From the NCBI RefSeq assembly GCF_005849285.1, contig NZ_CP040517.1:254501-318500 (forward strand): DNA of 64,000 nucleotides, given 5' to 3'. Source of the DNA: Luteithermobacter gelatinilyticus (GTDB lineage: Bacteria; Pseudomonadota; Alphaproteobacteria; Sphingomonadales; Emcibacteraceae). The first letter of the stretch is position 1. Each line of letters starts with the position of its first letter. Below are positions 1 through 64,000 of this stretch, one piece after another. A model generated the notes under the pieces. It worked only from the letters and a program-made list of their open reading frames with translations, was not told the origin of the DNA and made no database searches. The position numbers and the translations under genes were made by a program.

Positions 1-1
1 C

Positions 2-1435
2 CTCGCCGGATATATGGATGCGTCCCTGGATGAATTGCGGTTTCCCGAATTCAACGACCGTCTGGATTTTCTGCGGGAATTTTATCTGGACGGCAACATT
101 CCCTTCGATAATGGCAATGAGCTGAACATCCGGCTGGGCCGCCAGCAGGTGGTCTGGGGACGGACCGATCTGTTCCGGGTGCTGGATGTAATCAACCCGG
201 TGGATTATTCCCGTCACAATATTTATGACGAACTGGAAGACATTCGTATCCCCCAGTGGATGCTGGCGATGGAATATCGCATGGGAGCCACAGGTGGGTT
301 TGAAGACCTGAATCTGAGCCTGGTCTGGAATTTTGATAAATTCCGGCCCAGTAATCTGGGACAGGCCGGCACGCCGTATCAGATCCTGGGTGCGGGAAGT
401 TTCTTCCGCGGCATGAAAAACTGCTGGGACAACGGCTGTACCGTGGCCAATTTCGCTGGCCTGCCTGTGCCGGATACCACGGGGCTTGCGGCCACCGACT
501 TTCCGGCCGGTTCCATCGGCATCCGTCAGGTCAATCTGCCGGAATGGGAACTGGATAACACCCAGCTCGGCGTCAAGGTGGAAGGGGTACTGAGCGGGGT
601 CGGTTTCTCGCTGAATTATCTGACTTATCTGAGCCAGCTGCCGTCCCTGCATGGGGGGGCGGTGGGCCCCGAAGCGTTCAATGCCTTTACCGGGGAAGTC
701 CGGCAATGGCCCTATCTGATCGCGTTCGATATTGAATTTCCACGCATTCACCTGTTTGGCGGATCGCTGGATCTGTATATGGACAGCATCAAATCGGTCT
801 TCCGGATTGAAGCAGCCTATACCACCGGTGAAGAATTTGCCAACACCCTGCGGCCCGAGCTGTTTTCCGAATCCGATGTGCTGCGGTACGTCATCGGCTG
901 GGACCGGGACACCTTCATCCCATTCCTGAACGAGGACAAGGCCTTCCTGCTGTCAGCGCAGATTTTCGGTCAGCATATTCTGGATCATGAACTGGAAGAG
1001 ACGGCGGGGTCTCTGGCCGGTGTGCCGGGATTTGGCAAGGCAGGGATTCCGGACTGGAAAGACAACTGGATTGCCACCTTCCTGATCAAGGGCTGGTGGA
1101 ACCAGAACCGGCTCAGCCCACAGATCATCGCCGCGTATGACTTCCGGGCTCAGACCGCCGTGCTGGCGCCCTCTGTGGACTGGCTGATCGACGACAACTG
1201 GCGTCTGATTGTCGGGGCAAATTTCAAATTCGGGGCCGGTGCCAAGTCCTTTGATGATTGCCGTAGCTGTAACCCCTGGCCGCCTTTTACGGCAAGCCCG
1301 CTTCATGCGGACCCGACCCAACCGGGATCTGTGGGGCTTTCCGGGTTCGAACCTCTGGGCCGGTTCCGCGCCGGTCCCATCGGCATGGCCGAAGCAGAGG
1401 ACGAGATTCAGATCACGTTGCGGTATCGCTTCTGA
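2..1435 (+). CDS. DUF1302 family outer-membrane protein, 5' partial
   Basis: The reading frame is open to the left window edge (codons Leu-Ala-Gly-Tyr precede the first Met at base 14), so the N-terminus and any signal peptide lie outside. About 477 residues are visible. The protein is rich in aromatic residues and alternating beta-strand-like stretches and ends in LRYRF, the aromatic C-terminal signature typical of outer-membrane beta-barrels. DUF1302 proteins are known to occur beside DUF1329 proteins, as here, often near transporters in hydrophobic-substrate catabolic loci. I infer a role in envelope passage of a hydrophobic compound. The function is not established. Confidence 0.75.
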   Translation, partial: LAGYMDASLDELRFPEFNDRLDFLREFYLDGNIPFDNGNELNIRLGRQQVVWGRTDLFRVLDVINPVDYSRHNIYDELEDIRIPQWMLAMEYRMGATGGFEDLNLSLVWNFDKFRPSNLGQAGTPYQILGAGSFFRGMKNCWDNGCTVANFAGLPVPDTTGLAATDFPAGSIGIRQVNLPEWELDNTQLGVKVEGVLSGVGFSLNYLTYLSQLPSLHGGAVGPEAFNAFTGEVRQWPYLIAFDIEFPRIHLFGGSLDLYMDSIKSVFRIEAAYTTGEEFANTLRPELFSESDVLRYVIGWDRDTFIPFLNEDKAFLLSAQIFGQHILDHELEETAGSLAGVPGFGKAGIPDWKDNWIATFLIKGWWNQNRLSPQIIAAYDFRAQTAVLAPSVDWLIDDNWRLIVGANFKFGAGAKSFDDCRSCNPWPPFTASPLHADPTQPGSVGLSGFEPLGRFRAGPIGMAEAEDEIQITLRYRF

Positions 1436-1482
1436 CCGGCATTTCCCGGACATGACAATTGATTAGGTGAAAGGATGACAAC

Positions 1483-2811
1483 ATGAAACGAAAAGTCATG
1501 AAAAGAACAGCACTAACGGCCGTTGCGGCATTAAGCCTCGGACTGGGGGCCGTGAACGCTCCGGCGGCGGATATGAAGGATGTGGAAAACAGTTTCTATC
1601 CCTATAAAAACGGGGTGCCCACCTATGAGGGGCTTGAAGCCGGCATGACCATCACCCAGGCCAATGTGGAACAGTTCAAGGAAGTCCTTGATGAAGGCAT
1701 GTATGAATTCATCAAGCGCGGCTGGACCGAAATGAAGGTGGGGGAAACCTTCGCCCTGACATTGAACCAGGGGTATATTGACGCCACCGTTGCGGGTCTG
1801 AACAAGGTCAGCCTGGGCGACAGTCCCGGGCAGATCAACGGCTATGTGGCGGGCCGGCCCTTTCCCGAGGAGCCGGAGCTCAACGACCCGCGCGCGGGGG
1901 AGAAACTGGCCTGGAATTATAAATATGGCTATAACTGGGGCGACAATGCTGCAATTTATCCCTTTTACTGGAAATTTCGCGATCTCAAATCCGGGAAGAT
2001 TGAACGGACCATCAAGTTCAATTTCCATTTTCTTAATTTGAAGCACCGGGTTGTCAATGATCCGAAACCGGACCTGCCGAATAATCCGGGGGAACTGTTC
2101 CGGGCCATTTACGTGCAGGCGCTGGAGCCGTTCGATGTGCGCAATACCCAGCTTCTGATTCATCGTTATGAAGATGATCTGAAACGGGATGATGCCTGGC
2201 TGTATCTGGGCTTCCAGCGCCGGGTACGCCGCCTGTCCAGCGGCCAGACCACGGATTCCTTCTTGGGATCTGACCTGATGATTGAGGATTTCGAAGGCTA
2301 TAACGGCCGGATTTCGGACATGAAATGGACCTATAAGGGCACCAAAAATATCCTGTTGCCGTTCTACAAACATAACGAGCTGACCCTGAGCGAAGATCAT
2401 AAGGAAAGCGACGGTTATCAGTTTGTGGAATTTGGCGGTCAGGGCGGGTGTTTCCCCAACATCACCTGGCAGTTGCGCAAGGTGTATATCCTGGAATCCC
2501 AACCGGTGGATCCCAACCACCCGATCAGCAAGCGGGTGCATTATGTGGATGCGGAAACCTTTACCCTGCCGAGGACGGTAATCTATGACCGCAAGGGGGA
2601 TTTGTGGAAAACCTTTGTGATCGGTCAGGCACATCCGGATTACCACCTGCCGAAAAACAAAGGCAGCGGCGTGTCCATCGACGACAGCTTCATGATGCTG
2701 GACGTGCAGGGCGAACACTGCACCACCGGCCAGTTTAAGGGACAGGTGGACCCGGCGCTCAATCCGCGCAGCAAGTTTACCGTACAAAATCTGCGTGTGA
2801 CCGGGAAATAA
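1483..2811 (+). CDS. DUF1329 family exported protein
   Basis: 442 residues with a clear Sec signal peptide (residues about 1-28: basic start MKRKVMKR, hydrophobic core, cleavage near PAAD). The mature part is rich in Tyr, Trp and Asp, as expected of the DUF1329 family, which has an LolA/LolB-like fold. A second Met at residue 6 could also be the start; AAAGG before base 1483 favours the first. The gene lies 47 bp after the DUF1302 gene in the same direction, and the pair is probably one transcript ending at the hairpin at 2820. Periplasmic lipid or hydrophobic-substrate handling is inferred from family context only. Confidence 0.78.
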   Translation: MKRKVMKRTALTAVAALSLGLGAVNAPAADMKDVENSFYPYKNGVPTYEGLEAGMTITQANVEQFKEVLDEGMYEFIKRGWTEMKVGETFALTLNQGYIDATVAGLNKVSLGDSPGQINGYVAGRPFPEEPELNDPRAGEKLAWNYKYGYNWGDNAAIYPFYWKFRDLKSGKIERTIKFNFHFLNLKHRVVNDPKPDLPNNPGELFRAIYVQALEPFDVRNTQLLIHRYEDDLKRDDAWLYLGFQRRVRRLSSGQTTDSFLGSDLMIEDFEGYNGRISDMKWTYKGTKNILLPFYKHNELTLSEDHKESDGYQFVEFGGQGGCFPNITWQLRKVYILESQPVDPNHPISKRVHYVDAETFTLPRTVIYDRKGDLWKTFVIGQAHPDYHLPKNKGSGVSIDDSFMMLDVQGEHCTTGQFKGQVDPALNPRSKFTVQNLRVTGK

Positions 2812-2819
2812 ACCGTTTG

Positions 2820-2853
2820 GGCCGGATGGGGGTGCTCATCCGGCCGTTATTTT
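2820..2853 (+). terminator. intrinsic terminator after the DUF1329 gene
   Basis: Perfect 9-bp arms GGCCGGATG (2820-2828) and CATCCGGCC (2837-2845) with an 8-base loop, followed by GTTATTTT. It starts 8 bp after the DUF1329 stop and 25 bp before the next start codon, so it separates the envelope pair from the isomerase/GST genes. Confidence 0.75.
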
Positions 2854-2869
2854 CAACAGGAGAAGAGCC

Positions 2870-3463
2870 ATGCCCGAGCCAGCCGACGTCAAAGTCTATT
2901 TCAATTTCCGCAGTCCCTATTGTTATCTGGTGTCAAAGTCTCTTTTTGCGGTTTTTGAAGATTATCACACCCGACTGGTGTGGCGTCCCTTGGGCGGATG
3001 GTCGGGACGGTCCAGCCCCGAACGGGCCAAGGTCAAGATCCCCATTACCCGCCAGGATGTGGAACGTCATACCCGGAAGCTGGGCATTCCTTTTACACCA
3101 CCGCCGCTGGAAACAGACCCGACGCTTGCGGCCATGGTCTCGCTGGCGGCGGAGCAGGAAGGGCTGCTCAAACCCTATGTGATCGAGGTGATGCGCAAGG
3201 AATGGGCCGAAGGCCGTAACATTGGCGAAATCGAGGTATTGATGGAAGTGGGCGAGGAAATCGGTCTGGGGCGCGGCGTGATCCAGCGGGCATCCCAGAA
3301 TTCGGACTATGCCGCAATCCTTGAACGGAACTGGCAGGAGGCGCAGGCGGACCACGTTATGGGGGTGCCGTCCTTTGTGGTGGGGGATCAGGTGTTCTGG
3401 GGCAATGACCGGGTGCATTTTTTGCGCGATCATCTGCATGAGCTGAGACTGCGGCGGATATAG
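2870..3463 (+). CDS. DsbA-fold 2-hydroxychromene-2-carboxylate isomerase-like protein
   Basis: 197 residues of the kappa-class GST/DsbA-like fold. The N-terminal FRSPYCYL places a Ser where HCCA isomerases (NahD type) have their glutathione-activating serine. GVPSFVV carries the cis-proline loop, and FWGNDR near the C-terminus is the usual family ending. There is no CXXC redox pair, so a disulfide oxidoreductase role is unlikely. CAGGAGAAGAGCC gives a strong ribosome site for base 2870. A GST gene follows 9 bp downstream, suggesting shared use of glutathione. The characterised relatives isomerise a naphthalene-pathway intermediate. No naphthalene dioxygenase is seen here, so the real substrate is open. 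Confidence 0.8.
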   Translation: MPEPADVKVYFNFRSPYCYLVSKSLFAVFEDYHTRLVWRPLGGWSGRSSPERAKVKIPITRQDVERHTRKLGIPFTPPPLETDPTLAAMVSLAAEQEGLLKPYVIEVMRKEWAEGRNIGEIEVLMEVGEEIGLGRGVIQRASQNSDYAAILERNWQEAQADHVMGVPSFVVGDQVFWGNDRVHFLRDHLHELRLRRI

Positions 3464-3472
3464 GGGGCGCCA

Positions 3473-4141
3473 ATGTTCAGGCTTTTTCACCGCCCGGATT
3501 GTCCGTTCTGCTGGAAAGTCAGAATCGCTCTTTATGAGCTGAACCTGCCTTTTCAGGAAACCTTGGTGACGTTGGGGGAAAAACATCCTGAGGTTCTGGC
3601 GCTTAATCCCAATGGCACGGTGCCCGTATTGATCACAGATGACGGGACCGTGTTATGGGAGTCCGCCGCCATACTGGAATATCTGGTGGATCATGTGCAG
3701 GACAACGGGGCGGCCCAGACCCTGCTTGTCGGGAGTGCTGCCGAAAAAGCCGAAATTCGTCAGATCCATATTTTTTCAGATAATCACTTGGGCAAGGCGG
3801 TGTTTCCGTTGATCCGCCACCGACGGGAAAATCCTGGCCGGGAGGCGGACCCGCACATCTTTGAACGGGCCCGGCTGGCTTGGCATGAAAATCTGGGTGT
3901 TCTGGAAAAAGCGCTGCGGCATCGCCCGTTTTTTGGCGGGGAGACATTTTCGTGTGCCGATTGTGCCTTGGTCCCGCGGGTGACGCTTGCGGAAGTCTAC
4001 GGATTGCCCTTTGCCAAGGAAATGCCACAGCTCAAAACATGGTATGCGCGTGTCGGCTCACGTCCGTCGGTGCAGGCGGCGCGACCGGCCCGTTTTCCGG
4101 GGATTGACGATTTCATAAAACCTGTTTCCGGGAAAATTTGA
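3473..4141 (+). CDS. glutathione S-transferase family protein
   Basis: 222 residues. The N-terminal thioredoxin-fold domain (about 1-80) begins FHRPDCPFCWKVRIAL with a CPFC motif, followed by the cis-proline segment GTVPVLI and the glutathione-gamma-glutamyl contact ESAAI. An all-helical C-terminal domain follows. The CPFC motif suggests thiol-dependent chemistry (beta/omega/tau-like) rather than the Ser/Tyr class. It is translated just after the HCCA-isomerase-like gene. The stop codon is immediately followed by the activator-type palindrome of the phenol promoter, so the phenol operon's regulatory DNA begins here. Substrate unknown. Confidence 0.8.
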   Translation: MFRLFHRPDCPFCWKVRIALYELNLPFQETLVTLGEKHPEVLALNPNGTVPVLITDDGTVLWESAAILEYLVDHVQDNGAAQTLLVGSAAEKAEIRQIHIFSDNHLGKAVFPLIRHRRENPGREADPHIFERARLAWHENLGVLEKALRHRPFFGGETFSCADCALVPRVTLAEVYGLPFAKEMPQLKTWYARVGSRPSVQAARPARFPGIDDFIKPVSGKI

Positions 4142-4156
4142 TGATTTGATCAATCA
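4142..4156 (+). promoter_or_regulatory. candidate upstream activator site for a DmpR/XylR-type regulator
   Basis: TGATTTGATCAATCA is a near-palindrome centred on TTGATCAA (4146-4153), the half-site sequence known from upstream activating sequences of DmpR/MopR-type sigma-54 activators. It begins one base after the GST stop and lies about 95 bp upstream of the -24/-12 promoter. A,T-rich DNA at 4190-4240 between the two could bend to bring them together, as IHF does in known systems. Only one such site is visible, whereas characterised promoters usually have two. Confidence 0.5.
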
Positions 4157-4247
4157 GAGCCACGAGGGTGCGGTGCTTCTCTATGGTAGGAAAAAATAAA
4201 TCAATAAAATCAATTAATTGGATTTGTTTATAGAGATTTTTCAAGAC

Positions 4248-4263
4248 TGGCACGCTCTTTGCT
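4248..4263 (+). promoter_or_regulatory. sigma-54 (-24/-12) promoter of the phenol operon
   Basis: TGGCACGCTCTTTGCT matches the sigma-54 consensus TGGCACR-N4-TTGCW at every defined position, with correct GG-to-GC spacing. It lies 41 bp before the dmpK start codon, giving an expected transcript start near 4275 and a short leader containing GGGAG. Known phenol hydroxylase operons of the dmp type are driven from such promoters by a phenol-sensing NtrC-family activator. Confidence 0.9.
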
Positions 4264-4304
4264 GAGGCAAGGAGCAGGGAAGCAAAACAAAAAACTGGGA
4301 GACC

Positions 4305-4583
4305 ATGATGGGTAGTTTGCCCTTTGAGGAGAGAGACCGCCTCATTGACTATGAGAAAACCGCCAGGATCACCGGCATCCGTAAGGGTCGCTTTATCGAA
4401 TTTGATTATACGGTGGGCGCCCCTGAGCTGACCGTTGAGCTGGTCATGCCTCTTTCTGCTTTCCGGGAGTTTTGTGACCTGAACCATGTGCATACGGTGA
4501 CAACGGAAGCCACTATTCGCAAAGACTATGAGCAACTGATCTGGCGCGAAAGCCACGGCGGAAATGTGTTCCTGTCGAGATAA
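4305..4583 (+). CDS. dmpK: phenol hydroxylase subunit P0 (assembly/activation protein DmpK)
   Basis: 92 residues matching the small DmpK/MopK-type protein that always precedes the large subunits in multicomponent phenol hydroxylase operons. It helps form the active oxygenase and is not needed in the catalytic cycle itself. The body reads TGIRKGRFIEFDY near the N-terminus, then a compact mixed alpha/beta domain. The start follows CTGGGAGACC, and a second Met directly after it is an alternative. First gene of the operon, 41 bp after the sigma-54 promoter; dmpL follows 11 bp downstream. Confidence 0.88.
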   Translation: MMGSLPFEERDRLIDYEKTARITGIRKGRFIEFDYTVGAPELTVELVMPLSAFREFCDLNHVHTVTTEATIRKDYEQLIWRESHGGNVFLSR

Positions 4584-4594
4584 GGAGACTTCAT

Positions 4595-5608
4595 GTGAGC
4601 TTAGATATTAAAACCAATGTCATTGAACCCCGCCGGCAGACCTATGCCCATGTGGCGCAGCGGCTGGGGGCGGACAAGCCGGCCAGTCGGTATCAGGAGG
4701 CTACCTGGGATGTGCAGGCGACGGCAAATTTTCATTACCGGCCCACCTGGGCGCCGGAGCGGGAACTGTATGATGTCCGCCTGACCGCCATCCAGATGGA
4801 CGACTGGTATCGGTTCAATGATCCGCGCCAGTTTTATTACGGCACCTATACTATGGCCCGGAACAAAATGATGGAAACCGAAGAGGCCAATTTCAAATTT
4901 GTTGAAAAACGCGGCCTTCTGGACCAGATGGATGATAACTGGAAGGAAAAAGTCGCATTTTTCCTGTTGCCGCTGCGCCATTATGAATGGGGCGGCAACA
5001 TGAATGGCTGCAATGCTTCCGACAAATCTTACGGTACGGCGATCAACCAGGTTCTTCTTTATGCGGGCATGGATCGTCTGGGCATCGCCCAGATCATCAG
5101 CCGGATCGGGCTGCTGTTGGACGGCAATTCCGGCGACAGTCTGACGGCCGCCAAAACCTTCTGGATGGAGGATGAACGTTGGCAGCCTTTGCGCCGGCTG
5201 GTGGAGGACAGCCTGGTGATCGACGACTGGTTTGAGCAGGCCGTGGCCCAGTTTTTCTGTATGGACGGCGTGGTTTTCCCGCTGGTCTATGATCATTTCG
5301 ATCAGGAAAATGCACGCCACGGCGGCGCGGCCTTGTCCATGCTGAATGAGTTCATGATCGACTGGTACGCCGATGAAATGAAATGGGTTGACCGGCTCTT
5401 GAAGGTCACCGCGGCGGAAAATGCGGCGAATGCCGAACTTCTGACAAGCTGGGTTCAGACGTGGGGCGAACGGGCGCTGGAAGCCGCGCGGCCTCTCGCC
5501 TTTCATGTCCTGGGCGACAGAGCGGAAACTGTCCTTGAAGACATCAAAGCGGCGCTGCACACCCGTGCGCGCAAAGTCGGCCTTGCCCCTTGGGGAGATT
5601 CACAATGA
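4595..5608 (+). CDS. dmpL: phenol hydroxylase beta subunit P1 (DmpL)
   Basis: 337 residues, the usual length for the non-catalytic oxygenase beta subunit that packs against DmpN in the (alpha-beta-gamma)2 hydroxylase. It has the ferritin-like helical fold without a full diiron ligand set. The start is GTG at 4595 with upstream AAGGAGACTTC. An ATG two bases earlier (4593) is out of frame and runs straight into TGA, so the sequence ATGTGA contains a dead start overlapping the real one. The stop overlaps the dmpM start as ATGA, indicating coupled translation. Confidence 0.92.
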   Translation: MSLDIKTNVIEPRRQTYAHVAQRLGADKPASRYQEATWDVQATANFHYRPTWAPERELYDVRLTAIQMDDWYRFNDPRQFYYGTYTMARNKMMETEEANFKFVEKRGLLDQMDDNWKEKVAFFLLPLRHYEWGGNMNGCNASDKSYGTAINQVLLYAGMDRLGIAQIISRIGLLLDGNSGDSLTAAKTFWMEDERWQPLRRLVEDSLVIDDWFEQAVAQFFCMDGVVFPLVYDHFDQENARHGGAALSMLNEFMIDWYADEMKWVDRLLKVTAAENAANAELLTSWVQTWGERALEAARPLAFHVLGDRAETVLEDIKAALHTRARKVGLAPWGDSQ

Positions 5609-5874
5609 GCAGAACTGTATCCATTACCTTGCAGAATAACGACGACGCCCGCCCGATTATCGAGGCCATTGAAGAGGATAACCCCGACGCCACGGTCAAC
5701 GTTTACCCGGCTATGGTCAAGATCGACTGTGCTGGTCGTCTGATCGTCCGCCAGTCCACGGTGGAGGAAAAACTCGGTCGGGACTGGGATGTACAGGAAC
5801 TTCATCTCAGCGTCATCAGCCTGGCGGGCAATGTGGATGAAGAGGATGAATATCTGGAATTGAGCTGGGGGTAA
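5605..5874 (+). CDS. dmpM: phenol hydroxylase effector/coupling protein P2 (DmpM)
   Basis: 89 residues from the ATG at 5605, which overlaps the dmpL stop. An in-frame TTG at 5590 would add five residues but has no support. It belongs to the MmoB/DmpM family of small cofactor-free proteins that bind the diiron hydroxylase and raise turnover. The sequence begins SRTVSITLQNND and ends acidic (DEEDEYLELSWG), typical of the family. A 63-bp gap precedes dmpN. Confidence 0.92.
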   Translation: MSRTVSITLQNNDDARPIIEAIEEDNPDATVNVYPAMVKIDCAGRLIVRQSTVEEKLGRDWDVQELHLSVISLAGNVDEEDEYLELSWG

Positions 5875-5937
5875 AGCCGTCCAGCCGCCGCCTCACCGGA
5901 AACATGCCGGAGATATAGGGAATTTACGGAGATAAAT

Positions 5938-7461
5938 ATGACACAGAAAAAGGCGAAAAAACTCGGTCTCAAACAGCGTTACGCCCTGATGACCCGCGGG
6001 CTGGACTGGGAAACCACCTATCAGCCCATGGACAAGGTCTATCCCTATGACACCTATGAGGGCATCATCATTAATGATTGGGACGCTTGGGAGGATCCGT
6101 TCCGCCTGACCATGGACGCCTACTGGAAATTTCAGTCGGAAAAAGAACGCAAACTCTATGCGGTGATTGACAGCTTTGCCCAGAATAACGGCCATCTGGG
6201 CATTACCGATGCCCGGTATGTTAATGCCATCAAGTTGTTTCTGACCGGGGTCTCTCCCCTGGAATATCAAGCGTCCCGGGGCTTTACCCATGTGGGTCGG
6301 CATTTTCGCGGTGCCGGCGCCCGGGTCGCCTGCCAGATGCAGGCGATTGATGAACTGCGCCATGTGCAGACCCAGATCCACGCCATGAGTCATTACAATA
6401 AATTTTTTGATGGCATGCACAGCGGGCCGTATATGCATGACCGGGTGTGGTATCTGTCTGTGCCCAAATCCTTCTTTGATGATGCCCGCACGGCAGGGCC
6501 GTTCGAATTCCTGACCGCCATTTCCTTCAGTTTTGAATATGTGCTGACCAATCTTTTGTTTGTGCCGTTCATGTCCGGGGCGGCCTATAACGGCGATATG
6601 GCCACGGTGACCTTCGGCTTTTCGGCCCAGTCCGATGAAGCGCGGCACATGACATTGGGGCTGGAGATCATCAAATTCATGCTGGAACAGGATGAACGCA
6701 ACATCCCCATTGTCCAGCGCTGGATCGACAAATGGTTCTGGCGCGGCACACGTTTGCTGGCGCTGGTGGGCATGATGATGGATTATATGCTGCCCAAACG
6801 CATCATGTCCTGGAAAGAAGCCTGGGAGATTTATTTTGTTGAAGCTGGCGGCGCCCTGTTTGAGGATCTGTCCCGGTACGGCATCAAACCCCCCAAATTT
6901 GCCGAACTCGCCACCCGTGAGGCGGAACATATCAGCCATCAGGCCTGGGGTATTTTTTACAACTACACCCATGCCGCCGGATTCCATACCTGGATCCCTA
7001 CGGATGAAGAACTCGACTGGCTGTCCGAAAAATATCCCAACACCTTTGACCGCTATTACCGGCCGCGATTTGAATACTGGCGGGAACAGGAAAAGGCCGG
7101 CAAGCGGTTCTACAACAATACCCTGCCGATGTTGTGTCAGGTCTGCCAGATTCCGATGGGCTTTACCGAAATGGATGACCCCGGCACCATTTCGTTCCGC
7201 AGTTCCACCTATAAGGGGGAAACCTATCACAGCTGTTCGGATGGCTGTAAGGAGATTTTCGACCATGAGCCGGAAAAATATGTGCAGGCCTGGTTGCCGG
7301 TGCATCAGATTTACCAGGGCAACTGTGGCGGCGCCGATATCGAGGATGTGTTGAAGTGGTATCACCTCAATCTGGGCGCCGACAATCTGGATTATAACGG
7401 CTCGCCGGAACAGAAGCTCTGGGAAGAATGGCAGGCCGCGCGGGTCAGAGCCGCCGGGTGA
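5938..7461 (+). CDS. dmpN: phenol hydroxylase alpha (catalytic diiron) subunit P3 (DmpN)
   Basis: 507 residues of the bacterial multicomponent monooxygenase large subunit. The expected diiron ligands are all visible: Glu109 (SPLEY), Glu139 and His142 (IDELRH), Glu200 (SFSFE), Glu234 and His237 (SDEARH). A YHS-like C-terminal domain carries cysteine motifs (LCQVCQ, HSCSDGC; about residues 395-430), as in other phenol hydroxylases. It inserts one oxygen atom from O2 into phenol or methylphenols to give catechols, in the cytoplasm, with electrons from DmpP. ACGGAGATAAAT gives the ribosome site. Confidence 0.96.
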   Translation: MTQKKAKKLGLKQRYALMTRGLDWETTYQPMDKVYPYDTYEGIIINDWDAWEDPFRLTMDAYWKFQSEKERKLYAVIDSFAQNNGHLGITDARYVNAIKLFLTGVSPLEYQASRGFTHVGRHFRGAGARVACQMQAIDELRHVQTQIHAMSHYNKFFDGMHSGPYMHDRVWYLSVPKSFFDDARTAGPFEFLTAISFSFEYVLTNLLFVPFMSGAAYNGDMATVTFGFSAQSDEARHMTLGLEIIKFMLEQDERNIPIVQRWIDKWFWRGTRLLALVGMMMDYMLPKRIMSWKEAWEIYFVEAGGALFEDLSRYGIKPPKFAELATREAEHISHQAWGIFYNYTHAAGFHTWIPTDEELDWLSEKYPNTFDRYYRPRFEYWREQEKAGKRFYNNTLPMLCQVCQIPMGFTEMDDPGTISFRSSTYKGETYHSCSDGCKEIFDHEPEKYVQAWLPVHQIYQGNCGGADIEDVLKWYHLNLGADNLDYNGSPEQKLWEEWQAARVRAAG

Positions 7462-7487
7462 ACGGAACCCGGGACGAGATTTGAACG

Positions 7488-7508
7488 CCGGGGGAAAACA
7501 TCCCCCGG
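7488..7508 (+). other. intercistronic hairpin between dmpN and dmpO
   Basis: Perfect inverted arms CCGGGGG (7488-7494) and CCCCCGG (7502-7508) around a 7-base loop AAAACAT. No U-run follows, so it is not a terminator. It lies 27 bp after the dmpN stop and may act as a 3'-end stabiliser for the dmpK-N part of the transcript. Confidence 0.5.
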
Positions 7509-7532
7509 ATAACCGGAATACAGGAGAGGCTG

Positions 7533-7892
7533 ATGTCTGTGAAAGCCATTGGGACATACGAATTCGAAACACTGGATGGCCAGGAAAAATTCCACGGCAA
7601 TCAACTGGTTTATATCAACTGGGAACGTCATCTGATGTTTTGTTCCCCCGTCTGTCTGCCCTTGCCGCCGGAACTGCCCTTCGGCGCGCTGGTGGATGAG
7701 GTTCTGCCCGGCATATATAGCCAGCATCCGGATTTTGAAAAGATTGACTGGGCAGCGGTGAGCTGGCAGCACAACAATGATCCCTTTACCCCCGATCCGC
7801 AAAAATCGCTGGCAGAAAACGGCATTACCCATAAGGACGTGTTGCGTTTCACGACGCCGGGCCTTGACGGTATAAAAGGGAGCGGTTCCTGA
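7533..7892 (+). CDS. dmpO: phenol hydroxylase gamma subunit P4 (DmpO)
   Basis: 119 residues, the third subunit of the oxygenase component. The N-terminal part (SVKAIGTYEFETLDGQEKFHGN) and the FCSPVCLPLPPELPFGALVDEVLPGIYSQHPDF-type region, split here around a conserved Pro-rich turn, match DmpO/PhlE-type proteins. CAGGAGAGGCTG precedes the ATG. The stop overlaps the ATG of dmpP (TGATG), so the two are translationally coupled. Confidence 0.92.
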   Translation: MSVKAIGTYEFETLDGQEKFHGNQLVYINWERHLMFCSPVCLPLPPELPFGALVDEVLPGIYSQHPDFEKIDWAAVSWQHNNDPFTPDPQKSLAENGITHKDVLRFTTPGLDGIKGSGS

Positions 7893-8953
7893 TGACCTGG
7901 CAGTTGACCATAGAACCCATTGGCGAAGTGGTCGAGGTTGAAGAGGGCCAGACCATTCTGGATGCCTGTCTTCGGGCGGGGATTTATATTCCCTATCAGT
8001 GCAGCCACGGCCTGTGCAGCACCTGCAAGGTGGATGTGCTTGAAGGGGAGGTGAATCTGGGGGAGGCGTCGCCCTTTGCATTGATGGACTTCGAACGGGA
8101 TGAAGGCAAGGCTCTGGCCTGTTGCTGTACCCTGGAAAGTGATGCGGTGATTGAGGCGGATATTGAAGAGGATGAAGACGCCCGTTACCTGCCCATTGGG
8201 GATTATACTGGTACCGTGTCCAGCATTACCGACCTGACGCCGGACATTAAAGGCATCAGGATTGCCCTGGAGGGATCGGGCCTGGAGTTCCAGGCCGGGC
8301 AATATATCCAGCTTGACATTCCGGGGGTTGAGGGGGCGCGGGCGTTCTCGATCGCCAATCCCCCACAGCACAATATGGAAATCGAACTGCATGTGCGTTT
8401 GGTGCCTGCTGGTGCGGGGACCACGTATCTGCATGAGCGTTTGAAAGTCGGCGACCGGCTGACCTTTTCCGGGCCCTATGGGCAGTTTTTTGTCCGCAAG
8501 TCACAGCAAAAACCGATGATTTTCATTGCTGGCGGGTCGGGGCTGTCCAGTCCCAAGTCAATGATCGAGGATGTGCTGGCCGAAGGCACGGATCAGAAAA
8601 TCTACCTGTTTCACGGGGTCAGAGCCAGATGTGATCTGTATTACGAGGCGTATTTCCGGGAATTGGCCCAGCAGCATGACAATTTCACCTATATCCCGGC
8701 ACTTTCGGAAATGGCGCCTGATGATGACTGGCAAGGCGAGACGGGGTTTATCCATGAGGTGGCAGAGCGTTTCTTCGGAGGGGAGTTCAAGGGCCATCAG
8801 GCTTATCTGTGCGGCCCACCGCCGATGATCGAGGCGTCCATTCGTGTGCTGATGAAAGGACGCCTGTTTGAGAAGGATATCTACATGGAAAAGTTTCTGA
8901 CCCGGGAAGACGGGCAGGAAACCAAAAAGTCCCCCTTGTTCAAAAGGATCTGA
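7892..8953 (+). CDS. dmpP: phenol hydroxylase reductase P5 (DmpP)
   Basis: 353 residues in the order plant-type 2Fe-2S ferredoxin (about 1-90; Cys37, Cys42, Cys45 in QCSHGLCSTC, Cys77 in LACCC), FAD domain (about 100-205; RAFSIANPP), NAD domain (about 210-330; AGGSGLSSPKSM, CGPPPM). It carries electrons from NADH through FAD and the cluster to the DmpN diiron site. Length and order are those of known DmpP/MmoC-like reductases, and all cofactor motifs look intact. Confidence 0.94.
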   Translation: MTWQLTIEPIGEVVEVEEGQTILDACLRAGIYIPYQCSHGLCSTCKVDVLEGEVNLGEASPFALMDFERDEGKALACCCTLESDAVIEADIEEDEDARYLPIGDYTGTVSSITDLTPDIKGIRIALEGSGLEFQAGQYIQLDIPGVEGARAFSIANPPQHNMEIELHVRLVPAGAGTTYLHERLKVGDRLTFSGPYGQFFVRKSQQKPMIFIAGGSGLSSPKSMIEDVLAEGTDQKIYLFHGVRARCDLYYEAYFRELAQQHDNFTYIPALSEMAPDDDWQGETGFIHEVAERFFGGEFKGHQAYLCGPPPMIEASIRVLMKGRLFEKDIYMEKFLTREDGQETKKSPLFKRI

Positions 8954-8954
8954 C

Positions 8955-9305
8955 ATGGCGTCCAATGCGGATTTTCAGATTGCTATCGAAGGGGTCAGGG
9001 AAAAAATTCCGTGCCCTCGGGACCGTTCGGTCCTGGTGGCGATGGAGGCCCGGGGGCTGGCCCGCATTCCCGTGGGATGCCGGGGCGGCGGCTGTGGCAT
9101 CTGCAAGATCAGGGTTGTTTCGGGCGATTATCGGACGGGCCGGATGGCCGCCTGTCATGTCACCGAGGAAGAGCGCCGACAGGGTTATGTGCTGGCCTGC
9201 CGGCTTTATCCGAACAGTGATCTGATCATTCGTCTCAGAACCAAGAACCGGGGGGTGATCACCCCGGCGCTGTTAGGGAAACACGGAACAGGGAACGTTA
9301 GCTAA
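8955..9305 (+). CDS. dmpQ: chloroplast-type ferredoxin, catechol dioxygenase reactivation (DmpQ/XylT)
   Basis: 116 residues with 2Fe-2S cysteines in VGCRGGGCGICK and a distal Cys in VLACRLYP. In known meta operons this ferredoxin sits just before the catechol 2,3-dioxygenase and re-reduces the iron of that enzyme when it is oxidised by substituted catechols. The gene starts one base after the dmpP stop and precedes dmpB by 12 bp, which is the expected position. Confidence 0.88.
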   Translation: MASNADFQIAIEGVREKIPCPRDRSVLVAMEARGLARIPVGCRGGGCGICKIRVVSGDYRTGRMAACHVTEEERRQGYVLACRLYPNSDLIIRLRTKNRGVITPALLGKHGTGNVS

Positions 9306-9317
9306 AGGAGAACAGAA

Positions 9318-10241
9318 ATGGCAATGACGGGAGTTTTACGTCCGGGGTTCGCCCAGATCAGGGTGCTGGACATGGCGGAGGCGCTGGTTCATTACCGGGA
9401 CCGGATCGGTCTTGATGTGGTCAGTACCGGCGAGGATGGCCGGGTGTACCTCAAGGCCTATGATGAATTTGACCGCCACAGTATCGTTTTGCGGGAGGCG
9501 GATACGGCGGGCCTTGACGTGATGGCGTTCAAGGTGGTGGACGAGGCAACGCTGAAGGAACTGGAGCAAAAGCTCACCAACGAAGGCATGGATGTCAGCC
9601 ATATCCCCGCCGGCGAACAACCCGGCGTCGGCCGGCGCATCAGTTTCCGGGCGCCCACCGGGCACCGGTTTGACTTATATGCGGAAATGGAGTTGTCCGA
9701 TAAAGGGCCGATGACCAGCAACCCCGATGTGGTTCAGGAGGACCTGCGGGGCATGAAGGCCATCCGTTTCGACCATTGCCTGCTGTATGGCGGGGATATC
9801 GACGGCACCAAACGGGTCTTTGAAAACGCCCTCGGGTTCAGGATGTCGGAATGTGTACGGGACGAGAATGGTATGCTGATTGCCATATTTCTGACCTGTA
9901 GCACCAAAGCCCATGACCTGGCGCTGGTGCGCCATGAGGAGGACGGCAAACTGCACCATGTTTCTTTCCTAGTGGAAGACTGGACCGCCCTCAGGGATGC
10001 GGCCGACATTATGACCCGATATGACATTTCCGTGGATATCGGTCCGACCCGTCACGGCATCACCCGCGGCCAGACCATTTATTTCTTTGATCCCAGCGGC
10101 AATCGTAACGAGGTGTTCGCCGGCGGATATGACTATTATCCCGACAATCCGCTCCGGGAATGGAAACTCGATGAAGTCGGCAAGGCGATTTTCTATTACG
10201 AACGCCAGTTGAACGATCGCTTTATGACAGTAGTTACCTAA
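9318..10241 (+). CDS. dmpB: catechol 2,3-dioxygenase (extradiol, type I)
   Basis: 307 residues of the two-domain vicinal oxygen chelate family. The Fe(II) ligands fall exactly at the numbering known for XylE: His153 (RFDHC), His214 (KLHHVSF) and Glu265 (GNRNEVF). It opens catechol next to the hydroxyl pair to give 2-hydroxymuconic semialdehyde. AAAGGAGAACAGAA is a strong ribosome site. A large hairpin follows 19 bp after the stop. Confidence 0.96.
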   Translation: MAMTGVLRPGFAQIRVLDMAEALVHYRDRIGLDVVSTGEDGRVYLKAYDEFDRHSIVLREADTAGLDVMAFKVVDEATLKELEQKLTNEGMDVSHIPAGEQPGVGRRISFRAPTGHRFDLYAEMELSDKGPMTSNPDVVQEDLRGMKAIRFDHCLLYGGDIDGTKRVFENALGFRMSECVRDENGMLIAIFLTCSTKAHDLALVRHEEDGKLHHVSFLVEDWTALRDAADIMTRYDISVDIGPTRHGITRGQTIYFFDPSGNRNEVFAGGYDYYPDNPLREWKLDEVGKAIFYYERQLNDRFMTVVT

Positions 10242-10260
10242 AAATCGTCTGACTACAGCG

Positions 10261-10311
10261 GGCTGGTTTCCGGCCGCAGGCCCAGGCCGGGCCGGAGACC
10301 AGCCAACTTTT
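10261..10311 (+). other. large intra-operon hairpin after dmpB (attenuator or processing site)
   Basis: Fifteen-bp arms GGCTGGTTTCCGGCC (10261-10275) and GGCCGGAGACCAGCC (10290-10304) pair with one G-U. The 14-base loop is GC-rich and the hairpin is followed by AACTTTTT. It looks like an intrinsic terminator with a short weak T-tract, but it sits inside an operon whose downstream genes complete the pathway. Partial termination or a 3' stability element for dmpB mRNA are both possible. Confidence 0.6.
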
Positions 10312-10343
10312 TGAACAACAACCCCATATTACAGGAACAAGCC

Positions 10344-11825
10344 ATGTCTTATAAAGCCATGTCACATAGGGACGTTCTGCATTTTATCAATGGCGAATAT
10401 ACCCCTGGGACCTCCGGCCTGACATTTGAGAATATCTGCCCGGTGGACGGGCAGGTGATCGGCCGGGTGCATGAAGGCAAGCGGGATGAAGTGGATGCGG
10501 CGGTACAGGCGGCTCGAGCGGCGCTTAAGGGGCCGTGGGGACGCATGAGCATGGCGGAGCGGGGAGAGATTCTGCACCGGGTGGCGGATGGAATCACGGC
10601 CCGGTTTGACGAATTTCTTGAGGCCGAGTGCCTGGATACCGGCAAACCGCGCAGCTTGGCCAGCCATATCGACATTCCCCGCGGGGCAGCCAATTTCAAG
10701 ATTTTTGCCGATCTGGTGAAAAATGTGCCGGAGGAAAGTTTTCATCTGGCGACCCCGGACGGCGCCGGCGCCCAGAATTATGGCATCCGGGTGCCAAAAG
10801 GCGTGATCGGGGTGATTTCACCCTGGAATTTGCCGCTGTTGCTGATGACCTGGAAGGTGGGGCCGGCACTGGCCTGCGGCAATACGGTGGTGGTCAAACC
10901 TTCCGAGGAAACGCCGCTGACCACGGCGCTTCTTGGGGAGGTGATGAATGACGCCGGAGTCCCCAAGGGGGTTTATAACGTGGTGCACGGGTTTGGCCCG
11001 GACAGTGCCGGCGCGTATCTGACGGAGCATCCCGGTGTGGACGCCATCACTTTTACCGGCGAGACCCGGACCGGCACGGCCATTATGAAAGCAGCGGCAG
11101 TAGGTGTGCGTGACGTGTCCTTTGAACTGGGCGGCAAGAACCCGGCCATTGTGTTTGCGGACTGTGATCTGGACAAGGCGATTGAGGGGACCATGCGGTC
11201 GGTATTTGCCAATTGTGGCCAAGTCTGTCTGGGTACCGAACGGGTTTTTGTGGAACGCCCGATTTTTGATGAATTTGTGGCCCGCCTCAGGCAGGGGGCC
11301 GAAGGTCTGAAACTGGGGCGTCCTGAAGATGAAACGGTGAATATGGGGCCGTTGATCAGTAAGGAACATCAAAAGAAAGTGTTGGGATATTACGATCTGG
11401 CCCGCGAGCTCGGGGCGACGGTGGTGACCGGCGGCGGTGTGCCGGACATGCCCGAAGATCTGCGCGGCGGGGCCTGGGTGGAGCCCACCATCTGGACCGG
11501 TCTTGGTGATGACAGCCCGATCATGAAGGAAGAAATTTTCGGCCCCTGCTGCCATATCAGCCCGTTCGATAGTGAAGAGGAAGTCATCGAACGCGCCAAT
11601 GACACGGTTTATGGCCTGGCGTCGGCGGTATGGACCGAAAATATGTCCCGCGGCCATCGGGTGGCGGCGCAGATCGAGTGTGGGATTTGTTGGGTCAATA
11701 GCTGGTTCCTGCGGGATCTGAGGACCGCTTTCGGCGGCAGCAAGCAATCCGGGATCGGTCGTGAGGGCGGGGTGCACAGTCTGGAATTCTATACCGAACT
11801 GAGAAACATTTGTGTGAAGCTTTGA
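10344..11825 (+). CDS. dmpC: 2-hydroxymuconic semialdehyde dehydrogenase (DmpC/XylG)
   Basis: 493 residues from the ATG at 10344 (ACAGGAACAAGCC upstream). A TTG at 10311 in frame is rejected because it falls in the hairpin tail. Aldehyde dehydrogenase superfamily: SPWNLPLLLMTWKVGPAL, catalytic Glu in FELGGKNP, catalytic Cys in FANCGQVCLG. It oxidises 2-hydroxymuconic semialdehyde with NAD+ to 2-hydroxymuconate (4-oxalocrotonate enol). With no dmpD visible, this dehydrogenative branch appears to be the only route encoded in the operon. Confidence 0.93.
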   Translation: MSYKAMSHRDVLHFINGEYTPGTSGLTFENICPVDGQVIGRVHEGKRDEVDAAVQAARAALKGPWGRMSMAERGEILHRVADGITARFDEFLEAECLDTGKPRSLASHIDIPRGAANFKIFADLVKNVPEESFHLATPDGAGAQNYGIRVPKGVIGVISPWNLPLLLMTWKVGPALACGNTVVVKPSEETPLTTALLGEVMNDAGVPKGVYNVVHGFGPDSAGAYLTEHPGVDAITFTGETRTGTAIMKAAAVGVRDVSFELGGKNPAIVFADCDLDKAIEGTMRSVFANCGQVCLGTERVFVERPIFDEFVARLRQGAEGLKLGRPEDETVNMGPLISKEHQKKVLGYYDLARELGATVVTGGGVPDMPEDLRGGAWVEPTIWTGLGDDSPIMKEEIFGPCCHISPFDSEEEVIERANDTVYGLASAVWTENMSRGHRVAAQIECGICWVNSWFLRDLRTAFGGSKQSGIGREGGVHSLEFYTELRNICVKL

Positions 11826-11832
11826 GGATAAC

Positions 11833-12627
11833 ATGACAGTGGAAACAGAAGAGATTGAATGCGCAGCGGCGCAGTTGCGTTCGGCGCAGGCGTCGGGCAC
11901 ACCCTGTGCGCCCTTGCGGGACTATGTTGCGGCGGATGATATTGACGCGGGCTATGCGATTCAGGACCTCAACACGGAACATGCCTTGGCGCAGGGGCGG
12001 CGTCTGGTGGGCCGCAAGATCGGGCTCACGTCACGGGCGGTGCAGGGACAGCTGGGCGTGAGCCAGCCGGATTTCGGCATGTTGTTTGAGGATATGGCTT
12101 ATGCGGACGGCGAAGAGGTGCCGCTCAGCCGGCTGTTGCAGCCCAAAGTGGAGGGAGAGGTGGCCTTTGTTCTCAACAAGGATCTTGCGGGGGAAGCACT
12201 GACCCTGGCGGACGTAATCGGCGCCATTGATTACGCCCTGCCGGCGCTCGAGATTGTCGACAGCCGCATTGCGGACTGGAAAATCAGCATTGCCGACACG
12301 GTGGCGGATAATGCCTCTTCGGGGCTGTATGTACTGGGGTCCCGCCCGGTGAGGTTAGGTGATTTTGACCATCGCCTGTGTGGCATGGTGATCGAACATC
12401 AGGGGGAGCCGCTATCTACCGGGGCGGGACTGGCATGTCTGGGCAATCCGCTCAACGCCACGCTGTGGCTCGCCCGGGAAATGGTCAGGCGGGATCGCCC
12501 GCTTCAGGAAGGGGACACGGTGCTGTCGGGGGCGCTGGGTCCTATGGTCACCGTATCGGGACCGGGGGTGTATGAGCTGCGCATCTCGGGACTGGGAACG
12601 GTACAGGCAAGATTTACACAGGATTAG
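11833..12627 (+). CDS. dmpE: 2-hydroxypenta-2,4-dienoate hydratase (DmpE/MhpD)
   Basis: 264 residues of the fumarylacetoacetase-like hydratase/decarboxylase family. It shows the metal-site glutamates in the pattern PKVEGEVAF and LEIVDSRI, and the VADNASS motif shared with DmpH. It adds water to 2-hydroxypentadienoate to give 4-hydroxy-2-oxovalerate. DmpE and DmpH are paralogues that act as a complex in known systems. I assign E here because of position before dmpF and closer similarity to MhpD. Seven bp separate it from dmpC. Confidence 0.87.
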   Translation: MTVETEEIECAAAQLRSAQASGTPCAPLRDYVAADDIDAGYAIQDLNTEHALAQGRRLVGRKIGLTSRAVQGQLGVSQPDFGMLFEDMAYADGEEVPLSRLLQPKVEGEVAFVLNKDLAGEALTLADVIGAIDYALPALEIVDSRIADWKISIADTVADNASSGLYVLGSRPVRLGDFDHRLCGMVIEHQGEPLSTGAGLACLGNPLNATLWLAREMVRRDRPLQEGDTVLSGALGPMVTVSGPGVYELRISGLGTVQARFTQD

Positions 12628-12633
12628 ACTGTC

Positions 12634-13569
12634 ATGAACAAGATCAAATGTGCCATTATCGGTTCGGGCAATATCGGGACCGATCTGATGATCAAGATAA
12701 TACGGACCAGTTCGGTTCTGGAAATGGGGGCCATGGTGGGGGTGGACCCGGCCTCGGACGGGCTCGCCCGGGCCGTGCGTCTGGGGGTGCCGGTGACGTC
12801 TGAGGGCATCGAGGGGCTGATGCGGATGCCTGAATGGGCGGACATCCGCATTGTGTTTGATGCCACTTCGGCCTACGCGCATCAGAAGCATGACGAAATC
12901 TGCCGGGCGGCGGGTAAGGTTCTGGTGGATCTGACCCCGGCGGCGATCGGCCCTTATACGGTGCCGGTGGTGAATATGGAGGCGCATCTGGACGAACCCA
13001 ATGTGAATATGGTGACCTGCGGTGGTCAGGCGACCATTCCCATTGTGGCAGCGGTGGCCCAGGTGGCGCCGGTGCATTATGCCGAGATTGTGGCTTCGGT
13101 CTCATCCCGGTCGGCGGGACCGGGCACGCGCGCCAATATTGACGAATTCACCCAGACCACGGCCCGCGCCATCGAGGTTGTGGGCGGGGCGAAACGCGGC
13201 AAGGCAATCATCATTCTCAACCCGGCGGAACCGCCCATGATCATGCGCGATACGGTGTTTACCCTGTCCGATATGGCGGAGGAAGCGGCGGTGGAAGCCG
13301 CGGTTGAAAAAATGGTTCGGCAGGTGCAGTCCTATGTGCCGGGTTATCGGCTGAAGCAGAAGGTGCAGTTTGAACGTTTCGGGTCCAACAATCCGCTGAA
13401 AATACCGGGATATGGGGAATTTGAAGGGCTCAAGACGTCGGTGTTTCTGGAAGTGGAGGGCGCGGCCCATTATCTGCCAGCTTATGCGGGCAATCTTGAT
13501 ATTATGACCTCGGCGGCCCTGGGCACCGGGGAGCGTATCGCCCGGCGTAAATTCGCCGTGGCGGCCTGA
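12634..13569 (+). CDS. dmpF: acetaldehyde dehydrogenase (acylating) (DmpF/MhpF)
   Basis: 311 residues with an N-terminal Rossmann motif ([11 protein letters not shown]) and the catalytic Cys129 in [12 protein letters not shown]. It converts acetaldehyde, NAD+ and CoA to acetyl-CoA. In known enzymes acetaldehyde is channelled from the aldolase DmpG through a protein tunnel. dmpG follows after 10 bp with a GAGGAGAAC ribosome site, consistent with that complex. Confidence 0.94.
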
Positions 13570-13579
13570 GGAGAACATC

Positions 13580-14626
13580 ATGACGAAAAACAACACTGCG
13601 GTGCCGCCCAAACTCTATATTCAGGATGTGACCCTGCGCGACGGCATGCACGCCATCCGCCATATGTATGGTCTGGACCATGTGCGCCAGATTGCCAAAG
13701 CCCTGGACGAGGCCGGGGTAGACGCCATTGAGGTGGCGCATGGGGACGGTTTGGCCGGGTCCAGTTTTAATTACGGTTTCGGGGCCCACACCGATTGGGA
13801 GTGGCTGGAGGCGGTGGCCGAGGTTTTGCAACGAGCCACCCTGACCACCTTGTTGCTGCCGGGGATTGGTACCGTCAATGAACTGCGCCGGGCCTATGAT
13901 CTGGGGGTGCGTTCGGTGCGCATTGCCACTCATTGCACCGAGGCAGATGTGTCAAAACAGCATATCGAAATGGCCCGTGAGATGGGTATGGATACGGTCG
14001 GTTTTCTGATGATGAGCCATATGATCGAGCCGGCAAAGCTGGCCGAACAGGCGCAACTGATGGAAAGCTACGGCGCGACCACCATCTATGTGGTGGATTC
14101 GGGCGGGGCGCAGAACATGGATGATGTGGCGGCGCGCATGCAGGCCTTTGAGGCGGTGCTGAAGCCCGAAACCCAACGCGGCATCCATGCCCATCATAAT
14201 CTCAGCCTCGGGGTGGCCAATTCCATTGTGGCCGTCCAGAACGGCGCGGTACGGGTGGATGCGTCGTTGGCCGGCATGGGGGCCGGAGCCGGCAATGCGC
14301 CGCTGGAAGTGTTTATTGCTGCCGCCGATCGCTTGGGCTGGGATCATGGCTGTGACCTGTTCAAGCTCATGGATGCGGCGGAAGATCTGGTGCGTCCCCT
14401 GCAAGACCGGCCAGTGCGGGTCGATCGGGAAACGCTCAGCCTCGGTTATGCCGGGGTTTACTCTTCTTTCTTGCGCCATGCTGAGACGGCGGCGGAAACC
14501 TATGGTCTGGACGTGCGTGAAATCCTGGTGGAACTGGGCCGGCGCAAGATGGTGGGCGGTCAGGAAGACATGATCATTGATGTTGCCCTCGATATTCTCA
14601 AGGACAAAGAAAAGGAGAGTGCCTGA
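13580..14626 (+). CDS. dmpG: 4-hydroxy-2-oxovalerate aldolase (DmpG/MhpE)
   Basis: 348 residues of the HMG-CoA-lyase-like TIM-barrel family. The N-terminal motif [11 protein letters not shown] holds the Arg/Asp/His set (Asp21, His24), and [11 protein letters not shown] holds the two metal-binding histidines. The C-terminal communication domain expected for binding DmpF is present. It splits 4-hydroxy-2-oxovalerate into pyruvate and acetaldehyde. The stop overlaps the dmpH ATG (TGATG). Confidence 0.95.
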
Positions 14627-15399
14627 TGGCCGATCTGGAGGAAATTGCGAAAATTGTTGATGATGCCGCGCGTTATGCGACGGCGATCCCTCAACTGTCT
14701 GAGACCGGTTATGATCTTACTCTGGAAGAGGCTTATGAGGTGCAGGCCCTGTCCCTTGCCCGACGTTATGAGCGCGGCGAGCATCAGGTGGGGGTCAAGA
14801 TGGGTTTTACCAGCCGCGCCAAAATGGTGCAGATGGGGCTGGAGGAGATGATCTGGGGCCGTCTGACCAATACCATGCTCATAGAGGATGGCGGGGAGAT
14901 CGACCTTGCGGACTATGTGCATCCCCGGGTTGAGCCGGAAGTCTGTTTTCTGCTGAAGAGGCCGCTGGAAGGTATTGTCAGCCCGGCGCAGGCGCTTGAG
15001 GCCGTGGAAGCCGTGGCGCCGGCATTGGAAATCATTGACAGCCGGTATGAAAATTTCAAGTTCAATCTGCCGGATGTGGTAGCGGACAATACTTCGACAT
15101 CGAGTTATGTAGTGGGCCCCTGGTGCCGTCCGGATCTGGAAATTGACAATCTTGGTATGGTGATGACCTTTGACGGTGAGCCGGTTCAGATCGGATCCAG
15201 CGCCGCCGTGCTGGGACATCCGGCGCGGGCCCTGGCCGGGGCGGCGCGTCTGGTGGCGGAAGCCGGCGGGCGGCTGGAAGCGGGTTGGGTAGTCATGGCT
15301 GGCGGGGCCACCGCGGCCGAGGCGTTGACCCCCGGCGTGCGGGTACGGTTGGAGGCCGAAAAAATGGGCCGGGTCAACTTTTCGGTGAAAGCAGCATAG
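14626..15399 (+). CDS. dmpH: 4-oxalocrotonate decarboxylase (DmpH)
   Basis: 257 residues, paralogue of DmpE (FAH-like hydratase/decarboxylase family) with GVKMGFTSRAKMVQMG, RVEPEVCF, LEIIDSRYENF and VVADNTSTSSYV. It decarboxylates the keto form of 4-oxalocrotonate to 2-hydroxypentadienoate, the DmpE substrate. It is the last gene of the operon. Usually the tautomerase dmpI follows, but here the next gene is convergent and only 25 bp remain. No clear terminator is visible in that gap. Confidence 0.9.
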   Translation: MADLEEIAKIVDDAARYATAIPQLSETGYDLTLEEAYEVQALSLARRYERGEHQVGVKMGFTSRAKMVQMGLEEMIWGRLTNTMLIEDGGEIDLADYVHPRVEPEVCFLLKRPLEGIVSPAQALEAVEAVAPALEIIDSRYENFKFNLPDVVADNTSTSSYVVGPWCRPDLEIDNLGMVMTFDGEPVQIGSSAAVLGHPARALAGAARLVAEAGGRLEAGWVVMAGGATAAEALTPGVRVRLEAEKMGRVNFSVKAA

Positions 15400-15424
15400 G
15401 CCCGGCGGCAGGCCCAGGAGGGTT

Positions 15425-16225
15425 TCAGGTGCCGACCCTGAGCGGCGCGACAAGCCCCCGCAAGGCGGCGATGACGCTTAACGCCGTGATCTTGCCGGTA
15501 CCGGGATTCTCTTCGGTCGGGATATTCTCGATGGTCAGTTCAAACCGGGCGCTGTCCGCATCCACAAAAATAGTGTGGGTGTTGCGATCTTTTGTGGGGT
15601 CGGCCCAGATTTCCAGATAGGTTTTGTCCGGCCCCACGCCCGCCAACCCGAGGGCGGCGGCCACATTCACATTGGAGGGAAATTTTTGCGCGCCGTCGCG
15701 GGCGGTGCCGGAAAAAATGCGCAACGGTTCATCAAGCGTGGCAATATTAATGTTGTTTTTGACAATATAGTCCGCGCCGGCCAGGGACTTTGGCGGTTTG
15801 CGGGTAACCATGCGGACGGAATGAATGGTGCCTTCGGCAGCCGCTCTGACGGCGTCCAGCCCCAAAAGCGCGCCGGTGGCCAAAATGATTTTGCCGCCAT
15901 TATCCCGGGCCAGGTCGATAACCTCGGGATGAGCCAGCACTGCCGCCCCGCTTACCGTGACGAGGGTTTTTCCGGCTTTCAGGGCCGGGCCGGCGATGTC
16001 CATAAAAACAGCCGTCGGGGCACATTCTACAATGATGTCCGCCATTTCGGCCATTTCTTTGGCCGAAACAACAGGCACCGGGGTGGTGAAGTCTGCCATT
16101 GTTGCAAGGGCCTTTCCCGGGGTGCGGGTGCAGACCCCGACAAGTGTGAGATGTTCCACGCCCTGGTCTAGGGCCCTGCCCACCGCCTTTCCGATGGTGC
16201 CAAATCCGGCTATTCCGACTTTCAT
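15425..16225 (-). CDS. L-aspartate dehydrogenase-like NAD(P)-dependent oxidoreductase
   Basis: 266 residues from the ATG at 16225. A longer frame to 16339 adds 38 residues unlike the family and is rejected. The Rossmann motif KVGIAGFGTIGKAVGRAL opens the protein. A C-terminal DUF108-type catalytic domain includes the segment FPSNVNVAAALGLAG and a conserved His in NTHTIFVDADSA. Characterised relatives convert aspartate to iminoaspartate/oxaloacetate and ammonia, feeding NAD synthesis. No nadA or nadC lies here. The gene is convergent with the phenol operon and divergent from the TauE permease. Its link to aromatic degradation is unproven. Confidence 0.78.
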   Translation of the reverse strand: MKVGIAGFGTIGKAVGRALDQGVEHLTLVGVCTRTPGKALATMADFTTPVPVVSAKEMAEMADIIVECAPTAVFMDIAGPALKAGKTLVTVSGAAVLAHPEVIDLARDNGGKIILATGALLGLDAVRAAAEGTIHSVRMVTRKPPKSLAGADYIVKNNINIATLDEPLRIFSGTARDGAQKFPSNVNVAAALGLAGVGPDKTYLEIWADPTKDRNTHTIFVDADSARFELTIENIPTEENPGTGKITALSVIAALRGLVAPLRVGT

Positions 16226-16329
16226 GAGTCCGCTCTTCGTAAAGTTCAAGATGAAGGCAGGGGCCGTAAACAGTTCCGAATGACCCTTGCCGGCGTATGA
16301 TTCTTTTTTATAAATACAAAAATATTTAA

Positions 16330-16339
16330 TTGTGCACAA
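16330..16339. promoter_or_regulatory. candidate GntR (FCD subfamily) operator
   Basis: TTGTGCACAA is a perfect 10-bp palindrome inside AATTGTGCACAAATT, about 105 bp upstream of the aspartate-dehydrogenase-like start. FCD-type GntR proteins typically bind TTGT-N2-ACAA-like sites, and such a regulator is encoded at 17583-18239. A similar half-conserved sequence CAGTATACAAA (18392-18402) lies upstream of that regulator. The assignment is inferred. Confidence 0.4.
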
Positions 16340-16484
16340 ATTAAAAAGAATGTACTTTGAAAAAATACTCTGATAAAGATGTCAGGAAATTATGCATGGG
16401 AAAGCCGGAAAATACGTAAAAAATATACGAATAAAACGATGCGGAAAGAAAAACACTGATGCCGGCCAACTTATATGAAGTTCA

Positions 16485-16496
16485 CATCACGTGATG
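16485..16496. promoter_or_regulatory. 12-bp perfect palindrome CATCACGTGATG upstream of the TauE/SafE gene
   Basis: Perfect two-fold symmetry, 27 bp before the chosen start codon of the permease. The position would overlap the promoter or leader, so a repressor site is possible. No regulator can be assigned from sequence. Confidence 0.35.
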
Positions 16497-16522
16497 ATGT
16501 TATTAGATCGTTAGGAAGAAGA

Positions 16523-17347
16523 ATGGAACTATGGTCTGACTTGCTGCCTCTGGTGGGTATGATGCTGGCGACGGGACTTGTCGGGGGAATTCTGGCCGGT
16601 CTTTTGGGGGTCGGGGGCGGTATTGTGATTGTCCCGGTTCTGGAATTGGCTTTGGGCATTTTGGGGGTTGACCCCTCGATCCGGATGCATATTGCCGTGG
16701 CCACCTCCTTATCTACCATTATTCCCACCTCTATTTCATCTTCCCGCGCCCATAAAAAGAAAAATTCGGTTGATACCGCCCTGGTCAGAAAGTGGGGGGG
16801 CTATGTGTTTCTGGGGGCGGCGTTGGGAAGCTGGCTGGCGGCACAGGTGGACAGTGTTGTTCTGGCAGGGATTTTTGCCACCGTGGCGTTGCTGGTGGCG
16901 TTGAAGATGTTATTACCTTTGGGGAACTGGACCATTGCCCGGGATGTGCCCAAGGGCGGTGCGTCCTATCTGGTGCCGACCGGAATTGGTACTGTGTCAA
17001 GCATGATGGGAATTGGCGGAGGAACCCTGAGCGTGCCGGTGCTCACGCTGTTGAACCAGCCGATTCACCGGGCGGTGGGATCTGCGGCACTTTTTGGCTT
17101 GTTGATCAGCATTCCTGGCACCGTTGGTTTTATGATCAGCGGATATGGCGTGCCCGGGCTGCCGCTGGGCAGCATCGGCTATGTCAATCTTCTGGGATTT
17201 ATCATTATTTCCCCGGCCACCATTCTGGCCGCCCCTTGGGGAGCGTGGATTGCTCACAGCCTCAGCCAGCGTCATCTGAGTATGCTGTTCGGGTTTTTCC
17301 TGCTGATCGTTTCGGCAAGAATGTTTTATCGCACGCTGATGGGGTAA
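16523..17347 (+). CDS. TauE/SafE family (DUF81) anion permease
   Basis: 274 residues from the ATG at 16523, chosen for the AGGAAGAAGA ribosome site. An upstream ATG at 16475 lies before the palindrome and has none. Eight or so hydrophobic segments; two glycine-rich repeats typical of the family are visible (GGILAGLLGVGGGIVIVPVL near residue 24 and SMMGIGGGTLSVPVL near residue 155). It is an inner-membrane protein. Known members export sulfite, sulfoacetate or related anions. Here the substrate is unknown. It is divergent from the aspartate-dehydrogenase-like gene and converges on the GntR gene. Confidence 0.85.
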   Translation: MELWSDLLPLVGMMLATGLVGGILAGLLGVGGGIVIVPVLELALGILGVDPSIRMHIAVATSLSTIIPTSISSSRAHKKKNSVDTALVRKWGGYVFLGAALGSWLAAQVDSVVLAGIFATVALLVALKMLLPLGNWTIARDVPKGGASYLVPTGIGTVSSMMGIGGGTLSVPVLTLLNQPIHRAVGSAALFGLLISIPGTVGFMISGYGVPGLPLGSIGYVNLLGFIIISPATILAAPWGAWIAHSLSQRHLSMLFGFFLLIVSARMFYRTLMG

Positions 17348-17425
17348 CCTTGGTAGGTTTAGAGTGTTTTGCGCATTGAGGGGCGTCATCTACCATGTGT
17401 TAGGTTTTCAATTCCGAAGAGCCTG

Positions 17426-17521
17426 CGTCATCGCGAAACCCGGTAGGGGCGTGGCGATCCATAGACAGCAGTATTGTCCTGTGAATCAGGGATTGCTTCG
17501 CTTGTGCTTGCAATAATGACG
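17426..17521. repeat. intergenic palindromic repeat of the CGTCAT...ATGACG type
   Basis: The element begins CGTCATCGCGAA and ends TTGCAATAATGACG, with inner GATTGCTTCGCTT. The outer ends are inverted repeats of each other (CGTCAT / ATGACG). This layout resembles short mobile palindromes known to be dispersed in intergenic DNA of many alphaproteobacteria. Only one copy is in this window, between convergent permease and GntR genes. Confidence 0.5.
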
Positions 17522-17556
17522 ATGCCATCTTATCAAGAATTTATGCTCCCCGCTTA

Positions 17557-17583
17557 ATCCCGGTCCCGGTTGTGGGCCGGGAT
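17557..17583 (-). terminator. hairpin at the 3' end of the GntR gene
   Basis: Arms ATCCCGGTCC (17557-17566) and GGGCCGGGAT (17574-17583) pair with one G-U. It directly abuts the GntR stop codon. No U-run follows on either strand, so it is a weak terminator or RNA-stability hairpin. Confidence 0.45.
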
Positions 17584-18239
17584 CACGCCCCGGATTTGGA
17601 CTTGTTGAGATATTCCATGGCGTTCACGCTGGAATTGGCGACATGGTTGTGCATCGCTTCAAAGGCCCGGTTCATATCTGCCGCTAGGATGGCGTCCACA
17701 ATGTCCCGGTGTTCCTGATAGGAGGCTTTCATCCGGTCCCGCACCTTGAAAAACACGCTGCGACGGAAGGGCGCCAGGCGATGCCAGAGATTGGAGGCCA
17801 TGCCCGTCAGGCTTTCATTGTGGCAGCCCCGATAAATCATGGCATGAAATTCCGCATTGATTGAAGAATAGGTTTTTTCGTCATTCCTTTTCAGTGCCTT
17901 GTCAAATTCCTCCAAAAAGCCTTCCAGTTTTTTGCGTTCAAGTGTGCTCATCCGCAACGCCGAGAATTTGGCACAAAGGGCTTCCAGCTCCACCAACGCC
18001 TCAAACATATCAGTAAGCTGGTCAATATTCAGGTCGACGACAGTAACCCCCTTGCGGGGTTTGATTTCAACCAGACCGGTTGAGGCCAACTGCCGTAGCG
18101 CATCCCGCACGGGGGTGCGGGAGACAGAAAACTGGTTCGCCAGACTTTGTTCCTCGATTTTCTGGCCGGGGGCCAACGTGCCGGAAAGAATTTGTTCCGC
18201 AAGCTGCTGGCAAATGGTTTCCGATATGGTTAAATTCAT
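17583..18239 (-). CDS. GntR family transcriptional regulator, FCD subfamily
   Basis: 218 residues. The N-terminal winged helix reads ICQQLAEQILSGTLAPGQKIEEQSL and VSRTPVRDALRQL, the classical GntR recognition region (about 8-70). The C-terminal FCD domain (about 80-205) has the expected metal/ligand His and Asp/Glu positions (for example EFHAMIYRGCHN and YQEHRDIVDAI). FCD regulators bind small organic acids and control nearby catabolic genes. The neighbours are the permease, the aspartate-dehydrogenase-like gene and the reductive dehalogenase. Which of these it controls is not shown. Confidence 0.88.
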   Translation of the reverse strand: MNLTISETICQQLAEQILSGTLAPGQKIEEQSLANQFSVSRTPVRDALRQLASTGLVEIKPRKGVTVVDLNIDQLTDMFEALVELEALCAKFSALRMSTLERKKLEGFLEEFDKALKRNDEKTYSSINAEFHAMIYRGCHNESLTGMASNLWHRLAPFRRSVFFKVRDRMKASYQEHRDIVDAILAADMNRAFEAMHNHVANSSVNAMEYLNKSKSGA

Positions 18240-18561
18240 TGAACTGTTCCCTCTCAGTCATTTCAACCCGAAATGAAGCCACACACAAATTCTGGGGATC
18301 TACCGTCCCGACGACCAAAATCAGCTAAGCGCCCGATGGGTATGACCTGATCCAGATCCTCTTGTGCAAATAATACTCTCAAAACTGAACACAGTATACA
18401 AATAAACACGCTTGTGTTCCAGAGGCAGTATTTTGTTTTGCTAAACCCCCATCCCTGTCGATTATTGAGGTGTTGTTAACAGGAGATCCTGCAAGACATA
18501 GCAGGCCGTTCTTGTCAAGACAAGCGGGAACAGGCCCGGGTCAATCTATTCACAATTCACT
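18240..18561. other. intergenic region between gntR and rdhA (322 bp)
   Basis: No coding sequence is supported here. The right part of the gntR promoter lies near 18360-18420 and includes CAGTATACAAA, a possible autoregulatory site. A hairpin with arms CTTGTC (18511-18516) and GACAAG (18519-18524) lies downstream of rdhA on the minus strand, and the family palindrome (18541-18564) overlaps the rdhA stop. Confidence 0.5.
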
Positions 18562-18564
18562 CTA
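18541..18564. repeat. dispersed palindrome family, copy 1 (one arm), supplies the rdhA stop codon
   Basis: CAATTCACTCTA at 18553-18564 is the full right arm of the family. The preceding GGTCAATCTATTCA corresponds to the loop of the copy at 32822. The left arm has decayed. On the minus strand the arm reads TAGAGTGAATTG, and its first three bases are the rdhA stop codon. Confidence 0.65.
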
Positions 18565-21500
18565 GAGATCAATCTCGATCACCCCGCCTTCCTGCTTCGC
18601 CCGAGAGGAACATAGAATGATATGGGTTGCGCGTTCTTTGGCGGAAAGGACAAAATCCCGGTGTTCCACCTCGCCGGAAACCAGGCCGCATTTACAGACG
18701 CCGCATATACCGTCGGAACATTTCATCGGCACATGAATCCCCTGTTCGGCCAGCACGTCTGTAATGCGTTTTTCCGCCGGGACCGGGATGTCGCGCCCGG
18801 ACCGGACAAGACGAACCGTAAAGCGGTGATTGACATAATCGCCCGTTTCAGGCACGGAAAAATATTCCTTGTGAAGGGCGTCTTCGGGCCAGCCCAGTGC
18901 AGAGGCGGTGTCCAGCACGGCGTTCATATACCGATCCGGGCCGCAGGTATAAAGATGAAATCCTTCCTCATAACCCTCAAGCAATTTGTCCAGGTCCGCG
19001 CGGCTGCCCTCATCCGAAAAATGCAGATGTACCCGGTCCGCCCAAGGCACCGTGGCAAGATCGGACAGAAAAGCGGCGCTCTGGCGCGAGGCGCAGGAAT
19101 AATGCAGGGTGAACGCTGCGCCCAAGGCATGAAGCCGATAGGCCATGGCCATCAGCGGCGTGATGCCGATTCCGCCGGCCATCAGCAGGCTTTTCTGGGC
19201 GTCCTCCTGGAGCGGAAAATGATTGACCGGCCGGGTGATGAAGACCTTGCGGCCTTCTGTGAAAATGCGATGCAGCAGCTGGGAGCCGCCGGTGCCGCTC
19301 TCCTCGCGCAATACGGCGATGCGATATTTTGAGCGGTCCGCCGGATCGCCCGCCAGGGAATAGGACCGGATGAATTCGGGGGCCACGACCACATCCACAT
19401 GAGCCCCCGCCTCAAAAGCCGGCAGCGATGCCCCATTCAGGGAGGTGAGATCATAGCTGATGATATCTGCTGTCTCTCGTTTGACCTTGGCCACTTTGAC
19501 CCGCAAGACGGGAGGGGGCCCTGGCGGTAATTTGTATTCATGGGCAAGCCCATCCACCTTGCCGTGGCGCAGCCGGTCCCGGTAGGTTTCGGGAGACAAC
19601 AGGTCCCGATATGCCTGAATACCTTTTTCCCTGTTCATGGGAAAGGTATAGGGCCAGGGTGGCGGGGCCAGATTGGCCGGATAGACGGCCAGGGTCTGGT
19701 CTTCGAATTTCAGGTCCAGATCCGGTTGCAGATCGCGTTTATTCACCTCATGTCGGCTGGGGGCGTAGGGACCTTCGTCTTCCATTTCCAGGTCCCACCA
19801 CCATTTTTTGACCGGGTTAAGACGGCCGCGGCCTAATGTGTCATCAAGGCGGGCCAGGGTCTTGGCAAGAACCGGGACATGGCTGGCGAGCCAGCGAAAG
19901 GGGGCTTCCGCAAACAAACCTTCCAGATTCCATGGACAGGTTTTCATGCAGCGCCCGCACATGGCGCCATTCGGCTGACCGACGCGATACTGGGTGCAGC
20001 GCTGGCTGTCGGATTTCCAGATCTCGTAGCCATTGAACATTTTTTTCGGGCCGGCCGTGATGGCGCCGGACGGGCATTCTCGGGCGCATTTGTTGCAGTT
20101 GTTGCAGAAATTCTGTAACCCGAAGTCAATCGGCTTGTCATGTTTGAGGGGCATATCCGTGGTAATCACGCCGGATTTGAGGCGGGGGCCCAGAAACGGA
20201 TTGAGGATCACTTCGCCAATGCGGCTGACTTCCCCCAGGCCGGACAACAGCAGCAACGGCGGTTGCAATACCTCGCCATCCATTACCGAATGCACCCGAG
20301 CGGAATAGCCCAGGGCGCGAATCTGGTTGGCGATCACCCCGCCCAGCAGGGAAAACCGCAAATAGGCCCGCATGGATTGGGAACAGGCAATCCAGTCGTC
20401 TCCCGATGCGCCGTCCATGGTTTCGTGCCCCTGATCAATGATGACGGAAATGGCGTTTTGGTGATAGGGCGTGATGGGCTCTCCCAGTGCATTGTGACTG
20501 TAATAAACCCAGTCCGGACAGCGCGACAGACCCACCGCATCAGCCCCGAGGAAATACAGGGCCGCCTTAAGGTTCAGGCTGTTTTGTTCCGGCGAACGGG
20601 CTGTTTCAGAAATCGTCTCCGCCCTGGGGCCGTCCTGCAACAGGACAAAAGCCGCCAGCGCCCGCCGGGCAGCAAAGGAAATCGGGCTTTTGCGCACATA
20701 ATTGCCGTTCTTGGCTTTTTCCTGAAGCGTTTTGCCCATATCGCCAAACAGGGCGCGGGCGAACATGTCGGTTCTTTTGGGTACCCGGGGCACGCGGGCT
20801 TCGTCAATAAAGGTGGTGGGGGTTTCGACGCGGTTAATTTTTTCAAAAGGATGTTGTCCGTCGGCAAAGCGGCGCCGGGCAAAGGCCTCCCGATTAAAGG
20901 CATTTTTGGCAAATCCCTTGCCCACCCACCAGGCGGGGCCGTGACTGTGCCAGCGATTCCACATGTTACGCGGGGCCAGGGGCCGGTCCGGGCTTATATC
21001 CAGTGTGGTGGTGACGGCGGCAATGCCAAACCGCCGGCCCAGATAGGGGTTTTCGATACAGGGACCATCAGGACTGTGCACCACGTCGCCAAGTCCGGCG
21101 GCGATAACCAGTTTGTTGAGATCCACATCGGAAGCCGATCCGGTATGTCCCCGGGCTTCCCAACCCAGCAGCCGAATATAGTTGGACAGGACAATGGCGG
21201 TTTCTGCACCCCTGAGTGCGGCCCGCTGGGGCTGAGCCTCCCGGATCCAGGCCGTTCCTGGCTCATTTGGGGCCGGGTCACGGGGATATTCATACAGAAA
21301 AACCAGCGCATGAGTATGATGGGAAATGTCACGGGGCGGGGCTTCCATCGTTTCGCGCAATTCAGCCATCACCACGTCGATGCCGGAAGCCAGGGTTTCG
21401 GTCTGTCTTGTTTTCAGGTCCTCGGCAAGTTTGTCGACCCCCGGATTGACGAGAGGTTCTTCCAGAAACATGTCAGGCGTCAGCCGGCAGATTCCCACCT

Positions 21501-21792
21501 GGCTTGCGTCACAATAATAGCCGAAAGCCTTGAGATGGGCGGCGCGTTCCTCAAGGTCGTCTGGAATGACGGCGCGTTCTTTTTTCACCAGGCCGTCGCG
21601 AATGGCATCCATCATGGCCTGATAGTCCCGCATGGCGTTGACCAGGCTCAGGGGGTCTTCCTGGCGGACAAAGGAGACCGGCACCATGGGCGGCACGGCG
21701 GACAGGTCGGGGAGCCCGGAGGTTCGCTTCAGGCGTTCCAGCGGATAGGGGCCCAGATGAACCGGCCGATCTTTATAGGAAAAAAAGCGCAT
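18562..21792 (-). CDS. rdhA: self-sufficient reductive dehalogenase fused to a ferredoxin-NAD(P)H reductase module
   Basis: 1076 residues. Residues about 85-270 and 400-550 look like two copies of one cobalamin-type (nitroreductase-like) domain, as known for catabolic dehalogenases where only the second binds B12. Two cluster motifs follow: Cys563/566/569/573 (CNNCNKCARECP) and Cys599/612/615/619 (CGRCMKTCP). Residues about 760-1076 form a reductase: RSYSLAGD (flavin), GGIGITP and CGPDRYM (NAD(P)H), then plant-type 2Fe-2S with Cys1025/1030/1033/1061. There is no twin-arginine signal, so it is cytoplasmic. The layout matches BhbA, which removes bromine from a dibromo-hydroxybenzoate with NADPH. 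An ortho-halophenol substrate is inferred. Other cobamide oxidoreductase activity cannot be excluded. Confidence 0.87.
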   Translation of the reverse strand: MRFFSYKDRPVHLGPYPLERLKRTSGLPDLSAVPPMVPVSFVRQEDPLSLVNAMRDYQAMMDAIRDGLVKKERAVIPDDLEERAAHLKAFGYYCDASQVGICRLTPDMFLEEPLVNPGVDKLAEDLKTRQTETLASGIDVVMAELRETMEAPPRDISHHTHALVFLYEYPRDPAPNEPGTAWIREAQPQRAALRGAETAIVLSNYIRLLGWEARGHTGSASDVDLNKLVIAAGLGDVVHSPDGPCIENPYLGRRFGIAAVTTTLDISPDRPLAPRNMWNRWHSHGPAWWVGKGFAKNAFNREAFARRRFADGQHPFEKINRVETPTTFIDEARVPRVPKRTDMFARALFGDMGKTLQEKAKNGNYVRKSPISFAARRALAAFVLLQDGPRAETISETARSPEQNSLNLKAALYFLGADAVGLSRCPDWVYYSHNALGEPITPYHQNAISVIIDQGHETMDGASGDDWIACSQSMRAYLRFSLLGGVIANQIRALGYSARVHSVMDGEVLQPPLLLLSGLGEVSRIGEVILNPFLGPRLKSGVITTDMPLKHDKPIDFGLQNFCNNCNKCARECPSGAITAGPKKMFNGYEIWKSDSQRCTQYRVGQPNGAMCGRCMKTCPWNLEGLFAEAPFRWLASHVPVLAKTLARLDDTLGRGRLNPVKKWWWDLEMEDEGPYAPSRHEVNKRDLQPDLDLKFEDQTLAVYPANLAPPPWPYTFPMNREKGIQAYRDLLSPETYRDRLRHGKVDGLAHEYKLPPGPPPVLRVKVAKVKRETADIISYDLTSLNGASLPAFEAGAHVDVVVAPEFIRSYSLAGDPADRSKYRIAVLREESGTGGSQLLHRIFTEGRKVFITRPVNHFPLQEDAQKSLLMAGGIGITPLMAMAYRLHALGAAFTLHYSCASRQSAAFLSDLATVPWADRVHLHFSDEGSRADLDKLLEGYEEGFHLYTCGPDRYMNAVLDTASALGWPEDALHKEYFSVPETGDYVNHRFTVRLVRSGRDIPVPAEKRITDVLAEQGIHVPMKCSDGICGVCKCGLVSGEVEHRDFVLSAKERATHIILCSSRAKQEGGVIEIDL

Positions 21793-21845
21793 CTTTCCGG
21801 CCCCTGTCTATGAAGAGCGCCCGTTTTGGGGGTCGCCTGTCCACG

Positions 21846-21907
21846 GTTTGATCGTCATCTTTTGATCACCATTTTTTAATCACCTGCGTCTTTTAATCAC
21901 CTGCGTC
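21846..21907. repeat. tandem operator-like array upstream of rdhA
   Basis: Four related units start at 21846, 21860, 21874 and 21891 (spacing 14, 14, 17 bp): GTTTGATCGTC, TTTTGATCACC, TTTTAATCACC, TTTTAATCACC. The last two lie in an exact 17-bp duplication. On the rdhA strand the core reads GGTGATYAAAA. The array lies 54-116 bp upstream of the rdhA start codon, a natural place for regulator binding. Confidence 0.5.
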
Positions 21908-21948
21908 ATGCTGTTTTGGTCCCGTTCCGGTCATGAGAAGCCCACTCT

Positions 21949-21990
21949 AGATTCTGGGGATCAGATTCTTGGGATCAGATTCTGGGAATC
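21949..21990. repeat. three 14-bp tandem units spanning the marR stop codon
   Basis: AGATTCTGGGGATC (21949-21962), AGATTCTTGGGATC (21963-21976) and AGATTCTGGGAATC (21977-21990). The marR stop lies at the junction of units two and three, so unit three encodes the protein's last residues (IPRI) and the other two follow it. Confidence 0.75.
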
Positions 21991-22430
21991 GCCGTATCTT
22001 CTCCCTCCATCAGTTTGTCAATCAGCCGGTAGAATTCGGCCAGTTCCTGTTTGGTGAGTTTGGATTCGAAATGCCGTGCGGTGGCGGCCGCATGTCTTTT
22101 AACCTTTTGCAGGATGGATTGGCCTTTATCGGTCAGCTCAATACAGGTGGCTCGCCCGTCTCCGCTATGGGGTTTTTTGATGATCAGCTTATCTTTTTCC
22201 ATATCCCGCAACAGGCGGGAAATTATGGATTTCTCCACCCCCAGATAAGCGGCGATGGCAGAAGGAAAAACGATCTGTTCCAGGCCCACAGCGCACAACA
22301 CGCACCAGGTCAGTCGGGAAATGCCGATGGGAGAGATGGCTTCCTCGAAATGTTTTTCATTGATACGGGACAGCCGCGACAGGCGGTATCCGTAACTTTC
22401 ATGAAGACGATATGAGATGTCCTGTGTCAT
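21975..22430 (-). CDS. MarR family transcriptional regulator
   Basis: 151 residues with the family's winged-helix order. GISRLTWCVLCAVG opens the DNA-binding core, AAYLGVEKSIISRLLRDMEKDKLIIKKP (given in two halves in the protein around residue 65-90) is the recognition helix and wing start, and GDGRATCIELTDKGQ the wing. Helices at both ends would form the dimer interface. It lies directly upstream of rdhA in the same direction (182 bp gap), and MarR proteins are known regulators of reductive dehalogenase genes elsewhere. Control of rdhA and of itself is inferred. There is no ribosome site before the ATG and the promoter lies so close that the mRNA may be leaderless. Confidence 0.85.
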   Translation of the reverse strand: MTQDISYRLHESYGYRLSRLSRINEKHFEEAISPIGISRLTWCVLCAVGLEQIVFPSAIAAYLGVEKSIISRLLRDMEKDKLIIKKPHSGDGRATCIELTDKGQSILQKVKRHAAATARHFESKLTKQELAEFYRLIDKLMEGEDTAIPRI

Positions 22431-22433
22431 TAG

Positions 22434-22467
22434 TTGACAATGTAAACTATATAGTTATCATTGTCAA
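22434..22467. promoter_or_regulatory. 34-bp palindrome with two overlapping divergent promoters (marR / araC)
   Basis: TTGACAATGTAAACTAT (22434-22450) is followed without gap by ATAGTTATCATTGTCAA (22451-22467). The arms are inverted copies differing at two positions. Rightward, TTGACA at 22434 and TATCAT at 22456 are spaced 16 bp, a near-consensus sigma-70 promoter toward araC. Leftward, TTGACA (complement of 22462-22467) and TACATT are spaced 17 bp toward marR, placing the transcript start about at the marR ATG (22430). Such a site is the expected autorepression target of MarR. Confidence 0.65.
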
Positions 22468-22657
22468 TAAAATCGTACATTTAAATACACAGGAGGCAAG
22501 CACACAGGAGGCCCATAGGGGTGTTCGCTCCGAAACATCAGGGGGTGATAGATTTGACTATCTTGTAGAGATAAATTTGGGTAGACAAGAGAGCGAGCTC
22601 GATCGATATATTTTCTGCTCATCGAAAAGACAGCCATATGCAGAACGGATCATCTTC

Positions 22658-23701
22658 ATGAGGCCTGGCCCGAATTACACAGATCTAAACCGTATTTACG
22701 AAGGGTTTAACGAAGCATATTCGTCTGAACCTGAACGATATGCCGTGTTAAGTTTCCAGTCGTCCGGTGACGTGCATAACGGAATTCGCCTTGACTTAAA
22801 CGATGAAATGGCCAAGGGATATTGGGAACTTCTACGTCCGCATCGGGATTTGCTAATCTGTATTGCCGACGGCATGTATCATGCAGATTACCGGCAGACC
22901 ATCCTGCCGCGTCGTGATATCATTTCCCTGCGTTTTCTGCTGTCCGGCAGTCTGGCGTTTACCTTTGACAAGCTGGGGAAGGTTGATGTGCCGCAAGCCA
23001 GCGTGTCGGTCCTGTACACACCGGAAGATAACCCTTTTGATCTGTTCATTGATCGGGGCAGTCACTTGTGCTCTGTAACCCTTCATTTGCATCCTGATAT
23101 GTTGCGTAATCATTTTGGTTTGGATCGGCGCAGGATTCCTGCAAGCCTGGAAGATGTCATTTATGGCGGTAAACTGGATAAAAACCTGTATAACCTTCCG
23201 TTGTCAGCGGCGACAATGAATATTGTTCTGAGTATGATGAACGCCCCATATCAGGGAATGCGAAAACGTATTGTGGCCGAAGCCAAAACCGCCGAGTTGA
23301 TCTGTCGTCTGTTTCAGGAAATCGAAGAGGGCGCGAACGCTGGTTTCCGCTCGCTTGCCTCAGAAAATTCTCCGAACATTTCACTCAAGCAGAAGCTGTT
23401 CACAGCGCAGAAAATTCTGATCGAAAAACATCAGAATCCGCCCACTCTCGCCAGTCTGGCCCGTGAGGTGGGGCTCAACCGTAATACACTGAGTGCCGAA
23501 TTCAAACGGCTTTTCGGGCATACTGTTTTTGAATTCTGCCAGGCCTATCGCATGAATAAGGCCCGCGAATTTCTACAGGACAGAAGCTTGAGCATATCCC
23601 AGGTGGCCGAGCGCGTCGGATATGAACATCCCACCAATTTTACATCAGCTTTTAAAAAACATTACGGGGTGTTGCCAAAAGCCATGCGTCCGGCTGATTA
23701 G
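22658..23701 (+). CDS. AraC family transcriptional regulator
   Basis: 347 residues from the ATG at 22658. The open frame extends back to 22412, but that would overlap marR and its palindrome, so the longer form is rejected. The N-terminal sensing part (about 1-230) is not recognised. The C-terminal double helix-turn-helix (about 255-345) is clear: PPTLASLAREVGLNRNTLSAEFKRLFG, split by the family's linker, and SISQVAERVGYEHPTNFTSAFKKHYG. Codon use is more A,T-rich near the start. It may control the TonB receptor downstream, whose upstream DNA has 21-bp-spaced direct repeats. Confidence 0.82.
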   Translation: MRPGPNYTDLNRIYEGFNEAYSSEPERYAVLSFQSSGDVHNGIRLDLNDEMAKGYWELLRPHRDLLICIADGMYHADYRQTILPRRDIISLRFLLSGSLAFTFDKLGKVDVPQASVSVLYTPEDNPFDLFIDRGSHLCSVTLHLHPDMLRNHFGLDRRRIPASLEDVIYGGKLDKNLYNLPLSAATMNIVLSMMNAPYQGMRKRIVAEAKTAELICRLFQEIEEGANAGFRSLASENSPNISLKQKLFTAQKILIEKHQNPPTLASLAREVGLNRNTLSAEFKRLFGHTVFEFCQAYRMNKAREFLQDRSLSISQVAERVGYEHPTNFTSAFKKHYGVLPKAMRPAD

Positions 23702-23713
23702 GGATGTGTTTTT

Positions 23714-23750
23714 GGCGTGAATTGTGAATAGGTTGTCTCAATTCACTCTA
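23714..23750. repeat. dispersed palindrome family, copy 2
   Basis: Arms GTGAATTG (23717-23724) and CAATTCACTCTA (23739-23750), loop TGAATAGGTTGTCT. It begins 13 bp after the araC stop. The left arm has lost its outer TAGA. Confidence 0.75.
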
Positions 23751-24056
23751 ACCATCAAGTCTTTCGCTGAGGGGGCAGGGGTCGGCGATTCGGAAAATCC
23801 CCATATTGTTGGCTTTTTCAGACGGGTCTGGCTTCAGGCGGCTGGGCCGATCTGTTGTGATCCTTTGCCCGTTGTATTCACAAAAATGTATGTCCAGAAA
23901 TTGATGATTGCATCATTTATTGTGCGGATCGCATCATTATTAAAATTTAATTTCGATTATAGTCGCCTCTCAATAATTAAAAAACTTCACGAATAAACAA
24001 TTGTCAAGGTGCGTACTTGGCGCCTTCCTAACATAAATTGAGAGGTCGAGGAAAAC
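23751..24056. promoter_or_regulatory. upstream region of the TonB receptor with AraC-type direct repeats and a -10 box
   Basis: The 306 bp carry no supported gene. GCATCATT occurs at 23910 and again at 23931, exactly 21 bp apart in the same orientation, the two-helical-turn spacing known for AraC-type half-sites. TATAGT (23958-23963) is a good -10 box, and its -35 position (23935-23940) falls in the second repeat and matches poorly. This is the layout of a promoter needing an activator. GAGAGGTCGAGGAAAAC precedes the start codon. Confidence 0.45.
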
Positions 24057-26297
24057 ATGACATATTACCACACGAGGAAGTTATTGAATGTTACGGCGCT
24101 ATCCACTTGCGTGCTGAGCGGTGCTGCCGTTCTTCCCGCATCTTCCATCGCGGAGGAGGCCGCTGCTGACATGGCCTTTGAGGAAATCATTGTGACGTCT
24201 CGCAAAAGGACGGAAACCATGCTGGACGTGCCGATCAGCATCAATGTGGTTTCCGAAGCGTCTCTGGAAAAACTCGGCGCCAATGATTTTACCGACATTC
24301 TGGGCACGGTGCCGAGCCTGACTGCCTATCAGAATGGTCCGGGCCGTACCCGCATCACCATTCGCGGCGTGTCCAATGGCGGCGGCAATGACAACGATAC
24401 CCAGAACCAGGAAACCGTCGGGGTGTATCTGGATGAAATCCCGATTTCCATGGGCGCCATGAACCCGGAACTGAACTTGTTTGACCTGGAACGGGTCGAG
24501 GTGTTGCGAGGCCCCCAGGGTACGCTTTATGGCGCCGGGTCCATGGCCGGTACCATTCGCCTGGTGTCCAAAAAGCCCAATCTTTCGGAGATTGAAGGCA
24601 AAGCAGAGGTCAGCCTGTCCACCATTAGTGAAGGCACGGAAAATTACTCCGTGAAAGGTCTGATCAACATACCGGTAATCCAGGATAAATTCGCCCTGCG
24701 CACCAGCGGGTATTATCTGAGCAAAGGCGGGTATATCGACAATGTTCTGGAAGGACACGAAGCGAAAGACCTTAATGATGGTTCTTCCAAGGGACTGAAA
24801 GTGGCCGGGCGCCTGCAGGTCAGTGACGCCCTTACCATCGACCTGTCTTTCATGCATCACGATTATTCTGACAATGGTCGCCCCGAAGACGTGGATTCCG
24901 CCCCGGAACTGAGCCGCAATTATCCGTCCTTTGACGGGTATGACGACGAGATGCAGATCTATAACATGACCATGACTTATGATCTGGACACGGTGGAACT
25001 GGTCTCTTCCACCTCTTATTTTGATCGGGAAATTGTCAATCCGCGTTCCCTGGACCAGTTTTTCCAGCTAGTGCCCGGGTTTGGCGATCTGACGCCGCAC
25101 GAGTTGATCGACATTACCGAAACGGAAACCTTTGTGCAGGAAGTGCGGGTTTCTTCAACCACCGACAGCCCGCTGCAATGGACCGTTGGCACCTATTTCG
25201 ATCAGAAAGACGTGTTTTATCGCAACACCTGGCCGGTCCCGGGCTCCGACGAGATCCTGCCCGCGCCAGCCAGTGACTTCGGGGCGCCGGCCGACCATCT
25301 GTATTTCGGCACCGATGACCTGACGGTCAAGACCTTTGCGATATTCGGCGAGGCTTATTACAGCTTTGACCGCTTTACTCTGACCGCGGGGCTGCGTTAT
25401 TTCAACTGGAAACAGGACATCGAAACCTATGTGTCCGGCATTCTGGCCGGCGGTGGCGAACTGGATACCCCGCCCCAGGGCACGGCCGATGGCATCAATC
25501 CCAAACTGAACCTGTCCTATGACGTAACCGACGACATGCTGGTTTATGCCCAGGTGGCACGTGGTTTCCGTTATGGTGGGGTGAACGCCACCATTCCGGA
25601 ATCCGAATGTGCCGCCGACCTGGAACAGGTGGATATTTCCGTCGAAGACACCAAATTTTTTGATCCGGACAAAACCTGGAACTATGAACTTGGTACCAAG
25701 GGGCGCCTGTTTGACGGCAAGGTGATGGTCAATGCAGCCTATTTCCTGGTCAAATGGAACGATATGCAGACCAGCCGCCGTTTTGAATGTGGGTTCGGGT
25801 TCCGGGAAAATGTCGGGGAAGCCACCAGCCAAGGGGTAGAACTGGACCTGACGGCGAACCTGGCCGAGGGCCTGACCTTTAACGTGGGGGGCTCCTACAT
25901 GCGGTCCGAGCTGGACGAGGATGTGCCGAATCTCAGTGCGGTAAAAGGCGACCGGGCTCCTTATGTACCGGAATTCAGCATGAATGCCACTCTGGAATAT
26001 GTCTATCCGCTGGCGGATGACATGGATGGTTTTATCTGGATGAATTATCAGCATGTAGGCCATCGCCAGACCGAATTTAACTCATCACATCCCGATTACC
26101 GGGACATGGAGGCCTATGACCTGGCCAATGTCCGGGTCGGGGTAACCTGGGAAGATCTGGAGATTTCCCTGTTCGCCAACAACCTGTTCGACAGCCGTGG
26201 TGTGGTGCGGGCCCTGCGGCGCAAACCGTTTGATCCGGACGGCGCGATCCGGGTTGAGCCGAGAACACTGGGAATTACCGTTCGCGGTTATTTCTAA
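24057..26297 (+). CDS. TonB-dependent outer-membrane receptor
   Basis: 746 residues. Signal peptide about 1-32 (cleavage near SIAEEA), TonB-box-like FEEIIVTSRKR at about 41-51, plug domain about 55-170 (DVPISINVV, GTRITIRGV-like, LERVEVLRGPQGTLYGAGS), then a 22-strand barrel ending in a terminal Phe (VRGYF). It belongs to the large family common in alphaproteobacteria that import substrates other than ferric siderophores as well as siderophores. The amidohydrolase, cyclophilin and NTF2-like genes downstream suggest a small uptake-and-processing cluster. The ligand is unknown. Confidence 0.92.
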   Translation: MTYYHTRKLLNVTALSTCVLSGAAVLPASSIAEEAAADMAFEEIIVTSRKRTETMLDVPISINVVSEASLEKLGANDFTDILGTVPSLTAYQNGPGRTRITIRGVSNGGGNDNDTQNQETVGVYLDEIPISMGAMNPELNLFDLERVEVLRGPQGTLYGAGSMAGTIRLVSKKPNLSEIEGKAEVSLSTISEGTENYSVKGLINIPVIQDKFALRTSGYYLSKGGYIDNVLEGHEAKDLNDGSSKGLKVAGRLQVSDALTIDLSFMHHDYSDNGRPEDVDSAPELSRNYPSFDGYDDEMQIYNMTMTYDLDTVELVSSTSYFDREIVNPRSLDQFFQLVPGFGDLTPHELIDITETETFVQEVRVSSTTDSPLQWTVGTYFDQKDVFYRNTWPVPGSDEILPAPASDFGAPADHLYFGTDDLTVKTFAIFGEAYYSFDRFTLTAGLRYFNWKQDIETYVSGILAGGGELDTPPQGTADGINPKLNLSYDVTDDMLVYAQVARGFRYGGVNATIPESECAADLEQVDISVEDTKFFDPDKTWNYELGTKGRLFDGKVMVNAAYFLVKWNDMQTSRRFECGFGFRENVGEATSQGVELDLTANLAEGLTFNVGGSYMRSELDEDVPNLSAVKGDRAPYVPEFSMNATLEYVYPLADDMDGFIWMNYQHVGHRQTEFNSSHPDYRDMEAYDLANVRVGVTWEDLEISLFANNLFDSRGVVRALRRKPFDPDGAIRVEPRTLGITVRGYF

Positions 26298-26314
26298 GCT
26301 TTCTTGCAATCATG

Positions 26315-26347
26315 TCCCGGGGACCATCGGTTCCCGGGATAGCTTTT
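26315..26347 (+). terminator. intrinsic terminator after the TonB receptor
   Basis: Arms TCCCGGGGACC (26315-26325) and GGTTCCCGGGA (26329-26339) with one G-U pair and a 3-base loop, followed by TAGCTTTT. Confidence 0.7.
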
Positions 26348-26394
26348 GGACCAGATATATCTTTCTGCCTTTCGTGGCATACCCTAGGTGATGA

Positions 26395-27639
26395 ATGCCG
26401 ACTCCCCCGATTGAGATCCGCAATGTTGATATTTTTGACGGTCTGTCCCCGGACCTGAAAAAAAACCATCATCTTTTGCTCGAAGACGGTAAAATCCGGG
26501 CCATCTCCAGACACGAGATTAACGCGCCGGGTGCAACGGTGATGTCCGGCGCGGGCCAGACCCTGATGCCGGGTCTGATTGATGCCCATTTCCATGCCTG
26601 CCTGGTGCAGGTGGACGGGTATCGCCTGGATAACCTGCCTCCGTCCCTGATGTTTGTGGCGGCGGGCCGGTTGTTGGAAAATACCTTAAGACGGGGCTTT
26701 ACCACCGTGCGGGATGCCGGCGGCGCCGATTTCGGTCTGGCCGAAGCGGTCCGCCAGGGGCTGATCAACGGGCCGCGTCTGTTCATCGCTGGCCGTCCCT
26801 TGACCCAGACCGGTGGTCACGGGGACGGCCGCGCCCGTCATCTGGCGGAACCCTGTTTGTGTGGGACACCGCATCATACCCTGATCCGGGTGGTGGATGG
26901 GGTCGACGATATCCGCAAGGCCGCCCGGGAAGAATTCCGACGGGGTGCGGACCAGTTGAAACTGATGCTGAATGGCGGGGTATCGTCAAGCGGCGACCCC
27001 GTTTGGCTGTGCCAATTCAGTGACGATGAAATCCGCGCCGCGGTCGAGGAAGCCCGGCGCCGGCGGTCTTATGTGATGGCGCATCTGTATCAGGACGCGC
27101 AGATTCATAAAGCCGTCTCGCTGGGGATTCGCTCGGTGGAACACGGAAATTTCCTGCGTCCGGATACCGCCCGTTATATGGCGGCGCAGGACGCGTTTCT
27201 GGTGCCTACCTTGGTCACCTACCAGGCGCTGCGGGAACATGGCGCATCTTTCGGGTTTACGGAAGATAATTTCGCCAAGCTGGACGAGGTGCGGGCGGCG
27301 GGTCTGTATTCCCTGGAACATGCCATGGCGGCCGGGGTCAAGATCGGTTTTGGTACCGATCTTCTCGGACAGATGCACCGCTACCAGTGTGACGAATTCC
27401 GGATCCGTGCCCAGGTGCAAAGTCCGTTTGACATCCTGAAATCGGCAACGTCGGTCAATGCCGAACTTCTGGGCCGGGCGGGCGAACTGGGCGTGGTGGC
27501 CGAAGGCGCTTGCGCCGACCTGATCTTGATCCGGGGCAATCCTCTCAAGGATCTGTCCTTGTTTGACGAAACCGGCAGCCAGATCTCGGCTGTTGTCAAG
27601 GCGGGGCGTGTGGTATGTCAAACGGGATCGGGATCATAA
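26395..27639 (+). CDS. amidohydrolase superfamily protein (imidazolonepropionase/prolidase-like)
   Basis: 414 residues. Metal motif GLIDAHFHAC (His-X-His, about residue 64), His in VMAHLYQD and SVEHGNFL, and Asp in FGTDLLGQ give the expected metal-ligand set of the superfamily. The closest architecture I recognise is the Xaa-Pro dipeptidase / imidazolonepropionase-like group. There is no signal peptide, so it should be cytoplasmic. An ATG at 26391 is out of frame. It follows the TonB receptor after a terminator, so its transcription may be separate. Substrate not predictable. Confidence 0.82.
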   Translation: MPTPPIEIRNVDIFDGLSPDLKKNHHLLLEDGKIRAISRHEINAPGATVMSGAGQTLMPGLIDAHFHACLVQVDGYRLDNLPPSLMFVAAGRLLENTLRRGFTTVRDAGGADFGLAEAVRQGLINGPRLFIAGRPLTQTGGHGDGRARHLAEPCLCGTPHHTLIRVVDGVDDIRKAAREEFRRGADQLKLMLNGGVSSSGDPVWLCQFSDDEIRAAVEEARRRRSYVMAHLYQDAQIHKAVSLGIRSVEHGNFLRPDTARYMAAQDAFLVPTLVTYQALREHGASFGFTEDNFAKLDEVRAAGLYSLEHAMAAGVKIGFGTDLLGQMHRYQCDEFRIRAQVQSPFDILKSATSVNAELLGRAGELGVVAEGACADLILIRGNPLKDLSLFDETGSQISAVVKAGRVVCQTGSGS

Positions 27640-27657
27640 CATCGGAGGAGGGGAGAG

Positions 27658-28311
27658 ATGATGAAACATATGCTGAATATGATCCGGGTGGGGCTGCTGC
27701 TGGCAGTCTGTGGCGTGGCCGGGGCTCAAGGCCAGCCCGCAGAGAGTGACCCGCCCGTAGAGATTGAGATGAACACCACGGCGGGACAGGTCCGGCTGGA
27801 ACTGTATCCCGGCCGGGCCCCGGTGACCGTGGCCAACTTCCTGAAATATGTGGATGGGGGGTATTATGACGGCGCGAGTTTTTACCGGGTGGTGCGTCAG
27901 GACAACCAGGCCAAGACCCCCATCAAGATCGAGGTGATCCAGGGGGGGCGGGGGTTTGCCGCCGCGGCAGAGGCGCCGTTTGCGCCCATTGCCCATGAAA
28001 CCACAAAACAGACGGGCCTACGCCATACAACGGGGGTGATTTCCATGGCCCGGCTGGATCCCGGCACCGCCACATCGGAATTTTTTATCTGTGTTACCGA
28101 TCAGCCGGCGCTGGATTATGGTGGCCGGCGTAATCCGGATGGTCAGGGCTTTGCCGCCTTTGGCAAAGTCATTGACGGCATGGATGTGGTCCGACATATT
28201 CAGGGCTTGCCAACCATTCCGCCGAAAAAGGGGGAACAGGACTATACCGGTGGGCAGATCCTCAAAGACCCCGTCCGGATCCTTGAGGTGCGCCGGGTTC
28301 AATCCAGATAA
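27658..28311 (+). CDS. exported cyclophilin-type peptidyl-prolyl isomerase
   Basis: 217 residues with a signal peptide (about 1-24; hydrophobic VGLLLAVCGVAGA) and a cyclophilin domain. The domain shows GQVRLELYPGRAPVTVANFLKYV, FYRVV, GVISMARL and FFICVTD, with an acceptable set of active-site residues. It should fold proline-containing proteins in the periplasm. It starts 18 bp after the amidohydrolase stop (GGAGGAGGGGAG ribosome site), and the two are probably cotranscribed. Confidence 0.88.
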   Translation: MMKHMLNMIRVGLLLAVCGVAGAQGQPAESDPPVEIEMNTTAGQVRLELYPGRAPVTVANFLKYVDGGYYDGASFYRVVRQDNQAKTPIKIEVIQGGRGFAAAAEAPFAPIAHETTKQTGLRHTTGVISMARLDPGTATSEFFICVTDQPALDYGGRRNPDGQGFAAFGKVIDGMDVVRHIQGLPTIPPKKGEQDYTGGQILKDPVRILEVRRVQSR

Positions 28312-28360
28312 CATGTGGGCCGTTTGCCAAAGACAGATTGTTAAAAGGTAAGGAAACAAC

Positions 28361-28855
28361 ATGATCAGAACATTATTTGCGTTATGCCTGTGGGTGGTTT
28401 GTATCACGCCTGTTGCGGCAGCCGGCGAAATGACGGACGCAGAAAAAAACATACATGCGGTACTGGATGATTTTCATGATGCGGCAGACAAGGGGGATAA
28501 GTCCCGTTACCTGAATCATTTTGCTGACAATGCGGTCTTTCTGGGTACTGATGACTGGGAACGCTGGCCATTGCCGGAATTCGCCGATTATGTGAACACG
28601 CGGTTTAAAGACGGCAAGGGTTGGTCCTATAAACCGGTGCAGCGCCATGTGGCGTTTTCCGAGGATGGCAGGACGGCGTGGTTTGATGAGATCACCGTAT
28701 CGGAAAAGTGGGGCCGGTTCCGCGGGACAGGGGTACTGCTGAAAGACGGAAAGGACTGGAAAATCGCCCATTACGCTCTGGCCATTCTGGTGCCCAATGA
28801 CTCCATGGAGGACATCGCCACTCTGGCCAAAGAAGGCTACGCCAGACAGGAATAA
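28361..28855 (+). CDS. exported NTF2-like/SnoaL-like protein
   Basis: 164 residues with a signal peptide (about 1-21, ending VAAAGE) and an NTF2-fold domain of the DUF4440/SnoaL-like type. It has AVLDDFHDAADKGDKSRYLNHFADNAVFLG, broken here by the usual Ala-Asp turn, and a C-terminal WKIAHYALAI strand. Such proteins are often said to act in calcium/calmodulin or hydrolase-like roles, but no catalytic residues can be assigned. Last gene of the TonB-receptor group; its final codons lie inside the terminator hairpin. Confidence 0.75.
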   Translation: MIRTLFALCLWVVCITPVAAAGEMTDAEKNIHAVLDDFHDAADKGDKSRYLNHFADNAVFLGTDDWERWPLPEFADYVNTRFKDGKGWSYKPVQRHVAFSEDGRTAWFDEITVSEKWGRFRGTGVLLKDGKDWKIAHYALAILVPNDSMEDIATLAKEGYARQE

Positions 28856-28871
28856 GGCGTAGCCTTCTTTT
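28831..28871. terminator. bidirectional intrinsic terminator
   Basis: Perfect 13-bp arms AGAAGGCTACGCC (28831-28843) and GGCGTAGCCTTCT (28856-28868) with a 12-base loop, then TTTTG overlapping on the plus strand. The left arm is part of the NTF2-like coding end and the stop codon is in the loop. On the minus strand the hairpin is 21 bp past the flavoprotein stop, so it can serve both convergent genes. Confidence 0.85.
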
Positions 28872-28891
28872 GTTGGGACAGGGGATAAGGA

Positions 28892-30157
28892 TTACCCGGC
28901 CTTGCGGCGGTTCCAGGCTTCCACCAGGGCCCTTGCTTTGGCGGCATCTTCGATTTCCGGGAAGAAATCCTGCGTCTTGGGGAAATTGCCAAAAAAGTGC
29001 CGGTCCGCAAAAGCCCTGTCCCGGGCGGCCTGCATCAGCATGATGGAGCCGGCTTCGGTCAGCGGTTCCAGCAGAATGTTATTGAAGGTATAGGCATATT
29101 TACCAGCCGAATGCCACCAGTCGTTGTTGACTTTGTCCATCCAGTTTTCGTCGAAAACGTTGTCGCCGCGGGCCATGACCTGATCCGCCATATATTTGGC
29201 GTTCCGGCTGGCATGATTGCCGCCCTGACCACCGATCGGATCAAAGGTGACGGCGGTATCCCCGATGGGCATCACCAGACCGCCGGACGGCAACCGGCCG
29301 AATGCCTTGCGTACGGTCGGGGGAAACCGTCCCTTCAGCCAGCCATAGGGATCACCAGAAACAAACCGCATGCCTTTCACGCGTTCCCATTCCCAGGGTG
29401 CATATTGTCGGATGAAGCTTTTGGCTTGTTCGACGGCTTCTTCCCCGCTGCTGACATCCCCGAAAACATCCATTGCGCCGCCTGGCCGGGCCTCAAACAG
29501 CACACACCAGGTGGCCCCGGCGGTCTTGTGGGTATAGGGGACCCAGAAATATTCTCCGGTATCGCCATAAAAATTGAATTTGACCGGCCGGAAATCCACC
29601 TTGTCGTCCCAGCCGTCAACCCCTTCGGCGATGATCATGCACAGATTGCGCTGGGGTTTGTCATAAACGCTTCTTTCCGGATCGCGCGGGATGACGGCCC
29701 CCAGATCTGCCTTGCCGGCGGCGAGCACGGTAAGGTCCGAGGCCAGCGCAATCTCATCAAGGCGTTGGGGGGTCACGGATTCAATTACCAGTGTGCCGCC
29801 GCGTTTTTCAAGATCCTCCAGCCAGCGGCTGACCCGCAGGCGCTGATCAATGGCGCCGCCGCGGTCCAGAAAACTGCCGGCCACCTCAATATGGGTTTCG
29901 CCGTTGATTTCGGGTTTGAAATCCAGCAGCACCCCCCCGCCATCAAACATGGTGTCGGACCAGTAATCCATGCCCAGCTCCCGCTCGATGTCGATCACCG
30001 ATCCATACAGATAGGCCGTGCCCGTCGGCGGGCAGTGGTTCAGCCATTGATCGGGGGTCTTGTCGGAATATACCGTGACATCATATCCCTTGCGCAGCAG
30101 CGCATACGCGAAAATTAACCCTGCCGGCCCTGCGCCGATTACCGATATTTTTTTCAT
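28892..30157 (-). CDS. styrene/indole monooxygenase-like FAD protein (StyA family)
   Basis: 421 residues from the ATG at 30157 (AAGGAGACACAGG upstream); a longer frame to 30226 lacks a ribosome site. FAD-binding GxGxxG occurs in SVIGAGPAGLIFAYALL near the N-terminus. LPSGGLVMPIGDTAVTFDPIGGQGGNHASRN near the C-terminal third, quoted in part, matches StyA. Two-component enzymes of this family epoxidise styrene or indole using FADH2 from a separate reductase (StyB). No flavin reductase gene is adjacent. The neighbouring AraC regulator in the same direction likely controls it. Confidence 0.82.
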   Translation of the reverse strand: MKKISVIGAGPAGLIFAYALLRKGYDVTVYSDKTPDQWLNHCPPTGTAYLYGSVIDIERELGMDYWSDTMFDGGGVLLDFKPEINGETHIEVAGSFLDRGGAIDQRLRVSRWLEDLEKRGGTLVIESVTPQRLDEIALASDLTVLAAGKADLGAVIPRDPERSVYDKPQRNLCMIIAEGVDGWDDKVDFRPVKFNFYGDTGEYFWVPYTHKTAGATWCVLFEARPGGAMDVFGDVSSGEEAVEQAKSFIRQYAPWEWERVKGMRFVSGDPYGWLKGRFPPTVRKAFGRLPSGGLVMPIGDTAVTFDPIGGQGGNHASRNAKYMADQVMARGDNVFDENWMDKVNNDWWHSAGKYAYTFNNILLEPLTEAGSIMLMQAARDRAFADRHFFGNFPKTQDFFPEIEDAAKARALVEAWNRRKAG

Positions 30158-30304
30158 CCTGTGTCTCCTTGACTGATCAGACATGTTCTGTCCGTGCAAG
30201 GAAAACAGATCTGTCCCGGGTCCCACTATGCAGAAAATGCGAAGGGTGTGCGAAAAAGTGAGGCAATCCGGAAAAAGAAACCAGCAAGGGCGGAAATAAA
30301 GGGC

Positions 30305-31309
30305 TTATCCGCCCTTGCGCAGGGTCTCGGACGGGGATTCTCCGAATTTTTTCCGGTATTCGACGGAAAATCGTCCGAGCTGGCTGAATCCCCATTTCAG
30401 GGCAATCTGGGTGACGGTGTGCCGGGAGTCGTTGTGGTGCAATTCCTCGTGCACTTTTTGCAGACGCTGGTCCCGGACAAATTTCATCGGGGTGGTGCCC
30501 CGGAATTCCCTGAACCCCGCAAACAGGGACCGGGCGCTCACGCCAGAGGCTTGAACAAGATCCTCTATGGTAATGGTGTTTTTCAGATTGGCGACAATAT
30601 AGTCTTCCGCCCGCTTGACGTAGCGGGGGGCCACTCTTGTAAGGCCGGTTTCCAGACAGTCGGAATAATTATGGGGCTGGGTGTAAATCAGGGCCAGCTT
30701 GCACAACTCGGCGAGCTGGTTTAGCAATGGCACCGGAATTTTTCTGTCTGGTCCGGCTTCAAGTTCGGCTTGCAGATGCATGACAGACCGCAGCCAGCGT
30801 CCCTGATACATGCGCCGCTGATCCAGAAGCGGCTCAAAAACCAGCGGCCGGGGCAGGTGTGCGCCCAGAATGTGGGCCAGACACCGTTCCAGTGCCTCTC
30901 TGTCAATTTTCACGATCAGGTTGCGGGTGTTTTCGCTCCATTTCATCCGGGCGTGCTGGTCGGGGGAAATCACCAACGCATTCTGCGGTTCCACAAGGCA
31001 GGTCTGGCGGCCGGCCCGCATTTCGATCCGGCCTTGCAGCGGTACCGGCACCAGATAAAAATTTTGCAATTTCCCGGGATCAATCTCCACCGCGGGGCCA
31101 TAGTGCAGGTAATTCAAGGACACCTCGCCCGCGGGCGCATGATTCATCAGGGTCTGCACCTTACCCCCGGGGTCCAGCGGGGCCAGACGATGGGCGCAAA
31201 AGATCTCGCTCACCCGTGTCTGGGCTTCTTCAAGATCTGTGGTGTGCAGGACCGGATAGCCGCTTAAGGGGCTGGCGGTCTTACTGGCATATGGAAAATC
31301 TCCCATCAT
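30305..31309 (-). CDS. AraC family regulator with AraC-binding-like (cupin) sensing domain
   Basis: About 334 residues. The start is uncertain among Met codons at 31321, 31309 and 31306, none with a strong ribosome site. The N-terminal part (about 20-190) fits the AraC-binding-like domain seen in FeaR/NphR/XylS-type activators. The C-terminal double HTH (about 235-330) includes TIEDLVQASGVSARSLFAGFREF, then TVTQIALKWGFSQLGRFSVEYRKKFGESPSE, both quoted in part. It lies 147 bp upstream of the StyA-like gene in the same direction, and activation of that gene by an aromatic ligand is plausible. Confidence 0.85.
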   Translation of the reverse strand: MMGDFPYASKTASPLSGYPVLHTTDLEEAQTRVSEIFCAHRLAPLDPGGKVQTLMNHAPAGEVSLNYLHYGPAVEIDPGKLQNFYLVPVPLQGRIEMRAGRQTCLVEPQNALVISPDQHARMKWSENTRNLIVKIDREALERCLAHILGAHLPRPLVFEPLLDQRRMYQGRWLRSVMHLQAELEAGPDRKIPVPLLNQLAELCKLALIYTQPHNYSDCLETGLTRVAPRYVKRAEDYIVANLKNTITIEDLVQASGVSARSLFAGFREFRGTTPMKFVRDQRLQKVHEELHHNDSRHTVTQIALKWGFSQLGRFSVEYRKKFGESPSETLRKGG

Positions 31310-31527
31310 GTTTTGTCTCATTTGCCACAATCAGCCGTCCCAATTCTTTTCAGGATATTTTATATGTGAATTATCCGGTCATGGTAGACGTTTTCCCGCC
31401 CTTTGGGAAGCCCGCATTTTGGATCACGTTTCAGTGATCGGCTTGATTTTTTATGCGATCCCGCCAATATGTCCCTCACCTCATGAGCACCGAATGCCAA
31501 TGATGACCGTATGAAGGAGCGACCAGT

Positions 31528-32190
31528 ATGATTGACCTGTATACCGCGGCCACCCCCAATGGCTATAAAATTTCCATTGCCCTGGAGGAGCTGAACCTGC
31601 CTTATGAAGTGCATGCCCTCAATCTTCTTGAAGGGGAACAGAAAACCCCTGACTTTCTGAAAATCAATCCCAATGGCCGGATTCCGGCGATCATTGATCG
31701 GGACAATGACAATCTGACCATTTTTGAATCCGGCGCAATCCTGATCTATCTGGCGGAAAAAACCGGCAAACTTCTGCCCAAAGACGACAAAGGCCGCTAT
31801 GAAGTGCTTCAGTGGTTGATGTTCCAGATGGGCGGTGTGGGGCCGATGCAGGGCCAGGCCCATGTGTTTTATCGGTATTTTCCCGAAACGCTGCCTTCTG
31901 TGATTGAACGCTATCAGAAAGAAACCCGCAGGCTGTATACGGTTCTGGACGGTCGTCTGGCCGGGCGCGACTATATTTGTGGCGATTACAGCATCGCGGA
32001 CATTGCCACCTGGCCGTGGGTACGCTCCTATGAATGGGCGGGGGTCGAGGTAGACGACTTGCCGCATTTACGGGCCTGGATGGACCGCATGGCCGCCCGC
32101 CCGGCCTGCGCCAAGGGCATCACCATACCTCCGAAACTGGAACAGCCCGAAGACAGCCGTGAAATGGGCAAAAAAATATTGGTCAAATAA
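31528..32190 (+). CDS. glutathione S-transferase, YfcG/Nu-class-like
   Basis: 220 residues. The N-terminal domain [17 protein letters not shown] has the Thr/Asn arrangement of YfcG-type enzymes, which show disulfide-bond reductase activity on glutathione adducts rather than classic transferase activity. NPNGRIPAI and [11 protein letters not shown] contact glutathione. The C-terminal helical domain includes [11 protein letters not shown]. It is divergent from the AraC gene, with 218 bp between. The next gene starts 4 bp after its stop. Confidence 0.85.
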
Positions 32191-32194
32191 CCCC

Positions 32195-32830
32195 ATGACG
32201 CAGCGACAGGACATGGCCGGTCTGCCGGTGCTCTGTGACGGGTCGGAGGAGGCTGAGCGCCTGGTCATCCTGGCCCATGGCGCCGGCGCGCCTATGGACA
32301 GCCCGTTTATGGAGTATTTCGCGACGGGGCTGGCCGCGGCCGGAAATCATGTGCTGCGGTTTGAATTTCCCTATATGGCCGAGCGCCGCCGGACGGGCAA
32401 AAAACGTCCGCCGGATCGGCCGGAAAGACTATTGGCGTCATGGCGTCAGATTTTTGAGGCGGTTGATTTCAAGGGTAAAATTTATATCGGCGGCAAAAGC
32501 ATGGGCGGGCGTATGGCCAGCCTGGTGGCCGATGAGCTGGCGCCTGCGGGGGTGATCTGTCTGGGGTATCCCTTTTATGCGCCGGGCAAGGCAGACCGGC
32601 CGCGCACCGCCCCTCTGGAAAACCTCAAAACCCCGACATTGATTGTTCAGGGAGAGCGCGACAGCATGGGCAACCGGCAAACGGTCACGGGGTATGCCTT
32701 GTCACCGGCGATCCGGTTTCACTGGGCAAAAGACGGTAATCATGATCTGGTGCCGCGCAAGGTCACGGGGCTTTCGGCCGAGGACAACTGGGATCGGGCG
32801 CTTCAGGCGATGACCGGCTTTCTAAAGTGA
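32195..32830 (+). CDS. alpha/beta hydrolase (KANL3/Tex30-like family)
   Basis: About 211 residues from the ATG at 32195; a Met at 32213 is an alternative. The fold begins LVILAHGAGAPMDSPFM, the nucleophile Ser lies in GGKSMGGRMAS, and acid and His are likely in QGERDSMG and DGNHDLV. Family members are small cytoplasmic hydrolases of unknown substrate. It is tightly coupled to the GST gene. Its last codons and stop are formed by the left arm of a dispersed palindrome. Confidence 0.82.
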   Translation: MTQRQDMAGLPVLCDGSEEAERLVILAHGAGAPMDSPFMEYFATGLAAAGNHVLRFEFPYMAERRRTGKKRPPDRPERLLASWRQIFEAVDFKGKIYIGGKSMGGRMASLVADELAPAGVICLGYPFYAPGKADRPRTAPLENLKTPTLIVQGERDSMGNRQTVTGYALSPAIRFHWAKDGNHDLVPRKVTGLSAEDNWDRALQAMTGFLK

Positions 32831-32861
32831 ATTGGGTCAACCTGTTCACAATTCACTTTAG
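32822..32861. repeat. dispersed palindrome family, copy 3, supplies the hydrolase stop codon
   Basis: Perfect 13-bp arms CTAAAGTGAATTG (32822-32834) and CAATTCACTTTAG (32849-32861), loop GGTCAACCTGTTCA. The coding frame enters the left arm and ends at its TGA (32828-32830). Both arms carry the same base change relative to other copies (AAAG versus GAG), so they changed together. Confidence 0.8.
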
Positions 32862-32883
32862 ACAAGTAGATCGGGGGGTATCC

Positions 32884-35694
32884 TCATTCTGGGGCCAGGA
32901 ACTCACGGGTCTTGCGAATGGCGTCGGCCAGGCCGAGCCGTTCCACCACCACCCCTTCGGGGAAAGCACTGAGCAGACGCGAGGGGGTCGCTCCGTCTAG
33001 CATGACAAACACCCCCTTGTCCGTCTGGCGCCGGATCAGCCGCCCGTAAGCCTGTTTCAGACGTAAACGCGTGATCAGATCGTCATAAGCCTGCCGTCCG
33101 AACTTTTCCCGCCGGGCCTTGTGCAGGAGAGTGGGGCGGGGCCAAGGGACCCGGTCAAACACACATAGACGCAGCGCCGGCCCCGGCACGTCCACCCCAT
33201 CGCGCACCGCGTCGGTGCCCAACAGGCAACTGTGTTCCACCTCGCGAAAAATATCGATTAGGGTTGCCACATTGATGGGGTCCACATGTTGGGCATACAG
33301 CGGCAGGCCGGCGTCTTCCAGGGGGGCGGCGAGCCGTTGATAAACCCCGCGCAGGCGGCTGATGGCGGTAAACAGGCCCAGCGCCCCGCCGCCCGCCGCC
33401 AGAAACAACTCGCGATAGGCCGCCGCCAGCTGATCCAGGCTGCGGCGGTTCATGTCATTCACAATAAAAATGCGACTTTGGGCGGGATAGTCAAACGGTG
33501 AGGGCAGACTCTGTCGGATCGGCGGTGTGAGTATATGGGCCGCTCCCGTGCGCACCTCCGCCGTATGCCATTCAATGTCAGGATTATGGGCTTCCGTCAG
33601 CCGGTCGCGCAGTGTGGCCGAAGTAATCAGTACTCCCTGCGCGGATTTCAGCACCGTTTCGGCAAACGGCCGACTTGGGTCGATCCAGTGGCGATGCATG
33701 CCCACATTGACTTCCCGGCCCTGCAGGCGTTCCACTTCAAACCAGTCGACGAAATTTTGGAGCGTCTCCTCCGACGGAGGAGTCATCAGGTCGTGCAGCA
33801 TGGGAACCCAGCCATGTTCAAGCATTTCCCGGCGGCGGGCAATGCTCTGGCTTAGGGAGTCCAGCCGGTTGCGCGCGCCGCTTTCCAGGCTGTCGGCCTC
33901 TGTATCGAGCTTTTTCAGCAACTGCCGGCTGAGAGCGGCCATGGGCCGGATCAGATTCTCAAGGGCCTGGGCCAGGGCATCAGCAGCTTCGACCAGGCCG
34001 TCCCCTGTCGGGTGTGGGGCGCATTCCAGGGAATGAAACTCTTCCCGCCCTGCCCGGGCGTAAACCTGAGCGCGCACCAGTGCCAGAAAGGCTTCCGCAG
34101 GACCGACCGGGCCGCCATCAATCAGCCGACCGTGCCAGCCCTCGGCAGGCAGGATCCGGGCCTGATGGATTACCTCCTGCAACAGACCATGGGCTTCCTC
34201 GTCCTCCAGAATCAGCTCTTCAAGCCGGCCCTTGAGGCCCCGACTCCGGCGGCTGGACTTTTCCGCTCCCCGGATCCAGCGCCGTAGTTCCAAGCCTTCC
34301 TGTCCCGTGAGATGGGCGGAAAAGGCGCTGTCTGCCGCATCAAACAGGTGATGGCCCTCATCAAAAATATAACGGGTTGGCAGTTCCGCGTCCCGGCCGT
34401 CACGGGATGTTTTGTCCTGTTCTGAAGTGTCCCGGACAACTTCACTGCGGGTCGCTGCCTGGATCATTACCAGCGCGTGATTGGCGATGACCAGCGACGC
34501 CTTACGGGCCCGGCGTTTGGATTTTTCGATATAACATTTTTTGTAATGGGTACAGGCAGAATAGATACACTCGCTGCGCCGGTCCGTAAGTTGGCTTAAC
34601 CGACTTTGTCCGAAATGTTCGCCCAGCCAACTGGGAAAATCGCCGCCAATCATATCGCCATCCCGGCTATAGCGGGCCCAGCGTTCCACCAGTCCCAGCA
34701 GAATCCGCCCGTCATTGTGGATGGCGGAACCCGCAAGCTCCTGAAGATTGAGCAGGCAAAGATAATTTTCCCGGCCCTTGCGAATGACGGCTTTGCGCAT
34801 TTTTTGTGCCGGGTCAGGATAGAGGCGGCTGAGCTCCTGATCCAGCTGGCGTTGCAGATTCTTGGTATAGGTAGCGATCCAAACGGCGCCGTCGTTTTTT
34901 TCCGCCCACAGACTCGCCGGGGCGATATAGCCCAGGGTCTTGCCGATCCCGGTCCCGGCTTCTGCGAGAACCAGTACCGGCTCCTGTTCGTGTTGGGGGG
35001 GCGCGAAACTCCGGGCGGCGAGGGCGGCATAATCCTGCTGGCTGGTACGCTGTTCCGCATCGGGACCCAAAAGGGCAGCCAGCCGGGCTTGCGCTTCTGC
35101 CGGTGACACCGGTTCGCTCCCGGCTGGGGGAAGGGGGGCATCTTCTTCCCACTCCGGCAGATGGTCCCAGACCTGCCATGGACGGGGGGTGTCAGCGGAG
35201 CCGAGCGCGCCGAGCACCAGCGGGCCCCAGCTCCATCCGGCTTCGGCCATGCGATGGGCGGTGGCGTGCACGCCTTCAGGGAAGGCATAGGCGGGATCGG
35301 CGAGTTCCCGAAGCAGGGTCTGCGTCGCCGCCATCAAGGCCAGCGCCTCGTCTTCGGGGCTGTGATGGGGCCTGTGATGGGGCATGTCGAGGCCGAGCGC
35401 CTCCGCCAAGCCCCGGGGCAGTGGCAGGCAGAACCGGGCGGGCCGCACAAAGGCGAACAGTTCCAGAACGTCCAGGCTTCGGGTCCCTGCCATGCCGAGC
35501 CGGCGGGCAATGACAGGACGGTTGCAGATGAGATATGGCCTGCTCCTCAGACGCCGCCGCAGCGTTCCATGATCCAGTTCTTCCACTTCGCCCTCAGGCG
35601 AGACAATGACGCCGGAAGACGACCCGACCACCAGCGCGGACAGGCGCGAGAGGGCCTCAAACGGGTCGGGAAACTGCATCAGGGACTGGCTCAT
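32884..35694 (-). CDS. DinG/YoaA-type (XPD-like) ATP-dependent helicase
   Basis: 936 residues of superfamily 2. Walker A lies in EAGTGIGKTLGY (about residue 237), the Fe-S domain cysteines around LCLLNL and ECIYSACTHYKKCYIEK (about 325-400), the DEAH box as DEGHH, and C-terminal motifs LITSATL and AYGRLIRRQTDKGVF. DinG-type enzymes unwind DNA, including R-loops and damaged forks, 5' to 3'. The long N-terminal extension of about 200 residues before Walker A is usual in alphaproteobacterial homologues. It is transcribed alone, opposite to its neighbours. Confidence 0.9.
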   Translation of the reverse strand: MSQSLMQFPDPFEALSRLSALVVGSSSGVIVSPEGEVEELDHGTLRRRLRSRPYLICNRPVIARRLGMAGTRSLDVLELFAFVRPARFCLPLPRGLAEALGLDMPHHRPHHSPEDEALALMAATQTLLRELADPAYAFPEGVHATAHRMAEAGWSWGPLVLGALGSADTPRPWQVWDHLPEWEEDAPLPPAGSEPVSPAEAQARLAALLGPDAEQRTSQQDYAALAARSFAPPQHEQEPVLVLAEAGTGIGKTLGYIAPASLWAEKNDGAVWIATYTKNLQRQLDQELSRLYPDPAQKMRKAVIRKGRENYLCLLNLQELAGSAIHNDGRILLGLVERWARYSRDGDMIGGDFPSWLGEHFGQSRLSQLTDRRSECIYSACTHYKKCYIEKSKRRARKASLVIANHALVMIQAATRSEVVRDTSEQDKTSRDGRDAELPTRYIFDEGHHLFDAADSAFSAHLTGQEGLELRRWIRGAEKSSRRSRGLKGRLEELILEDEEAHGLLQEVIHQARILPAEGWHGRLIDGGPVGPAEAFLALVRAQVYARAGREEFHSLECAPHPTGDGLVEAADALAQALENLIRPMAALSRQLLKKLDTEADSLESGARNRLDSLSQSIARRREMLEHGWVPMLHDLMTPPSEETLQNFVDWFEVERLQGREVNVGMHRHWIDPSRPFAETVLKSAQGVLITSATLRDRLTEAHNPDIEWHTAEVRTGAAHILTPPIRQSLPSPFDYPAQSRIFIVNDMNRRSLDQLAAAYRELFLAAGGGALGLFTAISRLRGVYQRLAAPLEDAGLPLYAQHVDPINVATLIDIFREVEHSCLLGTDAVRDGVDVPGPALRLCVFDRVPWPRPTLLHKARREKFGRQAYDDLITRLRLKQAYGRLIRRQTDKGVFVMLDGATPSRLLSAFPEGVVVERLGLADAIRKTREFLAPE

Positions 35695-35961
35695 GGGTCT
35701 TTGCGGGTCAGGCTTTAGTCTGCTTTTATATGTTCACTATCTGTTTCAGGCACTATAGACGGGATTTTTTTTCGGCTCCAGATCAAAAAGGGCCAAAACA
35801 CCATAAGTTCGGCGAATGGGGTGATATTTTGCAGAATTTCTTCAATCTAGCCATAATCTGGCCATGTGTCGCTTTACAGGCGGGCCATAACCTTTCATTA
35901 TGACGCGTCTTTCCCTGCATGCCGGGAATATCATGTTAAACGGGACAAACAGGATAACTTT

Positions 35962-36684
35962 ATGACACCAAATTTTATCACCCTGAACAATCAGACCCAT
36001 CGTCATCTGAAAATTCGCAACTTTACCGACTATGCCCATGTGAAAAATGAACATCTGGCGCCGCTGGCCATTCATGAATTTGTCAGAATGTCAGGCAGTT
36101 TGCCGATTATTTTTGTCAAATCGCCCAATGATGAAAATTTTCAGGCGGTGACGATGATGGGCTTACGCCCGGGGGAGAATCTGGTGGTGAAAGGGGGCGG
36201 GTGGAACGCCGTCTATATTCCCGGCAGTGTGATCACCTATCCGTTTGGACTGGCTCGGGTGCCGGCGGGGGAAGAGGGCCAGGAAGACCGCTTTGTCATA
36301 ACCATTGATGAAAACAGCCCGCTGGTGAACGAGGAAGACGGCACACCGCTGTTTGATGAGGATGGCAATGCCACCGAATTTCTGGAAAACTGCCGGAAGA
36401 GTCTCATGACCCATTTCAACCATATCCAGAGTTCCCACGAAATCACACGCTATCTTGCCGAAAAAGATCTGCTGATGGAAAACGCCCTGACGGTAACTCT
36501 GGAAGAGGGGCAGGAACCGATGCGTATAGGCGGGGTTTTTGTGGTCAACGAAGAAAAACTGAATAACATGCCGGCGGAAGAATTCGAGGACCTGCGTCAA
36601 CGGGGGCTGTTGCCGGCGCTGTATGCGCAGCTGGCGTCGCTGCATCAGGTTCACCGTCTGGTCAATATGGCTCGCTCCGCCTGA
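35962..36684 (+). CDS. SapC-like family protein
   Basis: 240 residues from the ATG at 35962 (ACAGGATAACTTT upstream); the longer frame from 35866 adds 32 unlikely residues. It has the SapC-like layout: KIRNFTDYAHVKNEHLAPLAIHEFVRM, quoted in part, near the N-terminus, then a central domain with GGGWNAVYIPGSVITYPF. Relatives were named after a Campylobacter S-layer locus, but their biochemical role is unknown and no S-layer gene is present here. It has no signal peptide. 267 bp upstream of the start carries no recognised gene. Confidence 0.78.
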   Translation: MTPNFITLNNQTHRHLKIRNFTDYAHVKNEHLAPLAIHEFVRMSGSLPIIFVKSPNDENFQAVTMMGLRPGENLVVKGGGWNAVYIPGSVITYPFGLARVPAGEEGQEDRFVITIDENSPLVNEEDGTPLFDEDGNATEFLENCRKSLMTHFNHIQSSHEITRYLAEKDLLMENALTVTLEEGQEPMRIGGVFVVNEEKLNNMPAEEFEDLRQRGLLPALYAQLASLHQVHRLVNMARSA

Positions 36685-36721
36685 AAATTATGGCCTGAAA
36701 ATGATGGCCTGAAAATGACAG
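36680..36721. repeat. three 14-bp tandem units spanning the sapC-like stop codon
   Basis: CCTGAAAATTATGG (36680-36693), CCTGAAAATGATGG (36694-36707), CCTGAAAATGACAG (36708-36721). The stop TGA is bases 3-5 of the first unit and is repeated, in other phases, in the later ones. Confidence 0.8.
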
Positions 36722-36767
36722 CGAACAGGATGGCCCCATCGCCAGACGGCGCATAAAACATTACGAG

Positions 36768-37604
36768 TCAGAAACGACCCGCCTGAAAGTCGCGGCTGGC
36801 GTCGATGATTTCCTGACGGGTGGTCATGACAAAGGGGCCATACCGGGCGACGGGTTCACCAATCGGTTGGCCTGCCACCAGAACGACCCGGCTGCCCCTT
36901 TCGCCCCGTAGGTTCAGCCGCCTTCCGGTGCTGAGATGCGCTAGCCTGCCGGCTGTGAGGGGCTGCCCGGCAATGTCGATTTGCCCTGCCAGCCCGTAAA
37001 GAAAGGCGTTATGGGTCGCAGGCAGTGTCAGACTGACCGGGCCAGAGGCTCGCCAGAGCAGGTCGGCAAAAAGTGGCGTCTGTGCGGCGCCGCGGGCTGG
37101 GCCGGTATGGCCTGACAGCGTGCCGGAGACCAGGGTGATGTGTGCGGGTCCCTGGTCAAAGACGCTCATGGCATGGGCCGGGATGTCCTGATAGGACGGG
37201 GCGGTCATCTTGTGGCTTGCCGGCAGATTGATCCAGAGTTGCAGACCGCGCAGCAAGCCGTCCTCCTGTTCGGGCATTTCCGAATGAATAATCCCGCGTC
37301 CGGCGGTCATATACTGTGCGCCGCCGGCTTTCAGAAGCCCACTTCCACCCTTATTGTCCTCATGCCGCATGCGGCCGTCGATCATATAGGTCAGGGTTTC
37401 GAAACCCCGATGCGGATGGGCGGGGAAACCGGCAATATAGTCTTTGGGATTGGTGGAATAAAATTCGTCCAGCAGCAGAAACGGATCAATCTGCATCAGC
37501 GCTGGCGTGCCCAGAACCCGGCGCAAGCTGACACCGGCCCCGTCTGTTGCCGGGATGCTGTCATGCAGGGCCCGGGCCTGTCGTTCCTGGTCGGGATGTG
37601 TCAT
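36768..37604 (-). CDS. pirin family protein (YhaK/YhhW-like)
   Basis: 278 residues of the bicupin pirin family: PFLLLDEFYSTNPKDYIAGFPAHPHRGFETLTYMIDGRMRHED, quoted here only as family segment, contains the metal-binding His pair (HPHRGFE), followed by GGAQYMTAGRGIIHSEMP. Some pirins are quercetin 2,3-dioxygenases or redox sensors; the role here is unknown. GGAGATGTAAAC precedes the ATG. It is the last gene of a three-gene operon with the glutathionyl-hydroquinone reductase (2-bp gap) and WrbA, which suggests a function in quinone handling. Confidence 0.88.
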   Translation of the reverse strand: MTHPDQERQARALHDSIPATDGAGVSLRRVLGTPALMQIDPFLLLDEFYSTNPKDYIAGFPAHPHRGFETLTYMIDGRMRHEDNKGGSGLLKAGGAQYMTAGRGIIHSEMPEQEDGLLRGLQLWINLPASHKMTAPSYQDIPAHAMSVFDQGPAHITLVSGTLSGHTGPARGAAQTPLFADLLWRASGPVSLTLPATHNAFLYGLAGQIDIAGQPLTAGRLAHLSTGRRLNLRGERGSRVVLVAGQPIGEPVARYGPFVMTTRQEIIDASRDFQAGRF

Positions 37605-37606
37605 GT

Positions 37607-38575
37607 TTACATCTCCTGCTCAAGATGATTTCGGCCATGGGGCTGGTCCAGATCCAGTTTCGGGCCCGCCGGCACGATGCCGGTGGGGTTGATGGTGGTG
37701 TGACTCTGGTAATAATGGCCTTTGATATGGTCGAAATTCACGGTTTTGGCAATGCCGGGCATCTGGTACAGATCTCGCAGATAAGCGCTGAGATGGACGT
37801 AGTCTACAAGCCGTTTAAGATTGCATTTGAAATGCCCCACATAGACCGCATCAAAACGGATCAGGGTGGTGAATAGCCGCCAGTCCGCCTCGGTAAGCCG
37901 TGGTCCGGTAAGGTAGCGGCGATCGGCGAGCCGCCGGTCCAGCTGGTCCAGAGTGTCAAACAGCGAGAACACGGCTTCTTCATAGGCGTCTTGGGTGGTG
38001 GCAAAGCCTGCCTTGTACACGCCATTGTTGACAGTGGGGTAGATCATGTCATTCAGGGCGTCGATGTCAGCCTGCAAGGGGTGCGGATAAAAATCCAGCT
38101 CATTGACGCCGTCCAGGGTGTTAAAGGCCGAATTGAACAGGCGGATAATCTCCGCCGATTCATTATTGACGATGGTTTTTTCCTGCTTGTCCCACAGCAC
38201 CGGCACCGTGACCCGGCCGGTATAGTCGGGCATGGCGGCGGTATAAATTTCATGTAGGTGGCGGGCGTTCAGCTCCGGGTCAGGGATCACCCCCTCGCCA
38301 TCCGCAAAAGACCAGCCTTCTTCTCCCATAAGAGGATGCACCACAGACAGGCTGATATGCTGCTCCAAGCCCTTGAGCCGGCGGAAAATCAGTGTCCGAT
38401 GCGCCCAGGGGCAGGCCAGGGAGACATAAAGATGGTACCGCCCGCTTTCCGGCGGATGTGGCCCGTCGGCGGTAATTTGACGGCGAAACCGGCTCTCTTC
38501 CCGCCTGAATCGGCCGCCGGTTTTTTGGGTGTCATACCATTGATCGACCCATTTTCCGTTGATCAGCAGTCCCAT
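37607..38575 (-). CDS. glutathionyl-hydroquinone reductase (YqjG/PcpF-like, Xi-class GST)
   Basis: 322 residues of the Xi class. The active-site Cys lies in VSLACPWAHRTL, preceded by the family's Trp-rich N-terminus (FRREESRFR), and GRVTVPVLWDKQ, ESAEIIRLFN complete the glutathione site. It reduces glutathionyl-(halo)hydroquinones back to hydroquinones and glutathione; PcpF does this in pentachlorophenol degradation. The gene starts 32 bp after wrbA and is 2 bp from the pirin gene. The companion halophenol-type dehalogenase at 18562 makes the family function notable, but no direct link is shown. Confidence 0.9.
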   Translation of the reverse strand: MGLLINGKWVDQWYDTQKTGGRFRREESRFRRQITADGPHPPESGRYHLYVSLACPWAHRTLIFRRLKGLEQHISLSVVHPLMGEEGWSFADGEGVIPDPELNARHLHEIYTAAMPDYTGRVTVPVLWDKQEKTIVNNESAEIIRLFNSAFNTLDGVNELDFYPHPLQADIDALNDMIYPTVNNGVYKAGFATTQDAYEEAVFSLFDTLDQLDRRLADRRYLTGPRLTEADWRLFTTLIRFDAVYVGHFKCNLKRLVDYVHLSAYLRDLYQMPGIAKTVNFDHIKGHYYQSHTTINPTGIVPAGPKLDLDQPHGRNHLEQEM

Positions 38576-38607
38576 ATTCTGTCTCCTGTTTGGGGATTTT
38601 GGCCGTC

Positions 38608-39207
38608 CTATGCGGCAAGTTTTTGAGCGAGGCCGGCTACATGCCGGGCCTGATGACGCACGAGATCGAGTTCCGTTGCCGTCGGCTCGCGGCTGCCGTC
38701 GGCGCCGGCCAGGGTGGAGGCCCCATAGGGAGAGCCGCCGCGCATTTCACTCAAATCGGTCAACCCCGGGGCGCTGTAGGGCAGGCCCACAATCACCATG
38801 CCATGATGGGCCAGGGTGTGCCAGAAGGAGGTAATGGTGGTTTCCTGCCCGCCGCCGGTGCCGGTGGAGGTAAAGACGCTGCCCACCTTGCCGATCAGTT
38901 GTCCTTTGGCCCACAGGCCGCCGGTTTGGTCCAGAAAATTGCGCATCTGGCTGGCCATGTTGCCAAAACGGGTAGGGGTGCCGAAAATAATGCCGTCATA
39001 TTCCGCAAGCTCCTGAGGCTCCGCCAGCGGCGCATCCTGATCCAGCTTGACACCGGCATTACGGGCGACCTCTTCCGGCATCAGTTCAGGTACCCGCTTC
39101 AGGGTTACCTGGACACCTTCAACTTCTCGCGCGCCTTCGGCCGCGGCCCGGGCGAGGGTTTCAATATGACCGTAAGACGAATAATATAGCACCAAAATCT
39201 TTGTCAT
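38608..39207 (-). CDS. wrbA: NAD(P)H:quinone oxidoreductase, WrbA type
   Basis: 199 residues of the flavodoxin-like WrbA family. FMN phosphate loop [17 protein letters not shown] at the N-terminus, [22 protein letters not shown] in the middle (partly quoted), and the [11 protein letters not shown] loop. It reduces quinones by two electrons in the cytoplasm, avoiding semiquinone radicals. It is the first gene of the wrbA-hydroquinone reductase-pirin operon, with AGGAGAAAAGAC upstream. Confidence 0.92.
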
Positions 39208-39274
39208 GTCTTTTCTCCTGTTTCATGAACCTTTGAAAAGACTCTACCTGTTTCCTTAAAGGCGACATAGATCA

Positions 39275-39291
39275 ATAATAGCCAATATTAT
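39275..39291. promoter_or_regulatory. candidate LysR-type operator upstream of wrbA
   Basis: ATAATA (39275-39280) and TATTAT (39286-39291) are perfect inverted arms with a 5-bp spacer, containing the T-N11-A pattern of LysR boxes. The site lies 68 bp upstream of the wrbA start. A LysR gene is 1.4 kb away at 40643-41548. The pairing is inferred. Confidence 0.35.
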
Positions 39292-39450
39292 GTTGCAAAA
39301 TATGAAACGCATTAGAGACGGCTTCTCAATCTGCGCACGGAATTGTGAAGAGCCCTTTCTTGTTGTGTGAAGGGGCGTGGAATATACTGCTTTTCCTATA
39401 AGAATAAGCTATATCCCCCCCCTTTGGTTAACCCGTTGAAGGAGAAGAAG

Positions 39451-40158
39451 ATGCCCCCTCCCAAAGTCGTTTCGCATGAGGAGTGGGTGAAAGCCCGGAA
39501 GGACTTTCTCGTTAAGGAAAAAGAGTTCACGCGCCTTCGCGACGAACTCAGCCGGGAACGACGGGCGTTGCCTTGGGAAAAAGTGGACAAGACATATCTG
39601 TTCGACGGGCCGGACGGGCGGGAAAGCCTCGCCGACCTGTTTGCGGGCCGGAGCCAGTTGATCGTCTATCATTTCATGTATGGGCCCGGCTGGGAGGAAG
39701 GCTGCAAGAGCTGTTCCTTCCTGGCGGATCATTTCAATCCGGCCATCATTCACCTCAACCAGCGGGATGTGAGCATGGTCGCCGTCTCCCGGGCACCCCT
39801 GGCGAAATTGCAGTCTTTCCAAAAGCGCATGGGATGGACGTTCAGATGGCTCTCGTCTTTGGAGAATGATTTCAACCAGGATTATCATGTATCCTTTTCG
39901 GCAGACGAGATGCAGCAGGGAGAAGTCTATTATAATTACAAAATGACAAACTTCTCCAGTTCCGAAGCGCCGGGCGTCAGTGTTTTTTATAGGGACAAAA
40001 ACGGCGCTGTGTTTCATACCTATTCCTGTTATGAGCGCGGCCTGGATATGCTGATCACCGCCTATCATTATCTTGATCTGGTGCCAAAAGGGCGGGATGA
40101 AGATCATTTTTCTTATACAATGGAATGGCTACGTCTTCATGACAGCTATGACGACTAG
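39451..40158 (+). CDS. DUF899 thioredoxin-fold protein
   Basis: 235 residues from the ATG at 39451 (AAGGAGAAGAAG directly upstream); the longer frame to 39367 is rejected. Family signature: VSHEEWVKARKDFLVKEKEFTRLRDELSRERRALPW in the first 45 residues (partly quoted), then a thioredoxin-like domain with MYGPGWEEGCKSCSFLADH, where Cys-X2-Cys could be redox active. It also has a YHTYSCY-like segment in the C-terminal third. Cytoplasmic; function unknown. The stop codon TAG is the first three bases of a dispersed palindrome. Confidence 0.83.
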   Translation: MPPPKVVSHEEWVKARKDFLVKEKEFTRLRDELSRERRALPWEKVDKTYLFDGPDGRESLADLFAGRSQLIVYHFMYGPGWEEGCKSCSFLADHFNPAIIHLNQRDVSMVAVSRAPLAKLQSFQKRMGWTFRWLSSLENDFNQDYHVSFSADEMQQGEVYYNYKMTNFSSSEAPGVSVFYRDKNGAVFHTYSCYERGLDMLITAYHYLDLVPKGRDEDHFSYTMEWLRLHDSYDD

Positions 40159-40193
40159 AGTGAATTGAGACACCCTATTCACAATTCACTCTA
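40156..40193. repeat. dispersed palindrome family, copy 4, supplies the DUF899 stop codon
   Basis: Perfect 12-bp arms TAGAGTGAATTG (40156-40167) and CAATTCACTCTA (40182-40193), loop AGACACCCTATTCA. The stop TAG of the DUF899 gene is bases 40156-40158. Confidence 0.85.
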
Positions 40194-40228
40194 AACCGGG
40201 AAGGGGTCAATACATACAGGAGGAGGTC

Positions 40229-40567
40229 ATGAGCTTTACGGTTGTAAATGATTATTTTTTCAAACCTGGGGGAAATGTCGAAGAAGGGAAGGCCGCCGCA
40301 AAGGAGCTGGTGGAATATTTCAATGAAAAAGTTCCCGAAATTCAACTGACGCTCTGGCTGGAGAGTCGGGAAAATCCACTTCATCATTACCATATTACAG
40401 TTTTCGATACGGCCGAGGCGCTGCAGGAGGTGTGTAACAGCACCGCCATTAAGCGTTTCACTGACCGGCTGTATCCCCATATTGATCATTCAACGTTCAT
40501 TGCTCCCGGCTGCGATGTCTGGCTGGCGGATGGCAAGGGGATTAGCCGCGTCGGCGGGGAGGGGTGA
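40229..40567 (+). CDS. small protein, possible dimeric alpha/beta-barrel (ABM-like) fold
   Basis: 112 residues with a good ribosome site (AGGAGGAGGTC). The N-terminal FTVVNDYFFKPG..., a central helix (AAAKELVEYFNEKV) and strands HHYHITVFDT suggest the antibiotic-biosynthesis-monooxygenase-like fold. No catalytic residue can be named and I do not recognise a characterised relative. It lies between the DUF899 gene and the convergent LysR gene, with a family palindrome just upstream. Confidence 0.6.
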   Translation: MSFTVVNDYFFKPGGNVEEGKAAAKELVEYFNEKVPEIQLTLWLESRENPLHHYHITVFDTAEALQEVCNSTAIKRFTDRLYPHIDHSTFIAPGCDVWLADGKGISRVGGEG

Positions 40568-40642
40568 GGGAACGGGGCAAATCTGGAAGTGGAGGATTTG
40601 GTCAACGTTTTCATTCCTGAAAACCAATTGGCGATGACAAGT

Positions 40643-41548
40643 TTAAAGATTGGCCCGAATGTCCTCGCGGGCGAAATAGGCGGCCAGAATATCAATCAGA
40701 TGGCGCACTCTGGTGCTGAGCAGTCGGGTTTCAGGATAGACGGCATAAAGCCCCATGGTTTCGGTCGGCCAATCCTGCAGAATTTCCACAAGCCGGCCCT
40801 GCTCAAGCTGATGTTTGACAAAAAAATACGGGATGCGCAGGATTCCCAGTCCTGCCTCGGCGGCCTGGGCTTCGAGATCCCCGCTATTGGTTTTTAGGCG
40901 CCCGCGAACCGGAACGGTTACTTTTTGGCCGTTCCGCAGGAAGGTCCAGTGATGGGCGTCGCGGGCATTGCTGTAGAGAATACAGTCGTGATCCTTGAGA
41001 TCGTGCGGGGTCAGCGGCGCGCCGTGGGCCTTGAGATAGTCCGGACTGGCCACCATCACATGGCGAATGCTGGCCAGTTTGCGGGCAATCAGCGAAGAAT
41101 CCTGTAGGATGCCGATCCGCAGACCCAGATCAAACCCTTCCCGCGCGATATCCACGAGACGGTCGGAAAAACTGACCTCCAAAATCAGGCCCGGATGTTG
41201 TGTCATGATGTCGATCACCGCTGGGTGAATAAACAGCCGGCCAAAGGATTTGGGGGCCGCTAGACGGATCACTCCCGTCAGGGTCTGCTCTGTGGCGCGC
41301 AAACTGGAATTGGCGTCGGCCAGTTGGGAGAGGATATTCTTGACCTTCTCATAATAATCAAGACCGGCCGGGGTGGGGGTGATGCCGTGGGGGGTACGGG
41401 TCAGCAACCGGGCGCCCAGTTCCGCTTCCAGGGTTTTCAGGCGGCGGCTGACCACGGATTTAGTGATGCCGATCCGGTTGGCGGCCTCGGTGACGCTGCC
41501 GCTTTCTAGAACGGTCACAAAGGTACGGATATTTTCCAGTTCATTCAT
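40643..41548 (-). CDS. LysR family transcriptional regulator
   Basis: 301 residues from the Met at 41548; a frame to 41605 adds 19 unlikely residues. Winged helix near the N-terminus: NELENIRTFVTVLESGSVTEAANRIGITKSVVSRRLKTLE (partly quoted). Effector domain about 90-300. The sequence is of the DsdC/CrgA-like group that includes YhaJ, whose gene lies beside pirin and hydroquinone reductase genes in enterobacteria. Control of the wrbA operon 1.4 kb away is therefore plausible. Divergent from lysK with 123 bp between. Confidence 0.87.
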   Translation of the reverse strand: MNELENIRTFVTVLESGSVTEAANRIGITKSVVSRRLKTLEAELGARLLTRTPHGITPTPAGLDYYEKVKNILSQLADANSSLRATEQTLTGVIRLAAPKSFGRLFIHPAVIDIMTQHPGLILEVSFSDRLVDIAREGFDLGLRIGILQDSSLIARKLASIRHVMVASPDYLKAHGAPLTPHDLKDHDCILYSNARDAHHWTFLRNGQKVTVPVRGRLKTNSGDLEAQAAEAGLGILRIPYFFVKHQLEQGRLVEILQDWPTETMGLYAVYPETRLLSTRVRHLIDILAAYFAREDIRANL

Positions 41549-41671
41549 GGAAGGTCCCGGGGTCCTGTGGACGTCTAATATTAAGACATTGGTTGACGAA
41601 TGCATGGCTTGGCCTTATTAAGCCTTCGGTTTATTATTCCTCTTTATTCCTTAACAGTAAAGGCACAGATC

Positions 41672-43261
41672 ATGACCGCGTCCCCCGAACAGATTGAGAT
41701 CGCCCTTGAGAGCAAAGCCTGGCCCTTTCAGGAAGCCCAGAAGCTTGTTGAGCGTCTCAAGAAATTCGGAAATCCCAAGGGGTATGTGCTGTTTGAAACG
41801 GGCTATGGCCCCTCCGGACTGCCGCATATTGGTACTTTTGGCGAAGTGCTGCGGACCACCATGGTGCGTCATGCCTTTGAATTTATCTCCGATGTACCGA
41901 CCCGGCTGATCGCCTTTTCCGATGATATGGATGGTTTCCGCAAGGTGCCCGGAAATTTGCCGAACCAGGACATGTTGCAGCAGCATCTAGGGCTGCCGCT
42001 TACCCAGGTGCCCGATCCGTTCGGGACTCATGAGAGTTTCGCCCATCATAATAATGACCGGCTGTGCAAGTTTCTTGACAGTTTCGGGTTTGACTATGAA
42101 TTCAAAAGCGCCACAGAGGCCTATAAAAGCGGGGAGATGGATGTAACGCTGCTCTGCATGCTGGAACATTACGACAAGATCATGAGAGTGATCCTGCCGA
42201 CCCTGGGCGAGGAGCGGCAAAAAACCTATAGCCCTTTCCTGCCCATCTGTCCCCGCACCGGCCGGGTGCTGCAGGTGCCGATCCTGGAGCGGGATCTGGC
42301 GGCTGGCACCGTGACCTACCGGGACGAGGAAACCGGCAAATTGGTGGAGGTCCCGGTCACGGGTGGTCACTGCAAGGCCCAGTGGAAAGCGGATTGGGCC
42401 ATGCGCTGGGTAGCGCTGGGGGTGGATTATGAGATGGCCGGCAAGGATTTGATTGAAAGCGTGAAATTGTCCAGCGCCATTGCCCGCATCCTGGGGGCGC
42501 AGCCCCCCGAAGGTTTCAACTATGAATTGTTTCTGGATGAAAACGGTCAGAAAATTTCCAAGTCCAAGGGCAATGGCCTGAGCATGGAAGACTGGTTGCG
42601 GTACGGCACCCCGGAAAGTCTTGCGCTTTATATGTTCCAGTCGCCCCGCAAGGCCAAGAAGCTGTATTTCGATGTGATCCCCAAGGCGGTGGATGATTAT
42701 CTGACGTCCTTGGCGGCGTTTCCGGAGCAGGAGGGCAAGGAAAAATACGGCAACCCGGTCTGGCATATCCATAGCGGCACTCCGCCCCGGGAAGAGCTGC
42801 CGGTCAGCTTCTCCCTGTTGCTCAACCTGGTCAGCGCCAGCAACGCCCATGACAAGGAAACATTATGGGGGTATATTTCCGCCTATGCGCCAGACATCCG
42901 GGCGGAGGATCATCCGCTCTTGGACAAGTTGGTGGAATATGCCCTCGTTTATTATGAGGACTTTGTCAAACCGACCAAAAAATACCGTGCCCCTACGGCC
43001 ACGGAAATCGCGGCCCTGGAAGATCTAATCCGGGAACTGGAGGCCCTGCCGGAAGATGCGGCGGCCGGGGAATTCCAGACGGCGGTCTTTAGCGTCGGCA
43101 AGGCGCACCACTACGAAAATCTGCGCGACTGGTTCAGGGCCCTGTATGAAATTCTTCTGGGCCAGCAGCAAGGGCCGCGTATGGGATCGTTTATCGCACT
43201 GTATGGCCGGGACAAAACCATCGATCTGATCCGTAAAGCTATAGAAAATCCTAGGGTCTAG
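41672..43261 (+). CDS. lysK: class I lysyl-tRNA synthetase
   Basis: 529 residues from the ATG at 41672; the open frame to 41600 lacks a ribosome site. HIGH-type motif PSGLPHIG at about 47-54, and KISKS at 294-298, with the class I Rossmann catalytic fold and C-terminal helical anticodon region. It charges tRNA-Lys. Most bacteria use the unrelated class II enzyme, but alphaproteobacteria commonly carry this archaeal-type class I form. All key motifs look intact. Confidence 0.95.
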
Positions 43262-43626
43262 GGGTAGGGCCATGATCCATTAATTATGTCTGTTCTAAAA
43301 GATTAGTCTAAAACCACTAGAGGGCACTTTCTTCTTGCTTTCGGGGGACTGCTTTGATACTGCCTCATAACACTATGGTCTCATAAAAAAAGGTTATGGA
43401 GTTGAGGGGGACGGGAGCTGGTTTGTGTTGTCTCTTATATAGCGAACAGGAGCGGCGCTCGTCATTCATAACAACATCACAATGGTGTCATCATCATCAT
43501 AATGTTGTCATGTTTGATTCTTATGGTGCGATGCTCAGGAATGTCAATTTCACAGAACAGCGTCCGTTAAGCGCACGTTAACCTTGGCCGGGTAGATTGC
43601 TTGAACAATATGGATAAGAGGAAACG
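43262..43626. other. intergenic region between lysK and the sugar transferase gene (365 bp)
   Basis: No gene is supported; a 61-codon frame at 43396 has no family resemblance. An inverted repeat ACAACAT (43471-43477) / ATGTTGT (43502-43508) encloses a run of CAT triplets and may be regulatory. TTGCTTGAACAATATGGATAAGAGGAAACG just before the next start, partly quoted, contains its ribosome site. Confidence 0.5.
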
Positions 43627-44271
43627 ATGTTGGGTTTGACATATAAACGGTTCTGGAAAAGAATTCTTGATATTGTGGGAGCATCTGTTCTTCTGGTTAT
43701 CTTGTCCCCGGTATTGTTGCTGACGGCGCTGGCGGTTCGTTTGAAGCTGGGCAGCCCGGTTTTTTTCAGGCAGGAGCGGCTCGGGCTTAATGGTCAGGTT
43801 TTTGAAATTTACAAATTCAGAAGCATGACCAATGAGCGCGATGAAAACGGTGTTCTGCTGGACGATCGGGAGCGGCTGACCCCGTTTGGGAAACTTCTGC
43901 GCGACTGGAGTCTGGATGAACTTCCCCAATTGCTGAATGTGCTCAAAGGCGACATGGGGCTGATTGGCCCACGGCCGTTTATTGCTGAATATGCCTCACG
44001 TTATACCTCCGAACAAATGCGTCGCCACGAGGTTCGCCCCGGGATTACCGGCTGGGCGCAGGTCACCGGCCGCAATGCCATCAGCTGGAATCAGAAATTT
44101 ATCCTGGATGTGTGGTATGTGGATCACTGTTCTTTCCTGCTGGATCTGAAGATTTTGCTGATGACCATTCCGGTAGTGATCAAAAGATCCGGCGTGTCTG
44201 CTGATAATCATGTAACCATGCCGAAATGGACTGGCAACAGCGAAAGCACCGAAAAGGCATTGTCGGAATAA
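43627..44271 (+). CDS. bacterial sugar transferase (undecaprenyl-phosphate hexose-1-phosphate transferase type)
   Basis: 214 residues. One N-terminal membrane helix (about 14-37), then the catalytic domain: YKFRSMTNERDENG, LPQLLNVLKGDMGLIGPRPF (Asp-Glu pair just before it, in LDELPQL) and the RPGITGWAQVTGR motif. It moves a sugar phosphate from a nucleotide sugar to undecaprenyl phosphate at the inner membrane, starting a glycan. It is a minimal PglC-like form without the large N-terminal domain of WcaJ. No other glycan gene is nearby, so the pathway cannot be named. Confidence 0.9.
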   Translation: MLGLTYKRFWKRILDIVGASVLLVILSPVLLLTALAVRLKLGSPVFFRQERLGLNGQVFEIYKFRSMTNERDENGVLLDDRERLTPFGKLLRDWSLDELPQLLNVLKGDMGLIGPRPFIAEYASRYTSEQMRRHEVRPGITGWAQVTGRNAISWNQKFILDVWYVDHCSFLLDLKILLMTIPVVIKRSGVSADNHVTMPKWTGNSESTEKALSE

Positions 44272-44278
44272 GAGCCTT

Positions 44279-44310
44279 AGCCCTGCCGGTTTGAAGCCCT
44301 GCCGGTTTGA
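44279..44310. repeat. exact 16-bp tandem duplication after the sugar transferase gene
   Basis: AGCCCTGCCGGTTTGA occurs at 44279-44294 and again at 44295-44310 without change, 8 bp after the stop codon. Confidence 0.85.
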
Positions 44311-44387
44311 CGTTATTTCCCTAGAGAATTGCATCATATTTATGAGTTTACGGCCTGGTGCAATCGTTTTGTCCGGAGACCGGTTTA

Positions 44388-45998
44388 TCAGGTGCGAATA
44401 ACCTTTTCGATGAATTCATCAATTTCCTGTTCCATGGACCGGCTTTCCATAACCAACGCTGCGGCAGCATCCAGAACGTCTGAAACCCCTTGGCCTACTT
44501 TGTTGGACGAATCCCGCACGCCGGTGATGTTGGAGGCGACTTTCTCCGTGTCGCTGGCGGCGCTGGAGATATTTTCTGCGATTTCCCGGGTGGCCGATCC
44601 CTGCTGCTCCACAGAGGCGGAGATAGCGGTGGCAATGTCAAACAAACCGTCAATGGTTTTGCGGATTGTGGCAATGGCGTGAACGGCCTGATCCGTGGAA
44701 GCTTGCATTTCGGAAATCTGGCTGGTGATCTCTTCGGTAGCAGCGGCGGTCTGATTGGCGAGGTTTTTCACTTCAGAAGCCACGACGGCAAACCCTTTGC
44801 CGGCCTCTCCGGCGCGCGCGGCTTCGATGGTGGCGTTCAGCGCCAGCAGATTGGTCTGTCCGGCAATGTCATGAATCAGCTTAACCACGTCCCCGATCCG
44901 GGAAGAAGCCCGGGACAGGCTTTGCACGGTGGAATTGGTGCGTTCCGCTTCTTCGACGGCATTGTTGGAAATGCGGGAGGATTCCTTGACCTGGCGGCTG
45001 ATTTCCTCAATGGATTGTGATAATTCCTCTGCGGCCTGGCTTACCATACGTACATTCTTTGTGGCGTTTTGAATGCTGTCTGCCGCCGCTGAAGACTGGC
45101 TGGTGGCGGTTTGTGCCGTCTGGGACATATGTTGCGCCGTATTTTCCATTTCCGATGATGCGCCGGCCACGATGGAGGCCATTTGACGGACTCTTTCAGC
45201 GAGATGGATCTGTTCGGATACGTCTTCCCAGATCACCATATTGCCGATATAGCGGCCATTGGTGTCATTGATGGCGGACAAGGACAGTTTGAGAGTTGTC
45301 TCGCCCAGCTTGATCAGCCGGATGGCCGGCAGGCGGGCCGGATCGCTCATCTGGGTCCGGAAGGATTCCGGGTTGGTTTCGAGTCGGCTGATGTCCTTCC
45401 CCACCAGTGCATCGGCCCCGAACGGCAAATACTGGGCCAGTGCGCGCATCTCTTTTTGGGAAGACAGATTGGCATAATTGATAATGCTGGTGCCGGGGTC
45501 ACAGATCAGCACATTCACCGGCATATTTTCAATCATGGCCAGAAGGCCGGCGGCCCGGGCGTCGGTTTTTTTCTGTTCCGTAATGATATGCCAAGTGATC
45601 AGGAGTTGGTGCAGGTCTCTGCCCGCAGACGTGACAGGGGTGATGAGAACATCCAGGAATTCCTCCCCGAGCGCTACGGTTTGGCGCAAGGGGAACTGGC
45701 GCGCATCGGCAAGTTTTTCACGCGGGGCGCCCCCTTCGCCAAACAGAAGATCCAGCGATTGGCCCAGCAACCCCTTGCCGGTCACTGGAAGGACATGTTT
45801 CAGACGTCCGGAGGTTTCAAAACATTTGTTGTTGCAATAAAGGATTTCCAGGCTTTCGCGGTCGCAGATCATCATATTGACCAACATGGAATCAATCCAG
45901 GCCTGATGACTGTTTCCCCCCGAAGTGTGCAGATCTTCCGCCTTCCCCCGTTTTTCAGGCGCGGGTATCTCTTTGTTTTTCAATGATAAGTTAAACAT
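44388..45998 (-). CDS. cytoplasmic methyl-accepting chemotaxis protein with PAS domains
   Basis: 536 residues from the Met at 45998 (GAGGGATCGGAA upstream). No transmembrane segment is seen. Two PAS-like regions (about 55-160 and 170-285, for example [16 protein letters not shown] and [16 protein letters not shown]) precede the signalling domain. Its hairpin tip is read around [31 protein letters not shown] (partly quoted). It would pass redox or ligand state to CheA. No other chemotaxis gene is in the window. The C-terminus lacks a CheR-binding pentapeptide. Confidence 0.92.
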
Positions 45999-46208
45999 TT
46001 CCGATCCCTCATGAAAGTCCCCTGTGTGTTCTGGCATCACGCCGTAACACAACCAGCCGGACATTTGTACAGGAGGGGAATTAACGTTCCGTAAATGATA
46101 CGTCTTCAGGACAATTTTTCCGCGATATTAAACATAAAGCTTTCTTTATATAAAAGATGTGTTATATGTTTTGTAAATTTGAGTCTCGTGTAGTTCAGGA
46201 GAAAAGAT

Positions 46209-47375
46209 TTGTCCCGCAAAAACTATTTATTTACCAGTGAGTCTGTTTCCGAAGGGCACCCCGACAAGGTGGCGGACTATATTTCTGATTCCATTCTCGA
46301 TCGTTATCTGGCCGAAGCGCCGGAATCACGGGTGGCGCTGGAAACTTTGGTGACCACTAATCGGGTGGTGCTGGCGGGGGAAGTCCGAGGACCGGAAACC
46401 ATCACCCCTGAAGTTCTGGAGGAGGTCGCCCGTAAGGCGGTGCGCCAAATCGGCTATGACCAGAACGGTTTCCATTGGGAGAATCTGGAGGTTGACTGTT
46501 ATGTTCATGAACAGTCCGCCGATATCGCCCAGGGTGTGGATGCAGCCGAAAATAAGGAAGAAGGGGCCGGCGATCAGGGCATCATGTTCGGATATGCCAC
46601 CAATGAAACACCGGTCTATATGCCGGCGCCGATCTATTATGCCCACCTTATTCTGCGTTCCCTGGCCGAAGCCCGGCATAACGGCACGGCGCCGGAACTG
46701 CAGCCGGACGCCAAAAGCCAGGTAACCCTGAAATTTGAAAATGGTGTTCCGGTAGGAGCCCAATCCATTGTAGTCTCGACCCAGCATCGTCCGGATGTGT
46801 CGCAGGAACGGGTGCATGAGATTGTGCGGGCGCATATCGAAAAAACCCTGCCGGCAGGCTGGATGTGCCCGGAAGAGGAGCTGTATATCAACCCCACGGG
46901 GAAATTTGTGATTGGCGGTCCGGATGGTGATGCGGGTCTGACCGGCCGTAAAATCATCGTGGATACCTATGGGGGTGCCGCGCCGCATGGGGGCGGGGCA
47001 TTCTCCGGCAAGGATCCGACCAAGGTGGACCGCTCGGCGGCCTATGCCGCGCGCTATCTGGCCAAAAATGTGGTGGCGGCGGGGCTGGCCGAACGCTGCA
47101 CTATCCAGCTGTCTTATGCCATCGGCATTTCCAAGCCCCTGTCATTGTATGTGGACCTGCATGACACCGGTCGCGTGGATCCGGAGCGCCTGGAAAAGAT
47201 TCTGGGCGAGGTCATGGATCTCAGGCCCAGCGGCATCCGCGAACATCTGGGGTTGAACAGACCGATTTACGCCCGGACGGCCGCCTATGGGCATTTTGGC
47301 CGCGAACCGGAGGCCGACGGTGGTTTTTCCTGGGAAAAAACCGACCTGGTCGAGGTGCTGAAAAAACAATTCTGA
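46209..47375 (+). CDS. metK: S-adenosylmethionine synthetase
   Basis: 388 residues starting at TTG (46209), fixed by the family start [19 protein letters not shown] and by CAGGAGAAAAGAT upstream. The ATP/metal motifs [17 protein letters not shown] and [16 protein letters not shown] are intact. It makes SAM from methionine and ATP. The 210 bp upstream show no SAM-I, SAM-II or SAM/SAH riboswitch pattern that I can recognise. trmB follows 45 bp downstream, the usual alphaproteobacterial neighbour. An uncommon TTG start on a core gene may hold down its translation. Confidence 0.95.
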
Positions 47376-47420
47376 TCCCTGCCTTAGGTCCCAAAGGGCT
47401 TAGGGGGTATTGTAACGAGG

Positions 47421-48188
47421 GTGACTCAATTCACTCTGGCTATGGACAAAAAGGCGCATGGTCCTTATATGGGGGCCATGCGTGATCTGGAACATATCAA
47501 AAGCAGCCGGATTTATGGGCGGAGGCAGGGCAAACCCCTGAAACCTTCCAGCCAGCGGCGCCTGGAAGAATGGTTGCCCAGGCTGCAACTTTCAAAACCG
47601 GAAAGCGGGGCTTCTCTGGACCCCGCGGAATATTTTGACCGGCCATATGACGGCTATACCCTGGAAATCGGTTTCGGTAAGGGGGAGCATCTGGCCTGGC
47701 AGGCGACTCATTGTCCCGACTGGGGGCATATTGGCTGCGAACCTTTTCTGAATGGTGTATCGGGTCTGGTAGATAAGGTGGTGCAGGAGCGGCTCGAAAA
47801 TGTGCGTATTTTCATGGATGATGCCCGCCTGCTGATGGGCGGCCTCAGGGACCAGTGCCTGGACCGGGCATATATCCTGTTCCCCGATCCGTGGCCGAAA
47901 AAACGTCATCACAAACGCCGGGTGATTAACCCCGGTAACATCCGGGAACTGGCCCGATTGCTGAAATGCGGAGCGGAGTTGCGCATCGCGACAGATCACC
48001 GGGATTATTGCCGCTGGATTTTGTCGCATATGTTGCAGAGCGAGGCGTTCGACTGGTTAGCCGAAGGTCCGGCGGACTGGCACCGGCGGCCTGATGACTG
48101 GCCACCCACCCGTTATGAACAAAAAGCTTTGGAGCAGGGTCGACGCAGCACCTATCTCAGATTTATCCGCAAACCCCACCGGCAATAA
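47421..48188 (+). CDS. trmB: tRNA (guanine-N7-)-methyltransferase
   Basis: About 255 residues. The GTG at 47421 gives a frame beginning TQFTLAMDKK; the ATG at 47442 would give DKKAHG. The first seven codons lie in a fragment of the dispersed palindrome (CAATTCACTCT, 47427-47437), so the 5' end may have been rewritten and the start is uncertain. SAM site LEIGFGKGEHL and the substrate-binding YILFPDPWPKKRHHKRR (partly quoted) identify TrmB, which methylates G46 of tRNA. RimP lies 262 bp downstream. Confidence 0.9.
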   Translation: MTQFTLAMDKKAHGPYMGAMRDLEHIKSSRIYGRRQGKPLKPSSQRRLEEWLPRLQLSKPESGASLDPAEYFDRPYDGYTLEIGFGKGEHLAWQATHCPDWGHIGCEPFLNGVSGLVDKVVQERLENVRIFMDDARLLMGGLRDQCLDRAYILFPDPWPKKRHHKRRVINPGNIRELARLLKCGAELRIATDHRDYCRWILSHMLQSEAFDWLAEGPADWHRRPDDWPPTRYEQKALEQGRRSTYLRFIRKPHRQ

Positions 48189-48270
48189 GGGGCGGTGACA
48201 GGCGGCTCGTTCCGTGTCCGGCATGGCTGCGGTCGGGCGGGAAAAAGCACTTGAAGTTCAGGAATATTCG

Positions 48271-48284
48271 GCTATATATATAGC
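48271..48284. promoter_or_regulatory. 14-bp palindrome GCTATATATATAGC before rimP
   Basis: Perfect symmetry, flanked by ATTCGG and CCGAAT (48266-48292 in all), so RNA from it could fold into an A,U-rich hairpin. It lies 167 bp before the rimP start and may be part of the rimP-nusA operon promoter region. Confidence 0.3.
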
Positions 48285-48450
48285 AACCGAATCACTTGAA
48301 TTTTTGAGGTGCGGGCAAGTGGATCACTGCCTGCATTTTTATTTTCAAGACGGTTGTTTTGTGTTCAGGCGAGTGATTGGCGAAGCGGAAAACTCCGCCC
48401 TGATGGTTCCGTCCCGGTCCTGGGGCAGAAAAAGCAGGATTGGAACAAAG

Positions 48451-48945
48451 ATGATCTCCGGCGTGACAGATAAAATTACCGAAATCATCAGCCCGGTTTG
48501 CACGGCGATGGGATATGAGCTGGTACGCATCCAGATGCAAAGCGGGCCGCGGGGTGTGCCGGTTTTGCAGATTATGGCGGAGCGTCCCGATGGCACCATG
48601 CGGGTTGAGGATTGCGAAGCGCTCAGCCGGGAAATTTCCGTGCTTCTGGATGTGGAAGATCCGATTGCGGGAGAGTATACTCTGGAGGTAAGTTCCCCCG
48701 GCATTGATCGGCCGCTGACCCGGCCGAAGGATTTTGTCACCTATGCCGGCCATCTGGTTAAATTTCAGTTGTCCGTGCCGGTTGACGGCCACCGGCGGTT
48801 CAAGGCGATGTTGCGGGGGATGACGGAAAGCCTTGTCCAGGTGGACATTGATGGTGAGCCGCTGGAGTTTGACTTTGATAATATTCAGAAAGCCAAGCTC
48901 GTCATGACGGACGAATTGTTGAAACAAGCGCTGGCTAAAGACTGA
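48451..48945 (+). CDS. rimP: ribosome maturation factor RimP
   Basis: 164 residues from the ATG at 48451, the usual RimP length; the frame opens at 48214 but the added 79 residues are unlike the family. Typical segments are MGYELVRIQMQ, RVEDCEALSREIS, YTLEVSSPGIDRPL and the C-terminal SH3-like fold around YAGHLVKFQL. It helps assemble the 30S subunit. It begins the rimP-nusA-ylxR-infB-rbfA-truB run, which is read in one direction. Confidence 0.93.
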   Translation: MISGVTDKITEIISPVCTAMGYELVRIQMQSGPRGVPVLQIMAERPDGTMRVEDCEALSREISVLLDVEDPIAGEYTLEVSSPGIDRPLTRPKDFVTYAGHLVKFQLSVPVDGHRRFKAMLRGMTESLVQVDIDGEPLEFDFDNIQKAKLVMTDELLKQALAKD

Positions 48946-49077
48946 AGGTCAAAACAGGGTGCAGGCAGGCGCAGAGCCAGAAAAGATGAAACAAAAGATG
49001 ACACAGAATATATCAACTCAAGGTGAAAAGGTCCGGCGGGCCGGAGAGGGCCGGACGGGCAAAGCGGAGTTCATGGA

Positions 49078-50691
49078 ATGACGACAGCAGTGAGTGCCAA
49101 CAGGCTTGAATTGTTGCAGATCGCGGATGCAGTGGCGCGGGACAAGACTATTGACCGGGATATTGTTCTGGAGGCAATGGAAGAAGCCATTCAGAAAGCC
49201 GCCCGCTCGCGATATGGGGCGGAGAACGAGATCAAGGCACATATTGATCGCAAGACCGGCGCCATTAAACTTTACCGGGTGCTGGAGGTGGTGGAAAATG
49301 TGGAGAATCACGCCACGCAGATCAGCCTTGAAGATGCCAGAGTCAATAAGGAAGACGCCCAGATTGGCGATATGCTGGCGGATGAATTGCCGCCCATAGA
49401 TTTTGGCCGGGTCGCGGCCCAGACAGCGAAACAGGTGATTGTGCAGAAAGTTCGGGATGCCGAGCGGGCGCGTCAGTATGAGGAATACAAGGACCGGGTC
49501 GGGGAAATCATCAGCGGCGTGGTCAAGAGAGTGGAATACGGTAACGCCATTGTGGATATTGGCCATGCCGAAGCCATTATCCGCCGGGATCAGATGATTC
49601 CGCGTGAGCATATCCGGAATGGCGAGCGGGTCCGGGCTTATATTATGGATGTGCGCCGCGAACCGCGCGGGCCCCAGGTTTTTCTCTCCCGTACTCATCC
49701 CGAATTTATGGCCCGCCTGTTTGCTCAGGAAGTTCCAGAAATCTATGATGGCGTGATTGAGATCAAGGCGGTCAGCCGTGATCCGGGAAGCCGGGCCAAG
49801 ATCGCCGTCTATAGTACTGACCCCAGCATTGACCCTGTGGGGGCCTGCGTCGGCATGCGGGGCAGCCGGGTACAGGCGGTGGTCAATGAGTTGCAGGGGG
49901 AAAAGATTGATATCATCCAGTGGTCCCCCGATATCGCTACCTTTATCGTCAGCGCCCTGGCGCCTGCCAATGTATCCAAGGTGGTTGTGGACGAGGATAA
50001 GCAGCGCATTGAGGTTGTTGTCCCCGAGGACCAGCTCAGTCTCGCCATTGGGCGACGCGGCCAGAATGTGCGGCTGGCGTCGCAGCTGGTGGACTGGCAG
50101 GTGGATATTCTGACCGAAGCCGACGAATCCGAACGTCGCCAGGCGGAATATAAACAGCGGGCCGATTTGTTCCGCGAGGCCCTGGATGTGGATGACACGC
50201 TGGCGTTGCTGCTGGTATCCGAAGGTTTCAGCACGCTGGAGGAAGTGGCTTATGTGGCACCGGAAGAGTTTGCCGGTATCGAAGGGTTTGACGAAGAACT
50301 TGTGGAAGAGTTGCAGAACCGGGCCCGGGAAGCGCTGACAGCGCGTGAGCAGGAGGCGGAAGTGCGCCGCAAGGAACTTGGCGTTGAGGACGAACTGGCG
50401 GCGCTTGAAGGGTTGAATGGGCCGATGCTGGTGACTCTCGGGGAAGCCGGGATCAAGACCCTTGATGATCTGGGCGATCTGTCGGCTGATGAACTGATCA
50501 GCAAGGAAGACGGCATCCTGCGCGACTATGATCTCAGTGAGGACGCCGCCAATGAAATCATCATGGCTGCCCGTGCCCACTGGTTCGAAGATGAAGACCA
50601 GAATGAAGACCGGGACGAGACGGCCGATGCCGAAGGAGCCAATGTCGACAGCGACAGCGTAGCATCGACTGACGGATCCAAGGCCGAATAA
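49078..50691 (+). CDS. nusA: transcription termination/antitermination factor NusA
   Basis: 537 residues. Order seen: N-terminal polymerase-binding domain (about 1-130), S1 (about 135-200), two KH domains (about 205-345; SIDPVGACVGMRGSRVQAV and GRRGQNVRLASQL), then two acidic C-terminal helix-hairpin repeats (about 350-500) and an acidic tail. The C-terminal repeats are those known to bind lambda N or the polymerase alpha subunit in other bacteria. It lies 132 bp after rimP. Confidence 0.96.
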   Translation: MTTAVSANRLELLQIADAVARDKTIDRDIVLEAMEEAIQKAARSRYGAENEIKAHIDRKTGAIKLYRVLEVVENVENHATQISLEDARVNKEDAQIGDMLADELPPIDFGRVAAQTAKQVIVQKVRDAERARQYEEYKDRVGEIISGVVKRVEYGNAIVDIGHAEAIIRRDQMIPREHIRNGERVRAYIMDVRREPRGPQVFLSRTHPEFMARLFAQEVPEIYDGVIEIKAVSRDPGSRAKIAVYSTDPSIDPVGACVGMRGSRVQAVVNELQGEKIDIIQWSPDIATFIVSALAPANVSKVVVDEDKQRIEVVVPEDQLSLAIGRRGQNVRLASQLVDWQVDILTEADESERRQAEYKQRADLFREALDVDDTLALLLVSEGFSTLEEVAYVAPEEFAGIEGFDEELVEELQNRAREALTAREQEAEVRRKELGVEDELAALEGLNGPMLVTLGEAGIKTLDDLGDLSADELISKEDGILRDYDLSEDAANEIIMAARAHWFEDEDQNEDRDETADAEGANVDSDSVASTDGSKAE

Positions 50692-50727
50692 TAACGGGGC
50701 AAACAGAAGCAGAGGTGGATCAGATCC

Positions 50728-51420
50728 TTGAGCGGAACCTTACGTGAGCGAAAATGTCTGGTGACAGGCGCACGGCTTCCCTCGGAAAAAATGATCCGTT
50801 TTGTTCTGGGGCCTGACAATGTTATTGTCCCCGATGTGGCCGCCAAGTTGCCAGGTCGGGGATGTTGGATCGTTGCCGACAAAGCAGTGGTGGCGGAGGC
50901 GGTAGAGGGCCGGCGGTTTACGCGGTTTATCCGGCAGTCAGCCCCGGGGACAGTGTCCGTCACGGTTGCCGAAGAGTTGCCGGACTTGGTGGAACGGCTG
51001 TTGAAAAAGAGATGTCTGGATTATCTAGGTTTGTGTAATCGGGCCGGGCATCTGGTCAGCGGGTTTGAAAAAGTCCGCAGTGTTCTGAAAGCCGGAAAGA
51101 GCCGGATTCTGGTCACGGCGGCGGATGGTGCGGCGGATGGACGCAGAAAATTGTGTCAGGGTCTTGAGCGATCTGGATCAGATCGCGGATCTGGTCCGGG
51201 GCGTGACAAAGGAGATGAAAAGGCGCATAACGGCGGGTATGAAAACCGGGGGATTGAAAAATTACGGGTGATTGATATTTTCTCCCGGGAGGATCTGAGC
51301 CAGGCCCTGGGGCTGGAAAATGCGGTGCATGTGGCATTGCTGCCGGGCGGGGTGACGAACAGTTTTTTGCGGGAATGGACGCGGTATGCGGCGTTCCTGG
51401 GCAAAATGCAGGATGAGTGA
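50728..51420 (+). CDS. YlxR-like RNA-binding protein with L7Ae-type C-terminal domain
   Basis: 230 residues, start TTG at 50728. The N-terminal YlxR/DUF448 fold (about 1-85) shows [24 protein letters not shown] and GRGCWI. A second domain (about 95-225) resembles the L7Ae/YlxQ type ([20 protein letters not shown]), interrupted by a low-complexity Gly/Asp/Arg stretch near 150-175. It is the normal gene between nusA and infB. Both domains bind RNA in relatives, and the fused form is known from alphaproteobacteria. Confidence 0.9.
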
Positions 51421-51439
51421 TTGTAAGGCGGAACAAAGA

Positions 51440-54127
51440 ATGAGCGACGATAAGGACAACAAAAAAACATTATCAGTTTCAGGGCGCAAAACGTTGCAGC
51501 TGAAACCTTCGGCCGGGGCGGCTCCGGCGCGGGGCAGCGGTGGCGTTGTGGTGAAGCGCAAAAAGAAACTGATTTTGAAGCCGGGGGAGACTGCCCCGGC
51601 CGAGACAGCTTCTTCCGCTTCTCCCGCAGCCCCAAAAAAGGTTTTGAAAAAACAGGCCGTGCCGAGTGCGAAAAAAGAGGAACCCCGCGATCCAGCCCTG
51701 ACGGAGAGTGAACGCGAGGCTCGTCTCAGGGCGCTGGAACTGGCCCAGAAAGCCAGTGAGGAAAAGGCCCGCCGCGAAGCGGAAGCCGCGCGGAAACGGG
51801 CGATTTTGGAAGCCGCCAAAGCCCAGGAAGAAAAGGAACGCAAGGCGAAAGAGCAGGCCGAAGCGGAAAAAACGCAGGCGGCTGAAGTGACTGCCGAAAG
51901 CGGGGGTAAGACCCAGGAAGAGACGGTTGCTCCGGCGCGGGAGGAAGGGCAAGCTGACGTAAAGGCTGAAACCAAAACAGAGGCCACAGCCAGGACGGCG
52001 GCCAAGGACGAAGACCAAAAAGCCGGTACGGAAGAAAAGCCGTTCGGAGAAAGACCGGAAAAGCAAAAGGACGCGGCCTCAAAACCTGCCGCTAAAGAGG
52101 CGCGCAAAGGGGATGATGATCACGCCCGCCCGGCGCGACCCGCGCCGAAAAAGGCGGCGGAATTTGTGGAACGGGATGAGGTCAAGAGCAGACCCCCCCA
52201 TAAACCGGTTAAAAGCCGTGGTGAGCCGCGCCGACGCAGTGGTAAGTTGACCGTGACTCAGGCCTTGGGTGATGGGGATATGGAAACCCGTCAACGCTCG
52301 TTGGCTTCGCTGAAACGGGCCCAGGCGAAACAGAAACGTTTGGCCGGGCAGCAGCAGAAACAGGCGCAGAAAGTCTATCGCGAAGTTGTTGTCCCGGATT
52401 TCATTACGGTTCAGGAACTGGCGAACCGGATGACTGAAAAAGCGTCAGATGTGATTAAGGCGCTGATGAAAATGGGGGTCATGGCAACTATCAACCAGAC
52501 CATTGATCAGGATACGGCGGAACTTATTGTGGAAGAATTTGGGCATACGGTAAAACGGGTTAGCGAGTCTGATGTGGAAATGGATTTGCAGGGACCGGAA
52601 GATAAGGAAGAAGATATGCTGCCCCGGCCACCGGTGGTGACCGTGATGGGGCATGTGGATCATGGGAAAACCTCCATTCTGGATGCCTTGCGCAAAACCG
52701 ATGTGGCGGCGGGTGAGGCTGGGGGCATCACCCAGCATATCGGGGCGTACCAGGTCAAGCTTGCCGACGGGGCGCGCATCACCTTTCTGGATACGCCCGG
52801 TCACGCGGCCTTTTCCGCCATGCGGTCCCGCGGAGCACAGGTGACGGATATTGTGGTCCTGGTGGTGGCAGCCGATGATGGCATCATGCCGCAAACGATC
52901 GAGGCCATCAGCCACGCCAAGGCGGCGGACGTGCCGATCATTGTCGCCATCAACAAGATCGACAAACCGGAAGCCAATCCGGACAAGGTGCGCCAGGATC
53001 TTTTGCAGCATGAAGTGTTTGTGGAAAAGATGGGCGGTGAGGTACTGGATGTGGAGGTTTCCGCGAAAACCGGCCTTAATCTGGACAAGCTGGAAGAAGC
53101 GATTCTGTTGCAGGCCGAAATTCTGGATCTCAAGGCCAACCCGAACCGGGATGCGGAAGGGATTGTGGTCGAAGCCAAGCTGGACAAGGGACGCGGCCCG
53201 GTAGCAACGGTACTTGTCAAACGCGGCACCCTGAGGGTGGGGGATGTGTTTGTTGCCGGCAGTGAATGGGGGCGGGTTCGAGCCTTGGTCAATGAACGAG
53301 GGCAGCAGTTGAAGGAGGCGGGCCCCTCTACGCCGGTGGAAATTCTGGGGCTGCAAGGTACGCCGGAGGCCGGGGATGAAATGGTTGTGGTGGAAAATGA
53401 AGCCAAGGCCCGTGATGTCTCCGAATTCCGGTCCCGCCAGAAGAAGGAAAAACAGTCGGCTGTTCCGAAAGCCAGCTTGGAAGCCATGTTCAGCAAATTG
53501 GCCGAAAAGGAAGCGGCCAGTGTACCGGTGGTGATCAAGGCGGATGTGCAGGGCTCGGTGGAAGCCATTAGCGGGGCGCTGGAGAATCTGTCCACCGATG
53601 AAGTCAGGGCCCATGTGCTGCATGCGGCAGTGGGCGGCATTTCCGAAACCGATGTGCAGCTCGCCGCGGCGTCCTCGGCGCCGATTCTGGGCTTTAACGT
53701 GCGTGCAAGCCGCCAGGCGGCGGCGCTGGCTCAGCAGGAAGGTGTGGAAATCCGCTATTATTCAGTGATTTACGACCTTGTGGATGATATGAAAGCCGTT
53801 ATGAGCGGCCTGTTGGCGCCTGAGCTGAAGGAAAAAATCATCGGTACGGCGGAAATCCTGGAAGTCTTTTCCGCGGGTAAGGCGGGCAAGGCGGCCGGTT
53901 GTCTGGTCACTGACGGCGTGGTGCGGCGCGGCGCCAAGGCGCGGCTGCTCAGGGATGACGTGGTGATTTACGAAGGTGACCTGGGATCGCTGCGGCGGTT
54001 TAAGGACGATGTCAAGGAAGTCAAGGCCGGGACCGAATGCGGCATGAACTTTGAGAATTACAACGATCTCAAAAAAGGCGATATTATCGAATGTTATGAG
54101 GTCCAGGAAGTCAACCGCGAACTTTAA
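51440..54127 (+). CDS. infB: translation initiation factor IF-2
   Basis: 895 residues from the ATG at 51440. The frame runs back to 51386 in ylxR, which ends 20 bp before. A long Lys/Glu/Ala-rich N-terminal region (about 1-290) is low-complexity and strongly charged. The G domain has [20 protein letters not shown] and [11 protein letters not shown]. Domains II-IV follow with the C-terminal fMet-tRNA binding domain near 800-895. It brings initiator tRNA to the 30S subunit. Its own antisense strand carries long open frames because of the GC-rich codons; these are not genes. Confidence 0.96.
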
Positions 54128-54144
54128 CAACAGTTTCGGATCTT

Positions 54145-54202
54145 CGGCCCCTTGTGGTAGACTGATGTCTATGCAGTAGACGGATGTCTGGCTTGGGGGC
54201 CG
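54145..54202 (+). other. long stem with tandem 19-bp insert between infB and rbfA
   Basis: CGGCCCC (54145-54151) pairs with GGGGCCG (54196-54202). Inside, GTAGACTGATGTCT and GTAGACGGATGTCT lie 19 bp apart, a slightly diverged tandem copy. A short TTCTTT follows. It could weakly terminate or regulate the infB-rbfA junction. Confidence 0.4.
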
Positions 54203-54223
54203 TCGTTCTTTGAGGTGAAAGTC

Positions 54224-54649
54224 ATGTCCAGATCATCACATTTCGACGATGAGCGTGGCGGGGGGCACCGCTTGCTCCGGGTGGGGGAAAATATACGTCA
54301 TGCCTTGGCCGGTATTCTGTCCCGGGAGGATCTTCAGGATCCGGATCTCGAAGGCGTCTCCATTACTGTTACTGAAGTGCGGTGCAGCCCTGATTTGCGC
54401 AATGCAACGGTCTATATCATGCCGTTGGGGGGCAATGGCGAGCAGGAAGTGGCCGATGCGCTTAACCGGTGCAGCCGGTTTCTGCGGGGGCAACTGTCCC
54501 GCCAGGTGCGCATGAAATATCTGCCTCGGCTGAAATTCATCGTTGACGCAAGTTTTGGTGAGGCCGATCACATCGAACGGTTGTTGCACAGTCCCAAAGT
54601 GGCCCAGGATCTGGAACGCCGGGATGACCGTGACGAAGAGGACCGATAA
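54224..54649 (+). CDS. rbfA: ribosome-binding factor A
   Basis: 141 residues from the ATG at 54224, preceded by TGAGGTGAAAGTC; the GTG at 54215 is in frame but less likely. KH-like fold: RVGENIRHALAGIL at the start, PDLEGVSITVTEVRCSPDLRNATVYIMPLGG (partly quoted) and LPRLKFIVDASFGEADHIERLL. It assists 30S assembly in the cold. It lies 96 bp after infB and 3 bp before truB. Confidence 0.94.
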   Translation: MSRSSHFDDERGGGHRLLRVGENIRHALAGILSREDLQDPDLEGVSITVTEVRCSPDLRNATVYIMPLGGNGEQEVADALNRCSRFLRGQLSRQVRMKYLPRLKFIVDASFGEADHIERLLHSPKVAQDLERRDDRDEEDR

Positions 54650-54652
54650 GGC

Positions 54653-55573
54653 GTGGGCAGAAGTGATCAGGGCGGACGTGGTCAGCGAAAGCGCAAGGGC
54701 GTCAAGATTGACGGTTGGGTGGTGATTGACAAACCCTTGGGGCTTACCTCCACCCAGGTTGTAGGGCGGGTGCGCCGCCTGACAGGGGCGGCCAAGCTGG
54801 GACATGGAGGCACGCTGGACCCGTTGGCCTCTGGCGTTCTGCCCATTGCGTTGGGGGAGGCGACCAAAACCATTCCCTTTATTATGGAAGCCCGCAAAAC
54901 CTATCATTTTACGGTGCGCTGGGGACAGGATCGCAATACGGACGATGCGGAAGGCGAGGTGGTGGCGACAAGCGCCCATCGGCCGTCACCTGAGGATATC
55001 GAGGCGGCCTTGCCGGCCTTTCATGGTGTGATCATGCAGCGCCCGCCGGCCTTTTCCGCCATCAAAGTGGCGGGACAGAGAGCCTATGACCTGGCGCGAC
55101 GGGGGGAAGAGGTCACCTTGCCGGCCCGGGAAGTGGAAATATTTGCTCTGCGCCTGCTTGAGGCCGCCACAGAGGAGGCGCGGTTCGAGGTTGAATGCGG
55201 TAAAGGCACCTATGTGCGCGCCCTCGCCCGGGATTTGGCACATTCGCTGGGCACCTGCGGGTATGTTTCACATCTTAGGCGCACCAAAGTGGGGCCATTT
55301 GGACTGGATCGGTCGATTTCTCTGGATAAACTGGAAAAATTGGTTCATAGTGCGCCGCACAGGGACTGGAGTCTCGCTGTGGAGACCGTGCTGGACGACA
55401 TCTTGGCACTGGCCGTAACAGCGGGGGATGCCCGCCGCCTCAGTCAGGGGCAGAGCATCCGGGTTCCTGACCGCCGGCAGGGGCTGGTTCGGATTATGCA
55501 TGAGGATAAACTCGTGGCGTTGGCCGAACTGAAACAGGGCCTTCTGAAGCCGGTACGGGTGTTTAATTTATGA
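54653..55573 (+). CDS. truB: tRNA pseudouridine(55) synthase
   Basis: 306 residues, start GTG at 54653. The motif KLGHGGTLDPLASGVLP contains the catalytic Asp (of GGTLDP); RPPAFSAIKVAGQRAYDLAR and the C-terminal PUA-type domain follow. It converts U55 in tRNA to pseudouridine. It starts just after rbfA and ends 16 bp before the rpsO start. Confidence 0.95.
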   Translation: MGRSDQGGRGQRKRKGVKIDGWVVIDKPLGLTSTQVVGRVRRLTGAAKLGHGGTLDPLASGVLPIALGEATKTIPFIMEARKTYHFTVRWGQDRNTDDAEGEVVATSAHRPSPEDIEAALPAFHGVIMQRPPAFSAIKVAGQRAYDLARRGEEVTLPAREVEIFALRLLEAATEEARFEVECGKGTYVRALARDLAHSLGTCGYVSHLRRTKVGPFGLDRSISLDKLEKLVHSAPHRDWSLAVETVLDDILALAVTAGDARRLSQGQSIRVPDRRQGLVRIMHEDKLVALAELKQGLLKPVRVFNL

Positions 55574-55589
55574 TTGAATGGAGTACACG

Positions 55590-55859
55590 ATGTCGATTAC
55601 TGCAGAAAAAAAACAGGAACTGATCAAGGAATTCGCCACAAGCGAAGGGGATACCGGGTCTCCGGAAGTGCAGGTTGCACTTCTGACTGAAAGAATTGTC
55701 AATCTGACAGAACATTTTAAAACTCACGCGAAAGACAATCATTCCCGCCGTGGTCTGCTGATGCTGGTGAATAAACGCCGACGTCTGCTTGATTACCTGA
55801 AAAAAACGGATATGGAGCGTTATCAGTCGCTGATCAAGCGTCTGGGGCTGCGTAAATAA
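55590..55859 (+). CDS. rpsO: 30S ribosomal protein S15
   Basis: 89 residues from the ATG at 55590 (GGAGTACACG upstream). An in-frame ATG at 55578 would add four residues beyond the universal S15 start. It has the standard S15 helices ([16 protein letters not shown] and [12 protein letters not shown]). It binds 16S rRNA and often autoregulates through its leader. Its neighbours truB and pnp are conserved. Confidence 0.96.
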
Positions 55860-55865
55860 TAATAA

Positions 55866-55902
55866 CCGGAAGGGCGTTCTCATTGGGAGGGCGTCCTACC
55901 GG
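55866..55902 (+). terminator. weak rpsO-pnp hairpin
   Basis: Outer CCGG (55866-55869) and CCGG (55899-55902), with imperfect AGGGCG/CGTCCT arms, can fold into a hairpin seven bases after the rpsO stop. There is no clear U-run. Processing or partial termination of the rpsO-pnp RNA is possible. Confidence 0.4.
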
Positions 55903-56052
55903 CCGGGTCCGATTCATGTCAGGGCCCGATACAGGATAGAGAAGATACAGAACAGGGTACGGCCATAGGGGCCGTGTCAGGATATTTGGGGGGACTGGCG
56001 GATCGGCCGCTGGATCCCGTCCGGGTATCGCTAAGAAGGTTAGAACTGGAAT

Positions 56053-58161
56053 ATGTTTGATATACATCGTAAAGAAATAATGTGGGGCGGACGCCCTCTG
56101 ATCCTGGAAACAGGACATTTTGCCCGTCAAGCGGACGGGGCCGTCATGGTGACTTATGGGGAAACAACAGTACTGTCAACGGCCGTGGGAGCGAAAAAAG
56201 CCAACCCTGCCATCGACTTTTTTCCGCTCACTGTAAATTATCAGGAAAGAACCTATTCCGCCGGGAAAATCCCGGGCGGATTTTTTAAACGTGAAGGCCG
56301 TCCCAGTGAGGCGGAAACTCTGATTTCCCGCCTGATCGATCGCCCGATCCGGCCGCTTTTTGTCAAAGGATACAAGAACGAGACCCAGGTTGTGGCCACG
56401 GTTATGGGGTATGACCTTGAAAATCAGAGCGATATTCCGGCTCTGATTGGTTCAAGCGCGGCGCTGACTTTGTCGGGGCTGCCGTTCCTTGGGCCCATTG
56501 CAGCGGCCCGGGTGGGGTATATTGACGGGGAATATGTGCTTAACCCGACCGTGCCGCAGATGGAAAATTCCGCTCTGGACCTGGTGGTTGCCGGGACCCG
56601 CGATGCGGTTCTGATGGTGGAATCCCAGGCCAGCGAACTGAGCGAGGAAGTGATGCTCGGGGCGGTGATGTTCGGCCATGAGCAGATGCAGCCCGTGATT
56701 GAGGCCATTATCGAAATGGCGGAAGTGGCCGCCAAGGACCCCATGGAACTGCCTGAACCGGAAGATCATTCCGAACTGATCGCCAAGATTCGTGACATGG
56801 CGGAAGCCGATCTGCGCGCGGCCTACAAGGAAACCGTAAAACAGGTCCGCACCACCAAAGTGGCCGAAATCAAGGATCGGGTGAAAGAGGCCTTTGTGCC
56901 GGAAGGCGACGATGCCCAGGCTCTTCTGGTCGGCGACATTCTCAAGGATCTTGAGAAAGACATTGTGCGTGGCGACATTCTGAAAACCAAAAAACGCATC
57001 GACGGCAGGGATCTGGATACGGTGCGACCTATTGCTTCGGAAGTGAATGTGCTGCCCCGCACCCACGGGTCTGCCCTGTTCACCCGCGGCGAAACACAGG
57101 CGTTGTGTGTCGCCACCCTGGGCACCGGTGATGACGAACAGTTGATTGATGCCCTGGAAGGATCTTATAAGGAATCCTTCATGCTGCATTACAACTTTCC
57201 GCCCTATTCCGTGGGGGAAGTGGGGCGCATGGGCGGTGCCGGTCGCCGGGAAATCGGTCATGGGAAGCTGGCCTGGCGGGCGCTGAAGGCCGTTCTGCCG
57301 AGCCGGGAGGAATTCCCCTATACCATTCGCCTGGTTTCCGAAATTACCGAATCCAACGGTTCCTCTTCCATGGCGACGGTCTGTGGTTGTTCGCTGGCGA
57401 TGATGGATGCCGGTGTGCCGATCAGCCGTCCGGTGTCTGGCATTGCCATGGGGCTTATCCTGGAAGGGGATGAGTTTGCCGTGCTGTCCGATATTCTCGG
57501 GGATGAAGATCATCTGGGCGATATGGACTTCAAGGTGGCCGGGACGTCCGAAGGGATCACCTCGTTGCAGATGGACATCAAGATTACTGGCATCACCCGG
57601 GACATCATGGAAGCGGCCCTGAATCAGGCCAAGGCTGGCCGGGCTCATATCCTGGAAGAAATGAAAAAGGCTCTTTCCGGAGCCCGTACGGAAATCAGCC
57701 AGCATGCGCCGCGGATCGAAACCATCCGTATCAACCGCGAAAAAATCCGTGAAGTCATCGGCACCGGGGGTAAGGTGATCCGCGAAATCTGCGAGGTGAC
57801 CGGCGCCAAGGTGGATATTGAGGATGACGGCACCATCAAGGTGGCGTCCGCAGATGCCAAAGCCATCGAAGCCGCCATCAAGTGGATTCAGGGGATTGCC
57901 GCGGAGCCGGAAGTGGGTAAAATTTATGAAGGCAAGGTGGTCAAGACTGTTGACTTTGGCGCTTTTGTGAATTTCCTCGGCAGCCGTGATGGTCTGGTGC
58001 ATATCAGCGAAATGGCCAATGAACGCGTGAAGCAGGTCACTGACGTTGTCAAGGAAGGCGATGTGGTCAAAGTCAAGGTTCTGGGGATTGACGACCGCGG
58101 CAAGGTACGCCTCAGCATGCGGGCGGTAGACCAGGAAACGGGACAGGATTTGTCGGCGTAA
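56053..58161 (+). CDS. pnp: polyribonucleotide nucleotidyltransferase (PNPase)
   Basis: 702 residues: two RNase PH-like domains (about 10-220 and 320-530; [12 protein letters not shown] and [20 protein letters not shown]), a helical link between, then KH (about 555-615; [16 protein letters not shown]) and S1 (about 620-690; [16 protein letters not shown]). It degrades RNA from the 3' end using phosphate and is part of degradosome-like complexes. Start context is weak but the N-terminus matches the family. A 193-bp leader separates it from rpsO. Confidence 0.96.
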
Positions 58162-58232
58162 AAGTCAGGCTTGTCCGGTGTTCTGTCCGTAACTGTAACA
58201 TTTTGAAAAGGGGCGTCTTGTTCTTGTATCTT

Positions 58233-58247
58233 TGGGTCATATACCCA
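58233..58247. promoter_or_regulatory. inverted repeat TGGGT-N5-ACCCA upstream of the nitronate-monooxygenase-like gene
   Basis: Perfect 5-bp arms with a 5-bp spacer, set within a looser outer symmetry (GTTCTTGTATC ... GATAGAGAAC). It lies 77 bp before the start codon and could be an operator. Confidence 0.3.
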
Positions 58248-58323
58248 TATTATGGATAGAGAACGGCGTCCCTTAAGACATGAACCAAAACACCCCAAAA
58301 CTACCAGGTAAGACACTATCGTT

Positions 58324-59727
58324 ATGAAATCACTTGAGCCGTTAATGATCTCCGGAAAAAGAGTCTTTCCTCTCATTGAAGGCGGAAAGGGCATTTCTGC
58401 AACCAATGGAGAAAGCTCTGGCGCCTGGGCGGCGGCCGGCGGCGTGGGCACCGTGTCCTGCGTCAATGCGGACAGCTATGATGAGGATGGCAACGTCATT
58501 TCCCAAGTTTATCATGGCAAGACTCGCGCCGAACGCCATCAGGAATTGATTAATTACGGAATCAAGGGCGGCGTAACCCAGATTCAGCGCGCCCATGAGG
58601 TTGCCGGCGGCGAGGGTCGTCTGCACATCAATGTACTGTGGGAAATGGGCGGCGCGGAAGCGGTGCTGCATGGGGTTCTGGAAAAAACCAAGGATCTGGT
58701 GCATGGCATCACCTGTGGTGCCGGCATGCCCTATCGTCTTAGCGAAATTGCCGCCAAATACGGGGTGTATTACCATCCGATCATCTCTTCGGCTCGGGCT
58801 TTCGGGATTCTTTGGAAGCGGGCCTATAAAAAATACGCTGAATGGCTGGGCAGCGTGGTTTATGAAGACCCCTGGCTTGCCGGTGGCCATAACGGGCTGA
58901 GCAATGCGGAAGACCCGCGCCAGCCCCAGGATCCCTATCCGCGGGTGGTGGCCCTGCGCAAGGTGATGAACAGTTTCGGCTTGCACAAAGTGCCGATCAT
59001 CATGGCGGGGGGAGTCTGGTATCTGCGGGACTGGGAAAACTGGATTGATAATCCGGAGATCGGTCCGATTGCCTTTCAATTCGGCACCCGGCCGTTGCTG
59101 ACCCGGGAAAGCCCGATTCCGCAGAAATGGAAAGATGCCCTGCTGAAGCTGGCCAAGGGAGACATCCTGCTGCACCATTTCAGTCCAACCGGGTTTTATT
59201 CTTCTGCCGTACGCAACAGTTTCCTGCGCGATCTGGAGGAGCGCGAACGCCGCCAGATCCGCTTTAGCGCCAAACCGGACCCGGATGAGGGGTACACTTC
59301 AGAACTCAGGGTGGGCCGCAAAACCTATTATGTGCGTCCTGAAGATAAGCCGCGAGCCGAAGACTGGATGCTGGCAGGGCATAGCGAGGCCATGAAAACG
59401 CCGGATGACACGCTGGTATTTGTCACGCCGGAAAAAGCCGATACCATCCGCCGGGATCAGCGGGAATGTATGGGGTGTCTCAGCGCCTGCAAATTTTCCA
59501 ATTGGTCAGATAATCCTGAAACCAATTATTCCACGGGGCGCAAGGCGGATCCGCGCAGCTTCTGTATCCAGAAGACCTTGATGGATATTGCCCATGGTGG
59601 CAGTACGGAACACAATCTGATGTTTGCCGGTCATTCCGCCTATAATTTCGCGACGGATCCCTTTTATAGTAACGGTTTTATCCCGACAGTGAAACAGCTT
59701 GTGGACCGGATCCTGACCGGGGACTGA
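58324..59727 (+). CDS. NAD(P)H-dependent flavin oxidoreductase / nitronate monooxygenase-like
   Basis: 467 residues, longer than the usual 320-380 of the family. The TIM-barrel FMN motifs are visible: GGKGISATNGESSGAWAAAGGVG (partly quoted), GITCGAGMPYRLSEIA, IIMAGGVW and FQFGTRPLL. A C-terminal addition (about 360-467) carries CMGCLSACKFSNWSDN with three close Cys and further Cys and His residues. This suggests a metal- or redox-site not present in ordinary nitronate monooxygenases. FMN-dependent oxidation of a nitro or enol compound is a family-level guess. Monocistronic by position. Confidence 0.78.
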   Translation: MKSLEPLMISGKRVFPLIEGGKGISATNGESSGAWAAAGGVGTVSCVNADSYDEDGNVISQVYHGKTRAERHQELINYGIKGGVTQIQRAHEVAGGEGRLHINVLWEMGGAEAVLHGVLEKTKDLVHGITCGAGMPYRLSEIAAKYGVYYHPIISSARAFGILWKRAYKKYAEWLGSVVYEDPWLAGGHNGLSNAEDPRQPQDPYPRVVALRKVMNSFGLHKVPIIMAGGVWYLRDWENWIDNPEIGPIAFQFGTRPLLTRESPIPQKWKDALLKLAKGDILLHHFSPTGFYSSAVRNSFLRDLEERERRQIRFSAKPDPDEGYTSELRVGRKTYYVRPEDKPRAEDWMLAGHSEAMKTPDDTLVFVTPEKADTIRRDQRECMGCLSACKFSNWSDNPETNYSTGRKADPRSFCIQKTLMDIAHGGSTEHNLMFAGHSAYNFATDPFYSNGFIPTVKQLVDRILTGD

Positions 59728-60091
59728 CCTGAGCTGCCCTTCATCACTGTGCGAACCTCACAGGAGACGGGTAGGCCATCCTGTTGGCAGATCATCATCT
59801 GGGACAGGGGGCGCCCGTCTGGACGGTTCAAGATGGACGTTTCTTGAAAAAACAGCCTGATTTCTTATTTATTAAGAGATAAGATATATTATAAGCATCG
59901 GAACACAGACGTCCGGCCGAACATACGGATCCCCGAGATGATATCATGGCGGAAACAGGCCAGTGTTGGGAAAGTTTGTGGGGAAAGTTTGCCGGAAAAG
60001 GTTTGTCAGAGGAGTTTATGAGGGGGTAGGGCGTAGTCCCTGTCCGGATGATAGGGAGCAGTTAAGGGACGGGAGACCAGGGTTGTCAGAA
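59728..60091. other. intergenic region before irr (364 bp)
   Basis: No gene is supported. An A,T-rich promoter-like stretch at 59855-59900 contains CTTATTTATTAAGAGATAAG, an imperfect palindrome, followed by TATATTATAA. An open frame starting at 59963 joins irr in frame but lacks conservation and a ribosome site. I infer that irr is transcribed from the A,T-rich block with a leader of about 190 bases. Confidence 0.45.
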
Positions 60092-60511
60092 ATGAATAAG
60101 GAACGGCCATATTCCCAGGCGCTGAACAGGCTGCGAGAAGCGGGCCTACGCCCGACGCGGCAGCGGCTGGTGCTGGCCAAGCTGTTGTTTGATGGGCATG
60201 ATCGTCATGTCACCGCCGAAATTTTGCATGAGGAAGCTGTCTCTATGGGCGGCAATGTTTCTCTGGCCACGGTGTATAACACCCTTCACCAGTTTACGGA
60301 TGCGGGGCTGTTGCGGGAGGTCGTAGTGGACTCCGGGCGCACCTATTTTGATACCAACACCACCGATCATCATCATTTTTATTTTGAAACCGATGGCCGT
60401 CTTGAAGATGTGCCGGGGGATCAGATCGCCATCACCGCTCTGCCGGAAGTGCCCGCAGGCAAAAAAATATCGCGGGTAGATGTGGTGCTGCATGTGAAGG
60501 ACGAAACCTGA
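60092..60511 (+). CDS. irr: Fur family regulator, Irr type
   Basis: 139 residues from the ATG at 60092. Fur-fold DNA-binding domain: LREAGLRPTRQRLVLAKLLF and SLATVYNTLHQFTDAGLL. The TDHHHFYFETDG segment carries three consecutive histidines, a feature of Irr. The C-terminal CXXC zinc motifs of Fur are absent. The N-terminal heme motif (Cys-Pro) known in Bradyrhizobium Irr is also absent, as in many other Irr proteins. It probably controls iron and heme genes of this organism. Iron genes are not in the window. Confidence 0.88.
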   Translation: MNKERPYSQALNRLREAGLRPTRQRLVLAKLLFDGHDRHVTAEILHEEAVSMGGNVSLATVYNTLHQFTDAGLLREVVVDSGRTYFDTNTTDHHHFYFETDGRLEDVPGDQIAITALPEVPAGKKISRVDVVLHVKDET

Positions 60512-60532
60512 GCTGGATCAGGGGTCTTTTCC

Positions 60533-60570
60533 TAGAGTGAATTGTGAAAAGGTCGGCTCAATTCACTCTA
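60533..60570. repeat. dispersed palindrome family, copy 5
   Basis: Perfect 12-bp arms TAGAGTGAATTG (60533-60544) and CAATTCACTCTA (60559-60570), loop TGAAAAGGTCGGCT. It starts 21 bp after the irr stop, in the convergent gap before the SH3 gene. Confidence 0.85.
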
Positions 60571-60625
60571 AAATTCAGCATGAGCAGTGGGGATGTTTCC
60601 GTGCGGGTGTGCGCGGCGCGGGACC

Positions 60626-61198
60626 TCAGTCAAATTCTTCCCGTTTCAGACAGCCCCAGATGTGATCCTGCGGCACCCAGCCCTTGAATCCCTGAAGTTC
60701 CATTCGGCACCAGGCGTTTTCGCATTCCAGAATTTCCCCCAAAACTCCGGCTTCAGCCAATACGGTGACCTCTGAGTCTGGGTCGGGCTTGCGATGGAAC
60801 GCCTGCCGGTCGGCCAGCACCAGCCCCATGCGCCGGCTGGACAGCAGAGGGCCCCAGATCCACCCGCTGGCGCCTTCCGAATCAATGATTTTGCGCCAGT
60901 CGCCATATTCCGCGACCACTTTGACCGGCAGGCCCTTTTTATGAAAGACCCATTTGATGGGGTATTTTTTATCGGGACCAGTGCGTACATTGACCTTGTC
61001 GCGCGCCAGGGAGACAAACCTTGGAACCGGATATCCTGATTTGCCAATCACGGTATGTTCCGCCGATCCGGCGGTGGCCTGTACCCCCAGGTTTCCCAGG
61101 ATCAGCACACAGAACATCACAGTGCCGCTGGTCCGTTTCAGGATATTGACGGCATGCATGATCATGGGGGGCAGAAGATGGGAGACTTTTCCGGGCAT
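60626..61198 (-). CDS. exported SH3 domain protein
   Basis: 190 residues; Met codons at positions 1, 12 and 14 are possible starts. A hydrophobic segment (about 27-42) with AGSAE after it fits a signal peptide. Bacterial SH3-type domains follow: RDKVNVRTGPDKKYPIKWVFHKKGLPVKVV (partly quoted) and VLGEILECENAWCRMELQGFKGWVP. Such proteins often bind peptidoglycan or act in the periplasm. Specific role unknown. Convergent with irr. Confidence 0.8.
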   Translation of the reverse strand: MPGKVSHLLPPMIMHAVNILKRTSGTVMFCVLILGNLGVQATAGSAEHTVIGKSGYPVPRFVSLARDKVNVRTGPDKKYPIKWVFHKKGLPVKVVAEYGDWRKIIDSEGASGWIWGPLLSSRRMGLVLADRQAFHRKPDPDSEVTVLAEAGVLGEILECENAWCRMELQGFKGWVPQDHIWGCLKREEFD

Positions 61199-61387
61199 CT
61201 ACGGGTTCTGATTCATTATGTTTAGTGTTGCCACCCTGGGCGGTTTCCTGCCTGATGTTATGTCGTGTTCACCGCTGAGGGTCAAGGCCGAAAAAATGTT
61301 TACTCATCAGTAGCATTCCTTGCATCAGACATTTGAAAGTCGCGTTCAGTTCTGCTAGACACATAACAGGAGGAGCCATCTCACACC

Positions 61388-61408
61388 CCCCTCTCTTAGG
61401 GTGAGGGG
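61388..61408 (+). other. hairpin in the leader of the hydroxyacid dehydrogenase gene
   Basis: CCCCTC (61388-61393) and GAGGGG (61403-61408) pair around a 9-base loop, 77 bp before the ATG. A direct repeat GACTCTCTGG at 61425 and 61438 follows. Both lie in the 286-bp gap after the SH3 gene and may be a leader structure. Confidence 0.35.
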
Positions 61409-61484
61409 CTTGGGAGTCGCCTATGACTCTCTGGAGTGACTCTCTGGCTCCAAGGTCGCAAAAATCTAACCGTGGAGTGTCCGG

Positions 61485-62471
61485 ATGACGTCCAGAAAGC
61501 CTTTGGTGGTGGTAACCCGTAAACTGCCTGATCCTATTGAAACGCGGATGATGGAACTGTTTGATGTCAGGCTTAATCTGGATGACCATGCCTTTTCCTC
61601 TGCGGAAATGATCGAAGCTCTGCAACAGGCCGATGTGCTGGTGCCGACGGTGACGGATCGTCTTGATTCGCGGGTTCTGTCTCAGGCAGGGCCGCAACTG
61701 AAACTGATCGCCAATTACGGTGCCGGGGTGGACCATATCGACTTGGCCAGTGCGCGTCAGCGGGGCATTACGGTCACCAATACCCCCGGTGTGCTGACCG
61801 AGGATACGGCGGATATGACCATGGCGCTGATGCTGGCCGTGCCGCGGCGGCTGATCGAGGGCGAAAAACTTCTTCAGGCCGGGAACTGGAAGGGCTGGTC
61901 GCCCACCGGCATGCTGGGGCGGCGTATCTGGGGCAAGCGACTGGGCATTATTGGTATGGGCCGGATCGGTCAGGCCGTGGCCCGGCGGGCCAAGGCTTTC
62001 GGTCTGTCCATTCACTATCATAACCGTCACCGGGTCAGCAGTGAGGTGGAGGAAGAACTGGAAGCGACCTATTGGGAAAGCCTGGACCAGATGCTGGCGC
62101 GCATGGATATTATTTCCGTGAACTGTCCGCATACGCCGGCCACCTATCATTTGCTGTCGGCCCGGCGTTTGAAACTGATGCAGAAACACGCCTTTATCAT
62201 CAACACCTCTCGTGGCGAGGTGATCGACGAGAATGCCCTGATTCGCATGCTGGAAGCCGGGCAGCTTGCCGGGGCGGGGCTGGATGTGTTTGAAAATGAA
62301 CCGGCAGTCAACCCCAAACTTCTGTCTCTGCCGGGGGTAGTGGCATTGCCGCATATGGGCTCGGCTACCCTGGAAGGCCGGATTGACATGGGCGAAAAGG
62401 TACTGATCAATATCAAAACCTTTGCCGACGGGCATAATCCGCCGGACCGGGTATTGGAAGATTGGAGCTGA
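61485..62471 (+). CDS. D-2-hydroxyacid dehydrogenase (glyoxylate/hydroxypyruvate reductase-like)
   Basis: 328 residues of the D-isomer-specific 2-hydroxyacid dehydrogenase family. NAD site GKRLGIIGMGRIGQAVARRA, then the catalytic Arg in NTSRGEVID, Glu in DVFENEPAV, and His in VALPHMGSAT. It interconverts 2-oxoacids such as glyoxylate or hydroxypyruvate with D-hydroxyacids, probably with NAD(P)H. The family-level call is firm; the preferred substrate is not. Starts with GTGGAGTGTCCGG upstream. Confidence 0.9.
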   Translation: MTSRKPLVVVTRKLPDPIETRMMELFDVRLNLDDHAFSSAEMIEALQQADVLVPTVTDRLDSRVLSQAGPQLKLIANYGAGVDHIDLASARQRGITVTNTPGVLTEDTADMTMALMLAVPRRLIEGEKLLQAGNWKGWSPTGMLGRRIWGKRLGIIGMGRIGQAVARRAKAFGLSIHYHNRHRVSSEVEEELEATYWESLDQMLARMDIISVNCPHTPATYHLLSARRLKLMQKHAFIINTSRGEVIDENALIRMLEAGQLAGAGLDVFENEPAVNPKLLSLPGVVALPHMGSATLEGRIDMGEKVLINIKTFADGHNPPDRVLEDWS

Positions 62472-62579
62472 GTTTAAAGATTACCAGCCGGTGCTATGAC
62501 GGGGCTCTGACACCCACATTGTGCCTCCCGTATTGTCATAATGGATTGCCGCGCCCGTTCGGGCTTGTGATGATAAAAC

Positions 62580-63038
62580 TCACTCCGGTTCGGGAAAGAC
62601 CAGGGGCGAAAGGTTCGGTTCCACCCAACCCCGCCGGGCAGCGACGGAAAAAAGCCGCTGTTCTGAGAAATATCGCAACAGGAAATCCTTCTGGCCATAA
62701 GGGCCGCTGACCAGTTTATGGCATCCGGACACGAATCCGGTGTCCATAGGCAACCGTTTGATAAAATGCGTGATGGCCTTCAGGTAAGCCTGGGTAATGG
62801 TTTCATGATACCCTTCGCTGTCGGAATTAACGACGCCGGTAACGTCATTATAGCGGCGAATGATCCCTGGTAGGGAGTGCTTCAGGTCATCATAAGACTG
62901 ATGGTGCAAAAGACAATATGTTGCCGCCAGATGTGCGGCATGGGTCCAATCTGTTTTGGGCAGACTGCAGTCCAGGAGCCTGTCGGTCAGGGCATAGATT
63001 TCTTCCCGGGTTTTATAGAGATCACTTTTCGTCATCAT
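62580..63038 (-). CDS. uncharacterised protein
   Basis: 152 residues I do not recognise as a named family. It is helical, with THAAHLAATYCLLHH containing several His residues and a repeated Tyr/His pattern (YNDVTGVVNSDSEGYHET), which could bind metal. It has no signal peptide or membrane segment. It lies between the hydroxyacid dehydrogenase and the ThiF-like gene, on the strand of the latter. Confidence 0.6.
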   Translation of the reverse strand: MMTKSDLYKTREEIYALTDRLLDCSLPKTDWTHAAHLAATYCLLHHQSYDDLKHSLPGIIRRYNDVTGVVNSDSEGYHETITQAYLKAITHFIKRLPMDTGFVSGCHKLVSGPYGQKDFLLRYFSEQRLFSVAARRGWVEPNLSPLVFPEPE

Positions 63039-63169
63039 ATTTCCTTTATCGCACAGAAAACATCAGACCGGCCCCACCAAACCTCTGGCTGGTTCAATTC
63101 CGCGAAAATTCTGATGTCGGAAGGGATTCAGTACGGGTTCAGCAAGGTCGGGATATCACAGACATTGCT

Positions 63170-63204
63170 GAGATTGGGCATGAGATTGGGCATGAGATTG
63201 GGCA
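63170..63204. repeat. three 12-bp tandem units GAGATTGGGCAT
   Basis: Copies at 63170-63181, 63182-63193 and 63194-63204 (the last partial), in the gap between the uncharacterised gene and the ThiF-like gene. Confidence 0.75.
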
Positions 63205-63320
63205 GCAGAAAGCACCCGATCCCATGTCGGGCAAGGAAAGGTATTGCAAAAATGGTATGTCACTATATCCAATTCTTTCCACTGTTCAGAAATCGAACTA
63301 TAGCAGGGGCTTGGGAAAAA

Positions 63321-63998
63321 TCAACGTTCTTGCGACCTGGACCCGCAGCAGGGGCAATGCGGGTCCTTGGGCAGTTTCAGGGTACGGGTGCGGGCGTCCA
63401 GTGCGTCGTAAATCAGCAGCCGACCCGCCAGACTCTGCCCCAGGCCTAGGACTTCCTTAATGACCTCCACCGCCATCAGGCTGCCCATGACTCCGGCAAT
63501 GGCGCCCAGAATGCCGGCCTCGGCGCAATTGCCTACATCTCCAGGGTCCTGAGGCACAAAACAGCGATAGCAGGGCAGGTCCGCCTCATAGCCGCGAAAG
63601 GTGGCAAGCTGGCCGTCGAACTGGCTGAGGGCGGCGGACACCAGAGGTTTTTTCAGCTTCAGACAGGTTTCGTTCACCAGGAACCGGGTGACAAAATTGT
63701 CGCAGCCATCGGCCACCAGGTCATAGCCGCCAATCAGCGCGGCGGCATTTTCCGCGGTTAACCGTTCCATATGCGGAATGACCCTGATATCGGGATTGAG
63801 CCGACCGATCCGTTCTTTGGTGCTGTCGGTTTTGGCCGTACCCAGCCGGTCGGTGTCGTGCAGGATCTGACGTTGCAGATTGCTCAGACTCACCACATCA
63901 TCATCCACCACGCCGATGGTGCCAACCCCGGCAGCGGCCAGATACAGGATCAGCGGACTGCCGAGCCCGCCGGCGCCGACTACAAGCACTTTTGTATC
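63321..63998 (-). CDS. ThiF/MoeB/HesA family E1-like adenylyltransferase, 5' partial
   Basis: The frame is open to the right window edge (Asp-Thr-Lys before VLVVGAGGLGSP), so the N-terminus lies beyond the window; about 226 residues are seen. Adenylation motif VVGAGGLGSPLILYLA, NLQRQILH, then DGCDNFVTRFLVNETC. Cys-X2-Cys zinc pairs occur near CYRCF and CPCCG. The family activates the C-terminus of ThiS, MoaD or a similar sulfur carrier. No thi or moa gene is next to it here, so thiamine or molybdenum cofactor synthesis cannot be chosen. Confidence 0.88.
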   Translation of the reverse strand, partial: DTKVLVVGAGGLGSPLILYLAAAGVGTIGVVDDDVVSLSNLQRQILHDTDRLGTAKTDSTKERIGRLNPDIRVIPHMERLTAENAAALIGGYDLVADGCDNFVTRFLVNETCLKLKKPLVSAALSQFDGQLATFRGYEADLPCYRCFVPQDPGDVGNCAEAGILGAIAGVMGSLMAVEVIKEVLGLGQSLAGRLLIYDALDARTRTLKLPKDPHCPCCGSRSQER

Positions 63999-64000
63999 AA

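Follow-up and report, generated by a model that had tools for sequence, protein, structure and literature searches.

A predicted self-sufficient reductive dehalogenase, likely acting on ortho-halophenols, is encoded near a phenol meta-cleavage operon in Luteithermobacter gelatinilyticus

The window analyzed here, which is the whole stretch of 64,000 nucleotides at positions 254,501 to 318,500 of contig NZ_CP040517.1 of Luteithermobacter gelatinilyticus, contains a minus-strand gene, rdhA (18562-21792), for a fused catabolic reductive dehalogenase (RDase) of 1076 residues. It raises the questions of which substrate this enzyme acts on and whether its product is consumed by the phenol operon nearby. 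The reading frame is uninterrupted (1076 codons with an ATG start), and the assignment is based on family models, phmmer, alignment, tree and fold. The protein consists of an RdhA part (approximately residues 1-743) and a PDR-type flavin/NAD/2Fe-2S part (approximately residues 761-1076). It passes the cut-off of TIGR02486 (RDH) with 211.2 bits against 160.35, and the Fer4_7 and Fer2 models match it as well. By phmmer, residues 1-107 and 158-743 match NpRdhA (PDB 4ras) with an E value of 4.8e-166, and residues 761-1071 match phthalate dioxygenase reductase (2pia) with an E value of 1.9e-64. Identity with NpRdhA is 45% over 574 aligned residues. When the structure model of the protein (mean pLDDT 75.3) is searched with Foldseek, the top 14 matches are all NpRdhA chains, with TMt values of 0.85-0.87. 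The NpRdhA alignment and this match support the N-terminal duplicated (vestigial) cobalamin-type domain that had been named in the original prediction. The cysteines of the two Fe4S4 motifs are located where it had placed them (563/566/569/573 and 599/612/615/619); none of the eight varies among the 92 fused proteins aligned. The flavin-NAD(P)H-2Fe-2S module that it had proposed is recognized by the 2pia and Fer2 matches, and the 2Fe-2S cysteines are conserved (Cys1025, Cys1030 and Cys1061 in 92 of 92 fused proteins; Cys1033 in 90, with X in two).

The first 60 residues of the rdhA protein contain no RR pair, and no 19-residue window exceeds 1.37 on the Kyte-Doolittle scale. Neither a Tat signal nor a membrane span is therefore predicted by these simple measures. 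The gene does not have the form of a respiratory rdhAB unit, since a Tat-like start is missing and the neighbours on its own strand are MarR and GntR genes; this agrees with the earlier claim that neither a twin-arginine signal nor an anchor gene is present. The cytoplasmic, NAD(P)H-using type is thus borne out, and the rdhA product, as judged from its sequence, is an intact catabolic RDase of the self-sufficient type, joined to an NAD(P)H reductase and predicted to be cytoplasmic.

The architecture had been likened to that of BhbA and NpRdhA. The likeness holds for BhbA, and also for JtRdhA, both with a reductase, but not for NpRdhA, which according to the available part of PMC10463259 is without a reductase domain and uses separate ferredoxins. 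NpRdhA (Nitratireductor pacificus; PDB 4ras, 6zxu-6zy1) shares the catalytic residues and the duplicated domain with the rdhA protein. BhbA (Comamonas sp. 7D-2, plasmid pBHB) is 50% identical to it and has ring-cleavage genes near, but is located in another clade of fused proteins. JtRdhA of Jhaorihella thermophila, compared by description only, is fused and Tat-less with the Tyr/Lys/Arg residues (PMC10463259, available part). The type is not rare, as had been supposed. At least 573 relatives are found in one scan of genome contigs, and the best 80 of these are all full-length fused proteins, 60-69% identical to the rdhA protein, which itself falls within a 92-row fused clade in the tree. Most catabolic RdhAs have a reductase domain according to the authors of PMC10463259, in the part available, and rdhA is a further example of an already known enzyme type. 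The O2 tolerance supposed originally is only a possibility for the rdhA protein, by analogy: it is reported for JtRdhA in the available part of PMC10463259, but another Tat-less RDase, of a marine Roseobacter, lost its activity in O2 (PMC13101508). There is no sign of recent foreign insertion of rdhA (GC3 of 0.67, within the range of 0.59-0.69 of 14 other genes), though an old transfer may have taken place. The sole GC3 outlier among the genes measured is araC (0.50). Selenocysteine in related RDases was considered and dropped, because the two TGA codons in three short homologues precede the start methionine.

In the alignment called for by the original prediction, Tyr477, Lys539 and Arg603 of the rdhA protein correspond to residues 426, 488 and 552 of NpRdhA, and all 92 fused proteins have them. 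The substrate Ser and Met of NpRdhA (422 and 423) are also conserved, and are invariant in the same 92 proteins; the roles of all these NpRdhA residues are described in the available part of PMC7565698. The pocket is altered by four replacements from NpRdhA to the rdhA protein: Phe290 to Met343, Phe310 to Tyr365, Ala419 to Cys470 and Lys307 to Ala360, the last of which lies in a loosely aligned segment (360-366) adjoining a gap. At positions 343, 365 and 470 the bhb clade has yet other residues, which in BhbA are Phe, Ser and Ser. Lys307 of NpRdhA forms a salt bridge to the substrate carboxylate at the pocket entrance (PMC7565698, available part). The substrates of the rdhA protein are likely ortho-bromo- or iodophenols, and an ortho-bromo/iodophenol dehalogenase is the quite probable identity of this enzyme. 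The sequence at the pocket entrance suggests that these substrates are perhaps without a carboxylate. This preference is unproven, because JtRdhA is most active on dibromo-hydroxybenzoate, with 2,6-dibromophenol converted at 6.8% of that rate (PMC10463259, available part), and because the alignment at 360-366 adjoins a gap.

The reaction cycle is modelled on NpRdhA and JtRdhA by homology. NAD(P)H would reduce the flavin in the C-terminal module, and electrons would travel one at a time by way of the plant-type 2Fe-2S cluster and then of both Fe4S4 clusters, with base-off cob(II)alamin as the acceptor. Ser473, Lys539 and Arg603 would hold the phenol hydroxyl group, so that the ortho halogen contacts cobalt. 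The carbon-halogen bond would then be broken by reduction, with a proton from Tyr477, to yield phenol and halide. As to cobalamin supply, CobN is found in the genome, and a gene for a BtuB-like receptor (its best match, below the curated cut-off) is located just after a cobalamin riboswitch. The Rfam scan of the window itself gives no match.

A MarR-family regulator gene (21975-22430, minus strand) is located directly upstream of rdhA, in the same direction, with a gap of 182 bp. Three bases before its start codon there is a 34-bp inverted repeat (22434-22467), a probable MarR operator, with exact 9-bp arms and an exact inner 12-bp sequence, AACTATATAGTT, symmetric at 30 of 34 positions. By binding this repeat, MarR would probably repress the marR-rdhA unit until a phenolic ligand is present, and it is likely the local regulator of rdhA. 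MarR regulators often respond to phenolic toxicants. MarR relatives (33-44% identical) are encoded within approximately 1.2 kb of rdhA at 7 of 80 named loci and two plasmid loci, and a 30% identical relative adjoins an unfused rdhA at one further locus (L011). The repeat is not found at dmp, and an operator shared between the two units is rejected, because the genome contains the repeat only once when up to three mismatches are allowed. A half-site pattern derived from the marR-bearing loci is found at up to three mismatches in 5 of 107 rdhA upstream regions, some of them duplicate cuts of one locus (shuffles: mean 2.8, maximum 6), and at up to two mismatches in none of the 107. On these counts, a regulon is not claimed. 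The window contains 12 half-site matches against 2.5 expected, three within the 34-bp repeat and the other nine with three mismatches; three of the latter (8868, 10384 and 13204) lie in coding sequence of the dmp operon. None of these matches is counted as evidence.

The operon in question (4305-15399, plus strand) is of the Dmp type, known from Pseudomonas CF600. The multicomponent phenol hydroxylase (4305-9305) is encoded by dmpK (4305-4583), dmpL (4595-5608), dmpM (5605-5874), dmpN (5938-7461), dmpO (7533-7892), dmpP (7892-8953) and a Q-like ferredoxin gene (8955-9305). The meta-cleavage genes (9318-15399) encode catechol 2,3-dioxygenase (9318-10241), 2-hydroxymuconic semialdehyde dehydrogenase (10311-11825), a hydratase-like protein (11833-12627), acetaldehyde dehydrogenase (12634-13569), 4-hydroxy-2-oxovalerate aldolase (13580-14626) and a decarboxylase-like protein (14626-15399). 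The likeness thus extends to K, L, M, N, O, P, Q-like, B, C, E, F, G and H in a row, with the E and H proteins below their NCBIfam cut-offs. DUF1302, DUF1329, DsbA-like and GST genes (14-4141, plus strand) stand ahead of the hydroxylase, as in several relatives.

The operon ends 3.2 kb from rdhA, on the opposite strand and convergent with it. Three genes lie between them: an aspartate dehydrogenase-like gene (15425-16339, minus strand), tauE for a TauE/SafE-family permease (16475-17347, plus strand) and gntR for an FCD-domain regulator (17583-18239, minus strand). A 64% identical TauE relative is found approximately 5.6 kb from rdhA at one other locus (in G015), and GntR matches near eight other rdhA loci are weak (26-32%), with no conserved tie to rdhA seen. 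TauE and GntR had been pointed out originally as a context different from bhb; this is correct, but the more telling neighbours, the phenol meta-cleavage operon and marR, were overlooked. The neighbours of rdhA (dmp, tauE, gntR, marR, araC and a TonB receptor gene) do not form a bhb-type cluster. BhbA on Comamonas pBHB (L104) neighbours ligAB for hydroxybenzoate, and a fused relative in Nitratireductor OM-1 adjoins pobA and a class III extradiol dioxygenase gene, whereas rdhA of the window is near dmp instead. Unlike here, no phenol operon is described alongside JtRdhA in the available part of PMC10463259.

The chance that one random gene lies so near dmp is approximately 0.2%, as reckoned after the fact. 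Among 12 relatives with phenol hydroxylase, the RDase core is absent in five, clearly elsewhere in five and assignable neither way in two; in G001, G003, G008, G010 and G028, each holding both, the RDase lies away from dmp. Phenol hydroxylase genes are in reach of rdhA at none of 103 loci searched, which include 80 named ones (the best 80 of at least 573; full 10-kb flanks on both sides in 54, shorter flanks in 26). The proximity, seen only in the window, is therefore suggestive and not proof, given 12 genomes, 103 loci and opposite strands. No report of rdhA beside a phenol hydroxylase operon was found among the matches listed from titles and abstract openings of mainly non-subscription literature. 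Fused rdhA co-occurs with PF04663 (5/13 against 6/86 genomes, p 0.005, 99 genomes; 4/12, p 0.019, with the window's own genome excluded). Kinship may explain this, because within the family the association is not significant (5/11 against 5/21, p 0.20). At class level, 385 genomes include 10 with PF04663, among them that of the window itself, and one of the other nine (G099) has RDase-core matches, on other contigs.

That the protein is not a dehalogenase, but a QueG-branch cobalamin/Fe-S reductase or an enzyme for a non-halogenated substrate, is very improbable. QueG and RDases form one cobalamin enzyme class (PMC10463259, available part), and the QueG kinship raised in the original prediction is visible as 25.9 bits with TIGR00276, but the cut-off of this model is 200, while the RDase model passes (211 against 160), and the 45% identity with NpRdhA and the conserved catalytic and substrate-hydroxyl residues argue against it. 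A different halogenated phenolic as substrate for the same chemistry comes close to an even chance: a bromo- or iodo-hydroxybenzoate, a hydroxyphenylacetate or a halotyrosine breakdown product, with the closeness of dmp accidental. The five genomes that hold RDase and dmp apart, the other rdhA loci examined, where phenol hydroxylase genes are out of reach, and JtRdhA, which acts best on bromo-hydroxybenzoate and -hydroxyphenylacetate (PMC10463259, available part), favour it, but no pob, lig or hpa genes are among the annotated neighbours of rdhA, and the carboxylate-bridging Lys307 is replaced by Ala360, in a segment where the alignment is loose.

It is rather unlikely that rdhA serves for detoxification of natural bromophenols rather than catabolism, in which case ring-cleavage genes would not be required in its vicinity. 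Such a role would account for the wide spread of rdhA without ring-cleavage neighbours and fits the phenolic ligands of many MarR regulators. A distant catechol-2,3-dioxygenase-like neighbour (25-26%) is present at only two of the 80 named loci (L020 and L023), but a comparison with the genes of the window would miss other ring-cleavage pathways, 26 of the 80 loci have short flanks, and the bhb-type relatives are plainly catabolic.

We consider it fairly probable as a whole that rdhA encodes a cytoplasmic, self-sufficient, MarR-controlled ortho-halophenol RDase, with the link to dmp less certain. The proximity of dmp suggests, but does not prove, that brominated phenols could be degraded completely as food, and the bhb-like catabolic relatives offer an analogy. 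It is possible, at somewhat less than an even chance, that the dmp operon nearby consumes the phenol released in the rdhA reaction. Also below an even chance is the proposal that the window holds one functional island for aerobic ortho-halophenol mineralization. In it, the RDase would take off the ortho bromine or iodine ahead of the hydroxylase step, and no 3-halocatechol would reach the meta-cleavage route. By the titles of work by Klecka in 1981 and Bartels in 1984, 3-halocatechols reportedly inactivate catechol 2,3-dioxygenase. This protective step is conditional, because a title by Mars from 1999 is said to report that various catechol 2,3-dioxygenases convert 3-chlorocatechol.

For cells, enzymes of the rdhA type make dehalogenation possible at the expense of ordinary NAD(P)H. 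If the RDase and the adjoining phenol-burning route are a natural module, this would show how bacteria could use natural bromophenols as food, and the arrangement would be a ready-made module for clean-up of brominated phenols. The pairing also suggests why ortho-specific reductive dehalogenation and meta cleavage would go together, an idea open to experiment. If the proposal is true, the island would be to phenol what the bhb cluster is to hydroxybenzoate, and would have been put together in this lineage.

The rdhA ORF (18562-21792, minus strand) encodes a protein of 1076 aa, which scores 211 bits against the reductive dehalogenase (RDase) model TIGR02486 (NCBIfam cut-off 160) and only 26 bits against the QueG model TIGR00276, for which 200 bits are required. 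Identity as QueG is rejected on these scores, and kinship to the QueG branch, which the original prediction held to speak against a dehalogenase, is disfavoured. The solved structure of NpRdhA from Nitratireductor pacificus (4ras) aligns with residues 1-107 and 158-743 at E 4.8e-166; phthalate dioxygenase reductase (2pia) covers residues 761-1071 at E 1.9e-64. When the AlphaFold2 model of the protein (mean pLDDT 75.3, pTM 0.73) is searched with Foldseek, the top 14 matches are all NpRdhA chains (TMt 0.85-0.87). Pocket geometry is not drawn from this model, because the regions with pLDDT below 50 (approximately residues 340-353, 458-465, 467-469 and 515-526) touch the pocket.

The active-site residues of NpRdhA given in an excerpt of PMC7565698 were mapped by alignment, in which 260 of 574 aligned positions are identical. 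Y426, K488, R552, S422, M423 and F291 of NpRdhA are retained as Y477, K539, R603, S473, M474 and F344 respectively, and F290, K307, F310, P311 and A419 are changed to M343, A360, Y365, V366 and C470. None of the retained residues or the eight Fe4S4 cysteines varies across 92 aligned fused proteins (80 named loci, six other relatives, five plasmid records and the window; locus L055 and the row of genome G028 are one protein counted twice, and four rows contain X letters). Thus, the catalytic Tyr, Lys and Arg are kept, and the Fe4S4 motifs are intact as originally claimed. The 2Fe-2S cysteines 1025, 1030 and 1061 are likewise invariant; at the fourth position, 1033, 90 proteins have Cys and two have X.

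In a quick tree of the catalytic core (102 rows, SH-aLRT support, several long branches flagged), the 92 fused proteins form a single clade (support 100), which splits into a bhb clade of five rows (BhbA, Nitratireductor OM-1, G015, G021 and G096; support 96) and an 87-row clade with the window (support 99). The rows closest to the window by tree path are L016, L017, G002, L018 and L019, of which L016 and L017 are labelled gammaproteobacterial MAGs. Position 470 is Cys in nine of the 102 rows (window, L016-L019, L055, G002, G008 and G028), Val in 77, Gly in nine, Ala in four and Ser in three, and position 343 is Phe in all five bhb-clade rows. The composition of the pocket thus largely tracks clade membership. 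The fused architecture was predicted to be rare, but it is not, because one contig scan gives at least 573 relatives among at least 595 pattern-matched stretches. The best 80 of these are all full-length, 60-69% identical to the window protein and mostly from Rhodobacterales and Hyphomicrobiales by record label; many belong to marine genera. The rdhA product is an intact member of a known, widespread enzyme type.

Within the window's family, genus g5 encodes compact RDases of approximately 450 aa (loci L126-L133 of G011, G027, G006, G021, G004, G015, G019 and G025; for example L130:656-2008). Their NpRdhA-like N-terminal stretch joins the catalytic core directly, without the vestigial domain or the reductase, and QSYRAY (QSFRSY in L132) replaces QSMRAY in the pocket. 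A gene for a LigB-type extradiol dioxygenase (PF02900, 136.6 bits) ends immediately before the RDase gene in L130. Judged by where its motifs lie, Ros_A3X954 of Roseobacter also appears to be single-domain and Tat-less, but the Fe-S motifs themselves are different.

The window's genome encodes CobN and contains two cobalamin riboswitches, one of which directly precedes the gene for a BtuB-like receptor (278.7 bits versus a cut-off of 599.7; best of the 53 places where the B12-receptor model matches TonB receptors across the genome). These features suggest that cobalamin is probably available to the rdhA product, de novo synthesis being judged via CobN alone. By homology to JtRdhA of Jhaorihella thermophila, as described in an excerpt of PMC10463259, electrons would pass from NADPH through FMN, 2Fe-2S and two Fe4S4 clusters to cobalamin. 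According to the same excerpt, JtRdhA reduces ortho-bromo- and ortho-iodophenols and tolerates O2; the chlorinated phenols assayed gave no measured activity and are inhibitory to it. An excerpt of PMC13101508 describes the Tat-less Ros_A3X954 as O2-sensitive, so O2 tolerance is not general to Tat-less RDases.

The marR gene (21975-22430, minus strand) is located upstream of rdhA on the same strand. MarR relatives with 33-44% identity lie within approximately 1.2 kb of rdhA in seven of the 80 named loci, and at the same range on the Aminobacter and Jannaschia plasmids; those in L081 and Jannaschia are on the opposite strand to rdhA. A 30% identical relative adjoins an unfused rdhA in L011. MarR proteins are negative regulators of RDase genes in Dehalococcoides, according to an excerpt of PMC6299228. 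A 34-bp inverted repeat (22434-22467), TTGACAATG-16-CATTGTCAA, whose inner AACTATATAGTT is exact and in which 30 of 34 positions are symmetric, lies just before the marR start, between marR and a divergent AraC-family gene. Allowing as many as three mismatches, it occurs once in the 3.1-Mb genome (0.02 expected in the window). By eye, related half-sites precede marR in L107, L040, L058, L090, L091 and L095, and none is seen at L030, L108, L081 or L011. Common control of rdhA and the phenol operon is not demonstrated, because the repeat does not occur near the latter.

The AraC-family gene (22412-23701, 429 aa) has a GC3 of 0.50, compared with 0.59-0.69 in the other measured genes; its true start is probably further inside, because the annotated start at 22412 overlaps marR. 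A TonB-dependent receptor gene of the siderophore-receptor type (24057-26297, below cut-off) lies near it. Genes for a styrene-monooxygenase-like flavoprotein (28892-30226; Smoa_sbd, with StyA below cut-off) and an AndR-like AraC regulator (30305-31330; below cut-off), both on the minus strand, possibly form a second aromatic-oxidation locus.

The Dmp-type phenol route (dmp; 4305-15399, plus strand) consists of genes for phenol hydroxylase K, L, M, N, O and P and a Q-like ferredoxin, together with meta-cleavage genes on the same strand for catechol 2,3-dioxygenase, 2-hydroxymuconic semialdehyde dehydrogenase, a hydratase-like protein, acetaldehyde dehydrogenase, aldolase and a decarboxylase-like protein; the hydratase-like and decarboxylase-like proteins are below their NCBIfam cut-offs and are named by best match. 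The dmpO model PF04663 is above cut-off in 13 of 99 genomes, including the window's own, and phenol hydroxylase genes recur in stretches from all 12 others. Meta-cleavage genes, complete or partial, follow phenol hydroxylase in 10 of these 12; G003 (L138) has none next to its hydroxylase genes, and in G014 (L143) the contig ends before any could appear. DUF1302-DUF1329-DsbA-GST genes precede phenol hydroxylase in full in six of the 12 and in part in three, the remainder being cut off.

The phenol-route neighbourhood of rdhA is the unusual feature, and no other examined genome shows it. In the window, rdhA and dmp are on convergent strands, 3.2 kb apart end to end; the chance of a random gene lying this near dmp is approximately 0.2%, as reckoned after the proximity was noticed. 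Among the 12 other PF04663 genomes, the RDase core is not matched at E 1e-40 in five (G012, G014, G018, G026 and G044). In G008, G028 and G001 the core is on another long contig, or dmp is on a long contig without RDase, and in G003 the two are 101 kb apart on the same contig. The window's spacing is excluded in G010, because its dmp contig extends approximately 5.4 kb beyond dmpH without an RDase match. The contigs concerned in G022 and G051 are too short to judge linkage. G001, G003 and G051 carry unfused RDases. G099, an alphaproteobacterium of another family, has two RDase-core matches (contigs C24 and C110) and a phenol hydroxylase component on the separate contig C93.

A phenol hydroxylase gene is present in none of the 103 rdhA loci searched with window genes. 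This set comprises 80 named loci (54 with the full 10 kb on each side) and other relatives, some of which are represented by two cuts; it also includes L001, a short excerpt of the window itself that ends before dmp. Weak matches (23-42%) to dmpB, C, E, H and P near rdhA loci are general family members. Ring-cleavage genes of other types neighbour rdhA in two of five plasmid records examined: in contrast to dmp in the window, the rdhA-type gene is near ligAB on Comamonas pBHB, and near pobA and a class III extradiol dioxygenase gene in Nitratireductor OM-1. None is seen beside rdhA in the three other records, whose gene tables are incomplete.

With contig-end fragments taken as present and fused and unfused proteins classed by the author, fused rdhA occurs in five of the 13 genomes with PF04663 versus six of the 86 without it (p 0.005; 99 relatives including the window's genome), or in four of 12 versus six of 86 when the window's genome is removed (p 0.019). 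Within the family, the corresponding numbers are 5/11 and 5/21 (p 0.20). Gene position suggests that rdhA may be tied to phenol breakdown, but proximity alone is no evidence of a pathway. The location of rdhA beside a phenol route makes a clear experiment possible.
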